This document shows, in pieces, positions 1 to 64,000 of a stretch of 64,000 nt of DNA. Numbering within the stretch: position 1 is the first letter of the stretch; the number at the start of each line of letters is the position of its first letter. Under the pieces are notes generated by a model that was not told the origin of the DNA, did not search any database, and worked only from the letters and a program-made list of their open reading frames with translations. Position numbers and translations under genes: made by a program. This stretch comes from Formosa sediminum (GTDB lineage: Bacteria > Bacteroidota > Bacteroidia > Flavobacteriales > Flavobacteriaceae). The DNA lies in NCBI RefSeq assembly GCF_007197735.1, contig NZ_CP041637.1, positions 3,691,001 through 3,755,000 of the forward strand. The letters run 5' to 3'.

Positions 1-419
1 ACTAAGGTTAAGTTTTTTAATACATTTTTGTTTCCTATAATTTGAATCTCATAAACCTGAAATTTCCCAAAAGCTTGCAACACTTTTGTATCTACATTTA
101 TGGTTACTCCAGTAAAATCGTAAGTGCTATTATTCCCTTCAAAAAGCAATAATACCTTGCTGGTATTTTTAATTATGGTTTCTTTAGTGTATAATCCGTT
201 TTTTACATCGTCGGCCGTAATAGTATACACACCCGGCTTCATCTTTACATGTACATTATCGTCGTCTAGAAACGGTTTTAGCTCTTCTAACGAATTTACC
301 ATCGTTTGTGCATTTACCCCTAAACTTGTAAAGGCAAAGATTCCTAGTAGGCAGATGACATAGCATTTTAGTGTGGAATGAAAATTTGTTTTTTTAAGAT
401 TGAAAAGAAATGTTGTCAT
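1..419 (-). CDS. Secreted parallel β-helix protein, N-terminal part only (cut by left edge)
   Basis: From an ATG at 419 the minus-strand frame stays open for 139 codons to the window edge, so this is the start of a larger gene. A signal peptide ends near VNAQ (residue ~38). The mature part contains YDFTGVTINV and NVLKNLTL, matching the start of the 1576-residue β-helix/CBM6 protein at 46553 (YDFTGVTVNV, NVLKNLTL) in the same order; by eye about half the aligned positions agree. It is therefore probably a second secreted β-helix protein of that family, acting on the PUL glycan. A paired operator lies 70 bp upstream (489-520). Whether it also carries CBM6 modules or a type IX sorting tail cannot be seen. 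The plus-strand frame at 124-363 is a shadow of this gene. Confidence 0.85.
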   Translation of the reverse strand, partial: MTTFLFNLKKTNFHSTLKCYVICLLGIFAFTSLGVNAQTMVNSLEELKPFLDDDNVHVKMKPGVYTITADDVKNGLYTKETIIKNTSKVLLLFEGNNSTYDFTGVTINVDTKVLQAFGKFQVYEIQIIGNKNVLKNLTL

Positions 420-488
420 ATAAATTTGGCTTGTATTTGTATAATGAAATTATGATTTATAAAAATAGATAACACCTCAGCAATTGAA

Positions 489-520
489 TATAAACTATGG
501 TGCAATCCTTATAAATTATA
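489..520 (-). promoter_or_regulatory. Paired 11-bp direct repeat, candidate HTCS operator (site 1)
   Basis: Read on the minus strand: half-sites TATAATTTATA and CATAGTTTATA with a 10-bp spacer, so the repeats start 21 bp apart (two helical turns). The site ends 70 bp before the start of the left-edge β-helix gene. It shares half-site sequence, spacing and orientation with five other sites in the window. Two tandem half-sites suit AraC-type DNA-binding domains; binding by the regulator at 16627-20802 is inference. Confidence 0.65.
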
Positions 521-608
521 TGCCTAAACAGAACAGGAGACGAAAAAGATTTATAAAACCTTTAATTCATCTCCTGTAGTATAGTAAAAAAGAGACTAAT
601 CTCAATTC

Positions 609-3248
609 TTACAATTTCACTGGTGTTTCATCTCCATTAAAGCTAATGGTTTGAACTTGCCCACCAATCATTTCAACTTTAAAGGCCATAGGATTTTCAG
701 AAAAATCTATAAAAGATCCTTTCCCTTTTGTTATTAGAAGCGTTTTATCGGCTTCTGAATAGTTTAAGTTAACCTCAGAGTAAGCGCCGTTTTCATAATC
801 ATAAGTTTCACTATCATCAAAATACAAAGTAAATTCCGCATCGGCTCCAGGGTACACCTTAAGAATGATAGGTTCATTCGTTTTCTGTGTAGCATACTGC
901 ACTTTTGGTCCGAATGGTATAATAGAGCCTGCTTTAACAAAAAGAGGTGTTTCATCTAAATCGGCTTTTACAGTAATCTCCTGTCCGCCTTCAAGTTTTT
1001 CATTCGTCCAGTAGTTGTACCATGTTCCTTTTGGAAAATACATAGTTTTTTCGCGTTGCTCGTATTGGGTAACTATACCAACCATAAAAGATTCTCCAAA
1101 TAAAAACTGATCACTAATTCCCCAGACCTTTTTATCATTTGGATATTGATATGCTAACGGACTCATGAGTTGTTTACTGTTGGTTGTAATTTGCCAAGCT
1201 TGTGAATAAATATATGGCATAAGTTGGTAGCGTAAATCAATAAATTTGCGCGCAGTACTTTCAAATGCTTCATTATAACGCCAAATCTCGGTTTCCGAAA
1301 CATAACCGTGAATTCTAAATATTGGACTGAAGGTTCCAAACTGAAACCAACGGGTTAATAATTCAATAAATTCTGGATTGGTATATTGGTTATCGAATTC
1401 TGGATTAATGGATCTTGAATCTCTAAAAAATCCGCCAATATCATGCGTCCAATATGGAATTCCTGCCATGGTAAAATTAAGACCAGCAGCAATTTGCTCT
1501 TCCAATTGTTCCCAAGACGCTTCTACATCTCCAGACCACGAGGTTGCACCATAACGTTGTTGTCCGGCATAAGCTGAACGCGTTAAATTAAACACACGCT
1601 CTTTTGGAAATTCCTTACGACGGCCATCGTACATGGCTTTAGTTACAAGAAGTGAATACGGGTTTTGAACTTCTTCAAAACGACCAACAGCAGTTAACTG
1701 AGTAGCATCATTAACACCTTCCGGCTCTGTACCATCTAACCAAATAGAACTGACTCCTTTGTGAAACATAGAGTCGCTTAACATACGATAAAACCGTTCG
1801 CTTACCCCATTGTCGTAAATATCAATGTAGTTACTACTCTTAATTTTTTTAAGGTTGTATTTTTCCTCTAGCGCTTCATTTTTAACCTCTGGCCAAACAG
1901 ATACCATTAGTTTTAAATGTAATGATTTTAGGTCTGATAACATTCCATCTGGATCTGGATATTTTGCAGGATCCCATTCCGGACCTTTTGTGCCTTTTGG
2001 CCAATAAAACCAGTCTTGTACAATATTATCAAAAGGAATCTTACGAGCTCGCATTTCATGTGCATTAACCAATAATTCTTCTTGGTTATGATACCGTTCT
2101 CTACATTGCCAAAATCCATAAGCGCTTTTAGCAAATAAAGGAGCTTTTCCCGTTAATTTCTGATACTGAGAAATTACAGCCTCAAGAGTTTCACCCTGTA
2201 CCACATAATAATCTATTGCATTCCCATGTGTACTACTAAACACTGTTTTGTTATAATCTGGCTCATTGTAATACAAATTACCAGGAATTTTAGCACCTGT
2301 ATTTTGAAATACCACGTTATAAGTTTTACCTGCCTCTAAAAACTTTTTACCAGAATATCTGCGAGGCATCCAAATGGTTGAATAGTTAATTACAGGATCA
2401 CCATCTATACTTACATTAATTTTCCCACGCATGCGACCGTCATGATCACTTAAAGCTAAAAATGTATATTCCCCAGTTTTAGTAGGCGTAAATGTAGTTT
2501 CACGGATATTTTTTTCTGCTGCTTCAGATGTATTGATATGTGCAGCAACATCTTCTTTTTCACCATCTACAGTAATAACAGTCTGCTCTGTTGGCGTTGC
2601 ATTAGACTTAGTGTTTTTAAATTTAATTGCATGCTGAGGCAAGTTAAAATCTGTCAGACTATAATTATGCCAATAAATGCCGTAACCTTTGGTAGATACC
2701 ACAAACGGAATAGCTATTTCTTGATTATATTGCTGAAGTCGGATGGGTACATGTTTCCAATTCATAATACCACTTTGGTATTGCCCTAAACCATACAGCG
2801 CTTCGTCTCCTGCAACAAAACCTTGAGACACTTTATGCTGTTCTCCCTCTGGTTGAATATATGTTAGTTCTTCGGTTTCTGATAGTAACTGATGATTCGC
2901 TTTCGTTATATAGCTTATAATGCCATCGCTAGAAATAGTAACCTGTAAAGAATCTGTGCTCAATGTTAACAAGTCTTCGGTTTCTTTTAGCTCCCATGAC
3001 ACTTCCTGAGGTTTTAAAACTGTAACATAATCGGGAAGCTCTGAAGGTTTGTCTCCCAGCAGTGTCTTTTTAACGTGAATTATAGAAGGGCTTATTACTT
3101 CTATATGAATACGTGTACTGTCTTTGTGAATGCTTATGCCATGTGCATTTTTTTCAAATTGATTTTTGAATTTAGATTGGCAGCCAATCAGAAAAACAGG
3201 AATTACTATAATTAAAATTTTAGTAATTAGTTTTTTAATATAAATCAT
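609..3248 (-). CDS. GH31 family α-xylosidase-like lipoprotein with PA14 insert
   Basis: Glycoside hydrolase family 31 retaining enzyme. Catalytic nucleophile D505 lies in WLDGTEPE, the form typical of α-xylosidases, and the acid/base is probably D574 in SGDVEASW. A PA14-like domain (about residues 240-330) sits in the N-terminal half, as in Bacteroides GH31 α-xylosidases. The longest frame starts at a TTG (3293), only 27 bp from the operator at 3320-3351; the ATG at 3248 begins a clean lipoprotein signal (lipobox FLIGC) and leaves 72 bp, so I chose it (879 residues). Likely a surface or periplasmic exo-enzyme removing α-linked xylose (or glucose) from the algal glycan. Substrate is inference. 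First gene after its own operator. Confidence 0.85.
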   Translation of the reverse strand: MIYIKKLITKILIIVIPVFLIGCQSKFKNQFEKNAHGISIHKDSTRIHIEVISPSIIHVKKTLLGDKPSELPDYVTVLKPQEVSWELKETEDLLTLSTDSLQVTISSDGIISYITKANHQLLSETEELTYIQPEGEQHKVSQGFVAGDEALYGLGQYQSGIMNWKHVPIRLQQYNQEIAIPFVVSTKGYGIYWHNYSLTDFNLPQHAIKFKNTKSNATPTEQTVITVDGEKEDVAAHINTSEAAEKNIRETTFTPTKTGEYTFLALSDHDGRMRGKINVSIDGDPVINYSTIWMPRRYSGKKFLEAGKTYNVVFQNTGAKIPGNLYYNEPDYNKTVFSSTHGNAIDYYVVQGETLEAVISQYQKLTGKAPLFAKSAYGFWQCRERYHNQEELLVNAHEMRARKIPFDNIVQDWFYWPKGTKGPEWDPAKYPDPDGMLSDLKSLHLKLMVSVWPEVKNEALEEKYNLKKIKSSNYIDIYDNGVSERFYRMLSDSMFHKGVSSIWLDGTEPEGVNDATQLTAVGRFEEVQNPYSLLVTKAMYDGRRKEFPKERVFNLTRSAYAGQQRYGATSWSGDVEASWEQLEEQIAAGLNFTMAGIPYWTHDIGGFFRDSRSINPEFDNQYTNPEFIELLTRWFQFGTFSPIFRIHGYVSETEIWRYNEAFESTARKFIDLRYQLMPYIYSQAWQITTNSKQLMSPLAYQYPNDKKVWGISDQFLFGESFMVGIVTQYEQREKTMYFPKGTWYNYWTNEKLEGGQEITVKADLDETPLFVKAGSIIPFGPKVQYATQKTNEPIILKVYPGADAEFTLYFDDSETYDYENGAYSEVNLNYSEADKTLLITKGKGSFIDFSENPMAFKVEMIGGQVQTISFNGDETPVKL

Positions 3249-3319
3249 TGTTTTATTTGTACTTAAATTAATTATAAAAAGCCTTACAGACAATACTATA
3301 AAATTCTATTTAAGGATCA

Positions 3320-3351
3320 TATAAATCATGATTCATAAGTTATAAGCTATG
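3320..3351 (-). promoter_or_regulatory. Paired 11-bp direct repeat, candidate HTCS operator (site 2)
   Basis: Minus strand: CATAGCTTATA, 10-bp spacer, CATGATTTATA; same 21-bp period and orientation as the other sites. Lies 72 bp upstream of the chosen GH31 start, which also argues against the TTG start at 3293. Confidence 0.6.
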
Positions 3352-3366
3352 ATGTATTACTAGCCC

Positions 3367-3378
3367 TAGCGCGCGCTA
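3367..3378. repeat. GC-only palindrome between GH31 and β-helix genes
   Basis: TAGCGCGCGCTA is a perfect 12-bp palindrome just upstream of operator site 2, with a central run of eight alternating G/C bases. It stands out against very AT-rich flanks. It could be a protein-binding site or part of a terminator for the gene ending at 3468, but there is no U-tract. Function unknown. Confidence 0.35.
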
Positions 3379-3467
3379 TAACATAAAATGGTGTTTAGGA
3401 TAAGTGAAGCATCATAGAAAAGCTAGTTTTCAAATTCTATAATTCCACACAAAAACAACCCAATTTT

Positions 3468-4844
3468 TTACCACAAAATCCTAACATCTTTTGGCCATTG
3501 CTTGATATCTGTATACACTTGATTGCCTGTTTTAAAACTGCTATGTTCAAATTTTACATCGCATTTCAATAAGCCCATATCGATATTTGTATTATCAAAA
3601 TAACTATTAATCACATACGATGGGCCACGAACAATGCGCCACATAGCGCCCCAAGTGTTATTTACAATTTCGCATTTATTTAAAATAACATGTTGTGGCA
3701 CCCACTTCAGATCTTCGGTATATTCAAATTTATTATAATAAGATTCGCAAGGAAACCACAGTGCTACACGCTTAAAATTGGACATATACAGCTTATGAAA
3801 AAACAGATAACCAGCCATATTATTATCTGCTTGTATGCCATTACCTTTCCCTTCTTTCATCACACAACGTTGGCTTAAAACATATTTAGCCGATGTATAT
3901 TTATTAGATTTTCCTTCAGAAGGAAAAGACATATCGCAATCGGATTGCAACACATGTCCCACAAATAAAAAGTAAATATTATGATGGAGCCCACCACGTG
4001 TCCCATTATGTTGAAATATGCTATTGTCCATTATAATATGGTTTACTCTGCTAATACCCACACCATGAGAACCCATATTTTTAACAGTTACATTTTGCCA
4101 CATTAATCTCTCGTGCCTGTCATTATCATCGCCTCGTAAATTTAAGCCACTACCTGTATCACTTCCTCCTAAAAATGTTAAGTCTTTAAACACTACATCT
4201 GTTAATTTCTTTTTAGGCACTTGATTGATAAAATTGCCAGTGCCAATATGTTTTATGGTCGTTAACTCGCGACCATCACCACACAGTGTAACCCGACTTT
4301 TAATAATTAAATCTCCTGTTTCAAAAATGCCTGACTTTAATAGCACGACGCCTCCACCGGCATCATGCATCTTATCGATAGCATCCTGAATATCATCACC
4401 AGGGTTTAAAGTTATTACCCGATTTAAATATTGCTTAGGATACTGTACATGCTTAAAATCATCTCCCCATTTATCATGCATCACATTTAAAACCTCCTCC
4501 TCTATTTTAACCTTAGTTATAATATAATTGGATTGTGGATTTTGCAATGGCTTCAGTTTAATTTCTAATAAAGTATCTAGCGCATCTTCTACAACAACTT
4601 TTTTGCTTTCTGAATAATAACCTGATTTTTCAATTTTAAAGTGTATTGTTTTTGAAGGGGCATCTGTAATTGACCAAATAAATTGACCATTAGATTTTGT
4701 TTTAACAGCTTCCTCATTAAAACTAATCTCCACACCATCTAAAGGCGTGTTATTTGTGTCTGTAACTAGTCCACGCATGGCGTTTTGCGCCATAATTATG
4801 GGTGTCATTATTAAAAAACAAAAGGAAAATAAAATATACTTCAT
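3468..4844 (-). CDS. Secreted β-helix protein with N-terminal carboxypeptidase-regulatory-like domain
   Basis: 458 residues. A signal peptide (cleavage near IIMAQ) is followed by a carboxypeptidase-regulatory-like β-sandwich (about 23-95: RGLVTDTNNTPLDGVEI) and then a right-handed parallel β-helix of the pectate-lyase superfamily (about 110-458), opening with GDDIQDAIDKMHDAGGGVV. The helix is clearly paralogous to the C-terminal two thirds of the 7003-9063 protein: blocks LQSDCDMS, GNGIQAD and RVALWFPCE are shared. The fold occurs in polysaccharide lyases and in glycosidases such as GH28 and GH141; I cannot assign a numbered family. Conserved D, H and E in the shared blocks are active-site candidates. 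Only 34 bp separate it from the sulfatase upstream, so they probably share a transcript. Enzymatic role is inference. Confidence 0.75.
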   Translation of the reverse strand: MKYILFSFCFLIMTPIIMAQNAMRGLVTDTNNTPLDGVEISFNEEAVKTKSNGQFIWSITDAPSKTIHFKIEKSGYYSESKKVVVEDALDTLLEIKLKPLQNPQSNYIITKVKIEEEVLNVMHDKWGDDFKHVQYPKQYLNRVITLNPGDDIQDAIDKMHDAGGGVVLLKSGIFETGDLIIKSRVTLCGDGRELTTIKHIGTGNFINQVPKKKLTDVVFKDLTFLGGSDTGSGLNLRGDDNDRHERLMWQNVTVKNMGSHGVGISRVNHIIMDNSIFQHNGTRGGLHHNIYFLFVGHVLQSDCDMSFPSEGKSNKYTSAKYVLSQRCVMKEGKGNGIQADNNMAGYLFFHKLYMSNFKRVALWFPCESYYNKFEYTEDLKWVPQHVILNKCEIVNNTWGAMWRIVRGPSYVINSYFDNTNIDMGLLKCDVKFEHSSFKTGNQVYTDIKQWPKDVRILW

Positions 4845-4878
4845 TAGTGTTTTAAACCATTAATTTTTAAAGAAAATC

Positions 4879-6696
4879 TTAATTCTGAACAGGTGTTACA
4901 TAATTATAGTACACAGCACCTTCCATTTCACCTGTTTGATTATAAAACCACGTTTGGATAAATGCTGGTCCTTTTGGTAGATTTTGTAAACTGAATTTTA
5001 CGCCATCCGCATTAGGGTCTGCGGCTTTTTTTTCATCGACATACACTGTATCACCATTCCAAATTTTTATTCTGGCACTCGCTATATCTAAAGCCTTTCC
5101 AAAATCGCCTCCAGAAGTTAAGTCCGTTTGCGTTTCAATTTCTTTTGGCCAACGGCGTAAATCGAAATTATAGGTACCTGTTTTATCAAATTCTACTGCT
5201 ATAAAACCGCTACCCGAATCTCCTTTTTTCACATTACTTTGATCCCAAATAACGGTACCATGAAAATCGTGTGCATGCAACGTTGTTTTAGGCTCTGCTT
5301 TATTGCCTATAATAATTCTGGTGTATTCGTCGGAACGCGCTTCTACCAATTTCCACCAGGCTTCGTATTCTGCTTTTAATTCGGCTACCAAATCATCATA
5401 TTCTGAATTTGAAATGATGTTATTTTTTTGTTTTTCATCAACTAATACATCGTACAATTCCCAATCAGAGGTACTACTATTTCGTATTAAGCGCCATTTA
5501 TGAACGATGACATCTCCATCCCAATCATCTTTTTTCACCGATAGTTTTTTATATTTCTCGGGAAATTCTGTCCACATATCGTTTATTATTACCGCTCTAT
5601 TTTTATATCCAGACGGATCATTTTTAGGATTATCATCTAACATTGGAACAAAACTACGCCCACGAATTTTCAACTTTTCTGGTCTATTTTCTACATCTTT
5701 AAGATCTAACAAGTCCATAAACGTAGGTAACCAATCAATATGTGCCGTTAACGGCTCTACATCTTTACCTTTACCAGTACCGCCCAAATGTCCGTTAGGC
5801 CATCTTATAAAACATGGCACACGAGTACCACCATCGTAATTAGATCCTTTGCCTCCGCGTAAATACCCGCCATCACCGTTATCTGTAGTAAATACAAGTA
5901 TGGTATTATCTGCGATACCTTTATCATCTAAAAACTTTAGTAAACTCCCCATATTTTTATCGATATTTTCTATAGTTCCTTTTTTTGCACTTACACCTTC
6001 ACGCGCATCTGGAGGTAATACATGCGGTGCATGAGCTGTACCTAAAGGGATATAAGCAAAAAATGGTTTATTTTTTTCAATATTATCGCTCATAAAATCC
6101 ATAGCCCGATTCATAAAGAAGTTGGTCGTAAAAGCACCTGGAATACCATCGTCTTCATCGGTCATTTCTACCAGAGAGTCATTCACCCACATATGTGCTT
6201 GGTTATTAGTATTTCCCCAATAATCGGGTTGCTGACCAGTGCCACCACCTTTAATCCAAGCTACATATTCAAATCCACGATCTTTAGGTCTAAACGGATA
6301 ATTGTCTCCCAAATGCCATTTAAAGAAGAGACCTGTAGCATAGCCATTTGCTTTAAAAATATCGGCCATTGTAATTTCATCTGAACGCATCATATTTCTA
6401 CCATTAATGGTATGCCAAACTCCTACCACATCGCTTGGTCTTCCTGTAAGTAAAGCCCCTCGTGTAGGCGAACAACTTGGAGAAACATGAAAATCGTTTA
6501 GCCTAACAGATTCATCTCCTAATGCATCGATATTGGGTGTGTGTGGTGCATTATTTTTGAAATAAGAAAATGAACTATGACTAATATCGTCAGGCATTAC
6601 GAAAATTACATTTGGACGATTTTGCATTTGGGCAAAACTGTAGTTAGAATGTGCAAAAAGTATAATTAATAGTAAACCTATTTTTGAAAATTTCAT
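4879..6696 (-). CDS. S1 family sulfatase (formylglycine type) with extra C-terminal domain
   Basis: 605 residues. The signal peptide ends near YSFAQ. The N-terminal alkaline-phosphatase-fold domain has metal ligands D36/D37 (MPDD) and the active-site motif CSPTR with C75, the cysteine matured to formylglycine. Further catalytic-domain blocks are KWHLGD, TAHAPH and TTDNGDGG. After about residue 470 comes a domain ending in FIQTWFYNQTG, longer than in a simple arylsulfatase, possibly a β-sandwich that shapes the substrate pocket. It would remove sulfate esters from the polysaccharide or its oligosaccharides. It needs an anaerobic sulfatase-maturating enzyme or formylglycine-generating enzyme, neither seen here. 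Operator site 3 lies 158 bp upstream; the β-helix gene follows in the same operon. Regiospecificity unknown. Confidence 0.9.
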   Translation of the reverse strand: MKFSKIGLLLIILFAHSNYSFAQMQNRPNVIFVMPDDISHSSFSYFKNNAPHTPNIDALGDESVRLNDFHVSPSCSPTRGALLTGRPSDVVGVWHTINGRNMMRSDEITMADIFKANGYATGLFFKWHLGDNYPFRPKDRGFEYVAWIKGGGTGQQPDYWGNTNNQAHMWVNDSLVEMTDEDDGIPGAFTTNFFMNRAMDFMSDNIEKNKPFFAYIPLGTAHAPHVLPPDAREGVSAKKGTIENIDKNMGSLLKFLDDKGIADNTILVFTTDNGDGGYLRGGKGSNYDGGTRVPCFIRWPNGHLGGTGKGKDVEPLTAHIDWLPTFMDLLDLKDVENRPEKLKIRGRSFVPMLDDNPKNDPSGYKNRAVIINDMWTEFPEKYKKLSVKKDDWDGDVIVHKWRLIRNSSTSDWELYDVLVDEKQKNNIISNSEYDDLVAELKAEYEAWWKLVEARSDEYTRIIIGNKAEPKTTLHAHDFHGTVIWDQSNVKKGDSGSGFIAVEFDKTGTYNFDLRRWPKEIETQTDLTSGGDFGKALDIASARIKIWNGDTVYVDEKKAADPNADGVKFSLQNLPKGPAFIQTWFYNQTGEMEGAVYYNYVTPVQN

Positions 6697-7002
6697 ATTT
6701 GATTTTTAAGTTTTGAAGTGAGTTATTGAATACTCCAAGATAATTTGAACATCTTTCCAGCTGGTTCTATAGCCAAACCTCTATGATCTGAAAGTCTCTA
6801 CTATTTTAATAGATTACATGCATACAATAATACCTAAAACCATAATATTATCTTATAAATTATGATTCATTGCATATAACTTATGAATACTTTAGAATAG
6901 TTTAACACGTATTTAAACCAAACAGAATCTATTTTACAAACGTTGATTTAAATTCAATATTTAGAAACAAGAAAAGTGCTAATTAAGCTAAGCTCTTAGT
7001 AA
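6697..7002. other. 306-bp intergenic region
   Basis: Promoter region of sulfatase 1. It is AT-rich and carries the paired operator at 6854-6885. No open frame, RNA gene or terminator with a U-tract was found. The transcript from the 7003-9063 gene must end or read through here. Confidence 0.6.
6854..6885 (-). promoter_or_regulatory. Paired 11-bp direct repeat, candidate HTCS operator (site 3)
   Basis: Minus strand: CATAAGTTATA, 10-bp spacer, CATAATTTATA. The period is 21 bp and it lies 158 bp upstream of the sulfatase start at 6696. The second half-site equals the consensus. Confidence 0.65.
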
Positions 7003-9063
7003 TTACCATAGTAATTTCACATCTCCTGGCCATTGATTCACTGATGAATAGGTTTGGTTTCCAGTAATAAAATCACTATTTTCTATAGTGACATCACAGT
7101 GTAACAAACCCATGTCTGTTTTTTTATTATTAAATGTACAATTTATAACATAAGATTCTTTAACACTACGCCACATGGCTCCCCAAGTATTATCGACCAC
7201 TTTACAACGGTTAAGAATAATATTTTGTGGGGCATATTTAGCGTTTTCTGTATAATTATATTTATCGTAGTAATTTTCGCAAGGAAACCACAAAGCGACA
7301 CGGCCACAACCAGATATGTCGAATTTATGAAGGAAAATATAACCGGCTTCTTCATGGTCGGCCTGAATCCCATTACCATTTGCATCTCGAATCTTACAGC
7401 GTTGAGCCAACACAAACTCGCAAGACGTGTATTTGTTACCTTTACCTTTTATAGGATTAGACATATCGCAATCGGACTGTAAAATATACTTATTATACAA
7501 AAAATACACATTGTGGTACAATCCTCCTCCAGAACCATTATATTGAAAATCGCAATGATCCATAATAATATTATCGGTACGTTTTAAATGCACACCTTGT
7601 GCCGACCAATCTCTGACTGTAATATTTTGAAACATAATTCGGTTATGACGACTCTCGTTTTTTCCGGACATACGTATACCATTAGCCTTGCCTTTACGAG
7701 TGCCTTGAAGGATTAAATCTTTTATTACAAAATCAGTCACTTGATGTTCTGGTTCTACATTTATTCCAGACACCAACATGTCTGGCCCTTGCATAATAAT
7801 AGTCTCTGCTTGTCGTTCGCCCACAAGTGTTACATTACTCCTTGGTAGCAAGGTGTCTTTTAAATAATGAATCCCCTTTTTTACTACAACAACCCCTCCA
7901 CCTGCTGCACTAGCCATATCAATAGCTGATTGTATTGATTCTCCAGGACTGACCTCTATAACATAATCTAAAAATTGCTCGGGATAACTAACATGTTTAA
8001 ATGCATTGTTCCATTTATCTTGCATAATGGTATACACTTCAGACTCTATTTTAACTTTATTAATCTTATAATTCACATGTTTTTGAAAGGATTTAGTGTC
8101 ATATAAAAAGTAGTGTGTTGTCCACGTTTTTTCACCATTTACAGGAACTGAAATTGCTATACTATTACCTACAGAAATTAAATTACCATTTGCAAAAACC
8201 TGTTCTTTACTTAAATTCTGATCTATAGACATGGTTAGTCCTACTCCAGAATTAGGGTTTTCGATTGTTAGTTTAGTATTTGGTGTTATCGTTTCAAATC
8301 CTTTTAAATCTAAGTTCACATTTAAATCTCCAAGAGCCTTTGTAAACTGAATGGCATTACCACTAATATTTACATAATCTTCCAATATATTTTCAGTTTT
8401 AATTTTATAAGGATAAATAATTTGAAAAGGAAGTTTTACCTTATTGTCTTCTGTTATAAATGTATTCTCTGTATTAAAGTCTAAATGCATGGGTTTTGAG
8501 CCTGTGTTTTGAAGAGAATGTTCTACAACAAAACCCTGCTTAGACAATTTAACTGTTTTTTTATAGATATAAGCATAGCCAAAATCACTTGAAATAGTAT
8601 GAGTAAAATCTATCCAATCTGCCCCATAATTAGTTTTCCATGTGCCATGATCTAGAATTTTGCACTCGGTTTGTCCCGAATTATTTACAACATGCTTAGA
8701 CTTTTGGAGAATTCCGACACCTAAACGTATAAATTTTTCGCTAGAAGTTGATTCAGAATATCCTAAAGAAGCTGTAAATTTTGGTCCCGAAAAATTTTCA
8801 ATCGTCTTGGATTTCTGATTTAATGAAGAGGCTTTAAAAATAGATTGCCCTTTATATTTTAAACTGGCTATAAGTCCCGACCAATCCCAATACGATCCCT
8901 GATAGTATCCTTTTTTATGATCGGGTAAAAATAAAGACATAGTCACATTATCATTAGAAATTTCGGTATGTGGATATTTTAAATACGTCTCCTTTTGTGC
9001 ATATCCTTGATTAACGAAACACCCTGCCAAACACAGCATGTATATCAAAATTTTTATATTCAT
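7003..9063 (-). CDS. Secreted two-domain protein: galactose-mutarotase-like β-sandwich plus parallel β-helix
   Basis: 686 residues. The signal peptide ends near QGYAQ. Residues ~25-330 look like a supersandwich (aldose-1-epimerase-like) domain: YWDWSGLIASLKYKG, WIDFTHTISSDFGY, FVVEHSLQNTGS. Residues ~345-686 are a pectate-lyase-type β-helix that starts with GESIQSAIDMASAAGGGVVVV and parallels the 3468-4844 protein closely (LQSDCDMS, GNGIQAD, ALWFPCE). The two paralogues therefore share the helix but carry different N-terminal domains. Supersandwich modules are common in polysaccharide lyases and glycosidases. I cannot name the family. It lies 46 bp downstream of the GH95 gene ending at 9110, so probably the same operon. 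A lyase or glycosidase for the PUL glycan is inference. Confidence 0.75.
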   Translation of the reverse strand: MNIKILIYMLCLAGCFVNQGYAQKETYLKYPHTEISNDNVTMSLFLPDHKKGYYQGSYWDWSGLIASLKYKGQSIFKASSLNQKSKTIENFSGPKFTASLGYSESTSSEKFIRLGVGILQKSKHVVNNSGQTECKILDHGTWKTNYGADWIDFTHTISSDFGYAYIYKKTVKLSKQGFVVEHSLQNTGSKPMHLDFNTENTFITEDNKVKLPFQIIYPYKIKTENILEDYVNISGNAIQFTKALGDLNVNLDLKGFETITPNTKLTIENPNSGVGLTMSIDQNLSKEQVFANGNLISVGNSIAISVPVNGEKTWTTHYFLYDTKSFQKHVNYKINKVKIESEVYTIMQDKWNNAFKHVSYPEQFLDYVIEVSPGESIQSAIDMASAAGGGVVVVKKGIHYLKDTLLPRSNVTLVGERQAETIIMQGPDMLVSGINVEPEHQVTDFVIKDLILQGTRKGKANGIRMSGKNESRHNRIMFQNITVRDWSAQGVHLKRTDNIIMDHCDFQYNGSGGGLYHNVYFLYNKYILQSDCDMSNPIKGKGNKYTSCEFVLAQRCKIRDANGNGIQADHEEAGYIFLHKFDISGCGRVALWFPCENYYDKYNYTENAKYAPQNIILNRCKVVDNTWGAMWRSVKESYVINCTFNNKKTDMGLLHCDVTIENSDFITGNQTYSSVNQWPGDVKLLW

Positions 9064-9109
9064 AATCCGTTTTTATTAATTACATATAATTAAACACATG
9101 ATTTTTCTA

Positions 9110-11533
9110 TTAAAGTTTAAGATAATATTGTGTTCCTTTTACAGTGTTAAATGCAAGTAAATCGGCTTGCTCTGATTTTAAAACTATGGGACTTCCAGTA
9201 GAATTTGTTAATGTTGACTTAGCAATATGCGCGTATTTAAGTTTGCAGATTCCACCGCTTCTAGATAGAATTTCTATAGCTTTAGCCTTGCCTTCTTTCC
9301 AAACCACCGAAAACTCGAAATTACCCCTAGCCACCAAACCAGAATAAGCACCAGTATTCCAAGCTTTAGGCAGTGCAGGAAGTATTTGAATATAATCTTC
9401 ATGACTTTGAATTAACATTTCTGCTACCCCAGCCATAGTTCCAAAATTACCATCAATTTGAAATGGCGGATGTGTAGTCCATAAATTTGGTAAAGTACGC
9501 TCTTTTATAAATTTTGAATATACATTATGAGCCTTCTCGCCTTCCTTTGTACGTGCACGTGCATTCATACGATGCGCCATTGCCCAACCCGTGGTGATAT
9601 TACCTCTTAAATCTAAAGTATGCCGAGCGGCTTGTATCCATTCTGGAGTGGTCTCGTTGATTAAAGTTCCAGGATAAAGGGCACATAAATGTGAAATATG
9701 CCTGTGGTGCTTTTGTCCGATTTCTCCATAATATTCTTCTTCTCTAAATTCTTTGATCTGACCTGATTTCCCAATTATTATTGGATCTAATTTTGTTAAT
9801 TGATCTTCAACGGTCTGCTTGAATTTATCCTTAATATCGAGAACTTGGTAAGCTTTTAATAAGTCGTTATGATTTTCCCAAACCAGTTCTTGATCAAAGG
9901 TCGTACCGGCAGTAATATAATTATCTCCATTATGTTTTTGCTCTGGTGATGCCGATGGATTTACAAGTAACAAACTATCATTTACCGAGACTAAAGTTTT
10001 AGATAAAAACTGACTCATACCCAAAATAGCAGGAAAGCCTGTTTCCTTCAAAAAAGTGGTATCTCTCGTAAAGTCGTAATAATCCCAAAACATTTTAGTT
10101 GTTAATGCACCTGTTCCCGGACCAGAATGTCCACCAGGTCCCACAATTTTATAAGGTGTAGTACCCGTTCCTATTGTCCAACCATTTTCTAAGCTATTTT
10201 TAGCTAATACTTCTGGGTGGTGTACTTTTAAATATACTGTCGCTAATTGTTTTGCTTTAGGATAATAAGCTTTAAAGAACTCAATATACGGTGTAAATGT
10301 TTCAGCTAAATTAGTATTAAACGCCCCCCAATAATTCATTTGCACATTAATATTATGCCAAAATCCACCAGTAAAAGGTGTTACTTCATATTGGCTCCAG
10401 ACGCCTTGTAAACCACAAGGCAATGTCCCCGGGCGTGAAGTTGAAATTAATAAATAGCGACCATAGTGAAACATGAGTTCTTCTAAATAAGAATTTGAGA
10501 CTTCTTCCTGATAATCTGTTAACACCTTTTTTGTTGGTTTATTTGGAATATCTGTACTAAACTGAAGCTTTACACGAGAAAATAATGATTGATAATCGTC
10601 TATATGTGTTTGCTTTAATTTTTCATAGCCTTTTTTTGATGCCTTTTGTATAATACGGCTAACCTTCTCATGTGTATTAACATTAGTATCTAATTTTTTA
10701 CTATGATTATCTTCTAAAAACACAGCTTGAGTTAATCTGTAATTTGTTCCCGCACTTACTAATAAAATCACGCTATCTGCATGAGTTACTTTTATTTCAG
10801 ATTGCTCCCCATTTTGACTAGTGGATAAGGTTCCTCCTGTAGGTATTACTTTTATTTGTCCTTCATAATTCACACTAAAATGCTCTATACATCCAGCCAT
10901 GGTTATGATATTTTCGTTTACGGTCATGTATCCCGTTCGCGTGTTTTTCTCTGTTGGTTTTCGTAGATATGGAATCTCTGGCTTTAGTACGAAGGAAATC
11001 TGTCCGTTTTTACTAGCACTCAATTTAATTACCAACACATTATCAGGATAACTCAAAAAATGTGTTCTGGTATAGCTTACGCCATCTTGTTTATAATTAA
11101 CATAGGCTATGGCTTCATTTAGATTTATTGAACGTTTGTAGTGAGTTGGATTATTATGATTAAATTCCAAATCAATTTCAGCAAAACTTGTTAAACCACC
11201 TATTCCGTATAAACCTTCGTTTGCCAATGTTTTTTCGGTAAGTTGTATACGCTCAACGTCAGTTCTGCCAAAAATATTTGCTCCCATATAACCATTACCT
11301 ATGGGGTAAGAATGTAACTCCCAATCTTCATCGTACGGATAGCCTCTAGCTTTAGTAATATTGAAATCTCCACCGCGATTGGGAGCAGGTTCACTATCCC
11401 AAATACTATAAATACGTTCTGTTAATTTTAAATTAGAATTTGAAGTTAACTGGCTAAAACTAAAGTTACAGCTACATGTAAAACAGATGTATAATATGAG
11501 GCTTTGGTAATTACTTAAACTATCTATTTTCAT
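9110..11533 (-). CDS. GH95 family glycosidase, divergent copy (α-L-fucosidase or α-L-galactosidase)
   Basis: 807 residues, secreted (signal ends near FSFSQ). It has the GH95 layout of an N-terminal β-sandwich and an (α/α)6 barrel. Catalytic-site blocks are recognisable: NINVQMNYW (the two asparagines), SASPE with E531, HHRHISHL, and QIDGNFG with D694. GH95 enzymes are inverting α-1,2-L-fucosidases, with some α-L-galactosidases. The N-terminal part differs from its neighbour at 11791: an extra segment precedes the family's opening block, which here reads YPIGNGYMGANIFG, and the asparagine block is followed by GAFNTNL where the neighbour has PAEVTNL. A different linkage or sugar preference is plausible. 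It is followed by the β-helix gene after 46 bp. No paired operator is visible in the 257 bp upstream. Confidence 0.85.
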   Translation of the reverse strand: MKIDSLSNYQSLILYICFTCSCNFSFSQLTSNSNLKLTERIYSIWDSEPAPNRGGDFNITKARGYPYDEDWELHSYPIGNGYMGANIFGRTDVERIQLTEKTLANEGLYGIGGLTSFAEIDLEFNHNNPTHYKRSINLNEAIAYVNYKQDGVSYTRTHFLSYPDNVLVIKLSASKNGQISFVLKPEIPYLRKPTEKNTRTGYMTVNENIITMAGCIEHFSVNYEGQIKVIPTGGTLSTSQNGEQSEIKVTHADSVILLVSAGTNYRLTQAVFLEDNHSKKLDTNVNTHEKVSRIIQKASKKGYEKLKQTHIDDYQSLFSRVKLQFSTDIPNKPTKKVLTDYQEEVSNSYLEELMFHYGRYLLISTSRPGTLPCGLQGVWSQYEVTPFTGGFWHNINVQMNYWGAFNTNLAETFTPYIEFFKAYYPKAKQLATVYLKVHHPEVLAKNSLENGWTIGTGTTPYKIVGPGGHSGPGTGALTTKMFWDYYDFTRDTTFLKETGFPAILGMSQFLSKTLVSVNDSLLLVNPSASPEQKHNGDNYITAGTTFDQELVWENHNDLLKAYQVLDIKDKFKQTVEDQLTKLDPIIIGKSGQIKEFREEEYYGEIGQKHHRHISHLCALYPGTLINETTPEWIQAARHTLDLRGNITTGWAMAHRMNARARTKEGEKAHNVYSKFIKERTLPNLWTTHPPFQIDGNFGTMAGVAEMLIQSHEDYIQILPALPKAWNTGAYSGLVARGNFEFSVVWKEGKAKAIEILSRSGGICKLKYAHIAKSTLTNSTGSPIVLKSEQADLLAFNTVKGTQYYLKL

Positions 11534-11790
11534 AAAATTATTAATTTTATTCAGTAAAAAATCTGTTTAGTTTTAACGGTCTCTATAGCTAATTTTAAAG
11601 TCTATTGTATTAAAAATTAATAACCTAATCTGGTGTAACTAAATCACATTAATATTCTTATTTATTTATACCTCAAAACGATAATCAAAACAGTTACTAT
11701 ACCGTACAAAAAAATGTTGTCTCTCCACTAAAAATAAATCCAAATGCTGGGAACTGTTATATTCCCTGTTAAATTAAAGGCTCGCATATA

Positions 11791-14376
11791 TTATTTTTTT
11801 ACAAGGATTATTTCCTCTCCAACTTTTGTATCAATATCATACTCAAAAGAAGGTTTTAAAGAAATGCCTTTAAGAGTCGCTTTTTTAGAAATAATAGGCT
11901 CTTTAATTTCTGGAACTTGATAAAACGTATTGGGATTATCACCTGAAGCCACATGTAAAACATCTCCATTTGGAGACTTTAATTCACTATACGAGCGTAT
12001 GCGAAGATTACCTCCTAATGTTGATTTAATTATTGCCTTTATAACTTCTCCATCCTTCCATTCTAAATCTAAAATCTCGAAACCTCCGCGGGCTCTTAAA
12101 CCTGTAACTTGTCCATCTTTCCATACATCTGGTAAAGCAGGAATTAAATGAATTGCTGCATCGTGACTTTGTACTAACATTTCTGTTAGCCCAGAAGTAA
12201 ATCCAAAATTACCATCGATTTGAAATGGTGGATGCGCATCAAGCATATTAGCATACGTACCACCACCTTTAGGAGAATCTGCACGGCCGACCAATTTTAT
12301 TTGATCGCCCATTAATCTATAGGCATGATTACCATCTAACAAACGTGCCCATAGATTAATTTTCCAATTCATAGACCAGCCAGTAGAGGGATCGCCTCGC
12401 TGAATTAAAGTATTTTTTGCTCCTTCAAACAATTCTGGAGATCTATATGGTGAAATTAAGTTGGAAGGATATAAACCGTATAAATGAGACACATGACGGT
12501 GATCGTCTTCAGGATCGTCTAAATCGTCCATCCATTCTTGTAATTGATTGTGTTGGCCTACTTTAAAAGGAGGAAGTTTTTCAAGAGTCTGCTTCATTTT
12601 TTGCACCAAATCTGCATCTTCATTTAATAATTCTGCTGCTGCAATGGTTTTAGTTAGCATATCAAAAACCAATTGGCTATCCATAGATGTACTTTCAACA
12701 ATATTTACACCTTCAGGGCGTCCTTTAGGAGCATGTTCTGGTGAAATCGTTGGAGATATTACTAAATAGCCATTAGGATCTTCTGTTAAGAAACTTAAAC
12801 AAAATTCTGAAGCACCTTTCATAGCTGGATACACAGATTTTAAATAATCTATATCTCCATTAAATATATATTTTTCCCACACATGCTGAGTCAGCCACGT
12901 TCCACCAGTTGTCCACATACCCCAGGTTGCGCCGTCTACAGGACCTGTTATACGCCATAAATCGGTATTATGATGCGTAACCCAACCGTTTGCATCATAC
13001 ATTTCTTTAGCTGTTTTTTGCCCTACAACAGAAAGTTCTTTTACTAACTCAATTAAAGGTTCATGCATTTCTGTGAGATTAGTAACCTCTGCTGGCCAGT
13101 AGTTCATTTCCGTATTAATATTTACCGTATACGCACTTTTCCAAGGTGGTGTTAAATCTTTATTCCAGATTCCTTGGAGGTTTGCAGCCTGTCCTCCGGG
13201 CTGTGATGATGAAATTAAAAGATACCGTCCAAACTGAAAATATAACGCTGCCAAACTAGGGTCTGTTACCGAGCTGAAGTTCTTTATTCTAACATCTGTG
13301 GGTTTTTCATCATGCTCAGACGAACCTAAATCTAGAGACACTCTATTAAAGAATTTCTTATAATAGTTAGAATGACTTGTTTTTAATTGGTCGTAATCTT
13401 TCGTTTCTGCAGCAGTAATATAGTCCGTTGCTTTTTTATGGGCATCTGCACTAAGATCTTGATAATTCACAAAATTTGTAGCAATCGATATATAAATGGT
13501 TACACTATTTGCTTTAGAAACTTCTAACGTATTGTTTTTAGCAGCTACACGTCCTCCCTCATTTACAATTTTAACCCGAGATTGAAACTCGACTTCGCCT
13601 TTTATGGCTTTGGCATTCTTCAATCTTTTATTTAAATTATCACTTCCTAATCCGACCATTTTTAATACATTATCACCTTCTGTTGTCACGGTAACTTTAG
13701 CCGGTTCAGGACGATCCATATCGGCTGTAAAACTTAATTTCCCATCTTTATTTGCCGTTAATCGCAGTACAATTACTTGATCTGTAAACGATGTAAACAT
13801 CTCACGTTTATATTCTACACCATCAACTGTATATGTAGTAGTATTAATTGCATTTTCAATATCTAACGCTCTGTGATAATTTGAATATGCTTCGTGGTTT
13901 AAAAAATCTAATCTTAAATTACCCACCGTTTCATAGGGCATTCCATGGGATGTTTGTGAAATAAATTTGGCATTAGCCAGATTATGAGCTTCTTGAAACT
14001 TACCATTAAACAACAATTTTCTAATTTCAGAAAGCGCATCTTTTGCATCTGGATTAGCATTGGTATGTGGACCACCCGCCCAAAGGGTAGCTTCGTTTAA
14101 TTGAATGTTTTCTTCTGAAGGATGACCATAAACCATAGCCCCTAGTCGTCCATTACCCAGAGGTAAAGCTTCGTTCCAATCGGCTGCAGGAGCATCATAC
14201 CACAAAAGCAGTTTTGAGGTTTTAAGTTGCATGGAAGACTCTTTTTTATCGGACTCATTACAACTCAATATACTTAAAGACAAACACACTATTAATAATT
14301 TAAAAAACTTAGATTTCAGTTCTTCTATAGCACGTTTTTTTGATATCCGTAATACCATTTGTTGAAACAAATACAT
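11791..14376 (-). CDS. GH95 family α-L-fucosidase, canonical copy, lipoprotein
   Basis: 861 residues. It starts with a long basic leader and a lipobox (LSILSC, about residue 39), suggesting outer-membrane anchoring. All GH95 hallmarks are present: [49 protein letters not shown] with general acid E547, [12 protein letters not shown] and [12 protein letters not shown] with D721. The expected reaction is inverting hydrolysis of terminal α-1,2-linked L-fucose. It lies downstream of sulfatase 2, but an intrinsic terminator at 14494-14523 separates them, so it may use its own promoter within 118 bp. The fucose released would feed the catabolic genes at 28035-37872. An alternative start at 14358 gives a shorter leader. 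Confidence 0.9.
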
Positions 14377-14493
14377 AAGCGATTATTTTATTGATTGTAT
14401 TCTCTATTATTAATTAAAATCTTATTTTAAATCGTGTTAAAGCCTTCATCCTATACATCCTAAATCACTAATACTTGTGAGTGTTTAGGAATT

Positions 14494-14523
14494 AAAAACC
14501 TTGAACATACATCCAAGGTTTTT
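14494..14523 (-). terminator. Intrinsic terminator after sulfatase 2
   Basis: Perfect 10-bp stem AAAAACCTTG/CAAGGTTTTT with a 10-nt loop, 41 bp after the sulfatase stop. The T-run gives a U-tract on the minus strand, and the A-run makes it usable on the plus strand too. Confidence 0.8.
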
Positions 14524-14563
14524 CCGCTTTAAACTCAACTAAAAAACATGAAACATGTATATT

Positions 14564-15943
14564 TTACTTGGCAACCGTTGGTGCTCCAGAACGCACATCT
14601 TGTTCCCATTCTGTTAATATCTTATCCATTTTTTGTACGCGCATAGGGTAAGAACTTGAAAGGTCTTGGGTTTCTGAAAGATCTACTTTTAAATTAAATA
14701 AATCCAGAGTAACCACCGTGTCTTCAATAGTTTTTACCAATTTCCAATCGCCTTGCCTTACTGCTTTTTTATTTCTAAACACCCAAAACAAATTACGTTC
14801 AGGAGCTGAATCTCCTTGTACTAGATGCTGTTTAAAGCTAACTCCATCTACATGTTTTCCTGTTGGAGTTGCATTTGCAAAATCTAATAATGTTGGTAAA
14901 ATATCCATCGTTAAGATGGGAGTAGTATTTAGTGTACCCGCTTTAAAATGTCCTGGGTATCGCATAATGGCTGGAACGCGATGCCCGCCTTCGTAAACAC
15001 TAGCTTTATAATCTCTTAACACTCCATTATCTCCCCTTGATGAAGCAGCTCCGTTATCTGAACAAAAAATAACAATCGTATTTTTTTCTAAACCTTCATT
15101 TTTTAAGGTGTTTAATAATTTGCCTATAGTTCCATCAAGTGTTTCTATCATCCCTTCGTATATGGTTTGTATAGAATCTTTAGGGACTTTTCTAATATAT
15201 TTTTTACTTCCCTTTTCTCTCACAGGTTTATCATGGCGTCCTTGAATTGGATAATGAGGAGCTTCTTGAGCGAGATATAAAAAGAAAGGTTTTCCAGTGG
15301 TATTGGAGTTGTGTTTTTTTATAAATTGAATACCATAGTCATTAATAAGATCTGTTGAATATCCCTTTTCATTTTCAATATTATTGTTTTTCCACCAATC
15401 TAAATAACCTTCTTGATCTACATGAGCATGATAATCTATATTTCCGCTAACAAATCCAGAAAAAGTATTAAACCCTTGATAAATAGGATTAAAAGATTCT
15501 GCATAACCTAAATGCCATTTACCAAACATTGCTGTAGTATATCCTAAACGTTGCAGCTCATCTGCTAAAGTTACTTCATCTAAATTTAATCCTACATCTC
15601 TGTGATTAGCCGCGGTAATAACACCTTCTATACCTGTACGTTGTTGGTATTTACCCGTCATTAATGCTGCTCTTGTAGGACTACATAAAGGGCCATTAGC
15701 ATGAAAATCTAAAAATTTAATACCCTGAGAAGCTAGTTTGTCTAAATTTGGTGTCTGGATTTTTTTACTCCCATATGACGATAATTCTCCATAGCCTAAA
15801 TCATCTGCCATAATTAAAACAATATTAGGTTTAATATTTTCTGTCTCTACAGACTGCTGAGCGAATGTTGGCAAAAAAGAAAACAATAAAAAACCTTTAA
15901 TCAAATTACTAAATGACATTAGAAAGGATGTATTCATTTTCAT
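14564..15943 (-). CDS. S1 family sulfatase (GALNS/arylsulfatase-like)
   Basis: 459 residues, a compact single-domain sulfatase. The signal peptide ends near PTFAQQ. Metal-binding D47/D48 lie in MADDLGYGE, and the formylglycine motif CSPTR has C87 (GPLCSPTRAALMTG). Further core blocks are FGKWHLGY, APHYPIQGRHD and FCSDNGA. A terminal WKLVK/LFNLKVDLSE block is typical of arylsulfatases of this branch. It desulfates glycan fragments in the periplasm or at the surface. It is monocistronic: operator site 5 is 130 bp upstream and a terminator follows at 14494-14523. Which sulfate position it removes cannot be read from the sequence; it shares little with the 4879-6696 sulfatase outside the active site, suggesting a different specificity. 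Confidence 0.92.
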   Translation of the reverse strand: MKMNTSFLMSFSNLIKGFLLFSFLPTFAQQSVETENIKPNIVLIMADDLGYGELSSYGSKKIQTPNLDKLASQGIKFLDFHANGPLCSPTRAALMTGKYQQRTGIEGVITAANHRDVGLNLDEVTLADELQRLGYTTAMFGKWHLGYAESFNPIYQGFNTFSGFVSGNIDYHAHVDQEGYLDWWKNNNIENEKGYSTDLINDYGIQFIKKHNSNTTGKPFFLYLAQEAPHYPIQGRHDKPVREKGSKKYIRKVPKDSIQTIYEGMIETLDGTIGKLLNTLKNEGLEKNTIVIFCSDNGAASSRGDNGVLRDYKASVYEGGHRVPAIMRYPGHFKAGTLNTTPILTMDILPTLLDFANATPTGKHVDGVSFKQHLVQGDSAPERNLFWVFRNKKAVRQGDWKLVKTIEDTVVTLDLFNLKVDLSETQDLSSSYPMRVQKMDKILTEWEQDVRSGAPTVAK

Positions 15944-16072
15944 ATGGTAACTATTAATTTATATGCTATGTTATTTATAATAACCCTAACCATCTATTAC
16001 TCCATCAATGTTTAGGGTTATTACTACTCAATTCAACACCACTGCAAGATTGATTTTAATTTAAAAACTTGC

Positions 16073-16104
16073 TATAAATTATAGTCCAATTGCTATAAAT
16101 TATG
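16073..16104 (-). promoter_or_regulatory. Paired 11-bp direct repeat, candidate HTCS operator (site 5)
   Basis: Minus strand: CATAATTTATA, 10-bp spacer, TATAATTTATA. This is the best-matching pair, 130 bp upstream of sulfatase 2. Confidence 0.7.
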
Positions 16105-16230
16105 ATTGATAATAATAAAAACTGTATCTATTTAATTGACTAAATGTGAAGCAACTATAGTATTAGTATTTATAATTTTAAAAACATGTGATGCCTGATA
16201 ATATTATAAAATAACATCTCAGCTTTAAAT

Positions 16231-16261
16231 AAAAAAGTTCAGAATACATTCTGAACTTTTT
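16231..16261 (-). terminator. Intrinsic terminator, bidirectional
   Basis: Perfect stem AAAAAGTTCAGAAT/ATTCTGAACTTTTT (14 bp, effectively 12 bp with a 6-nt loop) with flanking A/T runs. On the minus strand it lies 366 bp after the HTCS stop and about 180 bp after operator site 6. It could therefore end the HTCS transcript or a short transcript started at site 6. Confidence 0.75.
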
Positions 16262-16442
16262 ACCAAAAGCAACAACAAATACCAAACTGAATGCGCTTTT
16301 ATATTTTAATAATGTAGATTTAATCATGAAAAAATTGAATACTTAGTAAATAGAAATAAATCATTTTTGGAGTGATTTATTCCAACCTCCATTGAGTTCT
16401 TTACTAGGTACTTTAAATTTAGGGATTTTTGTACTTAATCAC

Positions 16443-16474
16443 TATAAATTATGGATTAACACCTATAAATTATC
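16443..16474 (-). promoter_or_regulatory. Paired 11-bp direct repeat, candidate HTCS operator (site 6, orphan)
   Basis: Minus strand: GATAATTTATA, 10-bp spacer, CATAATTTATA. It has the same architecture as the others, but no gene starts within 500 bp downstream and a terminator stands between it and sulfatase 2. Confidence 0.6.
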
Positions 16475-16626
16475 ACCTAATATTAGATTTAACGTATAAT
16501 TATCTAATAAAAATGTAAGTCTTTTCTATAATTAGTAGTTTTCTAAATAATTTAACTTACTACATTAATAAAACATGCTTTTGAAGCGTAACTAGATATT
16601 GCTATTTATTAAACTATATAAGAGTA

Positions 16627-19600
16627 TTAATCTTCAATTTCGGAGACTTCTTTTTTATGGGCTTCAACATATTCACTTGGCGTCATATTATAAAGTTCTT
16701 TAAAGGTCTTACCAAAATATGCTGCCGAATTAAATCCGGACATATGTGTAACTTCTTTTATTGTATGCATGCCTTTAAGTAGTAAATCTGATGCATATTT
16801 TAAACGAATTGTTCTTATAAAATGACTTGGATTTTGCCCTGTAATGGACTGTATTTTTCTATAAAATTGAGAACGACCAATACCAACTTCTTTTAATAAA
16901 TGCTCTAATTTAAATTCGGTGTCACTAATATTATCAAGGATAATTTTAGTTGTTTTTTCTAGAAACGCTTCATCTATAGAATTATTTGTAACTTCTTTAG
17001 ATGGAATTACGGCTCCTAATTTCGAGAATTTTTCACGTAACACACGTTTCGTCTCTAATAAATTAGAGATTCTAGCTTTTAACACACGCATGTTAAATGG
17101 TTTACCTAAATACCCATCTGCACCTGTTTTGTACCCTTCAATTCTATCTTCTTCTAAAGCGCGAGCCGTTAATAAAATAACAGGAATATGACATGTTTCA
17201 AACTCAGATTTAAGTTGTTTACATAGCTCAAATCCATCCATTTTTGGCATCATAACATCACTAACTACAAGATCGGGATAGTGTTTATGAACCATTTTTA
17301 ATCCTTCTTCTCCATTTATAGCTTCAATAATCTCATAACGCGCACGCAATTCACTTTTTAAATGTTCACGTAGTTCCTTATTATCTTCTACAACTAAAAT
17401 TTTACATTTATCCTTAACTTGAGAAACTTCAGTATCGTCTACTAAATCTAAATCTTCAGAAATAAGCATATCGTATTCTACAGACTTCATAGAGTTAATT
17501 AAGAATTCATCCTTTACATCTTCTACTACAGCTGTTTCTGCTTTTTTATTATAAGGAATTCTAACAACAAACTTACTTCCTACCCCATATTCACTTTCTA
17601 CAAAAATTTCTCCACCGTGTAATTCTACTAACCCTTTGCAAAAATTTAATCCTATACCTGTACCTGTCTTATTTACATCTACATTATAAAATCTAGAAAA
17701 CACTTGATTGAGCTGATCTTTATCTAATCCAATCCCAGTATCTTCAACAATAATCTCGATATAATCTGTTAAACGTTTAGATTGACCTAAAAAATTTCCT
17801 TGTTTTTTCTTTTCTAAAACCTTATTAATTGACACTACAATTTCTCCTCCATTATTTGTGAATTTTATAGCGTTTGAAATTAAATTGGTTAATATTTTTT
17901 CAATTTTATCAAAATCAAAATAAGAATACAATTGATCTGTAGTAGACGTAAATGTATATCCTATGTTCTTTTTAAGGGCTAAGCCTTTAAACAGAGCAAA
18001 AATATCGTTACTAAATTTTACAATATCTCCTTTTTGCAATTGAAGCGGAGCCATTCCTACTTCCATTTTTCTATAATCTAGTAATTGATTTACTAAATAC
18101 AACAATCTTCTGGCACTACGCTGAATAGATTTAGCAGAAGATTTTACAACTGCAGGATCGTTATAACCTGCCATTAATTTATCTAACGGATTTAAAATTA
18201 AAGTTAGAGGTGTTCTAAATTCGTGTGAAACATTTATAAAGAATTCTAGTTTCATTTGGTCGAATTCGTGTTCCTTTTCTTCTTTAATTCTATTTGTAAA
18301 ATATTTATTTAAATACCATAAAGACACCAAGAAAATAATAGCATAAATAGTATAGGCTGTCCACGTTTTCCATGGTGGTGATTGCAATCTAATATTTAAA
18401 GATCTTACAGGTGCATTATCCCAATCGCCATCTACCGTTGCTTTAACTTTAAATGTATACACTCCGGGCTGTAAATTAGAATAGTTTACAAGCCTGTTAG
18501 TTCCTGCATATATAAAATCATCGTCTAAGCCTTCCATTTTATATGCATATTTTACTTGCTCTTGATTTTTAAAATGAAGTGCTAAATAATTAAAAGATAA
18601 ATTGGTTTGCTTATAATCTAATTCTAACTGCTTAGTGTCTGAAATAGTTTCTGTAAGTACGAATTTTTTATTTATGCGTTCGCCCGTCTTAACATATTGA
18701 TTATTAATTTTTAGGCCAGAAATTCTTGGGTATAATTTCTCTGAAGACGCCATGATAATCTCTGAAGGTTTAAAAATATTAAACCCATTAATTCCTCCAG
18801 CTAAAATGCGACCATCTTTAGTTCGGTCTATAGATTTACTTTGGAATTCCATACCTTGAATTCCATCATGTGTATTAAAATTTTTTATGGTATTTGTAGT
18901 TGGATTTATAAAAGATAGTCCGCTTCGGGTTGTGACCCAAAAATTATTATTGAAGTCTTCTTTTATTCCTGTAATTAAATTGTTAGGAAGTCCATCTGTA
19001 GTAAAGTAAGTTTTTACGAGATTAAGATTAGCATCTAGTTTATAAATACCTATATCTGTACCTAACCAAATATTATGCATTTCATCCTCGGTTATATCGT
19101 TTATACGGTTTCCAGAGATCCCGTGTATATTTACTTCTTCAAACGTTATAAATTTTGGAATTTGAGTTCCTATACTATCTAAACTCACATAGTTTAAACC
19201 TAAAGACGTCCCGACTAATAAGCGATTATTAGAATCTATAAATAAAGAAAATACAAAATTACTTAGTAATCCTTTTTGTTTGTTTTCCCCTATTTTAAAA
19301 TGATGAAATGTCTGATCTTGTTTATTAAACACATCTAAACCCTCGTCTCTTAAACCAAGCCAAACTCTATTATTTTTATCTTCAATCCCACTCCATACAG
19401 AATTTTGTCCGATTGTAGAATTAGAGTTTTCTAGATGGTAATAACTTTTAAAAGTTTTAGTTTCTGGGTTAAATTTACTTACACCTCGATCTAAAGTACA
19501 CACCCAAATATCGCCCTCATTACCTTCAAACGTGTACATTATTTTATTTGAACTTAAAGAACTACTATCGTCTGGATCGTGACTATAAGCTGTAAATGTT

Positions 19601-20802
19601 GCTGTTTCTTCATCAAAATAATTTAAACCACCATTGTAAGCACCTAACCAAATGCGTCCTTTTGAGTCTTGAAGTACAGATTGTACAATTTTTTCATTTA
19701 ATCCATTTTCTCTACCCTTCTGGTAGTAATAATGTCCGAAACTTGATTTTTTTACATCTAATTTGCTAATGCCTTCGTTATAAGTTGCAATCCAGAAAAT
19801 ACCATCTTTATCTTCAATTACATCTGACACTTGATTTCCAGGTAACGAAAAGGGATCTGATGGATTATTAACAATATTGGTTAACTTGTCTTTATCCTTA
19901 TCATATAAATATATTCCAGACCCATCGGTCACAATCCAAATAATTCCTGCAGTATCTTCGTATATTGTATAAAATGGAATACTTTCTTGAGTTAGCGCAA
20001 GTTCTTTAAAACTATTTTTGGATTTGTCCCAAAGAATAATGTTAGACAAATCGTTTCCAATCCAGAAATCATTATCAGAGTCAATAAATAAACGTTTGGG
20101 AATATGATTTAATTCGTAAGGTTTTTTATGCTTTATTAAAACACGTTCAAAACGGTCTGTTAAAGGGTTGTATTTATTTAAATGTTGTCCATTGGTCTCT
20201 ACCCAAATAAAGCCATCTCTATCTTTTCCAATAGAGTTTATGTTGTTGTTATCTATTGTATATTCATGTTCTAGATTAAACGCATAATGTACTGGTTCTA
20301 ATTGATCTACCTGACTAGAATCGTCACTTAACACCAATTTAACGAGACCATCACTAGTCCCAACCCAAACAATATTTGCGATATCATCGTATAATAACGT
20401 ATTAATTATTTTTTTTGGATTATTGAGTTTAAGCGGCTGATTAAACAGCGGAATATGTGTAAAAAGTTGTGTGTCCCGATGATAAAAGTTTAAGCCATTA
20501 TTTGTACCTATCCATAAATTTTCTTGCTTATCTTCTTGTATGGCATTTATTCGGTTATTACTTATAGAGGTAGAATCGTTTAATAAGGGTCTAAATATCT
20601 CAAAATCATATCCATTATATTTATTTAATCCATCAATAGTCCCAAACCACAAAAATCCTTGACTATCTTGAAATAGCTCTAAGCACGTGCTACTAGAGAG
20701 TCCTTCTTCTGTATTTAAATTCTCAAATTTAAGGTTAGAATATTGCCCAAAAATATGATTACAACAAAAACATAATACAATTAAACATAAATTCTTATTC
20801 AT
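16627..20802 (-). CDS. Hybrid two-component system regulator (HTCS) of the PUL
   Basis: 1391 residues, a one-protein phosphorelay. After a signal peptide (HIFGQ), two seven-bladed propellers of reg_prop repeats (about 25-680; repeated GLWFGT/GIWIAT-type blades) and a Y_Y_Y domain (about 720-805) form the periplasmic sensor. A transmembrane helix follows at about 811-833, then HisKA with H860 (VSHEFRTPL), HATPase (LISNAIKFTNNGG, DTGIGL), a receiver with D1182 (VVSDVMMPKMDG) and a C-terminal AraC-type helix-turn-helix (about 1290-1385). Such regulators sense a glycan breakdown product and activate the adjacent PUL. The direct repeats described at sites 1-3 and 5-7 are its likely targets. A 14-bp palindrome (20848-20861) lies 46 bp upstream of its start. 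Confidence 0.95.
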   Translation of the reverse strand: MNKNLCLIVLCFCCNHIFGQYSNLKFENLNTEEGLSSSTCLELFQDSQGFLWFGTIDGLNKYNGYDFEIFRPLLNDSTSISNNRINAIQEDKQENLWIGTNNGLNFYHRDTQLFTHIPLFNQPLKLNNPKKIINTLLYDDIANIVWVGTSDGLVKLVLSDDSSQVDQLEPVHYAFNLEHEYTIDNNNINSIGKDRDGFIWVETNGQHLNKYNPLTDRFERVLIKHKKPYELNHIPKRLFIDSDNDFWIGNDLSNIILWDKSKNSFKELALTQESIPFYTIYEDTAGIIWIVTDGSGIYLYDKDKDKLTNIVNNPSDPFSLPGNQVSDVIEDKDGIFWIATYNEGISKLDVKKSSFGHYYYQKGRENGLNEKIVQSVLQDSKGRIWLGAYNGGLNYFDEETATFTAYSHDPDDSSSLSSNKIMYTFEGNEGDIWVCTLDRGVSKFNPETKTFKSYYHLENSNSTIGQNSVWSGIEDKNNRVWLGLRDEGLDVFNKQDQTFHHFKIGENKQKGLLSNFVFSLFIDSNNRLLVGTSLGLNYVSLDSIGTQIPKFITFEEVNIHGISGNRINDITEDEMHNIWLGTDIGIYKLDANLNLVKTYFTTDGLPNNLITGIKEDFNNNFWVTTRSGLSFINPTTNTIKNFNTHDGIQGMEFQSKSIDRTKDGRILAGGINGFNIFKPSEIIMASSEKLYPRISGLKINNQYVKTGERINKKFVLTETISDTKQLELDYKQTNLSFNYLALHFKNQEQVKYAYKMEGLDDDFIYAGTNRLVNYSNLQPGVYTFKVKATVDGDWDNAPVRSLNIRLQSPPWKTWTAYTIYAIIFLVSLWYLNKYFTNRIKEEKEHEFDQMKLEFFINVSHEFRTPLTLILNPLDKLMAGYNDPAVVKSSAKSIQRSARRLLYLVNQLLDYRKMEVGMAPLQLQKGDIVKFSNDIFALFKGLALKKNIGYTFTSTTDQLYSYFDFDKIEKILTNLISNAIKFTNNGGEIVVSINKVLEKKKQGNFLGQSKRLTDYIEIIVEDTGIGLDKDQLNQVFSRFYNVDVNKTGTGIGLNFCKGLVELHGGEIFVESEYGVGSKFVVRIPYNKKAETAVVEDVKDEFLINSMKSVEYDMLISEDLDLVDDTEVSQVKDKCKILVVEDNKELREHLKSELRARYEIIEAINGEEGLKMVHKHYPDLVVSDVMMPKMDGFELCKQLKSEFETCHIPVILLTARALEEDRIEGYKTGADGYLGKPFNMRVLKARISNLLETKRVLREKFSKLGAVIPSKEVTNNSIDEAFLEKTTKIILDNISDTEFKLEHLLKEVGIGRSQFYRKIQSITGQNPSHFIRTIRLKYASDLLLKGMHTIKEVTHMSGFNSAAYFGKTFKELYNMTPSEYVEAHKKEVSEIED

Positions 20803-21251
20803 TAGTTAGCTATTTTGTCAATACCGTAAAATTAGCAAAATTTAATAAAAAGTTAACTTTTATTGTGGTTTTATAGTCATTAAAATTGTTATTAACCCGA
20901 CTTTTCCACTTAAAAAAGCAGCTTACTCATCTTAAAGTTAATCGATTACATTAAGTTTACTATTTTTTATAAATTTCTAAATTTTAAAAGATTTCACATC
21001 ATAAAACACTAATTATTTAACTCAATTATTGGAGTTTAACACTTCTTGGTTAAAATATTAATTTTTAATGAGATTGTTTATAGAGAAAAAATCTGAATAT
21101 GATAGTAGCTAAACAAATACTGAAACATAATGTAATAATGATAAAAAAGAGAATTAATATAGTTAAAGACAGTTTATTGATTTGTTACTAAACAAAAAAA
21201 GTTGAGTTTTTTACAAAACTCAACTTACCATAAATGTATTACATCTTATAA
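20803..21251. other. 449-bp intergenic region upstream of the HTCS gene
   Basis: HTCS promoter region plus the terminator of the β-barrel gene (21194-21227). A perfect palindrome AAAAGTTAACTTTT at 20848-20861 could be an operator. No open frame or RNA gene seen. Confidence 0.5.
21194..21227 (-). terminator. Intrinsic terminator of the β-barrel gene
   Basis: Perfect 12-bp stem AAGTTGAGTTTT/AAAACTCAACTT with a 4-nt loop, followed on the minus strand by a run of T; 25 bp after the stop at 21252. Confidence 0.85.
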
Positions 21252-21734
21252 TTAACTTCTAATAATATTATAGCTAATTCCTATACCTACAGAAGCAGGT
21301 GAAAACTCCCCTGAAGATATGCCTTGGTAAAATCCATATACATTCCATTTATCATTATGGAATCCCATCTCTGGTCTGTAATAAAACCCATTATCTCCAT
21401 AGTTATCATCTGTAAAAATCCCATACCCTAGATCTGCACCTAAAAAGAAGTGTTTTGTTGGATAATAGCGAAACAAACCTGCTATAGGAATAATACCAAA
21501 ATCATCAAATTCATCTTCACCAAAATAATTTGAATATCCTGTAGAAATACCTATAGCGTAACTATTTGTATTTAAAAATTGATATTTTACATCTACTCCC
21601 AATACAAAAGACGATGTGTCCGAAGTATCTCCTAATGGTGAGCCTGCATGTACGCCTATTTTAATCCAATCTGACTGGGCATGTGATACCGTAAAACTAG
21701 CAAAAGCTAAAAACAATAAAATTAATTTTTTCAT
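21252..21734 (-). CDS. Small outer-membrane β-barrel protein
   Basis: 160 residues. The signal peptide ends at VSHAQ. The mature part is a series of short amphipathic strands rich in G, Y and F (YAIGISTGYSNYFG, FFLGADLGYGIF, ASVGIGISYNIIRS), consistent with an eight-stranded barrel of the OmpW/OprF-like or outer-membrane-protein β-barrel type. The last strand would be the C-terminal GISYNIIRS. No catalytic motif is visible. It is monocistronic with its own terminator and no evident link to the PUL. Function unknown. Confidence 0.7.
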   Translation of the reverse strand: MKKLILLFLAFASFTVSHAQSDWIKIGVHAGSPLGDTSDTSSFVLGVDVKYQFLNTNSYAIGISTGYSNYFGEDEFDDFGIIPIAGLFRYYPTKHFFLGADLGYGIFTDDNYGDNGFYYRPEMGFHNDKWNVYGFYQGISSGEFSPASVGIGISYNIIRS

Positions 21735-22419
21735 TTATTCATTTTTTTACTGCAAAGTTAAGACATCATTTTTATGATTATTCACTAATTCTAAAAATTT
21801 AATCATCGTAAATTTAGACATGTTTTGGATGGACATTACAAATAACTATTTCTCAACTCAATGAAGTGAGAACCCCCAAATAAAATTATATTTTTTTAGC
21901 ACGAAAAAAGTTTTTAGCATATAAATAAACTCTTGTTTGTATTATAATGCTACAGGTATATTAATACAAAAAGCTCTATTTTTTTTAGTGCCTTGTATAC
22001 TTATTATGTCATCCTTCACCATACTCTAATTCCTCTTAAAAAAATGTGCCCATCGGTATGTTACATTATTTTCTATTACCAGAGAATCTTTATTTTATTA
22101 GTAATGATTGGTTAGTTTGAGTTTGTTTCATATAATTGATGTCCTAAACTTATTTTATAATAAATAACCAGCTCCAAACAATAGATTTTATAGTCTACAA
22201 TAATTTAAATTTATTTTAAGAGAGCTATTAAACCCTGAGCAAAAAATAAAGTTCTAAAACAAAAAAAACACTACGACAAAACAATTTACTCTAATACATA
22301 TATTTTTATCTTTAATTTATAAAAAATATTTAGCTATTCAAAAAGACAGAAATAAAGAAAGAAAAATCGATTTATAAATATTTTAAACGTAATAACTCGG
22401 CACAATAAAACAACACACA
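21735..22419. other. 685-bp intergenic region, no clear gene
   Basis: Very AT-rich. The only readable item is a 26-codon minus-strand frame at 21942-22022 ending in RAFCINIPVAL, which resembles the C-terminal strand of histidine-kinase ATPase domains. It is too short to be a working gene and may be a relic or chance. No terminator or operator pair identified. Confidence 0.4.
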
Positions 22420-22857
22420 ATGAAAACCTATAAGTCTAAATTCGGATATAAACTCATGTTATTTTTAACACTCTTATTTGGAAGTATGTTAGTATTTATG
22501 ATTTATAAAAACGAACCACTTGAAGCAATTCTTTCGGTTGGCGGCATCTTTTTAGCCATCTATCTATTCGTTTTATATATAAATTTTTCAACAATATATA
22601 CAATTACAGACGCTGGGGTTCTAATTGTAAAATCTGGTTTTGTTTACAACCAACGTTTCGATATACAAAAAATAAAATCTGTTAGAAAGACAACTAACAT
22701 CATGTCGTCTCCTGCGCCATCTTTAGACCGGCTAGAGCTAACGTATGGTAAATTTGATATTATAGTAATCTCACCAAAAAACAAGATTGATTTTGCTCGA
22801 GAATTGAAAAAAATAAATCCAAGAATTAAAAATGACTTAGAGATTTTATCCTCTTAA
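22420..22857 (+). CDS. Membrane-anchored bacterial PH-domain protein (bPH_4-like)
   Basis: 145 residues. Two transmembrane helices (about 12-30 and 36-54) precede a small PH-like domain (about 58-140): YTITDAGVLIVKSG, then RFDIQKIKSVRKTTN, and SLDRLELTYGKFDIIVISP. This is the layout of the bacterial PH domain family once called DUF1200. Members are of unknown function, probably membrane-proximal protein or lipid binding. It stands alone with its own terminator (22866-22896). Confidence 0.7.
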   Translation: MKTYKSKFGYKLMLFLTLLFGSMLVFMIYKNEPLEAILSVGGIFLAIYLFVLYINFSTIYTITDAGVLIVKSGFVYNQRFDIQKIKSVRKTTNIMSSPAPSLDRLELTYGKFDIIVISPKNKIDFARELKKINPRIKNDLEILSS

Positions 22858-22865
22858 ATACTAAA

Positions 22866-22896
22866 TCCATTTAAAATTAAGGCTACTTTAAATGGA
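22866..22896 (+). terminator. Stem-loop after the PH-domain gene
   Basis: TCCATTTAAA/TTTAAATGGA, a perfect 10-bp stem with an 11-nt loop, 8 bp after the stop. The following sequence is AT-rich but not a clean U-tract. Confidence 0.5.
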
Positions 22897-23125
22897 ATAT
22901 TTATTATCTCATATAAACCGCTAAAACTAAATTGAAACAAGTCGTACATTTATACATCAAAAAAATTGAGTGATTGAAACCAAATTATATAAAAGAGAAG
23001 TGTGTTAATTGAACAAAATAATTGGGATAGCGTAAGATTTTAAACAAATAAAAGACTAAGACATTTTACATTATAATTAGGGTATAGCCCCATAAATATT
23101 ATTTAAACACCTAAAAAAACTTAAT

Positions 23126-23527
23126 ATGCAACAAAACACATCGTATTTAATTGTAAGACTTGCTATAGGTATAAGTATGTTTGGACACGGTTTAGTACGC
23201 CTACCTAAACTACAAGCCTTTAGCGCTGGAATTGTTAAATCTTTTGAAAACTCTATGCTGCCAGAGTTTTTAACGCTCCCTTTTAGTTATGTATTACCTT
23301 TTGCAGAATTTACCTTTGGATTACTTTTAATTTTAGGATTATTCACAAGAGTTGCATCTATAGGTATTTCAGTTGTATTAATGTCTTTAATTTTCGGATC
23401 AACCTTAGTAGAGAATTGGGGTGTAATCACCGCACAATTAGTTCATGTGGCATTTGCAGTTTACGTTATTCATAATATAAAAGATAACACCTTTGCCTTA
23501 GACAATGTTATAAATAAAAAACACTAG
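23126..23527 (+). CDS. DoxX family membrane protein
   Basis: 133 residues with four hydrophobic helices. The opening helix reads IVRLAIGISMFGHGLVRLPKL, the DoxX signature with a conserved R and GHG; then FAEFTFGLLLILGLFTR, the second family block. DoxX proteins are inner-membrane subunits linked to thiosulfate:quinone oxidoreductase or thiol/redox stress systems, but most are uncharacterised. It lies 63 bp before the isochorismatase-family gene on the same strand, so the two may be co-transcribed. Role here unknown. Confidence 0.8.
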   Translation: MQQNTSYLIVRLAIGISMFGHGLVRLPKLQAFSAGIVKSFENSMLPEFLTLPFSYVLPFAEFTFGLLLILGLFTRVASIGISVVLMSLIFGSTLVENWGVITAQLVHVAFAVYVIHNIKDNTFALDNVINKKH

Positions 23528-23590
23528 AAAACTATATTGCTTATGGTTTTACAACCATCTAAATGTAATCTAATAGTATAAAATTAGCAT

Positions 23591-24139
23591 ATGCTCCACA
23601 ACACTGCCTTATTAATTATTGATATGCAAAAGGGATCGTTTACTCCAAAAACACCTAGATATAACGCTAAAGGCATTATTGATAGCATTACCAAACTCAC
23701 TACATTATGTCATGCAAGCGAATTACCTGTAATTTATATTCAACATGACGGGACAGGCACAGGTGAATTAGAAAAACACACCCAAAACTGGGAAATTTTA
23801 GAAGCCTTCTCCATACATACTACAGATATTATTATACACAAACGTGCCAATGATGCTTTTTATGATACAACTTTAGAAGCTACTTTAAAGGCCCTAAACA
23901 TAAACAATTTAATAATTACAGGCTGTGCAACAGATTTTTGTGTGGCTTCAACAATTCAATCTGCACTTATAAAAAACTATAATATTACTGTGGTTGAAGA
24001 TGGGCATACAACAGCAGATAGACCTTATGTAAATGCTGAAAATCTAATTAAACACTACAATTGGATTTGGCAAAACCTTACCCCCACAGAGGGACAAATA
24101 ACAGTGAAAAATTTTGAACATTTAAAAGGTGATTTTTAA
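23591..24139 (+). CDS. Isochorismatase-family cysteine hydrolase
   Basis: 182 residues, a full-length single domain. The catalytic triad is visible: D11 in LLIIDMQ, K84 in HKRANDAF and C117 in GCATDFCV. The family includes isochorismatases, nicotinamidases, N-carbamoylsarcosine amidases and many uncharacterised amidases; the substrate cannot be read from sequence. It has no signal peptide and is therefore cytoplasmic. It sits between DoxX and an AraC regulator on the same strand, which suggests a small inducible unit, perhaps detoxification. No nicotinamidase-type metal-binding motif was recognised. Confidence 0.85.
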   Translation: MLHNTALLIIDMQKGSFTPKTPRYNAKGIIDSITKLTTLCHASELPVIYIQHDGTGTGELEKHTQNWEILEAFSIHTTDIIIHKRANDAFYDTTLEATLKALNINNLIITGCATDFCVASTIQSALIKNYNITVVEDGHTTADRPYVNAENLIKHYNWIWQNLTPTEGQITVKNFEHLKGDF

Positions 24140-24258
24140 AAACTATATGGTTTAAAACACACTAAAATTTACAATAGCAGCTTAAAGTCATATCGTTTTA
24201 CTATATAAAAAAAGTAGTCCGACTGTAATTTTTTAATTAGTAATCAGACTTAGTGTTT

Positions 24259-25101
24259 ATGATGTATACTTTTAAAGAATTTTCTACAAACGCTATTTTT
24301 AATATTGGTAACGCGCACGATTTACTTGCTTATAAAAGCGCAAAACAATGTGAATATTACACTTTTATTTGGGCTAAATCAGAACCTATAAATTTAGTTA
24401 TAGACAGTGTACCTTTTAAGCTAAAACCTCATAGCATTCTAGCTTTAACACCTATTCAATACTTGCAGTTTATAGATGGATCTGACATTACTATATATCA
24501 ATTTAACCAAGAGTTTTACTGTATAAAAGATCATGACCAAGAGGTAAGTTGTGTAGGTATATTATTCTTTGGTAATACAAATATTCCTGTAATTCATTTA
24601 AACACTACAGAGCAGCATAAATTTGAAACTTTACATGAGGTTTTTATTGACGAATTGGAAACAGAAGATAATATTCAGGCTGAAATGCTACGCATGTTAA
24701 TGGCTCGTTTTATTATTAAAAGTACCCGCTTATTAAAGGCTAAAGAAGGGATGATTGAAACCCCAAAAAGTTTAAAAGTAAATTTATTACGCGAATTTAA
24801 TTTTTTAGTAGAACAACATTTTAAAACAGAACATAGTGTTTCTTTTTATGCCGAAAAACTCTTTAAATCGCCTAAAACGCTATCTAATAATTTTGCAAAA
24901 TTAAATAGAAGTCCGTTACAGATAATTCACGAGCGTATTGTTCTAGAAGCACAACGTCTATTAATTTACACCGATAAAACAGCTAAAGAAATTGCTTATG
25001 ATATTGGCTTTGAAGATGCTTCTCATTTAAGCCGATTATTTAAAAAACATACCGGATTATCTCCTTCAGATTACAAAAAACGACTAAATTTAAGTAGTTA
25101 G
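24259..25101 (+). CDS. AraC family transcriptional regulator
   Basis: About 280 residues. The frame opens at GTG 24253, but ATG 24259 is the likelier start. The N-terminal part (about 1-170) looks like a small cupin-like sensor (INLVIDSVPFKLKPHSILALTP). The C-terminal double helix-turn-helix (about 180-278) ends in IAYDIGFEDASHLSRLFKKHTGLSPSDYKK split over two conserved helices, the AraC hallmark. It lies 119 bp after the isochorismatase-family gene; DoxX, that hydrolase and the AhpD-like gene beyond are plausible targets. Effector unknown. Confidence 0.85.
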   Translation: MMYTFKEFSTNAIFNIGNAHDLLAYKSAKQCEYYTFIWAKSEPINLVIDSVPFKLKPHSILALTPIQYLQFIDGSDITIYQFNQEFYCIKDHDQEVSCVGILFFGNTNIPVIHLNTTEQHKFETLHEVFIDELETEDNIQAEMLRMLMARFIIKSTRLLKAKEGMIETPKSLKVNLLREFNFLVEQHFKTEHSVSFYAEKLFKSPKTLSNNFAKLNRSPLQIIHERIVLEAQRLLIYTDKTAKEIAYDIGFEDASHLSRLFKKHTGLSPSDYKKRLNLSS

Positions 25102-25191
25102 GAAAAATTGACAAGCCTATGGGCAAATTCTTCATTCTTTTATAACTGCTTCTATCTCATCTTTGCATTGTAATATTAAAACAATAATAAG

Positions 25192-25350
25192 ATGAGATTA
25201 AAAAACATATCTATATTCAACCTTATAGAAATATTCACTCAGAATAGAAAAGCAGCTGTAAACACTATCAGTCCAAAAACACATTGCGAGCAAAAACATA
25301 TTCATGATTTCTATTGTGATGCAGAAAAACCATTTATAGGCAATTTTTAA
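25192..25350 (+). CDS. Possible small protein of 52 residues
   Basis: ATG to TAA, 53 codons, basic and polar (starts MRLKNISIFN, ends EKPFIGNF). Four histidines and two cysteines within about 20 residues (HCEQKHIHDFYC) could bind a metal. An 8-bp inverted repeat CTCATCTT/AAGATGAG (about 25157-25197) spans the presumed promoter and start. No homologue recognised. It is placed between the AraC regulator and the AhpD-like gene; it may be chance. Confidence 0.3.
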   Translation: MRLKNISIFNLIEIFTQNRKAAVNTISPKTHCEQKHIHDFYCDAEKPFIGNF

Positions 25351-25487
25351 ACAAGAGAAAAAACGACATGTGTTAGGGAATAACAAACATTCCTAATCAC
25401 TTTAATTTCCCACAACTTTGTATCAACAAAAACATCAACACAAATACAATAATAACTGAATCCGTTTCAGAAAAAAAAAGTAAAAAC

Positions 25488-26036
25488 ATGAGTACATTTA
25501 ATATTCCTTTAAAAACAGAAGTAAGCGAAAATAACCAGGTAATTTTCGACAATCTAGAAAAAACTTTAGGATTTGTCCCTAATTTATATGCAACCTATGC
25601 ACATAGCGATACGGCATTAGAAAACTATTTAACGTTTGCCAATTCTAAAACATCATTAACAGCCAAAGAAAAAGAAGTAGTAAACCTTGTTGTTAGCCAA
25701 GTTAACAATTGTATTTACTGCTTATCTGCACACACTGCTATAGGAAAAATGAACGGTTTTACAGATGCACAAATCTTAGAATTAAGAGCTGGATTTTCTT
25801 CTGTAAATACCAAACTAGACGCTTTAGCGAAATTAGCTAAAAACATTACAGAAAACAGAGGAAAAACAGACGCTACGGTGTTAGAAAATTACTTTAATGC
25901 AGGTTATAGTAAAGCAAATTTAATAGATACTATTTCTTTAGTTGGAGACAAAACAATTTCTAACTACATACATAGTACTACTCAAGTTCCTGTAGATTTT
26001 CCAGTAGCACAACCTTTAAATTTAGAAACAGTTTAA
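25488..26036 (+). CDS. AhpD-like carboxymuconolactone decarboxylase family protein
   Basis: 182 residues, all-helical. The peroxidase-type active-site motif is intact: C75 and C78 in NNCIYCLSAH with H82. Proteins of this type (AhpD/YciW-like) act as alkylhydroperoxidases or protein-disulfide reductants. It is cytoplasmic. It is followed after 30 bp by the secreted cupredoxin-like gene, and both probably form one transcript ended by the terminator at 26486-26517. The nearby AraC regulator and DoxX suggest a redox-stress or detoxification set. Decarboxylase activity is not implied by the family name. Confidence 0.85.
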   Translation: MSTFNIPLKTEVSENNQVIFDNLEKTLGFVPNLYATYAHSDTALENYLTFANSKTSLTAKEKEVVNLVVSQVNNCIYCLSAHTAIGKMNGFTDAQILELRAGFSSVNTKLDALAKLAKNITENRGKTDATVLENYFNAGYSKANLIDTISLVGDKTISNYIHSTTQVPVDFPVAQPLNLETV

Positions 26037-26066
26037 TACATAATAATCTTTAAAAATTAAAAAAAC

Positions 26067-26441
26067 ATGAAAAAATTTATAGCAGTAATCGTATTCGCAT
26101 TAACCTTTACATTCACAGGAAATGCACAAGAAAAAACAGCAACAGTGGTATCTTTAGAACAAACTAAAGGCGAGTTTACACAAAAAGCTTTAACGCTTAA
26201 AGAAGGTAATTATATTTTTGAAATTTCTAATAATAACGTAGGCAAACAAGTAGGTTTTGTTTTAGTACCCAAAGGTGCTGATGCTTCTAAACCAGACAAC
26301 CACATTAAAAGTGCTTATGTAACTAAAGCTGTAGAAAATAACAGTACAGAATCTAGTAACGTTACAACTTTACAAAAAGGTGAATATGTATATTTTTGCC
26401 CATTAAATGCAACACCTCAATACACTTTAACTGTAGAGTAA
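26067..26441 (+). CDS. Secreted cupredoxin-like protein
   Basis: 124 residues. The signal peptide ends at TGNAQ. The mature part resembles a plastocyanin/cupredoxin β-sandwich: LKEGNYIFEISNNNVGKQVGFVLVP, then LQKGEYVYFCPLNATPQYTLTVE. A single cysteine sits where the type-1 copper Cys would be (YFCPLN), but the usual downstream His and Met ligands are not evident (no H after it), so copper binding is doubtful. It is co-oriented 30 bp after the AhpD-like gene. Periplasmic role unknown. Confidence 0.65.
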   Translation: MKKFIAVIVFALTFTFTGNAQEKTATVVSLEQTKGEFTQKALTLKEGNYIFEISNNNVGKQVGFVLVPKGADASKPDNHIKSAYVTKAVENNSTESSNVTTLQKGEYVYFCPLNATPQYTLTVE

Positions 26442-26485
26442 TCAAAACAGCTTTAATGTTTATTATATCATAAATCATTTATAAG

Positions 26486-26517
26486 AAAAGAGCAATTTAG
26501 AGGATTGCTCTTTTTTT
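26486..26517 (+). terminator. Intrinsic terminator after the cupredoxin-like gene
   Basis: Stem AAAAGAGCAAT/ATTGCTCTTTT, 11 bp, with a 7-nt loop and a T7 tract on the plus strand; 44 bp after the stop. Confidence 0.9.
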
Positions 26518-26611
26518 ATTTTATACTATATTTAATTTAGATTAAGACCTCAACTCATAAAGAACTACATTACGAGTTACAAACCGTTTGTATAAAAAAG
26601 ACAATTTTACC

Positions 26612-27640
26612 ATGAATAACTATCTCTCGTTAGTGATCTTTATAATATCAATCCAACTATTTGGTCAGACTGAATATGTAATAAAAGGATTTTCTGAAAA
26701 ATACAGTGGACTTCTAACTATTGAAAAAGGATATGAAAATGACGTTTTTAAGAAAGGAAAAATCAGAATTATAAATTCACAAACTAAGAAAGAACTTATT
26801 GTCGTGAATTCAGATGAATTTACGTTTAATTTAGACAGTAATGGCGAGGTAAAAACCAATATTTCAGAATTACCATATGGAGAACAAAGTATTTTAATAT
26901 ATCAAGATTTTAATTTTGATGGTAAAAAAGATTTAGCCATTATGGACGGGCAAAACAGTTGTTATCATGGTCCGTCTTTTAATATTTATATTGAAGGTGA
27001 AAAGACGCTAGAGTTTAATGCAGAGTTCACCCGTTTAGCACAAGAATATTGTGGTATGTTTCAAACAAATTCAGAAACAAACACCATTACTACCATGACA
27101 AAAAGCGGTTGTTGCTGGCATCAATTTTCAACATTTAAAGTGATAGATAATACTCCTAAACTTATGCTACAAATTGAAGAAGATGCTACTAATACACCCT
27201 ATTACACGACAACTACAACAACTTGGGAAGGCAATAAGTCTCAACAACATATTGAAAAAACTATAGATTTTACAGAAGATGGTATTTCGGAAGTGTTCGC
27301 ATTTAAACTAAACAAAAATCAAAAAAAAGTTATCGTGTTTAATATAAACAATCGTGTTTTAAACTATGCTTTATTGCGAACCGATGAAACCGTAGAATTC
27401 GCTTATCCCATAACATTCGCTTATCAGAATAATGACTTTACACTTAACACCTCTCAAGATACATTAACTTTTAAAAACAACGATGCTACGTATAAGATTT
27501 ACAATATCAACGCCACAAACTCAGGAATACTTGTAAAAACTAAAGGAAAAACGTATAATCTAAAAGCTAGTAAGCATAGCATTAGCGGGGGAATTTCAGA
27601 TATTAAAAGTCTGAATCTAGATAATGTAATAAATGAATAA
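26612..27640 (+). CDS. Secreted XAC2610-like protein of unknown function
   Basis: 342 residues from the ATG at 26612; the longer frame starts at a TTG (26588) and is unlikely. A signal peptide (ends near QLFGQ) precedes a β-rich protein. FNFDGKKDLAIMDGQNSC resembles the Asp-rich calcium loop of FG-GAP/VCBS and XAC2610-type proteins; CGMF and GCCWHQF supply cysteines that may pair. The C-terminal ~100 residues look like a separate β-domain. It is probably periplasmic. It stands alone, with no operon partner. No enzyme motif seen. Confidence 0.6.
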   Translation: MNNYLSLVIFIISIQLFGQTEYVIKGFSEKYSGLLTIEKGYENDVFKKGKIRIINSQTKKELIVVNSDEFTFNLDSNGEVKTNISELPYGEQSILIYQDFNFDGKKDLAIMDGQNSCYHGPSFNIYIEGEKTLEFNAEFTRLAQEYCGMFQTNSETNTITTMTKSGCCWHQFSTFKVIDNTPKLMLQIEEDATNTPYYTTTTTTWEGNKSQQHIEKTIDFTEDGISEVFAFKLNKNQKKVIVFNINNRVLNYALLRTDETVEFAYPITFAYQNNDFTLNTSQDTLTFKNNDATYKIYNINATNSGILVKTKGKTYNLKASKHSISGGISDIKSLNLDNVINE

Positions 27641-28034
27641 ACCAACATATAAGTTTATTAGGACTTAAAAAAATAAGATTATAAATATAAAAAATAATTT
27701 AAAGAGTACAGCGACTTCTAAATTCAAGTAAATAAAGAAACGGGGGGGGATACTTGAAGTAAACATATATCAAGCAACACAAGTAGATACTTCCATTAAA
27801 GGAAGGGACCAAATGCCAAACGGATTAAAAACCCCATGTAAGTGATTAACAAAACACACATTGCTAATTAAGAAGATTTTCAGATAGTCAATTAGAAATA
27901 GGATAAATTTTAATAAAAAAGCTTACAAAAACAATAATTTGATTTTGTAAGCTTTTCATATTTATGTAATCTAATTATAAAAATCGTGAGTTCACATATA
28001 CGTTTTAGTTTTACTGTTAGTGTTTCAATACAAT
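27641..28034. other. 394-bp intergenic region with poly-G hairpin
   Basis: Convergent end region of the XAC2610-like gene (+) and fucO (-). It contains an inverted repeat TTCAAGTA/TACTTGAA (27723-27758) whose loop holds eight consecutive G, a short hairpin around 27792-27807, and the terminator at 27915-27956. No gene recognised; an unrecognised small RNA is possible. Confidence 0.4.
27915..27956 (-). terminator. Intrinsic terminator of the fucose operon
   Basis: Perfect 14-bp stem AAAAGCTTACAAAA/TTTTGTAAGCTTTT with a 12-nt loop, 79 bp after the fucO stop. A- and T-runs flank both sides, so it works for the convergent genes on both strands. Confidence 0.85.
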
Positions 28035-29189
28035 TTACATAGCGGCTTTATAAATAGCGATAGCATCTTCCAACGTTACCGATCTTGGATTTCCACCAGT
28101 ACAAACATCTTCTAATGCATGTTGTGACATAAGCTCAAAATCTTCTTCTTTAACACCTAATTCTTTTAAACCACACGGAATACCTACTGCTTTAGAAAGT
28201 TTTTCAATAGCTTTTATAGCAGCATTAGCCCCTTCTAAATCATTTTTATTATTCACCTCAACACCCATTGCTCGCGCTACTTTTTTAAGTTTATGTGTAC
28301 AGGCTGGAATATTAAAACGCTCTACATGTGGTAATAAAATAGCATTCGCCACACCATGTGGCATATCATACATCCCTCCTAGTTGGTGAGCAAGTGAGTG
28401 TACAAAGCCTAAACCTGCATTAGAAAAAGATTGTCCAGCGATAAATTGACCCCATGCCATTTTACTACGCGCTTCTAAATTTCCACCATTTTTCACAACC
28501 TCTTCTAAACTAGATGCAATCAGTTTAATGGCTTCTAAAGCTAATGCATCAGACCAGTGAAAGGCACCATTACAAACATACGATTCTATAGCATGTGTTA
28601 AGGCATCCATTCCTGTTGCTGCCGTTAGTGAAGCAGGTTTACCTAACATTAATTCTGGATCGTTTACGGCAATAGATACTAAACAGTTTTTATCGACCAT
28701 TACCATTTTAATATGACGATCAACATCAGTAATTACATAATTAATTGTGACTTCACTTGCTGTTCCTGCTGTTGTGTTTATAGCTATGATTGGTAACGAT
28801 GCTTTTTCTGATTTATTAATACCATCATACTCATTAATCTCCCCTCCGTTTGTTGCTAAAATTCCGATGGCTTTACCACAATCTTGAGGAGACCCTCCTC
28901 CAAGGGTAATAATAACATCACAATTATTTTCTTGTAGTAATTTCAATCCGTTATTTACATTCCTAACAGTAGGATTGGGTTGTACATTATCAAAAAGCAC
29001 ATATTCAAGACATGCAGTATCAAAAACATCTATTACGTTTTGTGCTACACCAATATCTACAAGTATTTTATCTGTTACAAAAAGCGCCCTTTTATAGGGT
29101 AACTGCTTTAGTTCTTCTCCTAAATCCTGTAATGAACCTGGTCCAATTAAACTTAATGGCGGTAAATAAATTCTTCTACTTTGTAACAT
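28035..29189 (-). CDS. fucO: Lactaldehyde reductase (iron-containing alcohol dehydrogenase)
   Basis: 384 residues, the length of E. coli FucO (about 382), and recognisably the same along its whole length. It reduces L-lactaldehyde from fucose cleavage to 1,2-propanediol with NADH. NAD-binding GGGSPQD and TTAGTASEVT are present. The iron ligands lie in GMDALTHAIES (D and H), FVHSLAHQLGG (H) and DMPHGVANA (H), all conserved. The ending CTGGNPRSVTLEDAIAIY is a FucO signature. It is the last gene of the minus-strand operon, 6 bp after the FGGY kinase. FucO is normally useful under low oxygen; aldA in the same region gives the oxidative alternative. Confidence 0.93.
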   Translation of the reverse strand: MLQSRRIYLPPLSLIGPGSLQDLGEELKQLPYKRALFVTDKILVDIGVAQNVIDVFDTACLEYVLFDNVQPNPTVRNVNNGLKLLQENNCDVIITLGGGSPQDCGKAIGILATNGGEINEYDGINKSEKASLPIIAINTTAGTASEVTINYVITDVDRHIKMVMVDKNCLVSIAVNDPELMLGKPASLTAATGMDALTHAIESYVCNGAFHWSDALALEAIKLIASSLEEVVKNGGNLEARSKMAWGQFIAGQSFSNAGLGFVHSLAHQLGGMYDMPHGVANAILLPHVERFNIPACTHKLKKVARAMGVEVNNKNDLEGANAAIKAIEKLSKAVGIPCGLKELGVKEEDFELMSQHALEDVCTGGNPRSVTLEDAIAIYKAAM

Positions 29190-29195
29190 AATTTT

Positions 29196-30509
29196 TTATT
29201 TTAGATAATTTTTCATCAGTAAGGCAGCACCTAAAGCACTTTCGTTTTTACAATCCGAAATCTTTATGGAGATACTAGGTTTTAATAATTCTAAAAATTT
29301 GATAAATATTTTATTTCTATTAAATCCTCCCGATATGTACACATCTTTTAGTTTAGCATTTTTATCAGAAATTAACTCTATAGCTAGAATAACTTTTTTA
29401 CTTATTTCAAAAATTAACTGATAATAAGCACTCTCGTAAGTCTGAAATTGAGACAAAAGTTCTGGATGTGCATCAAAATCTGTATCAATACCATCAGACA
29501 GAAATACACGAGTATTGCTTTGGATGAGATCTTGACAGAGCGTCTCATTTACTTCTAAATTTTGATGGGTATTAATATCAATTTTAAAATATTCGCTTAA
29601 TGCTTTTATATATACTTCGTGAATACGTCCTAAAAACTGCATAGACGATTTTACTTGTTGTTTTTCAGGAGTCATAAAACACAAACAGTTATTTTTTAGT
29701 TGATGTTGTGTTAAGGTTTCTTTACTAAACGGATTCATGGCTATAATCCAAGTTCCTGTAGATAAGAGAACAAAATTTTTGCGCTTTTCTTTTTCTAACA
29801 ACGGAATAATTGATGAGGAACTATCGTGTAAACCAGTACCAACAGCTACGCGTTTACCATTTATATCTGCATATACAGCCTCGTTACCCTTACAAGGTTC
29901 TGGTAACGAAATTCCTTCTTCTTCTAACCATTTATGATACTGCATCTGGTCGAAATCCCATGTTGCAGTATGTGCACCGACAGATGTAAAATCTGCCGTA
30001 ATTTTATGAGTAAATAAGTAACTTAAATACTGTGGGTAATGCAAAACCTCATGGACTTGCTTCCAAATTTCAGGTTTATTTCGCTTAAGCGACAACATCT
30101 GAATTCCAGTATTAAGCATTCCATAAGCTGGAGATGCTGTTTTTCTAGAGAATTCTTCTACACCTCCTTGAGAAGCATAAAACCCTAAATAATCATCTAA
30201 ATTTAAAGGTTTTAAATAATTATATAACGGTGTTATACGTTTACCCTCTTTATTTAAATAAACTAACGATGCTCCATGTGTAGAGAAGTTTATAGCTTTA
30301 ATACGATACAGGCCTTCTTTCTGAATTTGTATGATTCCGTTTTTAATCCAACGTTCAATGGCTTCAATATCATCACAACAAAATCCATCATCATCTTTAA
30401 TCTCTTCAAACTGAATACTCTTTTCAGATACAACCTGAAAATCTTCATCAAATAAAAAAATCTTTTTATTGGTCTTTCCTATGTCTATAATAGCTATAAC
30501 ATTTTTCAT
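29196..30509 (-). CDS. fucK: FGGY-family carbohydrate kinase, probable L-fuculokinase
   Basis: 437 residues. Two actin-like domains: the N-terminal phosphate-1 motif reads AIIDIGKTNKKIFLF, and the C-terminal ATP site has LLSTGTWIIAMNP and YISGGFNRNKIF. In the fucose pathway it would phosphorylate L-fuculose at O-1. It is shorter than E. coli FucK (about 480) and belongs to the Bacteroidota form that is also close to rhamnulokinases, so the symbol rests on operon context between fucI and fucO. A palindrome TCCCAATCTTGGGA (30534-30547) and a strong hairpin (30641-30670) precede it, suggesting separate control from fucI. Confidence 0.8.
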   Translation of the reverse strand: MKNVIAIIDIGKTNKKIFLFDEDFQVVSEKSIQFEEIKDDDGFCCDDIEAIERWIKNGIIQIQKEGLYRIKAINFSTHGASLVYLNKEGKRITPLYNYLKPLNLDDYLGFYASQGGVEEFSRKTASPAYGMLNTGIQMLSLKRNKPEIWKQVHEVLHYPQYLSYLFTHKITADFTSVGAHTATWDFDQMQYHKWLEEEGISLPEPCKGNEAVYADINGKRVAVGTGLHDSSSSIIPLLEKEKRKNFVLLSTGTWIIAMNPFSKETLTQHQLKNNCLCFMTPEKQQVKSSMQFLGRIHEVYIKALSEYFKIDINTHQNLEVNETLCQDLIQSNTRVFLSDGIDTDFDAHPELLSQFQTYESAYYQLIFEISKKVILAIELISDKNAKLKDVYISGGFNRNKIFIKFLELLKPSISIKISDCKNESALGAALLMKNYLK

Positions 30510-30533
30510 GGGCTCTAGATTTATTGTGTATTA

Positions 30534-30547
30534 TCCCAATCTTGGGA
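30534..30547. promoter_or_regulatory. Palindrome upstream of fucK
   Basis: TCCCAA-TC-TTGGGA, 6-bp perfect arms, 25 bp upstream of the fucK ATG. It is relatively GC-rich for this region. Possible repressor site controlling fucK-fucO apart from fucA-fucI; no LacI or GntR regulator is encoded nearby. Confidence 0.35.
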
Positions 30548-30640
30548 AGTCTTATTAATAAAACATATCACCTATTTTCAATCTTAAAAATGGGTAAAAT
30601 TCATGTTTTGATTTGGAATATTTTAGATAGATAAAGCCTT

Positions 30641-30670
30641 CCCTCCAATAGTTATTATGCTATTAGAGGG
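30641..30670 (-). other. Hairpin between fucI and fucK
   Basis: CCCTCCAATAG/CTATTAGAGGG with an 8-nt loop. In the minus-strand RNA the one mismatch becomes a U·G wobble, giving an 11-bp stem. No U-tract follows, so it looks more like an mRNA processing or stability element, or a leaky terminator, inside the operon. Confidence 0.45.
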
Positions 30671-30765
30671 ATAATCTTTATCAATTTTTATAAAAAGTGG
30701 TCTTAATATTTAACTGTACAGGTAAACAAAAGTGTAGGTTTGCATACTGTTATAGTTAAATGTTT

Positions 30766-32553
30766 TTAGTGTTTAAACCCGTATAATGGGCCGTAGTTTT
30801 TACATGCTCTATAATCTGCACCTTCTAACTGCTCTCCAAAAGCCGACCATGCACTTGGTCTGAATACATCATTTTCATCTACGTTATGCATATTTACAGG
30901 TATACGTAACATAGCCGCTAGCGAAATTAAATCGGCTCCAATATGTCCATGAGTAATAGCTCCGTGGTTTGCGCCCCATTTTGCCATAACTGTATACACA
31001 TCTTTAAATGCACCTTGACCTGTAGTTCTTGGTACAAACCATGTTGTTGGCCATGTAGGATCTGTACGATCGTCTAATACGGTATGTATATCTTCTGGTA
31101 ACTCTACGCTCCACCCTTCTGCAATTTGTAATACAGGTCCAATTCCTTTTACAAGATTAACACGACACATAGTTAGCGGCATAGTTCCTTTTGTTAAAAA
31201 TTGAGACGAAAATCCGCCTCCTCTAAAATATTCTGAAGTTGCAGGCGGCCATTTTGTATTGTCTAAACAACGCTGCACATCTTCTTCGGTAATATCCCAA
31301 AATGGTTTCATTGTTGGATTTCCTTCTGCATCTAATTGTTGTGCTGTAGCATCTAATGTTGTAGACCCCGAATTAATTAGGTGAATGATACCATGTTCTG
31401 CAAGTCCAGTTAATTTTTTACTTGTTACACGTTCTACAGATTCTGGACTCCAATATGTACGTACATCTGAGAATAATTGTGCTTTATTGGTCAATAAGTG
31501 ACCAAATAACATAGATATGGCATTTAAACAGTCGTTTTCTGTTGCAAACACATACGCTTGACGAATTCCATTCCAATCGAAGGATGAATTTAAAATAGAT
31601 TCTGTAAAATCGGCATTAGGTTGGTAGTCTGTCCATTGACGTTGCCCTTGAAAACCTCCCATAATCGCGTTACGTCCTTTAGACTCTTCGCCAAAGCCCA
31701 TAGCTTTCAACTTCGGATTTCCATTCATTAAATCTTTACAGATTAAAGTCATTTTAACAACTTTTTCCCATTCTGCATCTTTTTGCTCACGCGATTTTTG
31801 TTGTTCCGGACTGTTTCTGTCTTCACCTTCCTTGCAATGTTCTTTAGTCCAGGCTAAGGCTTTTTCATACTCATCCTGATCAAAAATATTATTTTCAATA
31901 CGTCTTAATAACTCTACAGATTCTACAAATTCTGCTCGAACGCCTAAATAATCTTGCAGAAAATTAACATCTACCATAGATCCTGCAATTCCCATAGAAC
32001 TATAACCTATAGATAAATATGATTTTCCTTTCATTTGAGCTACAGCAAGTGCACCTTTTGTAAAACGTAAAATCTTTTCTGCAACATCGTCTGGGATAGA
32101 TGTATCTCCACCATCTTGAACTTCTTTACCATAGATGCCAAAAGCTGGTAATCCTTTTTGAGAATACCCTGCTAAAGCAGCCGCCAAATACACTGCACCT
32201 GGGCGCTCAGTACCGTTAAATCCCCATACAGCCTTTGGTATTAAAGGATCTGTATCCATAACTTCTGTTCCATAACACCAACAAGGTGTTACAGATAGAG
32301 ATACTTCTACACCTTCTTTTTTAAATTTATCTGCACAAGCAGCAGCATCTGCCACACCTCCAATAGTGGTATCTGCAATTACACATTCTACTTTTTCACC
32401 ACTTGGAAAACGCAATGTCTCCTCTATAAGTTTTGCGGCAGCTTTTGCCATATCCATAGTTTGAACCTCTAAAGATTCTCTCACACCTAGTTCTCGCCCA
32501 TCAATTGTTGGACGAATACCTACTTTTGGTAATCTACCTATTAATCTACTCAT
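30766..32553 (-). CDS. fucI: L-fucose isomerase
   Basis: 595 residues, matching the family's usual ~591. It is recognisable along its full length: [18 protein letters not shown] at the start, [71 protein letters not shown] and the ending [16 protein letters not shown]. It converts L-fucose to L-fuculose with a Mn2+ cofactor in the cytoplasm, the first step of catabolism. It lies 18 bp after the class II aldolase gene and is followed, after 256 bp with a hairpin, by fucK. It is the strongest single marker that this region degrades fucose. Confidence 0.97.
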
Positions 32554-32571
32554 TTCTATAATGCTTTTATA

Positions 32572-33366
32572 TTATGTGAATTGCTCTAATTCGGTTAATT
32601 GTGCATCTGACAAACCTGCTGGTTTAAAACCTGCAGCCCAACACATCATTAATAATTTTGCGCCTTTATTTGCAACATCTAAAAAGTCCCATGCCTTCAT
32701 AACATCTGGTGCTGTTGCTGTAGCTCCGTGCTTTTCCCAAAGTGAGATATTTCTAGTTTTAAATGCATCTATAGTTACTTTTGCTAATGCAGCTGTACTA
32801 GACAAAGCATAAGGCGTACAGTGAATTCCTTTTGGAACGAATACTTTAACTTCAGGACACATCATCCAAATTTGTCTATTTAATTCTTCTTCATCATTAA
32901 ATAGTTCATGGTGACTCATACAAATAAGTTCTAAAGGATGCGTGTGTACTACTGCTAAATTTTCTGGATGGTGCTGTGAGTTAAACAAATGAATACTTGC
33001 ATGAGATATTAATTCGCACGTTGGTCCAAAATTGGGTCTGTTACCTCCCCAAATAATAGAGTATGCTTTTGCCGCTTCATTGATATAAAGTATACAAGAT
33101 ACTTCTTCTAATTTATCAACTAAATCTCGCAGATAACATCCCGTACCAGTAATGTATAAAACAAACCCTCCTGCTTCTTTAGGAAAATCAAAAGGCACCT
33201 CTTCCCCTATTCCTTGAACATCTTCTTTAGAAAAAAATGAAGTTAAATTCATAGAAATATTTCCAGCATTCCGTTCTGCCCATTCTCTTTGCCACAAGTA
33301 ACTTGCTACAGTAGACACTTTTTGTAATTCAGCTTCTACCTCTATTGAAAGTTTTAAAGTTTTCAT
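32572..33366 (-). CDS. fucA: Class II aldolase, L-fuculose-1-phosphate aldolase role (RhaD-like sequence)
   Basis: 264 residues, a zinc class II aldolase/adducin-family protein. Visible motifs: REWAERNAGNISMNL near the N-terminus, VHTHPLE (two zinc histidines) and WEKHGATATAP (third histidine). The GWDERNGGN-like block and length (E. coli RhaD 274, FucA 215) make it closer to rhamnulose-1-phosphate aldolases than to E. coli FucA. Yet it is the first gene of an operon with fucI, so it most likely cleaves L-fuculose-1-phosphate into dihydroxyacetone phosphate and L-lactaldehyde. It may accept both substrates. It is divergent from an AraC regulator over 101 bp that holds a candidate operator dyad. 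Confidence 0.82.
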   Translation of the reverse strand: MKTLKLSIEVEAELQKVSTVASYLWQREWAERNAGNISMNLTSFFSKEDVQGIGEEVPFDFPKEAGGFVLYITGTGCYLRDLVDKLEEVSCILYINEAAKAYSIIWGGNRPNFGPTCELISHASIHLFNSQHHPENLAVVHTHPLELICMSHHELFNDEEELNRQIWMMCPEVKVFVPKGIHCTPYALSSTAALAKVTIDAFKTRNISLWEKHGATATAPDVMKAWDFLDVANKGAKLLMMCWAAGFKPAGLSDAQLTELEQFT

Positions 33367-33374
33367 AGTGTTTG

Positions 33375-33462
33375 AATAATGTTTATACTACAAAAATAGT
33401 GGCCTAACTACTTCAAATAAATATTCAAAATCTGTATTTTCGTATCTAATTCAAACATTATT
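33375..33462. promoter_or_regulatory. Inverted operator-like pair between fucA and the AraC regulator gene
   Basis: AATAATGTTT at 33375-33384 and its exact reverse complement AAACATTATT at 33453-33462, with similar flanks (TTSAATAATGTTT). One arm lies 8 bp from the fucA start, the other 5 bp from the regulator start. The symmetric placement suggests the divergent AraC protein binds both ends. A related pair lies upstream of aldA. Confidence 0.45.
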
Positions 33463-33467
33463 GAATT

Positions 33468-34367
33468 ATGAAGTTTGTAAAAGACATCGCTTTAGGAGAT
33501 CCTTCTACTAACAACCAAAATTTTATTGACCTGAGATTAAGGCTCATGTGTTGCAGATATTGGTTGCTAGATTTATGGGATTGTCATGACATGGTATTTC
33601 CGTTTTGGAGACTGTATTGGAATAAAAATTCTGGCGGACAGTTAATACACCAAAATACGGTTTATGACATGGATGCAGATCACATCTATATTATTCCTCC
33701 ATTTACATCCTTTTCATCTCAATTCAAAAAGAATCACAGATATACTACTGGAATTCACGTCTCAGGAAAACAATTTACTAGCAACATAAATGAAAGCGAT
33801 TATAGTAATGAATCCTTAATACATTTTTTTGTCCATTTTAATTTAGGTGTCCCTTTTGATAGTGTATATCCTGGAATTTTAAAAATAGAAATGACCATAT
33901 ATTTAAAAGAGCGTTTAGAATATTTAACCGAACGTTTAAAAATTGAGAATAAAAATTTTAAACTCACTTTCAATTTAAAACTTCAAGCATTTATAAAAGA
34001 AGCCCTTACCAACATAGGACCAGAATTGTGGAAAACGACCATTATAGATGAGCGCGTACTTAAAGTTATTAGGTATGTAGAAGCGAATATTGAAAAGAAA
34101 TTAAAAAACACAGACATGTCTGATTTAATCAACATGGCCCCAAATTCTTTTGCTCGCTTATTTAAAAGTGAAATGCATGTTACACTACATAACTTTATTC
34201 AGAATAGAAAAATTGCCAAATCGTGCGAGCTTTTTGAACATACCAATAAATCAATTGAAGAAGTTGCTTATGTTTTGGGTTTTTCAGACCGTTATCACTT
34301 TTCTAGAGTTTTTAAATCGGTTACTGGACTTACACCTGCCGTTTACAAATCTGGACGTTATACTTAA
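33468..34367 (+). CDS. AraC family regulator of fucose catabolism
   Basis: 299 residues. The N-terminal ligand domain (about 1-190) contains a PPFTSFSSQFKKNHRY block resembling sugar-binding AraC sensors of Bacteroidota. The C-terminal double helix-turn-helix (about 200-297) reads MAPNSFARLFKSEM and IEEVAYVLGFSDRYHFSRVFK. It is divergent from fucA-fucI and upstream of aldA on the same strand, so control of the fucose genes is likely; the ligand (fucose, fuculose or lactaldehyde) is inference. No signal peptide, so a cytoplasmic sensor, unlike the HTCS that senses in the periplasm. Confidence 0.85.
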   Translation: MKFVKDIALGDPSTNNQNFIDLRLRLMCCRYWLLDLWDCHDMVFPFWRLYWNKNSGGQLIHQNTVYDMDADHIYIIPPFTSFSSQFKKNHRYTTGIHVSGKQFTSNINESDYSNESLIHFFVHFNLGVPFDSVYPGILKIEMTIYLKERLEYLTERLKIENKNFKLTFNLKLQAFIKEALTNIGPELWKTTIIDERVLKVIRYVEANIEKKLKNTDMSDLINMAPNSFARLFKSEMHVTLHNFIQNRKIAKSCELFEHTNKSIEEVAYVLGFSDRYHFSRVFKSVTGLTPAVYKSGRYT

Positions 34368-34905
34368 TAAACAATACGTCTCCATATTTTTCATATAATT
34401 AAATTATTCATAAACAAGACTCTCCTTATTTTCTTTTATTTAGTTTTCAAAATATATCCTAGTAACTCACTCGTTTAAAACAAACACATTTTACAACCTT
34501 AAAATTTTACCAATTAAACACGTATACTTTTTATAATTAAGTACAATACTCATCAAAATAAAACCATATTCATAAATAAAAAAATTAGGTGTGGAGATTT
34601 TTACTTTTTGTTAAAACACACCGCGAGTTGGATAAAAACTTAAATTTAATCTAAACATTTATAAAAAAGTATAAAACAAAACCCACAAATGTTTAAATTA
34701 TACATAAAATAGACATTTATGGATAAAAAAAATTAGCGCTTATATTTTTAAGTTTGATAAACACAAACAACTTTCATTCTACACCTATAAATCTATTTCC
34801 AAAAATAGATATTAGAAGAAAGTATTTTTCAGGTTAAAAACAAACACTTAAACATGAAATTGCCAAGTTTATTCATGTTTACGACAACTAAATTTAAAAG
34901 AAATT
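34368..34905. other. 538-bp intergenic region upstream of aldA
   Basis: AT-rich, no open frame of note. Two structures: an inverted pair TAAACATTT/AAATGTTTA (34652-34695) sharing the AAACATT core with the fucA/araC dyad, and a hairpin ATCTATTT-CCAA-AAATAGAT (34791-34810) 96 bp before aldA. Both are candidate control sites for aldA. Confidence 0.4.
34652..34695. promoter_or_regulatory. Inverted AAACATT pair upstream of aldA
   Basis: TAAACATTT at 34652-34660 and its reverse complement at 34687-34695, 35 bp centre to centre. The core equals that of the fucA/araC dyad, so the same AraC protein may bind. In such AT-rich DNA a chance match is possible. Confidence 0.3.
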
Positions 34906-36345
34906 ATGAAACCATTTAAACAGTTTATTAACGGAGCTTTTGTAGAATCTACTTCTACAGATGTTATTGAGATTTTAAATCCATGTACCGAAGACGTTTT
35001 ATCGTTAATGCCAGTTGGTAGCGTTAAAGACGCAGATTTAGCACTAGAAGCAGCTCAAGCAGCTCAACACGCTTGGAAATCACTTCCAGCAATTCAGCGT
35101 GCTAATTATTTAATTAAAATGGCCGAGGTTATTCGAGAAAATCGTATTGAACTTGCCGAGACTTTAGCAGCAGAACAAGCTAAAGTGATGAGTTTAGCTC
35201 AAGTTGAAATAGATGTTACAGCAGATTATTTTGATTATTATGCCGGCTTTGCTAGACGTATAGAAGGTGAAATAATACAAAGTGACCGTAGTAAAGAACA
35301 TATTTTTTTACATAAAGCGCCTATTGGGGTTGCGGTTGGAATATTACCATGGAATTTTCCATTTTTTGTAATGGCAAGAAAAGTTGCTGGATCTTTAATT
35401 ACTGGTAATACCTGTGTAATAAATCCAAGTTCTATTGCTCCTAATACGGTAATGGCATTTGCTAAACTCATTGAACAAATTAATCTACCTGCTGGAGTTT
35501 TAAACTATGTATGTGGTAAAGGTAGCATAGTAGGAAATGCCCTTTCTAAAAGTCCTATTACAGGAATAATAAGTTTAACAGGAAGCGTGGGTGCCGGACA
35601 AATGGTAATGGAAGCCGCTTCTAAAAATATAACTAAAGTATCTCTAGAGTTAGGTGGTAAAGCGCCAGCTATTGTTTGTGCAGATGCTAATTTAGAACTG
35701 GCTGTTAATGCAGTAGTAACTTCTAGAATTACGTATAGCGGTCAGGTATGTAATTGTGCAGAACGATTATATATTGAAGAGTCTATTCACGATCAATTTC
35801 TAGACATGGTTGCTAAAAAAATGAAATCGCTTAAAGTAGAAGATGCCTTTTCAAAAAACAATCCAGACATGAGTGCTTTAGTATCTAAAGACCAATTAGA
35901 TAAAGTTACTGAAATGGTAGAATACGCTAAAAAAGAAGGTGCAGAAGTAGTTGTAGGAGGCTCTAAAATGTCTGAATTTGATAAAGGCTATTTTTACCAA
36001 CCTACATTATTAACAAATGTAAAACAACACATGCAAATCATTCAAGAAGAGGTTTTTGGACCTGTACTTCCTGTAATGAAATTTAGTACTTTAGATGAAG
36101 CTATTGCTTTAGCAAATGATTGTGAATTTGGTTTAACGTCTTCAATCTTTTCTGAAAACTTCAATAAAGTGATGCATGCAGCAGAAGAATTACAATATGG
36201 AGAAACATATATAAATAGAGAACATTTTGAAGCGATTCAAGGGTTTCATGCTGGTTGGAAAAAATCTGGTATAGGTGGAGCAGATGGAAAACACGGTATG
36301 GAGGAATACCTACAAGCCAAAGTGATTTATGCTCAGTATAGATGA
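34906..36345 (+). CDS. aldA: Lactaldehyde dehydrogenase (aldehyde dehydrogenase family)
   Basis: 479 residues, exactly the length of E. coli AldA. It oxidises L-lactaldehyde to L-lactate with NAD+, feeding pyruvate metabolism. Catalytic glutamate is in LELGGKAP and the nucleophilic cysteine in GQVCNCAER; NAD-binding LTGSVGAG is present. The C-terminus (GETYINREHFEAIQGFHAGW, KSGIGGADGKHG) is the AldA signature. It is monocistronic: a long leader with candidate operators lies upstream, and a strong terminator follows at 36377-36412, so it is controlled apart from fucP. Cytoplasmic. Confidence 0.95.
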   Translation: MKPFKQFINGAFVESTSTDVIEILNPCTEDVLSLMPVGSVKDADLALEAAQAAQHAWKSLPAIQRANYLIKMAEVIRENRIELAETLAAEQAKVMSLAQVEIDVTADYFDYYAGFARRIEGEIIQSDRSKEHIFLHKAPIGVAVGILPWNFPFFVMARKVAGSLITGNTCVINPSSIAPNTVMAFAKLIEQINLPAGVLNYVCGKGSIVGNALSKSPITGIISLTGSVGAGQMVMEAASKNITKVSLELGGKAPAIVCADANLELAVNAVVTSRITYSGQVCNCAERLYIEESIHDQFLDMVAKKMKSLKVEDAFSKNNPDMSALVSKDQLDKVTEMVEYAKKEGAEVVVGGSKMSEFDKGYFYQPTLLTNVKQHMQIIQEEVFGPVLPVMKFSTLDEAIALANDCEFGLTSSIFSENFNKVMHAAEELQYGETYINREHFEAIQGFHAGWKKSGIGGADGKHGMEEYLQAKVIYAQYR

Positions 36346-36376
36346 TAGTAGATAAAAATCATGTTTCATTTTTTTA

Positions 36377-36412
36377 ATCAAGTTGAAATAGATTCTCTCA
36401 TTTCAACTTGAT
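36377..36412 (+). terminator. Intrinsic terminator after aldA
   Basis: Perfect 13-bp stem ATCAAGTTGAAAT/ATTTCAACTTGAT with a 10-nt loop, 31 bp after the aldA stop; followed by TTTATTTAA. Confidence 0.8.
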
Positions 36413-36439
36413 TTATTTAACTTACAATATCAAACTAAA

Positions 36440-36451
36440 AAACTGCAGTTT
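36440..36451. promoter_or_regulatory. Palindrome upstream of fucP
   Basis: AAACTGCAGTTT, a perfect 12-bp palindrome 122 bp before the fucP start. It could be an operator; no second copy was noticed. Confidence 0.25.
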
Positions 36452-36573
36452 AAATTCATCATTTTAATTGGTATATTTTACTATTTAACCCCACATTACT
36501 CGGTAAAATAAAATATAAACAGACTTGTTAAAACAACATAGAATTTACATCTATTATTACACCTAAACTAACC

Positions 36574-37872
36574 ATGAATACAATAGAAAATCCTCCAATT
36601 GTTCCTAAGAAAAATCTCATTCCATTTATTCTTATCACATCTTTATTTGCGCTATGGGGTTTTGCAAACGATATTACAAACCCAATGGTTGCTGCCTTTG
36701 CAACAGTTATGGAAATATCTACGGCTAAAGCAGCATTAGTACAGTTGGCATTTTACGGAGGATATGCTACTATGGCCATTCCTGCGGCTTTATTTGTAAG
36801 AAAATATTCGTATAAAAAAGGTATTCTTTTGGGGTTATCGCTTTATGCATTTGGTGCTTTATTATTTTTTCCTGCTGCAAAATATGAAGTTTTCGGATTC
36901 TTTTTAGGGTCCCTCTACATCTTAACATTCGGATTGGCTTTTCTAGAAACTACTGCCAATCCTTACATCTTATCTATGGGAGATGCCAAAACAGCTACAC
37001 AGCGTTTAAATTTAGCACAATCATTCAATCCTATCGGTTCGCTTTTTGGAATGTTTGTCGCTTCTAAATTTATTTTAGTGGCTCTAGATTCCGATAAAAG
37101 AAACGAAATGGGCGAAATAATTTTCACCACTTTATCAGAAACTCAAAAAGCTGTAGTACGTACACACGATTTAGCCATCATTAGAAACCCATATGTTATT
37201 TTAGGTTTTGTAGTAATAGCTATGTTAGTTGTTATAGCCGTTACTAAAATGCCACAAACACATAATCAAAATAATTATTCGAGTGCTAAATCGTCTTTTA
37301 AAAGATTGTTTAAAAATGGAAAATATAAAGAAGGTGTAATTGCCCAATTATTTTACGTAGCCGCTCAAATTATGTGTTGGACATTTATAATACAATATGC
37401 AGGACACCTAGGAATTTCTAAAGCCGATGCCCAAAATTACAACATCTTAGCCATGTCTATATTTTTAGGAAGTCGGTTTATAAGTACGTTTTTAATGAAA
37501 TACATAAACTCTAGAAAATTACTTCTAATTTTTGCAATATGCGCTATGTTTACAATGTCTGGAGTAATCTTAATTGAAGGTATTACCGGTTTATATTTAC
37601 TTGTAGCCACATCGGCTTTCATGTCGTTAATGTTTCCAACTATATATGGTATAGCTTTACATGATTTAAGCGAAGAAGATTCTGCATTAGGTGCAGCTGG
37701 CTTAGTCATGGCTATTGTTGGTGGTGCTTTAATGCCTATTTTACAAGGTTTACTTATTGATATTGAAAAAATCGGCCCCTTACCAGGAGTTAATTTTTCA
37801 TTTATTTTACCTTTTATATGCTTTTGCATAATAGCCTTTTATGGTTATAGAACATTAAAAATCCATCACTAA
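36574..37872 (+). CDS. fucP: L-fucose permease (MFS, FucP family)
   Basis: 432 residues with twelve predicted transmembrane helices. It matches the fucose:H+ symporter family in length (E. coli FucP 438) and motifs: SLFALWGFANDITNPM in helix 1 (an acidic residue as in FucP), QLAFYGGYATMAIPAALF in helix 2, LAFLETTANPYI with the functional glutamate, and RLNLAQSFNPIGSLFG. It imports L-fucose freed by the GH95 enzymes across the inner membrane. It follows aldA by 228 bp but after a terminator, so it probably has its own promoter. Other sugars of the FucP/GluP branch are possible; neighbours favour fucose. Confidence 0.92.
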   Translation: MNTIENPPIVPKKNLIPFILITSLFALWGFANDITNPMVAAFATVMEISTAKAALVQLAFYGGYATMAIPAALFVRKYSYKKGILLGLSLYAFGALLFFPAAKYEVFGFFLGSLYILTFGLAFLETTANPYILSMGDAKTATQRLNLAQSFNPIGSLFGMFVASKFILVALDSDKRNEMGEIIFTTLSETQKAVVRTHDLAIIRNPYVILGFVVIAMLVVIAVTKMPQTHNQNNYSSAKSSFKRLFKNGKYKEGVIAQLFYVAAQIMCWTFIIQYAGHLGISKADAQNYNILAMSIFLGSRFISTFLMKYINSRKLLLIFAICAMFTMSGVILIEGITGLYLLVATSAFMSLMFPTIYGIALHDLSEEDSALGAAGLVMAIVGGALMPILQGLLIDIEKIGPLPGVNFSFILPFICFCIIAFYGYRTLKIHH

Positions 37873-37921
37873 TTTTTCCTATTTGAAACTACACTAAAAA
37901 AATCTTATTACACAAATCAGT

Positions 37922-38686
37922 CTATATATTCAAATTCCAATTATAGTCTTTATATGAAACTGTAGCGTCTTTTTCAATTTTAGTTGTACTGTACATATTA
38001 AGAAAATTAATTATGCTACCATAAGCCTGAAAATCTTCTGCAAACCATTCAAATATTTTCGAAATTTCAGCAGTATGCTTTGTGAGTGTATTTTTAGAAG
38101 TATCATTTATAAATTTAGTTGCAGCCACATCTAATTGTGTTTCTAAAGACGCTGCTCTATAGGCTTTATTCAATAAATTAGGACACGAATATGATGCACA
38201 GTTTATAGCAAAATGAATTCTAGGCTCGTTCATTTTACGCAAAATTTTATGTTCAATATCTCCTAAACTATACATGGTATCTGCAATTTCAATAAAAGCT
38301 ATATCCCATGGATCTTTAATATCTAATATACTGTTTAGCGGATAATTATTTAGAATTAACTGTATGGTAAATGCATTATAGGCATTAATCCAATAGGCTA
38401 AAGTTTCTTCTTTAGTCCATGTACTAGTTGGCGCATTATCTTTTAAAATTTTCAAATACGCCTGTAACACATTTTCTTCAGTTTTAAACCCCTTATAATC
38501 TACATTTCCTTCTGTAGACACGTATTTAGAAACTAATGCATCCCATAATTCATGATTTACAACTCTAGATAAATCTAAATTATTATTGTAGTGGACTAAA
38601 CTATCATTATGTTTATTATAAGTAGGCTGCCGATTGGCCCAACCCATTATAGGAATTAGTAATACAATTAAAAAGGAAAGTTTCAT
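37922..38686 (-). CDS. Secreted DUF547 protein
   Basis: 254 residues. The signal peptide ends near GWANRQ. The DUF547 core follows: WTKEETLAYWINAYNAFTIQL, then RIHFAINCASYSCPNL, with the conserved cysteine pair. DUF547 shares a papain/transglutaminase-like arrangement in some analyses, but its activity is unknown. It converges with fucP (49 bp between stops), so it is not part of the fucose unit, and is divergent from the kinase gene at 39013. Confidence 0.8.
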   Translation of the reverse strand: MKLSFLIVLLIPIMGWANRQPTYNKHNDSLVHYNNNLDLSRVVNHELWDALVSKYVSTEGNVDYKGFKTEENVLQAYLKILKDNAPTSTWTKEETLAYWINAYNAFTIQLILNNYPLNSILDIKDPWDIAFIEIADTMYSLGDIEHKILRKMNEPRIHFAINCASYSCPNLLNKAYRAASLETQLDVAATKFINDTSKNTLTKHTAEISKIFEWFAEDFQAYGSIINFLNMYSTTKIEKDATVSYKDYNWNLNI

Positions 38687-39012
38687 CTCTATTATTATCT
38701 ATTTATAATTTATACTATAAAGACGATTAAAATGTAAAATACTAACATGAACAGCTCTGTTTTTTTCATTGAATTATAAAGTTCTTTAAAAATTTAAGTC
38801 TAAATATGGTATAAATATTTTAATAGTGTTAGGTATATAATACACTTACGTCTATAATACAAGCCTTTATTTTAACAGCTGTAAATTGATGATTTAAAAT
38901 ATTAAAATACACCATATAACTTTAATTACTTTATACTTTAAAATTTTAAATACTTTTGATTCGCGCTTATAATTTTAACCCTAAAAAAGGAACAGAAGAA
39001 AAATAGTTAAAT
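38687..39012. other. 326-bp divergent promoter region
   Basis: Between DUF547 (-) and the kinase gene (+). Strongly AT-rich. No terminator, paired direct repeat or open frame found; presumably holds both promoters. Confidence 0.5.
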
Positions 39013-40002
39013 ATGTTTATATTAGATGCTAATGCACCAGAAAAATTAGCGCATTACTTAAAAGATAATCAATGGTTATCTAACGACGATTACATTTTAT
39101 CTTTAACCAAAGCTGGTGAAGGTAATATGAATTATGTATTACGTGTAACCACTAAGTTAGGCACTTTTATTATAAAACAATCTCGCGGCTATGTTGAAAA
39201 ATATCCGCAAATAAAAGCTCCAGAAAAACGTGTTTTAACTGAAGCTGAATTTTACACAAAAATTAGCTCAGTTAACGCTTTAAAACAACAAATGCCTAAA
39301 ATACTAGGGTTAGATGCTTTTAATAATATTTTACTCTTAGAAGATCTCGGTAAAGCCTCAGATTTTAATAGTATGTACACATCAGGTTATATACTTACAA
39401 AAGACGAGACTTTGGTTTTGGTAGCCTATTTAAATGTATTACACACTAAATCTAAAAAAGAAGTTAGCGATAATGAACTTGCAAATTTAGAGATGCGTAA
39501 ATTGAATTACGAACACATTTTTCATTACCCTTTTTTAATAGATAACGGATTTGACTTAGATAGTATTCAAGATGGTTTACAATCTTTAGCCTTAAACTAT
39601 AAAACAGATGCTCTTTTAAAAAGTAAAGTACAGGAATTAGGCACACACTACATGGCAAAAGGATGCTACCTTTTACACGGCGATTATTACCCAGCAAGCT
39701 GGCTATCGACTTCTAATGGCGTTAAAATTATAGATCCTGAATTTTGTTATTATGGTTCTAGAGAATTTGATTTAGGGGTTTTTATTGCTCATTTATATAT
39801 CTCTAAACAACCCGAATCTATTATAGATTTAGTACAATCAACTTACTCAGATTATAAGTCTTTAAATCAATCACTATTAAATGGTTTTATAGGAATAGAA
39901 ATTATGAGACGCTTAATTGGTTTAGCCCAGCTCCCTTTACAAATGAATTTAAAAGACAAAGCCAAGCTTTTAGAATTTGCGTATCAATCCATAATACAAT
40001 AA
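39013..40002 (+). CDS. Phosphotransferase of the APH/methylthioribose-kinase superfamily
   Basis: 329 residues, a protein-kinase-like small-molecule kinase. The nucleotide-binding loop is AGEGNMNYVLRV, followed by the lysine in FIIKQSRG; the catalytic loop LLHGDYYPASWL has HGD, and the metal-binding DPE is in KIIDPEFCYYG. The GEGNMN loop resembles methylthioribose kinases, whereas the catalytic loop shows Y where they often have N. The gene overlaps no other but sits 2 bp before a nucleoside hydrolase, so the two are translationally coupled. The pair may phosphorylate the pentose the hydrolase releases. Substrate unknown. Confidence 0.75.
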   Translation: MFILDANAPEKLAHYLKDNQWLSNDDYILSLTKAGEGNMNYVLRVTTKLGTFIIKQSRGYVEKYPQIKAPEKRVLTEAEFYTKISSVNALKQQMPKILGLDAFNNILLLEDLGKASDFNSMYTSGYILTKDETLVLVAYLNVLHTKSKKEVSDNELANLEMRKLNYEHIFHYPFLIDNGFDLDSIQDGLQSLALNYKTDALLKSKVQELGTHYMAKGCYLLHGDYYPASWLSTSNGVKIIDPEFCYYGSREFDLGVFIAHLYISKQPESIIDLVQSTYSDYKSLNQSLLNGFIGIEIMRRLIGLAQLPLQMNLKDKAKLLEFAYQSIIQ

Positions 40003-40004
40003 GA

Positions 40005-40973
40005 ATGAAAATTTACAAATTAATATTACTTATATCATTAACCACTAGCCTTAATGCACAAACAAAAATTTGGTTTGACACAGATATAATGATTGGGATG
40101 CCCGATGTGCGTCCGCGTGAAGTTGATGATGGAATTACACTTATAATGGCATTAAAACAACCCAATATTGAAATTGTAGGCATTAGTAATATTACGTATG
40201 TAGATTACGGTTACGGTGTTATAAATAAAATTTTAAATTGGCACCACACAGGTAAATCTATCCCAGTTTACAAAGGATCTAACTTAGCCAACGATTTAGG
40301 TACAGAAAACGATGCTACAAGAGCGTTATACCAAGCGTTAAAAAAAGAAAAACTAACAATTTTAGCGCTTGGTCCAATGACTAATATTGCGACGTTAATT
40401 AAAAATCATCCCGATATTATTCCGCAAATAGAACGCGTTGTTATGTGCGCAGCACGTACTCCAGATTTACCTTTTAATCCCGGACATGGAAAGCTTAATT
40501 TATTTGATTATAACTACGAATTAGACACTGCATCTATGACCACATTATTGCAAAGCGAAGTGCCTTTAGAGTTTGCTGGTTACGAACCGAGTTCGTATAC
40601 CTTTATTGGTAATATAGATTTAGCTAGTTTAGATTTAAATCAAGAAGCAGACCAATGGTTATTTAATATTGTACAGCCATGGATGGAAGTCAACGAAAAA
40701 CTTTTTGGGATTCGTGGATTTATTCCTTTTGATTGCTCTACATTAGGTATTGTAACTCATCCAGAGTATTTCACATATTACGAAAACATACCCATACAAG
40801 AAAATTATAAGAAAAATGATGCGTCAGTAATTCAGCCCGATACACCATATAAAAAGTTTCTAGAGGTTTCTTACGACTTTAAATCTAGTAAAAAAGTGAA
40901 ATACGCACGTAGAGCGTTATTAGGTTTTGAAGAACAAATTTTAAAAACCTTAAGCGTCACTAACACTAATTAG
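40005..40973 (+). CDS. Secreted nucleoside hydrolase-family protein
   Basis: 322 residues. The signal peptide ends at SLNAQ, so it acts in the periplasm or outside, unusual for this mostly cytoplasmic family. The N-terminal signature departs from the usual DTDPGxDDA: here FDTD is followed by an 11-residue insert and then EVDDGITLI, keeping the Ca2+-binding aspartates. ALGPMTNIATLI, the family's second block, is intact. It would hydrolyse N-glycosidic bonds of ribonucleosides, or a related substrate. It is coupled (2 bp) to the sugar-kinase-like gene, although the two products would be in different compartments. Confidence 0.8.
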   Translation: MKIYKLILLISLTTSLNAQTKIWFDTDIMIGMPDVRPREVDDGITLIMALKQPNIEIVGISNITYVDYGYGVINKILNWHHTGKSIPVYKGSNLANDLGTENDATRALYQALKKEKLTILALGPMTNIATLIKNHPDIIPQIERVVMCAARTPDLPFNPGHGKLNLFDYNYELDTASMTTLLQSEVPLEFAGYEPSSYTFIGNIDLASLDLNQEADQWLFNIVQPWMEVNEKLFGIRGFIPFDCSTLGIVTHPEYFTYYENIPIQENYKKNDASVIQPDTPYKKFLEVSYDFKSSKKVKYARRALLGFEEQILKTLSVTNTN

Positions 40974-41162
40974 CGATACTTAAAAGTACCCTTTTTAAAC
41001 CCATACTAAAACCCGTGATTTGTCATGTATTATGCGCTAATATCTCTTGAGAACTCATGGGTTGATTTTCCTAATATTTTGAATGAAGTAATTTTCTAAA
41101 TATTGCGAATAGGTGATATATAATTAATACCCACTAAATAAGCTCTAAATCAGTTTGATGCT

Positions 41163-41176
41163 AAAAAAAAAAAAAA
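41163..41176 (+). repeat. Poly-A tract of 14
   Basis: Uninterrupted run of 14 A in the intergenic region 40974-41253, the longest homopolymer noticed. It is non-coding and may vary in length by slippage. Confidence 0.6.
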
Positions 41177-41253
41177 TTAAATGCATTTACTGTGTTTGTT
41201 CAGAATTCAAAATACAAATCGATAAGCATGTAACTTCAAATTAATAAACGATA

Positions 41254-42072
41254 CTAGTTTATATAATCAAATTTCAGAATATTTGCTTTACCCTTTCTTC
41301 CTTCATTAGAAATGTATAAATCTCCATTCGCTTTAAAAAATATACCTTCTGGTTGTTTAAAGTGCGAATAGTTTAAGGAATATTTGTTTATAATTTCACC
41401 TTCTAAAGTCATTTCAACCATGAGTTTACCTATAGACGAAATTACAAATAAGGTATTTGTTTTTGGATGAATTGCTAAACCACTAGGTGCAAAATCATGT
41501 TTCTTTCCTTTAAATTTAAAATGTTTTTTTGAAATGGTGAATACTGGTGTTTTCTGCAACGTTTGCGTATCTAAATTAAAAGCGTAAATAACGTTATAAT
41601 CTTCATCGTCAATTTCAACTTCTTCTTTACAAGCAATTAATAATTGGTTATTTAAAGCGTCAAAATATAAACCTTCCGTATCTTGCTTTTCACTTAAAAA
41701 TGTTTTGTGTTTTTCAACTTTAGGAGCATTTTTAAAATCTGTAATCTCATATATTGCGCCATCAGACCTTAACACATAAACAGTATCATTATTAATAGCA
41801 ATATCTTCGTAATCACCATCTTTACCAAACTCATAAATTCCTTCTACTTTCCCCGACTCTAAATTATATTCAAACAATTTTCCATCCTCATCATTAATAC
41901 TTAAAATATGAGGAAAATCTAGCACAGAAATACCAGAAATTTCGACTAGTTTCTTAGACATTTCCCAGGTTTTAGAAGGTTTATCTAACTGATAATTTGA
42001 AGAAGTTTCTATATTAGTATTCGGATTTTTACAAGTCCAAAAAAATAAAAGTAGAAAGATATTTTTAAACAT
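41254..42072 (-). CDS. SdiA-regulated-like β-propeller lipoprotein
   Basis: 272 residues from the ATG at 42072; the longer frame starts at a TTG (42120) and places the signal internally. Signal with lipobox FFWTC. The rest is a β-propeller of the SdiA-regulated/esterase-like phytase-like group: LVEISGISVLDFPHILSINDEDG at the start, QDTEGLYFD, FAPSGLAIHPKTNTLFVISS and QPEGIFFKANGDLYISNEG. Such proteins are found in many Bacteroidota with no proven activity. Probably membrane-anchored in the periplasm or on the surface. Monocistronic, as the next minus-strand gene upstream (42218) is followed by its own gap. Confidence 0.75.
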   Translation of the reverse strand: MFKNIFLLLFFWTCKNPNTNIETSSNYQLDKPSKTWEMSKKLVEISGISVLDFPHILSINDEDGKLFEYNLESGKVEGIYEFGKDGDYEDIAINNDTVYVLRSDGAIYEITDFKNAPKVEKHKTFLSEKQDTEGLYFDALNNQLLIACKEEVEIDDEDYNVIYAFNLDTQTLQKTPVFTISKKHFKFKGKKHDFAPSGLAIHPKTNTLFVISSIGKLMVEMTLEGEIINKYSLNYSHFKQPEGIFFKANGDLYISNEGRKGKANILKFDYIN

Positions 42073-42217
42073 ACACTTAAGATAATTAATGATAAAGACT
42101 GGTGAATTTAGTAATTTCAATTATAAACAAAGAATAATTTTAATGTAAGTTAATCTGACTTCTTTAATAGTTACAGAGTTAAAAGTAGAACATCCCTGAA
42201 TCATTTATAAAATCACA

Positions 42218-42355
42218 CTATTTTTTTACACTCATGGCTACGCCTATGGCAATACCTAAACTTAACCATAACGCCAAATTATCTGTAGCTACTCCTACAG
42301 CTGTACCAATAGCTACTCCTAATCCTATTGTTAATCCTTTCTTCTTCGTATTCAT
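42218..42355 (-). CDS. Small hydrophobic glycine-zipper protein, 45 residues
   Basis: ATG 42355 to TAG 42218. Basic N-terminus (MNTKKKG), then a glycine-rich hydrophobic helix (LGVAIGTAVGVA), a short turn (TDNLALW), a second helix (LSLGIAIGVAMS) and a basic end (VKK). This is the make-up of a two-helix glycine-zipper membrane peptide; similar short proteins of unknown function are common in Bacteroidota. It lies directly downstream of the terminator at 42421-42458, so it needs its own promoter. Toxin-like or membrane-stress roles are possible but not shown. Confidence 0.7.
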   Translation of the reverse strand: MNTKKKGLTIGLGVAIGTAVGVATDNLALWLSLGIAIGVAMSVKK

Positions 42356-42420
42356 ATTAAATATTTTAATTATAGGGTGTTCTATTTTTTAGAGCGATTT
42401 CTAGACTTTTCACTAAAATA

Positions 42421-42458
42421 AAAAAAAGCCGCTTAACACTTAGGTTAAACGGCTTTTT
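42421..42458 (-). terminator. Intrinsic terminator of the spondin-domain gene
   Basis: Stem AAAAAGCCG(C)TTAAC / GTTAA(A)CGGCTTTTT with one mismatch and a 6-nt loop, 33 bp after the stop at 42492, with T5 plus A/T on the minus strand. Good on both strands. Confidence 0.9.
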
Positions 42459-42491
42459 ATTTGATATGTAAATAGTATGACGCGTTGTGTT

Positions 42492-43856
42492 TTAGTTTGC
42501 TGTGATTGTAATTTGCAATACAGCATTCACTGCAGGATAAGTAAATCCATCATTGACATCGCTTAATAATTGTACTGGAGCATTTTCATCTATACCAGTA
42601 TCGGCACCTAACTGATTACCTACAGTATTAGGACCAAAGGCTGGCTGCTCATTTTGTTCTGTACCAGCATCCCAAAGGTATACATACGAAGTAATGTCTC
42701 CGCTCATAGGCGTGCCGTTGGCATTAAATAATTCAATACCGGTATCTTCTGTAGCAAATAACACATCGTTTGTAGATGCAAGCATAGATGCAAAAGATAA
42801 GGCTTGTCCTGCTTCTGCTGAAAAACTAAATTGATAAGATGCCCCTGGTAATAATGGCCCTGCAGCACTTGAACCTACAGGTGTATTAAATACATCGCCC
42901 ATAATTTGCCCTTCTAGAGTACCGATTGCACTTGCTAATTCCGAAACATCACCATCTTCAGCTATATGCTCTAATCCTAAACCATAATCAACCGAACCTT
43001 CTGTAAATAATGGCATTGTTCCTGTTTCATGCACCACCCAAATTCCTGGTGACGACGGATAAGTAATTCCTGTTTGTTCTGCTGTATAGGTCCCTAAATC
43101 TGTGGTATTACCATCTTCTGCAATGGCTTCCACTCCATATCCGTAATCAGATTCACCTTCTTCAAATAACGGATTCATGCCACCGTGTACTACAAATACT
43201 CCTGGCGATAACGGTGCTGCTTTCATACCTTCACTTGTATCTAAGCTTGCGGTACTTAAATCTTCAATAGACACTGTAAATTCTGTACCAGCAATATGTG
43301 TTACTGTAACTTGAATTAAAGCGCTCACTTCTGGATAATTAAAAGCGACTCCATTAGTTACGTTTTCAATTTTTAAGACTGCTCCATTTTCTTCTTCACC
43401 TGTATCCGGACCAGATTGATTTCCTACGGTGTTAGGTCCCACACCAGGTTCTTCGTTAATCTCGGTACCAGCATCCCAAAGATAGACTTGGCTTGTTACA
43501 TCGCCAGAAATAGCATCGCCATTATCATCGTATAACGCAATACCATCGCCGTCTGGTGCAAAGAATAAATCGTTTGTCGCGGCAAGCATGGTTACAAAAG
43601 ATAATTTATGACTTCTACCAGCATTAATAGTAAATTCGTAACGTTTTCCTGGTGTCGCTGGTCCAGGACTAGCATCGCCAACAGGAGTATTAAACACACC
43701 TGAGCCAGCAAACATATAAGCCGAGCCTACATTTTCTATGGTTACCGTAAAGTCTGATGTCGCCACAGGTTCGATTAAAGTAGAATCATCATCATTATCA
43801 CAGCTATATACTAGCGTGATCAACATTAAAAGTGTAAAAAGTCTAAAAGTTTTCAT
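42492..43856 (-). CDS. Spondin-domain lipoprotein with internal duplication
   Basis: 454 residues, acidic. Lipobox LVYSC then a DNDDD linker. Residues ~35-195 form one spondin_N-like domain (GVFNTPVGDASPG, SFVTMLAATNDLFFAPDG, VYLWDAGTE, GPNTVGNQ); the same blocks recur at about 320-450. Between them two further copies of an SPG(V/I)(F/W)VVH...EHIAEDG unit lie at about 220-310. The protein is thus a duplicated domain whose second copy carries an extra repeat pair. Spondin domains bind matrix or metal in animals; bacterial roles are unknown. It lies next to a two-component pair, which it may be controlled by. Confidence 0.8.
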   Translation of the reverse strand: MKTFRLFTLLMLITLVYSCDNDDDSTLIEPVATSDFTVTIENVGSAYMFAGSGVFNTPVGDASPGPATPGKRYEFTINAGRSHKLSFVTMLAATNDLFFAPDGDGIALYDDNGDAISGDVTSQVYLWDAGTEINEEPGVGPNTVGNQSGPDTGEEENGAVLKIENVTNGVAFNYPEVSALIQVTVTHIAGTEFTVSIEDLSTASLDTSEGMKAAPLSPGVFVVHGGMNPLFEEGESDYGYGVEAIAEDGNTTDLGTYTAEQTGITYPSSPGIWVVHETGTMPLFTEGSVDYGLGLEHIAEDGDVSELASAIGTLEGQIMGDVFNTPVGSSAAGPLLPGASYQFSFSAEAGQALSFASMLASTNDVLFATEDTGIELFNANGTPMSGDITSYVYLWDAGTEQNEQPAFGPNTVGNQLGADTGIDENAPVQLLSDVNDGFTYPAVNAVLQITITAN

Positions 43857-43927
43857 TTGTATCTATGTTTTAAATTATATCTACAAATGTGGGATTATAG
43901 TATCACCAAATTCTAACAGAGTGATAA

Positions 43928-43963
43928 CTATATCATAAAATATTATAACATTTTATGATATAG
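43928..43963 (-). terminator. Long AT-rich hairpin overlapping the histidine kinase stop codon
   Basis: Perfect 14-bp stem CTATATCATAAAAT/ATTTTATGATATAG with an 8-nt loop; the kinase stop codon lies in one arm. It could be the terminator of the two-component operon or a protein-binding site in front of the spondin gene (71 bp upstream of its start). Confidence 0.55.
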
Positions 43964-45428
43964 CATGGCCGTGAATAGGTAGACTAAAGAAAAATTCTGT
44001 GCCCTTATTTTTAATACTTGTTACTTTTATAGAGGCATTATGTAAATCCATTATTTTTTTAACAATGGCTAAACCAAGACCGCTTCCCTTCTCTGCATCA
44101 GAATAGAATTTACCTTTACGATACCTTTCAAAAATGTGTGGCAGTTCTTGTGATGCAATACCGCTTCCTGTATCTGCCACTTTAATCATAACGTTTTGGT
44201 CTTCTCTTAAAAGTTCTAAAGTTACCACATCGCCAGATTTACAGTGTTTAATGGCATTATCTATTATATTTTGCAATGCGCGGTCTATTAATGCAATGTC
44301 TGCGTATACTAAAGGTAGATCTTTAGAATATACTGTATTTATACTGATGCCTTTGTTTTTTGCAATAATTCTATATTTATCGGCTATATCTTGAATAATT
44401 TCTGCCATTTGTATGGCTTCTGGTTGTAAGTGTTTTTGTTGTGCCTCCAAAAGACTTAACTCAAAGAGGTCGTCTACTAACTTTTTAAGTCGATCTGAAT
44501 TTTTCAAAACAATTTCCATATACCTTGTCTTTTCTTCCGCTTTTAAATCATCGCCTTTAATTAATAAAGTTTCTATAAATCCGCGTATCGAAGCAATTGG
44601 CGTTCTTAAATCGTGTGAAATATTTGCGATAAGTTCTTTTCGTAAAGTATCTACACTTTGTAATTCTTGTATATTACTTTGAATGGTATCTGCCATATCG
44701 TTATACGTACTCGCTAACATCCCCATTTCGCCATGTGTGACACCTACAACTCTCGCATCGTGATTGCCGTGCTTAAACGATTTAAAAGCATCGGTAATTT
44801 TGTTGAAATTTCGAGTTAAAAAATAAACGGCAATTAAAGCAATAACTAAAGCTGCAAATAGCGCATATAACATGGTACGCACACTAAGTTTACGAATGTA
44901 ACTCGCCTCATGTTTGGCTATTAGCGTATCGTAGTCGTTCCCGCCTACTATAGTGTAAATATAGCCTACAGGCTTATTGTTATATATATAAGGTGCCGCC
45001 GAAAATATTTTTTTAGTTCCCGGTAATTTGGGGTCATCCCCTTTTATAAACACCTCTCCATCCTTAGCAATAAAAGCTTTAATAGGTTCTAAATTAATGG
45101 TTTTAGCTTTTACTTCTTTATTCATAGCGACATGTTTTAAGATGTTGCCGTCTAAATCTAGTAAATACACTTCTGTAGCAGGGTTTGTAGCCATAACGTG
45201 ATGCATTAAACTACTCATTTTCGCTGCTGCTACAGTATCGCCATCGTAGAGGCCTTGTATTTCCTCTACAATATATTTTGCTACATGTTTATTTAGACCT
45301 TGACTAATTTCGTCATGATAATCTTCAGAAAGACTTCTTGAACTTTTAGTGATAAGAAAAGCTAACAGCACAAACAAAAGGGTGAGTACGCCTGCTATTT
45401 TAAAAAAAAGGGTGTTTTTAGTTTTCAT
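43953..45428 (-). CDS. Sensor histidine kinase
   Basis: 491 residues from ATG 45428. The longer frame begins at TTG 45467 inside the response regulator gene and is unlikely; the chosen start is 5 bp after the regulator's stop. TM1 (about 8-28), a periplasmic sensor (about 30-175: TNPATEVYLLDLDGNILKH is dCACHE-like), TM2 (about 185-207), HAMP, HisKA with H272 (NISHDLRTPIASIRG), HATPase (IIDNAIKHCK, DTGSGIASQE, GSGLGLAIVKKI). It forms a standard pair with the adjacent OmpR-type regulator. Stimulus unknown. No link to the HTCS is apparent. Confidence 0.93.
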   Translation of the reverse strand: MKTKNTLFFKIAGVLTLLFVLLAFLITKSSRSLSEDYHDEISQGLNKHVAKYIVEEIQGLYDGDTVAAAKMSSLMHHVMATNPATEVYLLDLDGNILKHVAMNKEVKAKTINLEPIKAFIAKDGEVFIKGDDPKLPGTKKIFSAAPYIYNNKPVGYIYTIVGGNDYDTLIAKHEASYIRKLSVRTMLYALFAALVIALIAVYFLTRNFNKITDAFKSFKHGNHDARVVGVTHGEMGMLASTYNDMADTIQSNIQELQSVDTLRKELIANISHDLRTPIASIRGFIETLLIKGDDLKAEEKTRYMEIVLKNSDRLKKLVDDLFELSLLEAQQKHLQPEAIQMAEIIQDIADKYRIIAKNKGISINTVYSKDLPLVYADIALIDRALQNIIDNAIKHCKSGDVVTLELLREDQNVMIKVADTGSGIASQELPHIFERYRKGKFYSDAEKGSGLGLAIVKKIMDLHNASIKVTSIKNKGTEFFFSLPIHGHAIS

Positions 45429-45433
45429 AAGTA

Positions 45434-46135
45434 TTATAGTTCTGTAAATCTGTAGCCTACACCCCAAGTTGTAAGTATGTATTCTGGTTGTCCTGGGTCT
45501 TGTTCAATTTTAGAGCGCAATCTGTTAATATGAGAATTTACGGTATGTTCGTAGCCTTCAAACTCATACCCCCAAATGGTATGTAGTAATTGTGCACGAC
45601 TGTAGGTTTTACCTGTATTATTTGCCAAAAGACAGAGTAATTCAAACTCTTTAGGCGTTAGGTTTATACGCACTCCGTTAAGTTCTACTTTTCGCATGTC
45701 CTGATTAATCATTAAATCTTTTCTATGCAATACAGGAAGGGCTTCTGTTGGGCCTTCGGTTTTAGCATCTAAAAGACGACGTCTCATAATAGCCTTTACC
45801 CGTGCTTGTAATTCCCTAACACTAAATGGCTTAGTAATATAATCGTCTGCTCCTGTTTCTAGCCCTAAAATTTTATCAATTTCATCGCTTTTACTCGTTA
45901 GCATGACTATAGGCGTATTAATATTTGCAGCGCGTAACTCTCTACAAATATCTAACCCCTTTTTACCCGGAAGCATGATATCTAAAATAATGAGATCGTA
46001 CTCCTGTTTTGAGGCTTCAATAAATCCTGAATTTCCATCAAAGCAACTGTGTACACGCGTTTGATCATCTTCTAGATTTACCTTTACTAATTCAGCGATA
46101 TGTATATCGTCTTCAACAACTAAAATTTCAACCAT
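45434..46135 (-). CDS. OmpR-family response regulator
   Basis: 233 residues. The receiver (1-120) has the acidic pair EDD at 8-10, phosphoacceptor D52 (LIILDIMLPG), T80 (VMLTSKS) and K102 (ITKPFSVRE). The C-terminal winged helix (about 140-230) reads LTPKEFELLCLLANN and TVNSHINRLRSKIE with the ending GVGYRFTEL. First gene of a two-gene operon with the kinase downstream. A 417-bp region separates it from the divergent CBM6 protein gene. Targets unknown; the neighbouring spondin lipoprotein is a candidate. Confidence 0.93.
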   Translation of the reverse strand: MVEILVVEDDIHIAELVKVNLEDDQTRVHSCFDGNSGFIEASKQEYDLIILDIMLPGKKGLDICRELRAANINTPIVMLTSKSDEIDKILGLETGADDYITKPFSVRELQARVKAIMRRRLLDAKTEGPTEALPVLHRKDLMINQDMRKVELNGVRINLTPKEFELLCLLANNTGKTYSRAQLLHTIWGYEFEGYEHTVNSHINRLRSKIEQDPGQPEYILTTWGVGYRFTEL

Positions 46136-46552
46136 TGTCCTCTAAATTTTGTTAGCAATCTACTTATAAAGTATCAAGAAAGTATCCCGATTATATTTCA
46201 ATTTATAAAAGAATTGCGTGTTTCGTTTAAAAATAGACGTCTAAACCTTTATTTTCTTTCAAAATTCTTATTTTTTTTAACTTAAGAAAAGGCACCTCTT
46301 CTATTCTGTTTTGTTGTCATTAAAACAATGCTTCTTATCAAACATAACATCCTCGTAATAAACCTCCTACACTGTAATTAATCTCTTAAGCATATACTGT
46401 TAAATCTTCTCCTTTTTAGACATATGAACCATAATTTATAGAGATTGAATTATGCGTTACAGCCATTATAGGTCTTTATAAATAATTTTAATAATCTTCA
46501 TTTTCATGTCAATAAACCAGTGAAATAGAATATTAACCAAAATTCAATATTT
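46136..46552. other. 417-bp divergent promoter region
   Basis: Between the response regulator (-) and the CBM6/β-helix protein (+). Operator site 7 lies at 46430-46461, oriented towards the plus-strand gene. No open frame noticed. Confidence 0.55.
46430..46461 (+). promoter_or_regulatory. Paired 11-bp direct repeat, candidate HTCS operator (site 7)
   Basis: Plus strand: CATAATTTATA exactly, a 10-bp spacer, then a weak second half TATGCGTTACA (6 of 11 match). Same period, 91 bp upstream of the 1576-residue protein, and the only plus-strand copy, matching its gene's direction. Confidence 0.5.
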
Positions 46553-49500
46553 ATGAAAACAAACTTAACTATGCACTCCATGTCACCACATGGAAAACTG
46601 GCTTTTATGCCTAAAGTCTTACTCTTATTGCTCGGTCTGTTGACTAGTAGTATATCCTTTGCCCAAGTTACCGTAACTTCTTTAACAGAATTACTGCCTT
46701 ATTTAAAACAAGATAATGTTAACGTAACCTTAGCTCCTGGCACGTATACAGTGACCTCAGAAGATATTCAAAACGGACTTTTTCCTGATTACACCGAATT
46801 CTTAGACCGCAAAAACTACGTTTTATTTTTAGTCTCTGGAAACAATAGTGTATACGATTTTACAGGCGTAACCGTAAATGTAGAAACTGCCGTTTTTAAC
46901 GCTTACTCTGGATCTTATGATAATTTCTACGAAGTACAAACTACAGGAAATAATAATGTACTTAAAAACTTAACTTTAGTAGACGTTGGTAGTGTAGATG
47001 ATTATCCTGAAAACGGTGCCTGCAACATTACCATGGACGGTGCAAATAACCGTATTGAAGGCTTTCATATTACCGCAAAAGGATCTTATCCTTATGGCTA
47101 TGGAGATGCTTTTGGTAAAGGCGGAACTTACACTATTAAACACTATAAGCACAGTGCATTTTTAATCAGAGGAGAATCTAACCACGCTAAAGGTGTAACT
47201 ATTATTCATAGAAGTTACGGGCATTGTATGTTTATGCAAGCCGCTAACAATCCTATTATAGAAGATTGCTATTTAGAAGGTGAAATGCGATCTACAGACG
47301 ATATGTTGGCCGAAGAAGGCACAGGTTCTGCTGCAGATTTAATCGACTTTTACACTGTTTGGGGTTACCGCTTACCTCCTGGATATATGAAAAGTACTGG
47401 GGAAGCAGGTATTCGTGCCTACAACGCTGGAGAAACTATTATTGATGGTGTAGAATACAGCCGAGGCACCTCAAATGTAACCGTTAAAAATTGTACCATT
47501 AAACATTTGCGAACTGGAGTTACCGTTGCGCATGCTACCGGAACAAAGTATGTAGAAGGCACTACAGCCATTGGTTGTGAAAACGGCTTTTCTCTAGGTA
47601 CAGGTACTGTGGTAGATTGTTATGCCGATGTCGCTTATGGTCCTGTATATACTACGACGTATAATACCGACAAAAATTATAACGCAGACATTACTATTAT
47701 TCCTGCAGAAGATGCATATTATAATGGTTCTGGGAACGTCGCTTATATTGGTGGAAGCAACCATAATATTACCTTAAAAAGCGCGTCTGGATTGGTAATC
47801 GACCAGGATCTAAAAATTAAATTTGGAGGTGAAAGAAACCATATAAGTACGCAAGGCGAAAGTTTAAACAGCCAAGATAATTTTACAGCCTATAACATAA
47901 CCATTAACAATAACACCAATTTCCCTATTGTTTTAGATACAGAAACATCTTATGTAACAGGAGTTTCTGGTGGAATGGTTACCGATTTAGGAACTGATAA
48001 TAACATTGTCCACGAGGCGGTTTCTGTTAATAAAATTGAAGCTGAAGCTTATACCAATATGGATGGTGTAACAAAAGCCACTACCACAGACGACGACAAC
48101 GGCGAACACATCACAACTATCGATGCTAATGATTGGTTAGAATACGACATAGATGTAGCATTAGCAGGAACCTATACCATGAGCTACCGTGTTTCTGGCA
48201 CAAACGCTGGTGACTTCACCTTAAGTCAAGACGAAACAGATTTAGAGCACGTAACCTTTGAAACAACAGGTTCTCAAGATACATGGACTACCGTAACATC
48301 GGCTACACCATTTTATTTAGAAGCGGGAACGCAAACTTTAAGAATCACCGCCCATACTGCACAATGGCAATTAAATTGGTTAGATTTAAAATTAGAATGT
48401 GCCTCAGTAGCTATTGTGCCTTTTGTAGAAGAATTAAATCCTTTAGGACTTTCTATTCAAAATCAGCAAACGGCCAATGTGGATATTTTCCCAGGAAACA
48501 CAGCCCGTTTACAACCGCAACCATTAGTTGGAGGCAGTTGGACTTGGACTGGTCCAAACAATTTTAGTAGTACAAATCGTGAAGTGGTGTTAGAAGCCAT
48601 TACTTCTGACTTAGCCGGAGCTTACAAAGCAACCTACACCAACGACTGCGGGGTTTCAAGCACGCTTACGTTTAATATAAACCTAGCCGGTTCACAACAA
48701 ATTGAAGCTGAAACCTATACCACCATGAATGGTATAGAAACGGAAACTACCACCGATACTAGCGGTAATGAGCACGTAACGGCTATAGACCAAAACGATT
48801 GGATGGAATACACTATAAACATTCCTGTGTCTGCCACCTACCGTTTTAATTACCGTGTGGCTAGTGCCCAAGATAACACGCAGTTTACAGTCACTCTTAA
48901 CAATGAAGATTTAGAGACTATGTCCTTTGCTTCTACAGGCAGTGCTAATACATGGGCCACTGTAAAATCGGCACAAACCAAGTATTTACCAGAGGGAACG
49001 CACACCTTAAGAATAACCTCTAACTCATCAGACTGGAAATTAAACTGGATACTTCTAGATGGTGAAGATTTTGTCAATCCGTGTGACTTGCCTTTTATCC
49101 CAGAAGGTTTCACTATAAAATCAGAACCTGTGACTTGGTCTTCTGGTCTTATCGATATTAGTTGTGTAAATAGTGTGAATGCTTATATTGAATTAGCAGA
49201 AACAGGAACTTTAGCAGCTACAGATCAGGTAAAATTGATGTATAAATTAGACGGTGGCGAAGCGATTAGTATTTCAGATTTTCAAGGCATGCTTACAGAA
49301 CATACAGGCATTATACGAAATCTTTCAGGAAGCACATTAGAATTAATTATTGAAGGACAAACCGCGTCAGACGAGAATTATTATACCATTTCTAAAATTA
49401 ATATCGTTGAAACTACCGATACGTTTGCAAGAATTGAGGCCGAAGATTTCACAGAAGCCGATGGACCTAAAATAGGAAACACAGGTGATGTTGATGGGGT

Positions 49501-51283
49501 TCAAAATTTAGGTTCTGTAAAACCTGGTCATTGGAGTATGTATGCTGGATTAGATCTAACCGATGTAAAAAGTATAAATGCACGAGTGTCAAGTACCTAT
49601 GATGATGCGTTTATTGAAGTGCGTTTAAATGGTGTTGAAGGTGAACTTATCGGAACAATAGATGTGGTTAACACCGGAGCGTGGCAAGTGTACGAAACCG
49701 TAAGTGCATATATAAAAGATGTAACTGGTATTTACGATGTGTATATGGTTTACCAAACCAAAAGCAGTGCGAATGTGTGTAATATAAATTGGTTTCAATT
49801 TTCAGATGCTTATGTTAAAGCACCTACCGATCCATTTTCAATCTTTCAGGCTGAAGATTATGACTCCGAAAGTGGTACGGAAACCATTGCCACCACAGAT
49901 AGTGATGGAGTTAGCCAAGTGAGCAGTATTGGCAATGGCGATTGGATTATGTTTGAGGCTTTAGACCTTACAAACGCTTCTAGCTTAGATTTTAGATTTG
50001 CAAGTGCTTCTGGGGATGGTACATTAGAAGTGCGTTTAGATTCCACAGATGGTCCAATCATTTCTCTTATAGATTTACCAAGCACAGGGTCTAATACCGA
50101 CTGGACAACGCTTAATGTTGCCATCGATCCTATAGATACAGAACATGATATCTACTTTATTTTTAAAGGTGAAGCAGACGATATGGTTCAACTCAATTGG
50201 ATGCAATTCAAAGTGTATACGAATCCATACGATAGAATAGAAGCCGAAGATTTTGATGAGCAATATGGAGATCCAACCGTAGCAGGCTCTACCTCTGATA
50301 TAGATGGGAATGGAGATTTACGTGGTATTTTCCCTGGCGATTGGGTAAAGTTTAACGCAGTAGATCTTAGCAATGCTCAAAGTATCAGTGCGCGTTTTGG
50401 ATCTTTATACGACGATGCTTTTATTGAAGTTCGTACCGATGCTCCCGATGGCGACCTTATTGGTACCATTGAATTGCACAATACTGGAGGTTGGCACACT
50501 TGGGACACTGCAAGTAACAACCTAACACCTACTTCAGGTGTACACGATGTATATTTCATTTTTAATGCCGTGACAAGTCCAAATGTTTGTAACATCAACT
50601 GGTTTCAGTTATCTGAAGAGAAAATTAGCTACCCACGCGATCCTTTGGCAAAAATAGAGGCTGAAGATTATGACTTAGCTCAAGGTACATCAACTAGCAC
50701 AACCTCTGATGAAGATGGTAATCTAGACGTAAACAACATACAAGATGGTGATTGGACCTTGTATAAAAAAATCGATTTATCAGATTTAGGCAGTATAGAT
50801 GTACGTGTGGCAAGCGCTTTTGATTCTTCAAGTATAGAAGTGCGTTTAGGCGCTTACGATGGTCAGTTAATTTCAACAATTACCGTACCTAACACAGGTA
50901 GCCTAACAACCTGGCAAACCGTTAATGCAGAATTTACAGAATATGTAGAAGGAGAACAAAATGTATATTTGGTATATAAAGGTTCTGAAAACAACTTACT
51001 ACATATTAATTGGTTACAGTTTTATAGAGAATCGCTAACAGTAGAGGATGCAGAATTAAACACTATAGTACTATACCCAAATCCAGTATCGCAACACTTA
51101 AATATTAAGAACGCTGCTGGAGCTAAACTTCAATTTTATGATATAACTGGTAAACAAATTTTAAATACAACAGTTAAATTTAATGATGCGTCTATCAATT
51201 TAAATCATGTACCAAGTGGTTTATATTTAGTTAAAATTGAAAAGAATGGTCAGATACAGACCAAGAAAATTATTAAGCAATAA
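46553..51283 (+). CDS. Large secreted β-helix protein with six CBM6-like modules and type IX sorting domain
   Basis: 1576 residues. Signal peptide (cleavage after SISFAQ, ~38), a right-handed β-helix (~40-490), CBM6-like module 1 (~493-617), an Ig/PKD-like domain (~620-715), module 2 (~716-840), a β-domain (~845-955), modules 3 (~959), 4 (~1097), 5 (~1228) and 6 (~1366), then the type IX secretion C-terminal domain (LYPNPVSQ from ~1506, ending in LVKIEKNG). Modules 3/5 and 4/6 are most alike, suggesting duplication of a two-module block. Its β-helix start is shared with the left-edge protein. It is probably exported to the cell surface or medium to bind and perhaps cleave the glycan; catalytic family not identified. 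Operator site 7 precedes it and a strong terminator follows. Confidence 0.88.
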   Translation: MKTNLTMHSMSPHGKLAFMPKVLLLLLGLLTSSISFAQVTVTSLTELLPYLKQDNVNVTLAPGTYTVTSEDIQNGLFPDYTEFLDRKNYVLFLVSGNNSVYDFTGVTVNVETAVFNAYSGSYDNFYEVQTTGNNNVLKNLTLVDVGSVDDYPENGACNITMDGANNRIEGFHITAKGSYPYGYGDAFGKGGTYTIKHYKHSAFLIRGESNHAKGVTIIHRSYGHCMFMQAANNPIIEDCYLEGEMRSTDDMLAEEGTGSAADLIDFYTVWGYRLPPGYMKSTGEAGIRAYNAGETIIDGVEYSRGTSNVTVKNCTIKHLRTGVTVAHATGTKYVEGTTAIGCENGFSLGTGTVVDCYADVAYGPVYTTTYNTDKNYNADITIIPAEDAYYNGSGNVAYIGGSNHNITLKSASGLVIDQDLKIKFGGERNHISTQGESLNSQDNFTAYNITINNNTNFPIVLDTETSYVTGVSGGMVTDLGTDNNIVHEAVSVNKIEAEAYTNMDGVTKATTTDDDNGEHITTIDANDWLEYDIDVALAGTYTMSYRVSGTNAGDFTLSQDETDLEHVTFETTGSQDTWTTVTSATPFYLEAGTQTLRITAHTAQWQLNWLDLKLECASVAIVPFVEELNPLGLSIQNQQTANVDIFPGNTARLQPQPLVGGSWTWTGPNNFSSTNREVVLEAITSDLAGAYKATYTNDCGVSSTLTFNINLAGSQQIEAETYTTMNGIETETTTDTSGNEHVTAIDQNDWMEYTINIPVSATYRFNYRVASAQDNTQFTVTLNNEDLETMSFASTGSANTWATVKSAQTKYLPEGTHTLRITSNSSDWKLNWILLDGEDFVNPCDLPFIPEGFTIKSEPVTWSSGLIDISCVNSVNAYIELAETGTLAATDQVKLMYKLDGGEAISISDFQGMLTEHTGIIRNLSGSTLELIIEGQTASDENYYTISKINIVETTDTFARIEAEDFTEADGPKIGNTGDVDGVQNLGSVKPGHWSMYAGLDLTDVKSINARVSSTYDDAFIEVRLNGVEGELIGTIDVVNTGAWQVYETVSAYIKDVTGIYDVYMVYQTKSSANVCNINWFQFSDAYVKAPTDPFSIFQAEDYDSESGTETIATTDSDGVSQVSSIGNGDWIMFEALDLTNASSLDFRFASASGDGTLEVRLDSTDGPIISLIDLPSTGSNTDWTTLNVAIDPIDTEHDIYFIFKGEADDMVQLNWMQFKVYTNPYDRIEAEDFDEQYGDPTVAGSTSDIDGNGDLRGIFPGDWVKFNAVDLSNAQSISARFGSLYDDAFIEVRTDAPDGDLIGTIELHNTGGWHTWDTASNNLTPTSGVHDVYFIFNAVTSPNVCNINWFQLSEEKISYPRDPLAKIEAEDYDLAQGTSTSTTSDEDGNLDVNNIQDGDWTLYKKIDLSDLGSIDVRVASAFDSSSIEVRLGAYDGQLISTITVPNTGSLTTWQTVNAEFTEYVEGEQNVYLVYKGSENNLLHINWLQFYRESLTVEDAELNTIVLYPNPVSQHLNIKNAAGAKLQFYDITGKQILNTTVKFNDASINLNHVPSGLYLVKIEKNGQIQTKKIIKQ

Positions 51284-51588
51284 TTAATGATTTAGTATAG
51301 TTTTTTTATAAGGTGAGATTTAAATCTCACCTTATTTTTTTATTATCACTAGAACATTTAGACTAAAATATTTTATTAATCAAGGATAATTACAATGTTG
51401 CATTACAAAACAATCCTGAAATTATGTTAAACGCATTGTTATCCTGATACTCCTATATTTATTACAAAAACAACTTAATTTAGTTTTTAATCAGTTTTTC
51501 AAAATCTATTCTAAGGAAGGATTATATTTTTGTGTATTTTCTAAACTTAGAACATGTTTAGACTTAATGATTTTTATTTATTACTCAC
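51284..51588. other. 305-bp intergenic region
   Basis: Holds the terminator at 51308-51342 shared by convergent genes. The remaining ~245 bp is AT-rich without recognised features. Confidence 0.5.
51308..51342 (+). terminator. Intrinsic terminator after the CBM6 protein
   Basis: Perfect 14-bp palindromic stem ATAAGGTGAGATTT/AAATCTCACCTTAT followed by T7; 25 bp after the stop. A T-run on the other side also serves the opposite strand. Confidence 0.92.
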
Positions 51589-53103
51589 TTAAAACCAAGA
51601 TTCAATAATCTCTTTCTCCATGTTAAAGTGGTCTTTATGAATAAATTCATTTTTAACAGTATTATATTCATAATCCATTCCCCAAATAGAAATATGATTT
51701 GCAACTTCTTTTATAGCATTACAGATAAACTCTACTTCAGAATTGGTCATAGTTGGATGAATAGATATGCGTATCCATCCTGGACGAGCAATTAAACAAC
51801 CTTCTAATATATTAACTTCGATAGATTTAGATTTAAACTCATCGACATTCAATAAAAAATGTCCGTAGGTTCCAGCACAAGAACATCCTCCACGTGTTTG
51901 TATTCCATACTTATCATTTAAAAGCTTTACAACTAAGTTGTAGTGTGTGTTTTCAATATAAAATGAAAAAACACCCAAACGATCTGTATTTTTAGGTGAT
52001 AGAAGTTTTAAATTTTTAATTTTTAGTAATTTTTCAAATATAATGGCATTCAATTCCTGTTCTCTCTTTAAAATGTTTTGAACACCCATTTTCTCTTTTA
52101 ATTGTATAGAAAGAGCTATTTTCATTGCTTGTAAAAAACCTGGTGTTCCGCCGTCTTCACGCGTTTCTATATCCTCTATAAAATCATGATCTCCCCAAGG
52201 GTTAGTATAACTAACAGTACCTCCCCCTGGATTATCTGGAACTAAATTTTTATATAGTTTTTTATTAAATATTAAAACCCCTGTTGTCCCTGGTCCTCCT
52301 AAAAATTTATGAGGTGAAAATGTTATAGCATCTAAATACTCTTCTGCATCTTCTGGATGCATATCTATTTTAACATATGGTGCTGAACAAGCAAAATCAA
52401 CAAAGCAGAGTCCGTTGTTTCTGTGCATTATTTTTGCTATAGCATGATAAGGAGTACGTATTCCTGTAACATTAGAACACCCAGTAATTGCAGCTATTTT
52501 TATGGGTGTTGATTGGTATTCTTCCAACAGCAATTCAAGACTATCTAAACAAGGTAACCCCTCTGAGGTTGAAGGAATAACCTTAACACGTGAAATCGTT
52601 TCTATCCATGACGTTTGATTTGAATGATGCTCCATGTGAGAAACAAAAACTATTGGTCTTTTCTCTTCCGGAATTGAAATATGAGCTTTTAAATGTTCAC
52701 TAATTCTAAGTCCTAAAATACGCTGAAACTTATTAATTGCACCTGTCATACCTGTTCCTTCTGTTAATAGAACATCATCTGAAGACGCATTTACATGATT
52801 TTTAATAATAGATCTTGCCTCTAAATAAGCTTGTGTCATTACACTACCTGTAAAAGAACTCTCTGTGTGGGTATTTGCTACATAAGGTCCTATATTATTT
52901 AATAAACGTTCTTCTATAGGTCGGTATAATCTACCACTAGCTGTCCAATCTGCATAGATTATTTTTTGTTCTCCATACGGGGACATAAAAGTCTGATTTA
53001 GTCCAATTATATCTTTCCTAAATTCCAAAAAATATGACTCTAAATTTGATTCTGGATTAAATGTTTTTTTTGAATTAAAAATACTTTTTACAAAACTAAT
53101 CAT
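51589..53103 (-). CDS. Aminotransferase class V (cysteine desulfurase-like)
   Basis: 504 residues, a PLP-dependent fold-type I enzyme. The PLP lysine is in TFSPHKFLGGPG; SHMEHHSNQTSW and AITGCSNVTGIRTP are family blocks. QTRGGCSCAGTYGHF holds cysteines in the region of the desulfurase catalytic loop. It differs from IscS/SufS in length and from kynureninase in its ending, so it belongs to the less-studied class V branch in which a Cys-rich loop is kept. No signal peptide. Neighbours give no substrate clue, although redox genes follow downstream. Confidence 0.8.
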   Translation of the reverse strand: MISFVKSIFNSKKTFNPESNLESYFLEFRKDIIGLNQTFMSPYGEQKIIYADWTASGRLYRPIEERLLNNIGPYVANTHTESSFTGSVMTQAYLEARSIIKNHVNASSDDVLLTEGTGMTGAINKFQRILGLRISEHLKAHISIPEEKRPIVFVSHMEHHSNQTSWIETISRVKVIPSTSEGLPCLDSLELLLEEYQSTPIKIAAITGCSNVTGIRTPYHAIAKIMHRNNGLCFVDFACSAPYVKIDMHPEDAEEYLDAITFSPHKFLGGPGTTGVLIFNKKLYKNLVPDNPGGGTVSYTNPWGDHDFIEDIETREDGGTPGFLQAMKIALSIQLKEKMGVQNILKREQELNAIIFEKLLKIKNLKLLSPKNTDRLGVFSFYIENTHYNLVVKLLNDKYGIQTRGGCSCAGTYGHFLLNVDEFKSKSIEVNILEGCLIARPGWIRISIHPTMTNSEVEFICNAIKEVANHISIWGMDYEYNTVKNEFIHKDHFNMEKEIIESWF

Positions 53104-53349
53104 ACTTTTAAATTATATAAGATTATACCAAATTTACTAATTCATTAGAAACATTGTAGTCCCAAAAATCACGATTATATAAATATATTCTATATTTTTT
53201 CTTTCACTTCATTTTAAATAAGCTTACTTCATTACAAGTTTTCACGAAAATTTATTAATCTTCTTCTTTATTAGGCACAGTTCTATTTAAGCTTTTTCAC
53301 TCTAACTTCACCGAAAGTATCTTAAAACATAACCTATCTTGATTACCTT

Positions 53350-55323
53350 TTAAAATTTATTAACCCCTTCTTCTAACCAAGCATGATATGTGTCTACATC
53401 TGGTGTATACCCTACTGGATCGACTAATTTCTCTTCGTTATGGTCGATAATTACGTAAAATGGTTGTGAATTTGATTTGTACTTTATAGTTTGCATCTCA
53501 CTCCACTTTTGACCTATGTATTTTAACTTTTTCCCAGGTTTTAATTGTGATGCTACAACCTCGTCTGATTCTAGTTCCCGTTTATCATCTACATACAACG
53601 ATATTAAAACCACATCGTTTTTTAAAATATTTAAAACAGCTGGTTCTGGCCAAACATTTTGTTCCATCTTTCTACAGTTTACACATGCCCAACCTGTAAA
53701 ATCTAACAGTACTGGCTTTCCTACTTTCTTTGCATACGCTAATCCGGTATCGTAATCATCAAATGCAATGATATCGTGAGGCGCTAATAAATGGGCCCCA
53801 CCTGGTAAATCTCCGTGTGCAGATGCACTACCTCCTGAACCTAATTTTGAGAAGCCTACTCCATAAGGCGATTCGCTATATTCTTGGGGCGGTGGAAATG
53901 CGCTAATTATATTTAATGGTGCGCCCCAAAGTCCGGGAATCATGTAAATGGTAAATGACAACACTATAAGACCTAAACTTAAGCGTCCTACAGATATATA
54001 TGGTAAGGGGGAATCGTGTGGTAATTGGATCTTTCCGAATAAATAAAAGGCTAAAGTACCAAAAACTGCTATCCAAATTGCTACAAACACTTCGCGCTCT
54101 AAAATATGAAGTTGAAGCACTAAATCTGCATTCGATAAAAATTTAAATGCTAAAGCTAATTCTAAAAAGCCTAATACTACTTTTACGGTATTTAACCACC
54201 CTCCCGATTTTGGTAACGAATTTAACCAGCCTGGAAAGGCTGCAAATAATGCAAAGGGTAATGCTATGGCTAACGAAAATCCAAACATCCCGATAATGGG
54301 TGCTATTCCGCCTTTAGAGGCTGATTCTACCAAAAGCGTTCCCACTATTGGACCTGTACATGAAAAAGATACTATGGCTAAGGCTAAGGCCATAAAGAAA
54401 ATACCTACTAATCCTCCGCGATCGGCTTGAGAGTCTACTTTATTGGCCCACGAGTTTGGTAATACTATTTCGAATGCGCCTAAAAAAGACACCGCAAAAA
54501 CGACTAACAACACAAAGAAAATTACGTTAAACCAAACATTAGTTGACAATGCATTTAATGCACTTGCCCCAAAAATTCCGGTTACGGCACTTCCTAATAA
54601 AACATAAATAACAATGATACTAACACCGTAGATAATTGCATTTTTAATTCCAGCTGCTTTGTTTTTACTTTGTTTGGTAAAGAAGCTTACCGTCATAGGA
54701 ATCATCGGGAATACACATGGCGTTAATAAAGCCGCAAAACCTGATAAAAAGGCTATAAAAAAGATAGACAAAAGGCCTGTATTACTTGCCGAATCTGAGG
54801 TGTTTTTCACGGCCTTTTCTACTCCTATAGTTGATGTGTCTGACGCTTTACTTGCTGAGGCTGCTGAAGCTGTGTTTTCTTCCAAATGAAATTCTAATTC
54901 AATTTCGGTTGGTGGTAAACAACGCGTATCGTCGCAAACCATAAATTCTACAAAACCTAAAAGGGTTGGTGTAGGTTTGCTAACGTTTATTTTTTGAATA
55001 AATTTAGCTTCGCCTTCAAAAAACTTAATCTCCATCTCAAACACAGGATCTTCAATGGTATGTCCTGCTTCTTCTATTGTATTCCCTTTTAAAGTAAAAG
55101 TCTCTTCAGAATTATCGTAGATAAACGTGGTCGCGATTGGGCCACCTTCTGGTACTGTTTGCGAATATAAATGCCAGCCAGAATCTATCTTTGCGGTTGT
55201 GATTAAATTGTATTCTGTATCGGATAGTTTCTCTACAGAAGTACTCCACTTTACCGGATCTAATACTTGGCCATTAAAACACCAAGTGATAAGACATGCG
55301 AAAAAAAATAATGTGTGTTTCAT
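53350..55323 (-). CDS. dsbD: Thiol:disulfide interchange protein DsbD
   Basis: 657 residues with the three DsbD parts. N-terminal periplasmic domain (~20-190) with C130/C135 (MVCDDTRCLPP). Eight-helix membrane domain (~195-490) with its two buried cysteines in LLTPCVFPMIP and SFSCTGPIVG. C-terminal thioredoxin domain (~500-657) with CVNC in DFTGWACVNCRKME. It carries electrons from cytoplasmic thioredoxin across the membrane to periplasmic substrates, plausibly the two TlpA proteins encoded at 57259-60027. Preceded by a terminator at 55344-55373, so it is transcribed apart from the protease gene. Confidence 0.92.
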   Translation of the reverse strand: MKHTLFFFACLITWCFNGQVLDPVKWSTSVEKLSDTEYNLITTAKIDSGWHLYSQTVPEGGPIATTFIYDNSEETFTLKGNTIEEAGHTIEDPVFEMEIKFFEGEAKFIQKINVSKPTPTLLGFVEFMVCDDTRCLPPTEIELEFHLEENTASAASASKASDTSTIGVEKAVKNTSDSASNTGLLSIFFIAFLSGFAALLTPCVFPMIPMTVSFFTKQSKNKAAGIKNAIIYGVSIIVIYVLLGSAVTGIFGASALNALSTNVWFNVIFFVLLVVFAVSFLGAFEIVLPNSWANKVDSQADRGGLVGIFFMALALAIVSFSCTGPIVGTLLVESASKGGIAPIIGMFGFSLAIALPFALFAAFPGWLNSLPKSGGWLNTVKVVLGFLELALAFKFLSNADLVLQLHILEREVFVAIWIAVFGTLAFYLFGKIQLPHDSPLPYISVGRLSLGLIVLSFTIYMIPGLWGAPLNIISAFPPPQEYSESPYGVGFSKLGSGGSASAHGDLPGGAHLLAPHDIIAFDDYDTGLAYAKKVGKPVLLDFTGWACVNCRKMEQNVWPEPAVLNILKNDVVLISLYVDDKRELESDEVVASQLKPGKKLKYIGQKWSEMQTIKYKSNSQPFYVIIDHNEEKLVDPVGYTPDVDTYHAWLEEGVNKF

Positions 55324-55343
55324 TTTATCTTTTATTATGTTGT

Positions 55344-55373
55344 AAAAAAGACTGCCTTTTTAGACAGCCTTTT
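55344..55373 (-). terminator. Intrinsic terminator after the HtrA-like protease gene
   Basis: On the minus strand AAAAGGCTGTC, a 6-nt loop and GGCAGTCTTTT pair over 11 bp including two G·U wobbles; a T6 run ends it. 85 bp after the protease stop. Confidence 0.7.
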
Positions 55374-55457
55374 GCTTCTTTTACACTCTTAGACTAATTC
55401 AAAATAATGTATAAAAACAAGTGTTAAAGAAAGTTGAAATATCATAATATATCTTTA

Positions 55458-57152
55458 TTATTTTATATCCTTTACTGTTTGTAAAACAACATCTAAAGGA
55501 ATTGCAAAAGAACTCGTTCTATTTTCTTTAGCTATATTTATTCCGATTACATTTCCTTTTATATCTACAACCGGGGTTCCTGTTTCATTAACCTCTATAG
55601 GCATATCGTGAGTAAAGGCTTGAGTAAAATCATACTTTCGTTCGCTTGTATCAAGATCATAACCAATATGTCTATTTCGTATTCTCTTTTCGTTCTCCTT
55701 TAACAAAGTAACTTCTACTTCCTTTTCCGCTCCCTCTCTTAAAACTGTTACCTTTACCTTTTGATTTACTTGAGTGGTTTTTAAAAATGAAATACGGTCT
55801 TCACTACTTTCTATCTTTGTGTCATCAAATTTAACTATGATGTCTCCTCTTTTTAACCCAGCTAACTTTGCTGCTCCATTTTCATAAAGCACAAAAATTT
55901 TATTTGAAAATGTTACTGATGCTCCTAAAAAACCTTGAGAAGCTGCCGCTGGTAATATCTGTCTTGCGGGAGCACTAATAACTCCTGAATACTTAATGTC
56001 TTCCTTAAAACTTGCTGACCCTATTAATGTTCCGACTCTTGTATCTGTCTTTTTAGGAATATTAATTGCAATTATATCTTTTGATTGGATTTGCAGCACA
56101 GCCAAATCGTTAGATTTATCAATCCCAATTAGTCTTGCCGGACTAATTACGCCATTATACTGCTCGCAGCTTAACCCTGATTTACTTAACTCTGAAGCTT
56201 TCGCTACTACATAGCCCTTGGAACTTACAATAGTACCGTAAGTGTTTACCTCTGTTTTATCTTCATTAAGGCTTTTTATTTTGACTACCGATTTGTGTAG
56301 GTCTTTTACCGTTTTTCCAATGGCTTTAATTATAGCGCCTTTTCCGCCTTCTAAAGAAAAATCTGCCGTGGTCTTTGACGGTGAAATCGTTTCATTATCT
56401 TTAGGAAATTGAGGCTCTCTTGGTCCTCTTTTATTAAACCTTTCTCCGTTAATTAACTTTGTCCAATTTGCTTTTACGGGGTCTATTGGCGCGTAAAAAT
56501 TATCGTCCATTGAACGATCTATATGACTACAAACACCTATTACTTTTCCATTTAAATCTACTAAAGGTCCGCCTGAATCACCTGGCATCATAATACAACT
56601 TGTTTTTAAGTACCCTAATGCCTTGGTCCCTTTATAAAATCCTATACGCATTAAAGCTGGTCGATCTGCTTGATATCCGCTAGAATGACCAAACATTAAA
56701 CAAGCTTCATCTTGTCCTAAATCTGAAGAAGACCCTAACTCTAGATATTCCCATGTCCCTTTATCTACTATTTTCATAAGTGCATAATCCCCTTTCTCAT
56801 CTAAACCTAAATGAATAGCCTTATAGGTAGTGCCGTCACTCATTGTTATACTACTCTGTTCTTCTCTAACACCTAAAACAACATGAGCTGCTGTTAAAAT
56901 ATAACCGTCAGAAGAGACCAAAACTCCTGTCGCATGTGTATTTATGGTAACAGTACTGGCCAATACTTTTTTATATGTTTTTTGAATTTGATGCTCTAAA
57001 TCTTTAAGTTTTAAATCTGAATCTTCTAAAGGTGATACTTTAAAATAGGTTTCGTTCTCTTGTTGGGCATTAACATTTAACTGATTGAAAAAAAGAAAAA
57101 TGAGAAGAATATATGCTTTAATTAAAACTAAATTATTTGTGTTTTGTTTCAT
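55458..57152 (-). CDS. HtrA-like serine protease with a degenerate second protease domain split by a PDZ domain
   Basis: 564 residues from ATG 57152; the longer frame begins at TTG 57191, ahead of the signal peptide. Signal ends near NVNAQ. First trypsin-like domain (~55-240) has a full triad: H90 (LTAAHVV), D122 (GDYALM), S193 (PGDSGGP). A second trypsin-like domain follows in two pieces (~285-400 and ~500-560) around a PDZ domain (~405-485, LAGLKRGDIIVKFDD). In that copy the triad positions read S320, D349 and T524, so it should be inactive. Such a pseudo-protease may bind substrate or regulate the active half. Probably periplasmic; sits just upstream of dsbD and after the SusCD-TlpA operon. 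Confidence 0.85.
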   Translation of the reverse strand: MKQNTNNLVLIKAYILLIFLFFNQLNVNAQQENETYFKVSPLEDSDLKLKDLEHQIQKTYKKVLASTVTINTHATGVLVSSDGYILTAAHVVLGVREEQSSITMSDGTTYKAIHLGLDEKGDYALMKIVDKGTWEYLELGSSSDLGQDEACLMFGHSSGYQADRPALMRIGFYKGTKALGYLKTSCIMMPGDSGGPLVDLNGKVIGVCSHIDRSMDDNFYAPIDPVKANWTKLINGERFNKRGPREPQFPKDNETISPSKTTADFSLEGGKGAIIKAIGKTVKDLHKSVVKIKSLNEDKTEVNTYGTIVSSKGYVVAKASELSKSGLSCEQYNGVISPARLIGIDKSNDLAVLQIQSKDIIAINIPKKTDTRVGTLIGSASFKEDIKYSGVISAPARQILPAAASQGFLGASVTFSNKIFVLYENGAAKLAGLKRGDIIVKFDDTKIESSEDRISFLKTTQVNQKVKVTVLREGAEKEVEVTLLKENEKRIRNRHIGYDLDTSERKYDFTQAFTHDMPIEVNETGTPVVDIKGNVIGINIAKENRTSSFAIPLDVVLQTVKDIK

Positions 57153-57258
57153 GCTAATATGTAAACTATAGGGTTTTAAAATCTTTAACAACTCTTTGTT
57201 GCTCTATTACAAATACTATTTCTGAAAAATAAACTCAGAATAGTATTCTTATACTATT

Positions 57259-58635
57259 TTAAATCTCTAGTGTATTAAATAATTCTAATAACTCAGGATC
57301 TGATGGTCTCGGGGCTTTTTTATCTACGATATTCCCTTCTGGATCTAATAATATAAAACGCGGAATAGAAGAAATAAAATAGTCATCTAAAAATTTAGAC
57401 TTCCCGCCCTTATCTGCAAGTACTTGAATCCCGCCTAGCTCTTTTGTTTTAACCATGTTTTTCCACTTGTCATAATCTTTTGATTCATCTATGGAGATAC
57501 TTAAAAAAACAATATTCTTTCCATGATATGCTTTTTCAACTCGCTTTAAATCTGGTATTTCTTTTAGACAGGGTACGCACCAAGTAGCCCAAACATCTAT
57601 ATAAACATATTGTCCTTTAAGTTCCGCTAATGACAAAGTGCCTCCTGAATACTTTTCGTAATTTGTGAAGGTTGGTGAGGGTTTACCTTTGTTAACACTT
57701 ATTAACTTATTATAAGTTGCGGTAATTTTAGCATTGTTCGCTGCATCTGTGGATGCATTTATAAAGGTTTTATAATACGCTTCAACATCTGTCGCTTTCA
57801 TCAATCCATATTCTGCTCCTGTAAATAACAACTCATTCTTAATGGTTTCATTCGCAATAGTCGCATGAACCTTAAGCTTTGCTAGCATATAAGGTATTGA
57901 TTCCTTTTTAGATAACGCTTTAATTTCATCATTATAATGCGCTATCACTAATTGTTTATAAGTATTAATTGATACAAAATCGGCCTCATTATTGACATCT
58001 AAAGTATCTAAATCTGATAAAAATTCTGCTGTGGGTTTATAATAGGCTTGTTTTGACCAATACACGTGTTTTCCTGTTGCGTATTTTGATAACTCTAATA
58101 AATAATTGTAATTAAGCTTACGCTTTTCTAAAGCTTTAAAAGCTGGATCTACGCCCTCTAGAGTGTCTAAGGCTTTAGAGAGTAATAAGGTGCTTTTTTT
58201 GATGTTATTTTTAAACTCTACTTCATCTAATGCATAAAATAAGGACTCCTCTAATTTCTGAGAGTCTGTTTTACTTTTTAATAATAGATAATTGGTCGTT
58301 CCCGAACCTTCTCCTGAAATTTTAAGTGAATGATTAAAATCTTTTGAATTGGCTGTAAGTGTAATATCATTTCCGTTATTTAAATAAATACTAACACTGT
58401 TTTTTCCTGCTGTTAGCAAATAAAGTCCTGATCCCGCTCTTATAGTGTCTGAAAAAACACCGTTTGAAGCTACAGAAATTTTCTTTTTAAAAGTTTTGTT
58501 TAACTTAATTAAGGTGAGTTCTTCTGCTTCTAAATTTTCAATCTTTCCTGAAAATAGAGCATAGTCTACTGCTGTTTCTTTATTGAAAACCATGAGGCTT
58601 AAAATCAATCCGAAACTAAATATTAGTGTTTTCAT
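57259..58635 (-). CDS. TlpA-like thioredoxin with DUF4369-like N-terminal domain
   Basis: 458 residues. Signal peptide, then a β-rich DUF4369-type domain (~25-110, FSGKIENLEAEELTL), a helical middle (~120-300) and a C-terminal TlpA/AhpC-TSA thioredoxin domain (~315-458) with the redox pair in VWATWCVPCLKE (about C352/C355). The cis-proline is in SIPRFILLD. Such proteins are anchored or periplasmic disulfide reductants or resistance proteins in Bacteroidota. It lies 270 bp after the TlpA-like gene upstream, with a hairpin (58817-58850) between. Likely receives electrons from DsbD. Confidence 0.88.
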   Translation of the reverse strand: MKTLIFSFGLILSLMVFNKETAVDYALFSGKIENLEAEELTLIKLNKTFKKKISVASNGVFSDTIRAGSGLYLLTAGKNSVSIYLNNGNDITLTANSKDFNHSLKISGEGSGTTNYLLLKSKTDSQKLEESLFYALDEVEFKNNIKKSTLLLSKALDTLEGVDPAFKALEKRKLNYNYLLELSKYATGKHVYWSKQAYYKPTAEFLSDLDTLDVNNEADFVSINTYKQLVIAHYNDEIKALSKKESIPYMLAKLKVHATIANETIKNELLFTGAEYGLMKATDVEAYYKTFINASTDAANNAKITATYNKLISVNKGKPSPTFTNYEKYSGGTLSLAELKGQYVYIDVWATWCVPCLKEIPDLKRVEKAYHGKNIVFLSISIDESKDYDKWKNMVKTKELGGIQVLADKGGKSKFLDDYFISSIPRFILLDPEGNIVDKKAPRPSDPELLELFNTLEI

Positions 58636-58816
58636 TTAATAAAATAGTGTAAAATAGAGGATAATGGTATTTACCAATACATCTAGTAATTTTAAGTGTT
58701 TATTGGTTCTTGTATGTGAACTCATCTCAAACAAAATCCTTTTTGTAACAAACTGATTTTGAAGTTAACTTTTTATACAAACACGTTATGATGAGAAAGA
58801 TTTATTCTTCCTTCTT

Positions 58817-58850
58817 TTAAAACCTCATTATGTACATAATGAGGTTTTAA
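58817..58850 (-). terminator. Perfect 17-bp palindromic hairpin after the second TlpA gene
   Basis: TTAAAACCTCATTATGT and its exact reverse complement, no loop bases. Its outer arm supplies TTTTAA on the minus strand. 56 bp after the stop at 58906, so probably the terminator of the SusCD-TlpA operon, though without a long U-tract. Confidence 0.65.
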
Positions 58851-58905
58851 GTAGATAAATAGTATTAAAACTATAATGTAATTGTTTTAATATTTTTAAA
58901 AAGTA

Positions 58906-60027
58906 TTACTTGGCTAGTAATTCTTTTATTTTTGATTCTAGCTCTTCTCCTTGAAGGCCTCGTGCTACTATGACTCCTTCTTTGTCTATTAAGATCGTTT
59001 CTGGTATCATGGTTATGGCAAATGTTTTTGCTGATGGGCAATTCCATTCTAGTAATGAAGAGGCCTGATCCCAAACAACATATTCGTTTTGCTTTAAAAA
59101 ATTACGCCATTTACTCTCGTCTCTATCGTAAGATATTCCTAAAACCTCCAATCCTTGTGGATGAAATTCTTCGTAAATCTCTCCTACATGAGGCATTGCC
59201 TTTAGACATGGACCACACCAGGTTGCCCAAAAATCTATAAGTAAAACTTTACCTCGGTATTGATACAAACTCGTTTCGCCTCCATCTAATGACGGGATGG
59301 TAAAGTTCTCTGGCGTGCCTCCTACAAAAGACCTTTTTAACTCTTTTACCTCATCTTTAAAAACGGTAGCTTCTTTTGAGTTTTTTATACGATCTGATAA
59401 GTTTGCAAAGGCTTGCTCTACTACAGGTAAAGGATCATATCTTAACATATAATTTTTTATATAAAAATAAGTCCCATAACTATCTGGATAATTGCTTAAA
59501 ATATTAAGCGTTTCATCAATAAAATCTGCATCTAATTTTGCTCGCGTTTTTTCTAAGTCTTCATCACTAAGTTCTCCCGCTTCATTGGCTTTAACTACTC
59601 GATTACTTTTACCTCCCCAAACGGTTCGTCTTTCCTTATAATTAGACTTTAACTTAGCATAAACTGCGTCTTCTTTTCCGCGTTCTAATTCAAAAAGATA
59701 TTTGGTGTATTTCTCTGTAACTACTTTTGTTATAATATTTACATTAATAACCGTATCTTCTAGTATAAAATTTTCTTTAAATCGAGTTCCTACAATAGAT
59801 AATCTGACTTCTTTTATTTCTCCAAAAGCATCCCCTGTAAAGGTAAATTTACCATTAGAATCTACTTGTGTAGAACCTAAGCGCTTTACAACGCGCATAT
59901 TGGAAAGTTCTTCTAAAACGATTTCTTGTCCTTCTCCCCCTTTAAAAACCCCATTAATTACATAATGAGGGTTTTCTGAAGTAGATAGGAATAATGTTGT
60001 TATTAAAATTATAATTATATTTTTCAT
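58906..60027 (-). CDS. TlpA-like thioredoxin with DUF4369 domain (SusCD operon)
   Basis: 373 residues from ATG 60027, 7 bp after the SusD stop; a longer frame from 60081 would overlap susD and lacks a leading signal. N-terminal signal (MKNIIIILITTLFLS), DUF4369 domain (~22-120, YVINGVFKGGEGQEI, RLGSTQVDSNGKFTFTG), helical linker, thioredoxin domain with FWATWCGPCLKAMP (about C270/C273) and cis-Pro in MIPETILID. Third gene of a SusC-SusD-TlpA operon. In other Bacteroidota this trio is linked to peptide or metal acquisition rather than to glycans, since no glycoside hydrolase is attached. Confidence 0.88.
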   Translation of the reverse strand: MKNIIIILITTLFLSTSENPHYVINGVFKGGEGQEIVLEELSNMRVVKRLGSTQVDSNGKFTFTGDAFGEIKEVRLSIVGTRFKENFILEDTVINVNIITKVVTEKYTKYLFELERGKEDAVYAKLKSNYKERRTVWGGKSNRVVKANEAGELSDEDLEKTRAKLDADFIDETLNILSNYPDSYGTYFYIKNYMLRYDPLPVVEQAFANLSDRIKNSKEATVFKDEVKELKRSFVGGTPENFTIPSLDGGETSLYQYRGKVLLIDFWATWCGPCLKAMPHVGEIYEEFHPQGLEVLGISYDRDESKWRNFLKQNEYVVWDQASSLLEWNCPSAKTFAITMIPETILIDKEGVIVARGLQGEELESKIKELLAK

Positions 60028-60034
60028 AAGCTGG

Positions 60035-61486
60035 TTATCTATCGTATTGTGGCATATCTGGATTAAATTGTATAACATCATTAGAAAGTGGTAAAATCCA
60101 TCTTGGATCGTTTGGTGGTAATGTATAATCTACACCTTCTACAGTATGCGTTATTGTTTTAGCAAAAGCAGATTCTTTATTCAATCTTTTAAGATCTTGA
60201 AATCTAAAATCAGAAAGGAAACTAAGTTCTCTTCTTCTTTCTTCTAAAACAATGTTTAAAGCGTCTTCGTTAGAGGCTGCTGTTAAAGGGACATTGTTGG
60301 TAATTCTATAATCTCTAAGATAGTTTATATACTCCATGGCTTGATCTTTACTACCTATCCTTGCTTCTAATTCTGCTAAAATAAGATATAAATCGGGCAA
60401 CAAAATTCCGGCATTTCTAGTTACAAAAGCACCATAAATTGTTCTACCAGGGAAAAAAATTGGGCTACCAAGATTAAACTCTGCTTGATCAGTTTCAAAA
60501 TACAAATCTCTACGCTTATCTATTGAGCCTTCTGGTAAATCTTTTTCATATACAGCTACTAACTCTTCTGTGGCTAAAGCAGTACCATTAAAATTAGTTA
60601 GCGAATTTTTAATATACATATTTTCTGAAACGTCATACATTTCTTCCATTGCTTCATATGTTGTGTTATTAAAGATTCTTCCGCCCCAGCCTCCTTCAAA
60701 AGCTATATAATTTTTTAAATCTTGTAACTCAAAAGACCCTTTATTCTCTATGGCTAAATTTGCATATGTAAGAGCTTGCTCAAATTCGCCTCTAAATAAA
60801 TATACTTTAGCTAATAGAAAATAGCCGGCTGATAGTGTTGGGTGATAGTTACTAGAAGCATTTAAATTAAGATTAGGAATCGCTTCCAACAAATCACTAA
60901 TTATCTGACTATAAACTTCTTCAACTGTATTCCTACCATATTCTGCATAAATATTATCATCTAAAATTAAAGGTACTCCGTAATCTGTACTAGCTGTATC
61001 AGGATCGTAAGCTTTTGCATAAAGATTTACTAATTTAAAAAAATTGTATGCTCTACAAAATAAGGCTTCTGCTTTAACAGCTAATTTTTCTTCTTCAGTT
61101 GCGTCTGTTACCTCCATAATACCATTTGCCACAAAATCATACGTATAAATTTGTGAGTAAGCTGATGAGAAAAAAGCATCATTAGTATCTAAAGGATAAG
61201 TAGGTCCAGGATTAAAATAATAATAATTTATGCCAAACTCTGGAAGTGATGAAAAACCAACTTCATCAGGCATATCATCGTCTAAAGACTTTTCTAAATC
61301 ATCTGTAAAAAGATTAACATAACCAATTTCAGACTGATATATAAGAGCATCACTATTCAACAAATACACATAATCATTGTATGTAGAAGGTATGGTTTGT
61401 CCTAGTGGTGTTATTTCTAAGAAATCATCACAAGAAAAATTTAAAATAATTAGTAATCCTAATACTATTTTATAATTATATTTCAT
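60035..61486 (-). CDS. SusD/RagB-family outer-membrane lipoprotein
   Basis: 483 residues. Lipoprotein signal (ILNFSC) followed by DDFLEITPLGQTIPST, the usual SusD opening. TPR-like helices (KAEALFCRAYNFFKLVNLYA; SAGYFLLAKVYLFRGEFEQAL) and the C-terminal RRRELSFLSDFRFQDLKRLN and PLSNDVIQFNP blocks are typical of the RagB/SusD family. It forms the substrate-binding lid of the SusC channel encoded 5 bp upstream. Ligand unknown; lack of nearby carbohydrate enzymes and the TlpA/protease genes suggest a peptide or other non-glycan nutrient. Confidence 0.93.
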   Translation of the reverse strand: MKYNYKIVLGLLIILNFSCDDFLEITPLGQTIPSTYNDYVYLLNSDALIYQSEIGYVNLFTDDLEKSLDDDMPDEVGFSSLPEFGINYYYFNPGPTYPLDTNDAFFSSAYSQIYTYDFVANGIMEVTDATEEEKLAVKAEALFCRAYNFFKLVNLYAKAYDPDTASTDYGVPLILDDNIYAEYGRNTVEEVYSQIISDLLEAIPNLNLNASSNYHPTLSAGYFLLAKVYLFRGEFEQALTYANLAIENKGSFELQDLKNYIAFEGGWGGRIFNNTTYEAMEEMYDVSENMYIKNSLTNFNGTALATEELVAVYEKDLPEGSIDKRRDLYFETDQAEFNLGSPIFFPGRTIYGAFVTRNAGILLPDLYLILAELEARIGSKDQAMEYINYLRDYRITNNVPLTAASNEDALNIVLEERRRELSFLSDFRFQDLKRLNKESAFAKTITHTVEGVDYTLPPNDPRWILPLSNDVIQFNPDMPQYDR

Positions 61487-61491
61487 ATTTT

Positions 61492-64000
61492 TTAAAAGTT
61501 TAAATTAATTGCAAAAGTATATGTTGGCATAATTGCTGTACCTCTACTACCATCTTCTGTCCAAACTTCAGGATCTAGATTATTTCTATTATTCGCCCAT
61601 CTAAATGGGTTTCTTACATCTAAAGTTAGTCTTAAACTAGATAAATTAACTTTATCTAAGATTATTTTAGGTACAGTATAAGCTAATGTTATATTTCTTA
61701 ACTTAACATAATCTGCTTTTTGAACATTTACATCTGCATATGTCCAAATATTTCTTTGAGAACTTAGAACTTGATTAGGGTTTGAAGCATTATCCCAATT
61801 TATTCCTGGAGATTTGTTTATATCGGCCTCATCACCTGGCTGTTTCCAATAATTTAAATGTACTTTATCTATATTACGAGTTAATTCATATGGATATCTA
61901 AATGTTGGATAGTACCCTGCGGCTACATCTCTCTGAACGTGTCCTCCATAATAGATAAATAAAAATGAAAGATTAAATTGTTTATAAGTAATATTATTAG
62001 ATAAAGATGCGTGATATGGTGGGTCGTAAGTTCCTTTATCTACTAAATCTTCCGGACTTAAATCTAGGTAACTATTAACAAGAGTACCATCTGCCTTATA
62101 AGCTGTTGGAGCTCCTTTGTCATTTAGGCCAGCATAACGTATAGCATAAAGTGTATTTAATTCTTGCCCTTCTCTTAGTTGATTTTCAGAAACATAATCA
62201 TATACATATGTAGTTCTTTCTTCTACGAACTCTGTAACTTTATTTCTATTATAACTAAGTATTAAATTACCACTCCATCTAAAATCATCGGTAGTTATAA
62301 ATTTTGGACTAATTTGCAATTCAATACCTCTGTTGTTTAATGAAGCATAATTTTTAGGAAGGCTTGTCCAACCTAAAATAGGGTCTGAGTCTACATAAGC
62401 TACAGCGTCTACGGTTCTCTTATTATAAAATTCTATACTACCTGATAATTTTTTAGAAAATAACTCGTAATCTATACCTATATTGGTTATGTATGTTTGT
62501 TCCCATCTTAAATCTTCATTTGGGGGAGAAGTTATATTTGCTTGTGTTTCTCCAGCCTCATTAAGAATAGTAGAAATTGATGCTATGGCAAATGGCCCAC
62601 TATTATCAAAAACATTACCACTTATTCCATATGTAGCTCTAACTTTTAATCTATTAAGCCATGGTAAAGATAAAGATTCTGTATCTACAATATAGTTAGA
62701 TCCAAAAGACCAAAGTGGTCTATATGTATATTTAGGGTTTTTACCAAATAAATTAGATTCATCCATTCTTGCACTTACATTAAATCCTAATTTATCATCA
62801 TACATGTAAGAAACATTTGCATAACCAGATATATATCTACTATCTGTATTTTGGTAAATAGTTTGTCCTCCTAAAGTAAAAGTCCCTAGAACAGATTGTG
62901 TTGTCTGAATCCCTGCCACTAAGGTAGCCTCATCTACATCTGTAAAACTTAAACTTTCTGGATCATAACCATAACGTTTAAATCCATATGATTCTGTAAC
63001 TGCTTTGCTTCTCTCTCCCCCTAAAATTACATTTACATCATGTTTTTCTTTAAATGTTTTAGAGTAATTAAGTTGTGCTCGTAAAGTATATGAATTTCTA
63101 TCGTAAAAGGTTTCTGTAATCTGACCACCGTAAGGAATATTATTAATAACCTCACCATTAATTATTTGAGTAGCATCGTTTATCATATTACGAACATTAT
63201 AACTATCTTCTGATGCATAAATCTCACTATGGGTTTTACCGTACCCTAACTGACCTCTTAATTCCAAGCCTAAAGATTCTGAAAGTTTAATTTCTGTTCC
63301 AACATTTATAACAGCAGAAGGACTTTTACTTGATGTTTTTACTTCCTTCAATTGATTAAGCGGATAATACGATTGATCTAATAATCCTAACGAAATAAGC
63401 CTCTCAATCTCGCTATCACTTTTAATGTAATTCCATTCTGCTGGATTTCCATTTTCATCTCTAAGCACTTCATAAGGAAGTCGTGAAGCTCCTAATAAAG
63501 CAATACCTGAAACCCCTGAATAATAATCTGAAAAACCATAGCTACCTAAAAGAGAAATATCAAATTTAAACCAGTCATTAAATTTAAAATAGTTTTTTAC
63601 GTTTAGCCCTAATTGCTCAACAGGTCTATCTTTTTCAAAAGAACCTCTACTCGAATAATTAAGAGATAATGCATATTGATGCTTTTCAGTACCACCTCTT
63701 AATGCAAGGTTATGTTGTTGTGTAATTTTTGGAGTTAACAACTCATCTACAACTTGATCATAACCATCTAAGTTTCTTAGTTTATCTAATTCTGAATTTA
63801 AATATTCTGTTGAAATTAAACCATCTTCATGTGCATATAATAATGTATTAACTTCGTCTAAAGCTAAGGTTGAAGTCTTTCGTGTATCGGACACTGTTGC
63901 ATTAAAAACATCTATCTGATAATCAACAAATTCTGGAGAAGACATTAAGTTTTGATATGATCTACTTGGTAATGGCTCTATTTGAAATGATGATGAGTAA
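61492..64000 (-). CDS. SusC/RagA-family TonB-dependent transporter, C-terminal part (cut by right edge)
   Basis: At least 835 codons are visible; the frame stays open upstream of the internal methionine at 63945 to the window edge (residues YSSSFQIEPLPSRSYQNL precede it), so this is not the true start. Missing are the signal peptide, the carboxypeptidase-like domain and most of the plug. What remains is the β-barrel: QQHNLALRGGTEKHQYALSLNY, VNVILGGERS-like turns, FNVSARMDESNLFG, YGISGNVFDNSGP, YNRNKVTEF, RNITLAYTVPK and the terminal strand TYTFAINLNF ending in an aromatic. It imports its substrate with SusD, energised by TonB. Codon phase and 5-bp spacing to susD confirm the operon. Confidence 0.93.
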   Translation of the reverse strand, partial: YSSSFQIEPLPSRSYQNLMSSPEFVDYQIDVFNATVSDTRKTSTLALDEVNTLLYAHEDGLISTEYLNSELDKLRNLDGYDQVVDELLTPKITQQHNLALRGGTEKHQYALSLNYSSRGSFEKDRPVEQLGLNVKNYFKFNDWFKFDISLLGSYGFSDYYSGVSGIALLGASRLPYEVLRDENGNPAEWNYIKSDSEIERLISLGLLDQSYYPLNQLKEVKTSSKSPSAVINVGTEIKLSESLGLELRGQLGYGKTHSEIYASEDSYNVRNMINDATQIINGEVINNIPYGGQITETFYDRNSYTLRAQLNYSKTFKEKHDVNVILGGERSKAVTESYGFKRYGYDPESLSFTDVDEATLVAGIQTTQSVLGTFTLGGQTIYQNTDSRYISGYANVSYMYDDKLGFNVSARMDESNLFGKNPKYTYRPLWSFGSNYIVDTESLSLPWLNRLKVRATYGISGNVFDNSGPFAIASISTILNEAGETQANITSPPNEDLRWEQTYITNIGIDYELFSKKLSGSIEFYNKRTVDAVAYVDSDPILGWTSLPKNYASLNNRGIELQISPKFITTDDFRWSGNLILSYNRNKVTEFVEERTTYVYDYVSENQLREGQELNTLYAIRYAGLNDKGAPTAYKADGTLVNSYLDLSPEDLVDKGTYDPPYHASLSNNITYKQFNLSFLFIYYGGHVQRDVAAGYYPTFRYPYELTRNIDKVHLNYWKQPGDEADINKSPGINWDNASNPNQVLSSQRNIWTYADVNVQKADYVKLRNITLAYTVPKIILDKVNLSSLRLTLDVRNPFRWANNRNNLDPEVWTEDGSRGTAIMPTYTFAINLNF

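Follow-up and report, generated by a model that had tools for sequence, protein, structure and literature searches.

The paired direct repeats of the window (the whole 64,000-nucleotide stretch of Formosa sediminum DNA analysed here) are very probably the operators of the hybrid two-component system (HTCS) regulator encoded at 16627-20802, and the predicted regulon comprises the window sites, a block at 2.265-2.321 Mb and a GH29 locus at 2.715 Mb. The motif tracks this regulator across the family, being present in 13/13 genomes in which the window HTCS has an ortholog and in 2/285 in which it has none (298 family genomes, taken as one sample for both counts); as the genomes are related, these are not independent events, and of the 12 foreign genomes with an ortholog, 10 were the source of profile training sites. 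The proposal of the first-pass annotation that the repeats are the operator of this HTCS is supported, with binding itself putative. The two genomes that have the motif and lack the ortholog (G176 and G209) show one match each, with a different left arm. Genome G547 provided a blind case, in which the motif was flagged first and an HTCS ortholog (53%) was then found 744 bp away; 10 congeners of G547 without the motif have at most 41% paralogs of the HTCS.

All six pairs that had been annotated, five on the minus strand (489-520, 3320-3351, 6854-6885, 16073-16104 and 16443-16474) and one on the plus strand (46430-46461), are present in the sequence as 32-bp sites, and their copies do start 21 bp apart. 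A degenerate pair pattern (BATARNTTATA / YATRNNTTAYA) occurs six times in the whole window at this start-to-start spacing and never at the other spacings between 8 and 79. It is likewise absent, at spacing 21, from each of 60 dinucleotide shuffles of the window, a count that shows how rare the pattern is but does not amount to a blind test, since the pattern was taken from the sites themselves. When the window was scanned with a profile built from 28 sites of other genomes, these six sites and no others came up at E<=6.5e-6, on the annotated strands; the next best window position has E=0.037. As annotated earlier, no site precedes fucI, aldA or fucP, no profile match of E<=6.5e-6 strength being found there. 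The operators (left arm included), the proposed binder and these three genes are:

489-527, minus strand: operator at the head of a probable operon of five genes, which continues beyond the window edge
3320-3358, minus strand: operator upstream of the GH31 gene, whose ATG is at 3248
6854-6892, minus strand: operator ahead of the sulfatase gene 4879-6696 and the downstream gene 3468-4844
16073-16111, minus strand: operator ahead of a likely operon of sulfatase 14564-15943, GH95, GH95 and beta-helix 7003-9063
16443-16481, minus strand: operator a short way downstream of the HTCS gene
46423-46461, plus strand: operator ahead of the gene for a 1576-aa CBM6/CBM35 T9SS protein
16627-20802, minus strand: HTCS regulator (Pfam), proposed binder
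30766-32553: fucI
34906-36345: aldA
36574-37872: fucP

The half-site is longer than the roughly 11 bp described at first. Across 45 aligned sites it spans about 18 bp (WWWGAAY-N-ATAATTTATA), and what had been taken for an unrelated 10-bp spacer is part of the second half-site: position 18, inside the TTGAAY arm, is G in 0.90 of the aligned sites and in five of the six in the window. The distal left arm is poor in the window, where the key-position G is found in 2/6 sites, versus 6/7 in the other two loci. Arms, spacer and -7 box played no part in site finding, and the arms and the -7 box are conserved across the 45 sites. The sites were hand-picked from matrix matches of the window's own six, and the conservation seen in the 22 columns of that matrix is in part a product of selection; most of the hand-picked sites have matrix scores above 16, and three lie near 14-15. 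The logo and the offset count used 45 of 46 rows, with a cut row dropped and the rejected site 2109530 included. Four of 32 listed foreign sites were excluded from the profile training set (A1): G207:39961, cut by the stretch end; L076:5684, with no box at position 54; and G236:34920 and G011:1401, in which the -7 box is one base closer.

In most of the aligned sites, a promoter element follows the operator at a fixed distance. Among the aligned sites a TAnnnTTG -7 box lies at operator position 54 in 31/45 and at position 53 in two, its start being 22 positions past the operator's last base. At position 54 the strict form is found in 2/6 window sites and 5/14 own-genome sites, and the looser TAnnnTT in 5/6 and 11/14, respectively, and in 30 of 40 sites of the sister species. 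The boxes in the window are:

460-467, minus strand: -7 box TATTTTTA (weak), operator position 54, site 489
3291-3298, minus strand: -7 box TAGTATTG, site 3320
6825-6832, minus strand: -7 box TATTATTG, site 6854
16045-16052, minus strand: degenerate -7 box CAATCTTG, one base nearer the operator, site 16073
16414-16421, minus strand: -7 box TAAATTTA (weak), site 16443
46483-46490, plus strand: -7 box TAATTTTA (weak), site 46423

If the Bacteroidota -7 box is taken as -12 to -5 (PMC9723704), the half-sites span roughly -72 to -55 and -51 to -34, which would place the transcription start some 34 bp past each operator end. No separate -33 TTG is conserved, positions 33-37 carrying at most 0.11 bit in the 45 aligned sites. 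With a TAnnTTTG-like -7 box at a fixed distance and no -33 TTG, the sites fit a class II activated sigma-A promoter of Flavobacteriaceae.

From this layout a mechanism can be proposed. An HTCS dimer would place its two AraC-type HTH domains on the two direct half-sites and, because these lie 21 bp apart, on the same helix face, with the proximal half-site replacing the -33 element in the style of class II activation. Contact of the sensor with an oligosaccharide derived from a sulfated, fucose-containing glycan would lead to phosphorylation that frees the HTH domains, which could then bind the operators and recruit sigma-A polymerase. In E. coli, AraC at araI1-I2 also binds two half-sites in tandem at a 21-bp distance, and the proximal half-site lies beside or over the -35 element; unlike AraC, the HTH here is part of a hybrid kinase that is probably membrane-bound, and it faces a promoter of Bacteroidota type.

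The 16627-20802 chain combines a Reg_prop/Y_Y_Y sensor, HisKA, HATPase, a receiver and a C-terminal AraC-type HTH at residues 1304-1380 (Pfam). A scan for a span between sensor and kinase gave 813-831 as the most hydrophobic 19-mer, with a mean hydropathy of only 1.4. Its receiver contains CHIP, an instance of the S/CHIP motif of the a3-b4 loop that is defined in an earlier report (mBio 2024, PMC11253607). In that work, the HTCS response regulators BT4124 and BT4663, for which EMSA with PUL promoters is reported, likewise combine a receiver bearing this loop with an AraC-type HTH. Candidate residues of the inhibitory HTH interface, D (in IDEAF) and K (in YRK), were seen by eye only. At least 80 relatives are among the matches listed; the HTH of the window HTCS is 57-91% identical to those of orthologs and 37% identical to that of a second HTCS, whose surrounding 40 kb contain no operator site.

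That HTCS operators can be 21-bp tandem repeats is, as a principle, already in print. According to Ravcheev et al. (2013, PMC3878776), the operators of HTCS_Man, HTCS_Rgu and HTCS_Hep of B. thetaiotaomicron are direct repeats of two conserved sites with an average spacing of 21 bp, and lie ahead of PUL operons, with HTCS dimers suggested to bind them at a distance of two helix turns; regulons that reach distant genes are suggested too. Compared by architecture, the sites described here are alike, with two conserved sites about 21 bp apart upstream of PUL genes, kept at ortholog loci. They differ in belonging to a Flavobacteriaceae regulator and in the fixed-spacing -7 box seen here across genomes, of which that text, as far as it was available, makes no mention.

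At the orthologous PULs, matches had been expected and were found. The window-derived matrix scores above 16 at 18 of 19 ortholog loci, and at none in two control regions; the remaining locus (G001) has a best matrix score of 13.2, yet was recovered by the profile at E=3.7e-13. Of 100 permuted matrices, between 0 and 5 scored as high as the best match at each of the 18 loci, and eight did so for G001. L078 and contig C22 of G299 are equal in length and are probably one record present in two genome collections.

In a scan of the genome itself, random placement would have spoken against the operator reading, and it was not what the strong matches showed. All 11 profile matches at E<=1e-3 fall in three carbohydrate loci, and weaker ones scatter. 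These loci are the window, a 55-kb SusCD/GH29/sulfatase block 1.4 Mb away at 2.265-2.321 Mb (SusC/SusD pair at 2273019/2276300), and the GH29 locus at 2.715 Mb. Twelve of their 13 sites have a gene start 62 to 251 bp off on the same strand, the exception being 16443. Two other candidates were rejected: 2109530 (matrix 19.7), which lacks the left arm and is directly followed by a terminator-like hairpin, and sites near 2494188, which are short CATAACTC-like tandem repeats.

The annotated genes behind the window sites held for GH31, both sulfatases and the CBM6 gene, but Pfam at 1e-3 did not support the beta-helix label of the left-edge and distant genes. The likely operon at the left edge encodes products of 484, 468, 450, 454 (GH43) and 545 (GH39) aa; for the first, whose full length is 484 aa, Pfam gave nothing at 1e-3, and for the second it gave a weak Beta_helix match. 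The 46553-51283 product has CBM6, CBM35 and a T9SS tail, and no beta-helix at 1e-3 (Pfam). Four of the five left-hand sites head likely operons, and 16443-16474 sits 500 bp from the next gene start; it may contribute to expression of the sulfatase operon, or it may be an orphan. In G301 its counterpart stands in front of a GH3 gene, which the window lacks at this position. A 49-aa ORF at 16178-16327 was considered as the start of a lost SusC and rejected, G301 being arranged otherwise there, with the GH3 gene after its operator. Pfam covered 20 of the 42 listed window ORFs, among which there was no SusC or SusD match, and 29 of 35 block ORFs. The operator-bearing genes probably serve to break down sulfated algal sugars, those of a fucose-containing sulfated glycan, and the GH95, GH29, sulfatase, fucI and MFS transporter genes suggest fucoidan (fucan) utilisation.

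Could another AraC-type regulator bind these sites through the same tandem geometry? AraC proteins likewise bind tandem half-sites, and the obvious candidate is encoded within the window itself, at 33468-34367 next to fucI: an AraC-like protein of 299 aa that adjoins fucose catabolism genes. In L075 an ORF of equal size, a possible counterpart, lies beside the HTCS in a similar gene order. However, relatives of this protein at E<=1e-40 occur in 9/298 genomes, five of the 15 motif-positive ones and four without the motif, whereas the HTCS ortholog is found in 13/15 motif-positive genomes and in none without the motif. The fuc genes that adjoin the AraC-like protein also have no operator site, and we consider this alternative very unlikely. 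We give almost no credence to a repeat family, a mobile-element end or a chance AT-rich pattern with no regulatory role: the core is AT-rich, and the matrix matches at 2109530 and 2494188 do look like chance, but strand, -7 box distance, 21-bp spacing, cross-genus conservation and the restriction to certain loci all speak against it.

It is also very improbable, in our view, that the HTCS binds and uses nearby sites only, the block copies being relics or serving an unseen local regulator. The 55-kb block contains no HTCS-like match, and the sites ahead of its first two genes are weak (E 0.16 and 0.013). On the other hand, its operators are kept, 5/6 with TAnnnTT at position 54, and distant-gene control was proposed for B. 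thetaiotaomicron (PMC3878776). Furthermore, three sister species (G301, G298 and G300) have the window cluster and the block genes in one region together with the HTCS and such operators. Most of their operators lie within this one PUL and span about 80-130 kb; in G300, 2/14 profile matches at E<=1e-3 fall outside it, and its site 1215277 has no nearby gene in its direction. We favour control of the distant block by the window HTCS in trans.

Taken together, these data allow a joint reading, which we judge evenly balanced between right and wrong: a single HTCS with a dispersed regulon, in which an ancestral PUL was broken by rearrangement into two blocks that now lie 1.4 Mb from each other, and an operator-promoter cassette (tandem half-sites, fixed -7 box, no -33) kept both, and the third GH29 locus, under one periplasmic sensor. 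This would suggest a regulon that outlived the physical split of its gene cluster, with scattered genes for glycan breakdown joined under one switch and their transcription starts predicted. The cassette may be general for Flavobacteriaceae HTCS regulons and, if so rigid a promoter design is general, other such regulons could be read from sequence. For the present system, one sensor, 13 sites and three loci make a testable regulon whose gene set can now be listed, and the profile finds it in other Flavobacteriaceae. In the own genome, the profile search found no significant operator upstream of 20802 that would point to HTCS autoregulation. In L078, L080, G298 and G300, an operator lies upstream of the HTCS gene or of genes leading into it.

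Each of the six paired direct repeats proposed by the first-pass annotation as operators lies exactly where it had been placed, and the pairing of both halves at 21 bp held: six pairs occur at this spacing in the window and none at any other from 8 to 79, by degenerate half-site words drawn from the sites themselves, and dinucleotide-shuffled windows gave no pairs in 60 trials. The predicted operators and the gene of the hybrid two-component system regulator (HTCS) proposed to bind them are:

489, minus strand, operator 70 bp from a start codon
3320, minus strand, operator 72 bp from a start codon
6854, minus strand, operator 158 bp from a start codon
16073, minus strand, operator 130 bp from a start codon
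16443, minus strand, operator with the nearest following gene start 500 bp away
16627-20802, minus strand, HTCS (Pfam), rightmost gene of a cluster read right to left
46430, plus strand, own operator of a 1576-aa CBM6/CBM35 T9SS protein, 92 bp from its start codon

After HTCS, the minus-strand Pfam order is sulfatase, two GH95, a weak beta-helix match, sulfatase, a 458-aa protein and GH31, and past the window edge follow five closely spaced genes, among them GH43, GH39 and one that weakly matches a beta-helix; four probable operons in this cluster are headed by operators 489, 3320, 6854 and 16073. As had been claimed, fucI, aldA and fucP have no site upstream in a profile scan of the window, and the same scan found no operator for the fucose gene set (isomerase, class II aldolase, FGGY kinase, Fe-ADH, aldehyde dehydrogenase and MFS transporter). 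A hairpin with a T-run (16231-16261, minus strand) separates the 16443 operator from the sulfatase operon and could be either the HTCS gene terminator or an attenuator; in the sister species G301, a similar hairpin lies between an operator and a GH3 gene.

The first-pass annotation had suggested a genome scan, expecting further sites mainly at polysaccharide utilization genes. We ran it on the 3.93 Mb, single-contig genome with R1, a blind, sequence-only profile of 71 columns trained on 28 foreign sites, and all 11 matches at E<=1e-3 fell in three carbohydrate loci: six in the window, four in a distant block and one at 2.715 Mb, preceding a T9SS protein and then a GH29 fucosidase. Weaker matches scatter, the first outside these loci having E=0.018. 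In the 55-kb block (2.265-2.321 Mb), a scan of 29 of its 35 ORFs identified SusC, SusD, four sulfatases, GH29, a GH141-insertion-domain protein, GH97, GH3, GH30, GH39, GH88 and, weakly, GH43. A two-mismatch pattern scan of both strands gave 41 matches vs 10 for the reversed control pattern; at one mismatch or fewer there were 11 (six in the window, four at 2.265-2.310 Mb, one at 2.1095 Mb). The last was rejected as a chance case; its aligned row (2109530) has no -7 box. Short tandem CATAACTC-like repeats at 2493703-2494298, directly upstream of a 1248-aa ORF, mimic the operator matrix.

Across genomes, the motif follows the regulator. Among the matches listed, HTCS relatives form one group of at least 50% identity, the rest being at most 42%. 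The window matrix found sites >16 in 18 of 19 ortholog loci and none >16 in two control regions; column-permuted matrices reached the locus maximum in 0-5 of 100 trials (18 loci) and in 8 of 100 in genome G001. The only other full-length HTCS match in the own genome (3.357 Mb, 29% identical) has no site >14 in the 40 kb around it by the window matrix. At E<=1e-4, R1 matched 15 of 298 family genomes, namely all 13 with an HTCS ortholog plus G176 and G209 (Fisher's exact test, 6e-21, for related genomes of which 10 with the ortholog gave training sites; G000, G001 and G236 gave none). Of 42 genomes listed separately at E<=0.1, 40 had weak matches, and matches below 1e-3 were confined to the 12 ortholog-bearing ones. 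An order-wide scan (296 genomes, E<=1e-5) returned G000, G001 and a new genome, G547, in which an HTCS search made after the motif match found an ortholog (53%) at a distance of 744 bp; this search covered G547 and 10 motif-less congeners, whose best HTCS paralogs reach at most 41%. In the exceptions G176 and G209 the core CATAATTTATA is joined to another left arm, TGCG, within a direct repeat, TTGCGTCATAATTTATA (L272:10005-10062 and L271:9955-10003, respectively). The G209 site adjoins a different regulator, with AraC-HTH and TPR (L271:7796-9877), and this protein may recognise that core as well.

Alignment of 45 own and foreign sites revealed that the half-site is longer, WWWGAAY-N-ATAATTTATA, with its two copies 21 bp apart. 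The spacer is not unrelated sequence, as had been supposed: the G of the arm within it is present in 5 of 6 window sites. In the distal left arm the G is present in 2 of 6 window sites, against 6 of the 7 sites at the other two loci. A -7 box starts at position 54, where TAnnnTTG occurs in 31 of 45 sites (at 53 in two, elsewhere in two) and the looser TAnnnTT in 38. Own-genome sites are weaker in this box, with TAnnnTTG at position 54 in 5 of 14 and TAnnnTT in 11 (window rows, 2 and 5 of 6); at 16073 and 2268058 it is degenerate and one base nearer. If the -7 box is taken to span -12 to -5, the flavobacterial placement given in PMC9723704, the half-sites would cover -72 to -55 and -51 to -34. 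No conserved -33 TTG was seen in the 45 aligned sites. The predicted operator-promoter layout is that of a class II activator, here close to AraC at araI1-I2. The CHIP loop, which belongs to the inhibitory interface of HTCS proteins, is present in the receiver, so that phosphorylation would likely release the HTH domains; by sequence, the nearest solved structure is the hybrid two-component system protein 12aw. HTCS operators built as direct repeats spaced 21 bp on average, and proposed regulons that include distant genes, are already described in PMC3878776, and EMSA with HTCS fragments and PUL promoters is reported in PMC11253607 and PMC5061871. Among the open papers listed, no title or abstract opening concerned an HTCS operator for fucoidan loci or for Flavobacteriia.

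Of five other species of the genus examined, four have the motif together with an HTCS ortholog (74-91%); in G014 both are lacking at E<=1e-3. Matches at E<=1e-3 lie in one region with HTCS in G298 (10 of 10), G300 (12 of 14) and G301 (6 of 6), and the fragmented draft G299 has 11 on four contigs. By matrix scan, TAnnnTT is at position 54 in 30 of 40 sites from these HTCS regions and a second HTCS locus of G298. In G301, G298 and G300, protein comparison places the window cluster and the distant block together and mostly on a single strand, with a different gene order in G300; of the 35 block ORFs, 32 have a match in the G301 region, as do 12 of the 13 cluster ORFs, some at paralog level only. 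Because the closest relative, G301, has both together, their split is most simply read as a change in this genome, with an assembly error as a possible alternative.

No site of the following kind was found upstream of HTCS in the own genome. In G298 (1167225, L288) and G300 (1321982, L293), an operator heads a row of transporter genes (TRAP-type, by Pfam in G298) running into the HTCS gene, and HTCS may therefore be autoregulated there. G298 also carries a second HTCS copy, 54% identical (C1:2137343-2141491, L278), with one matrix site near 2126582.
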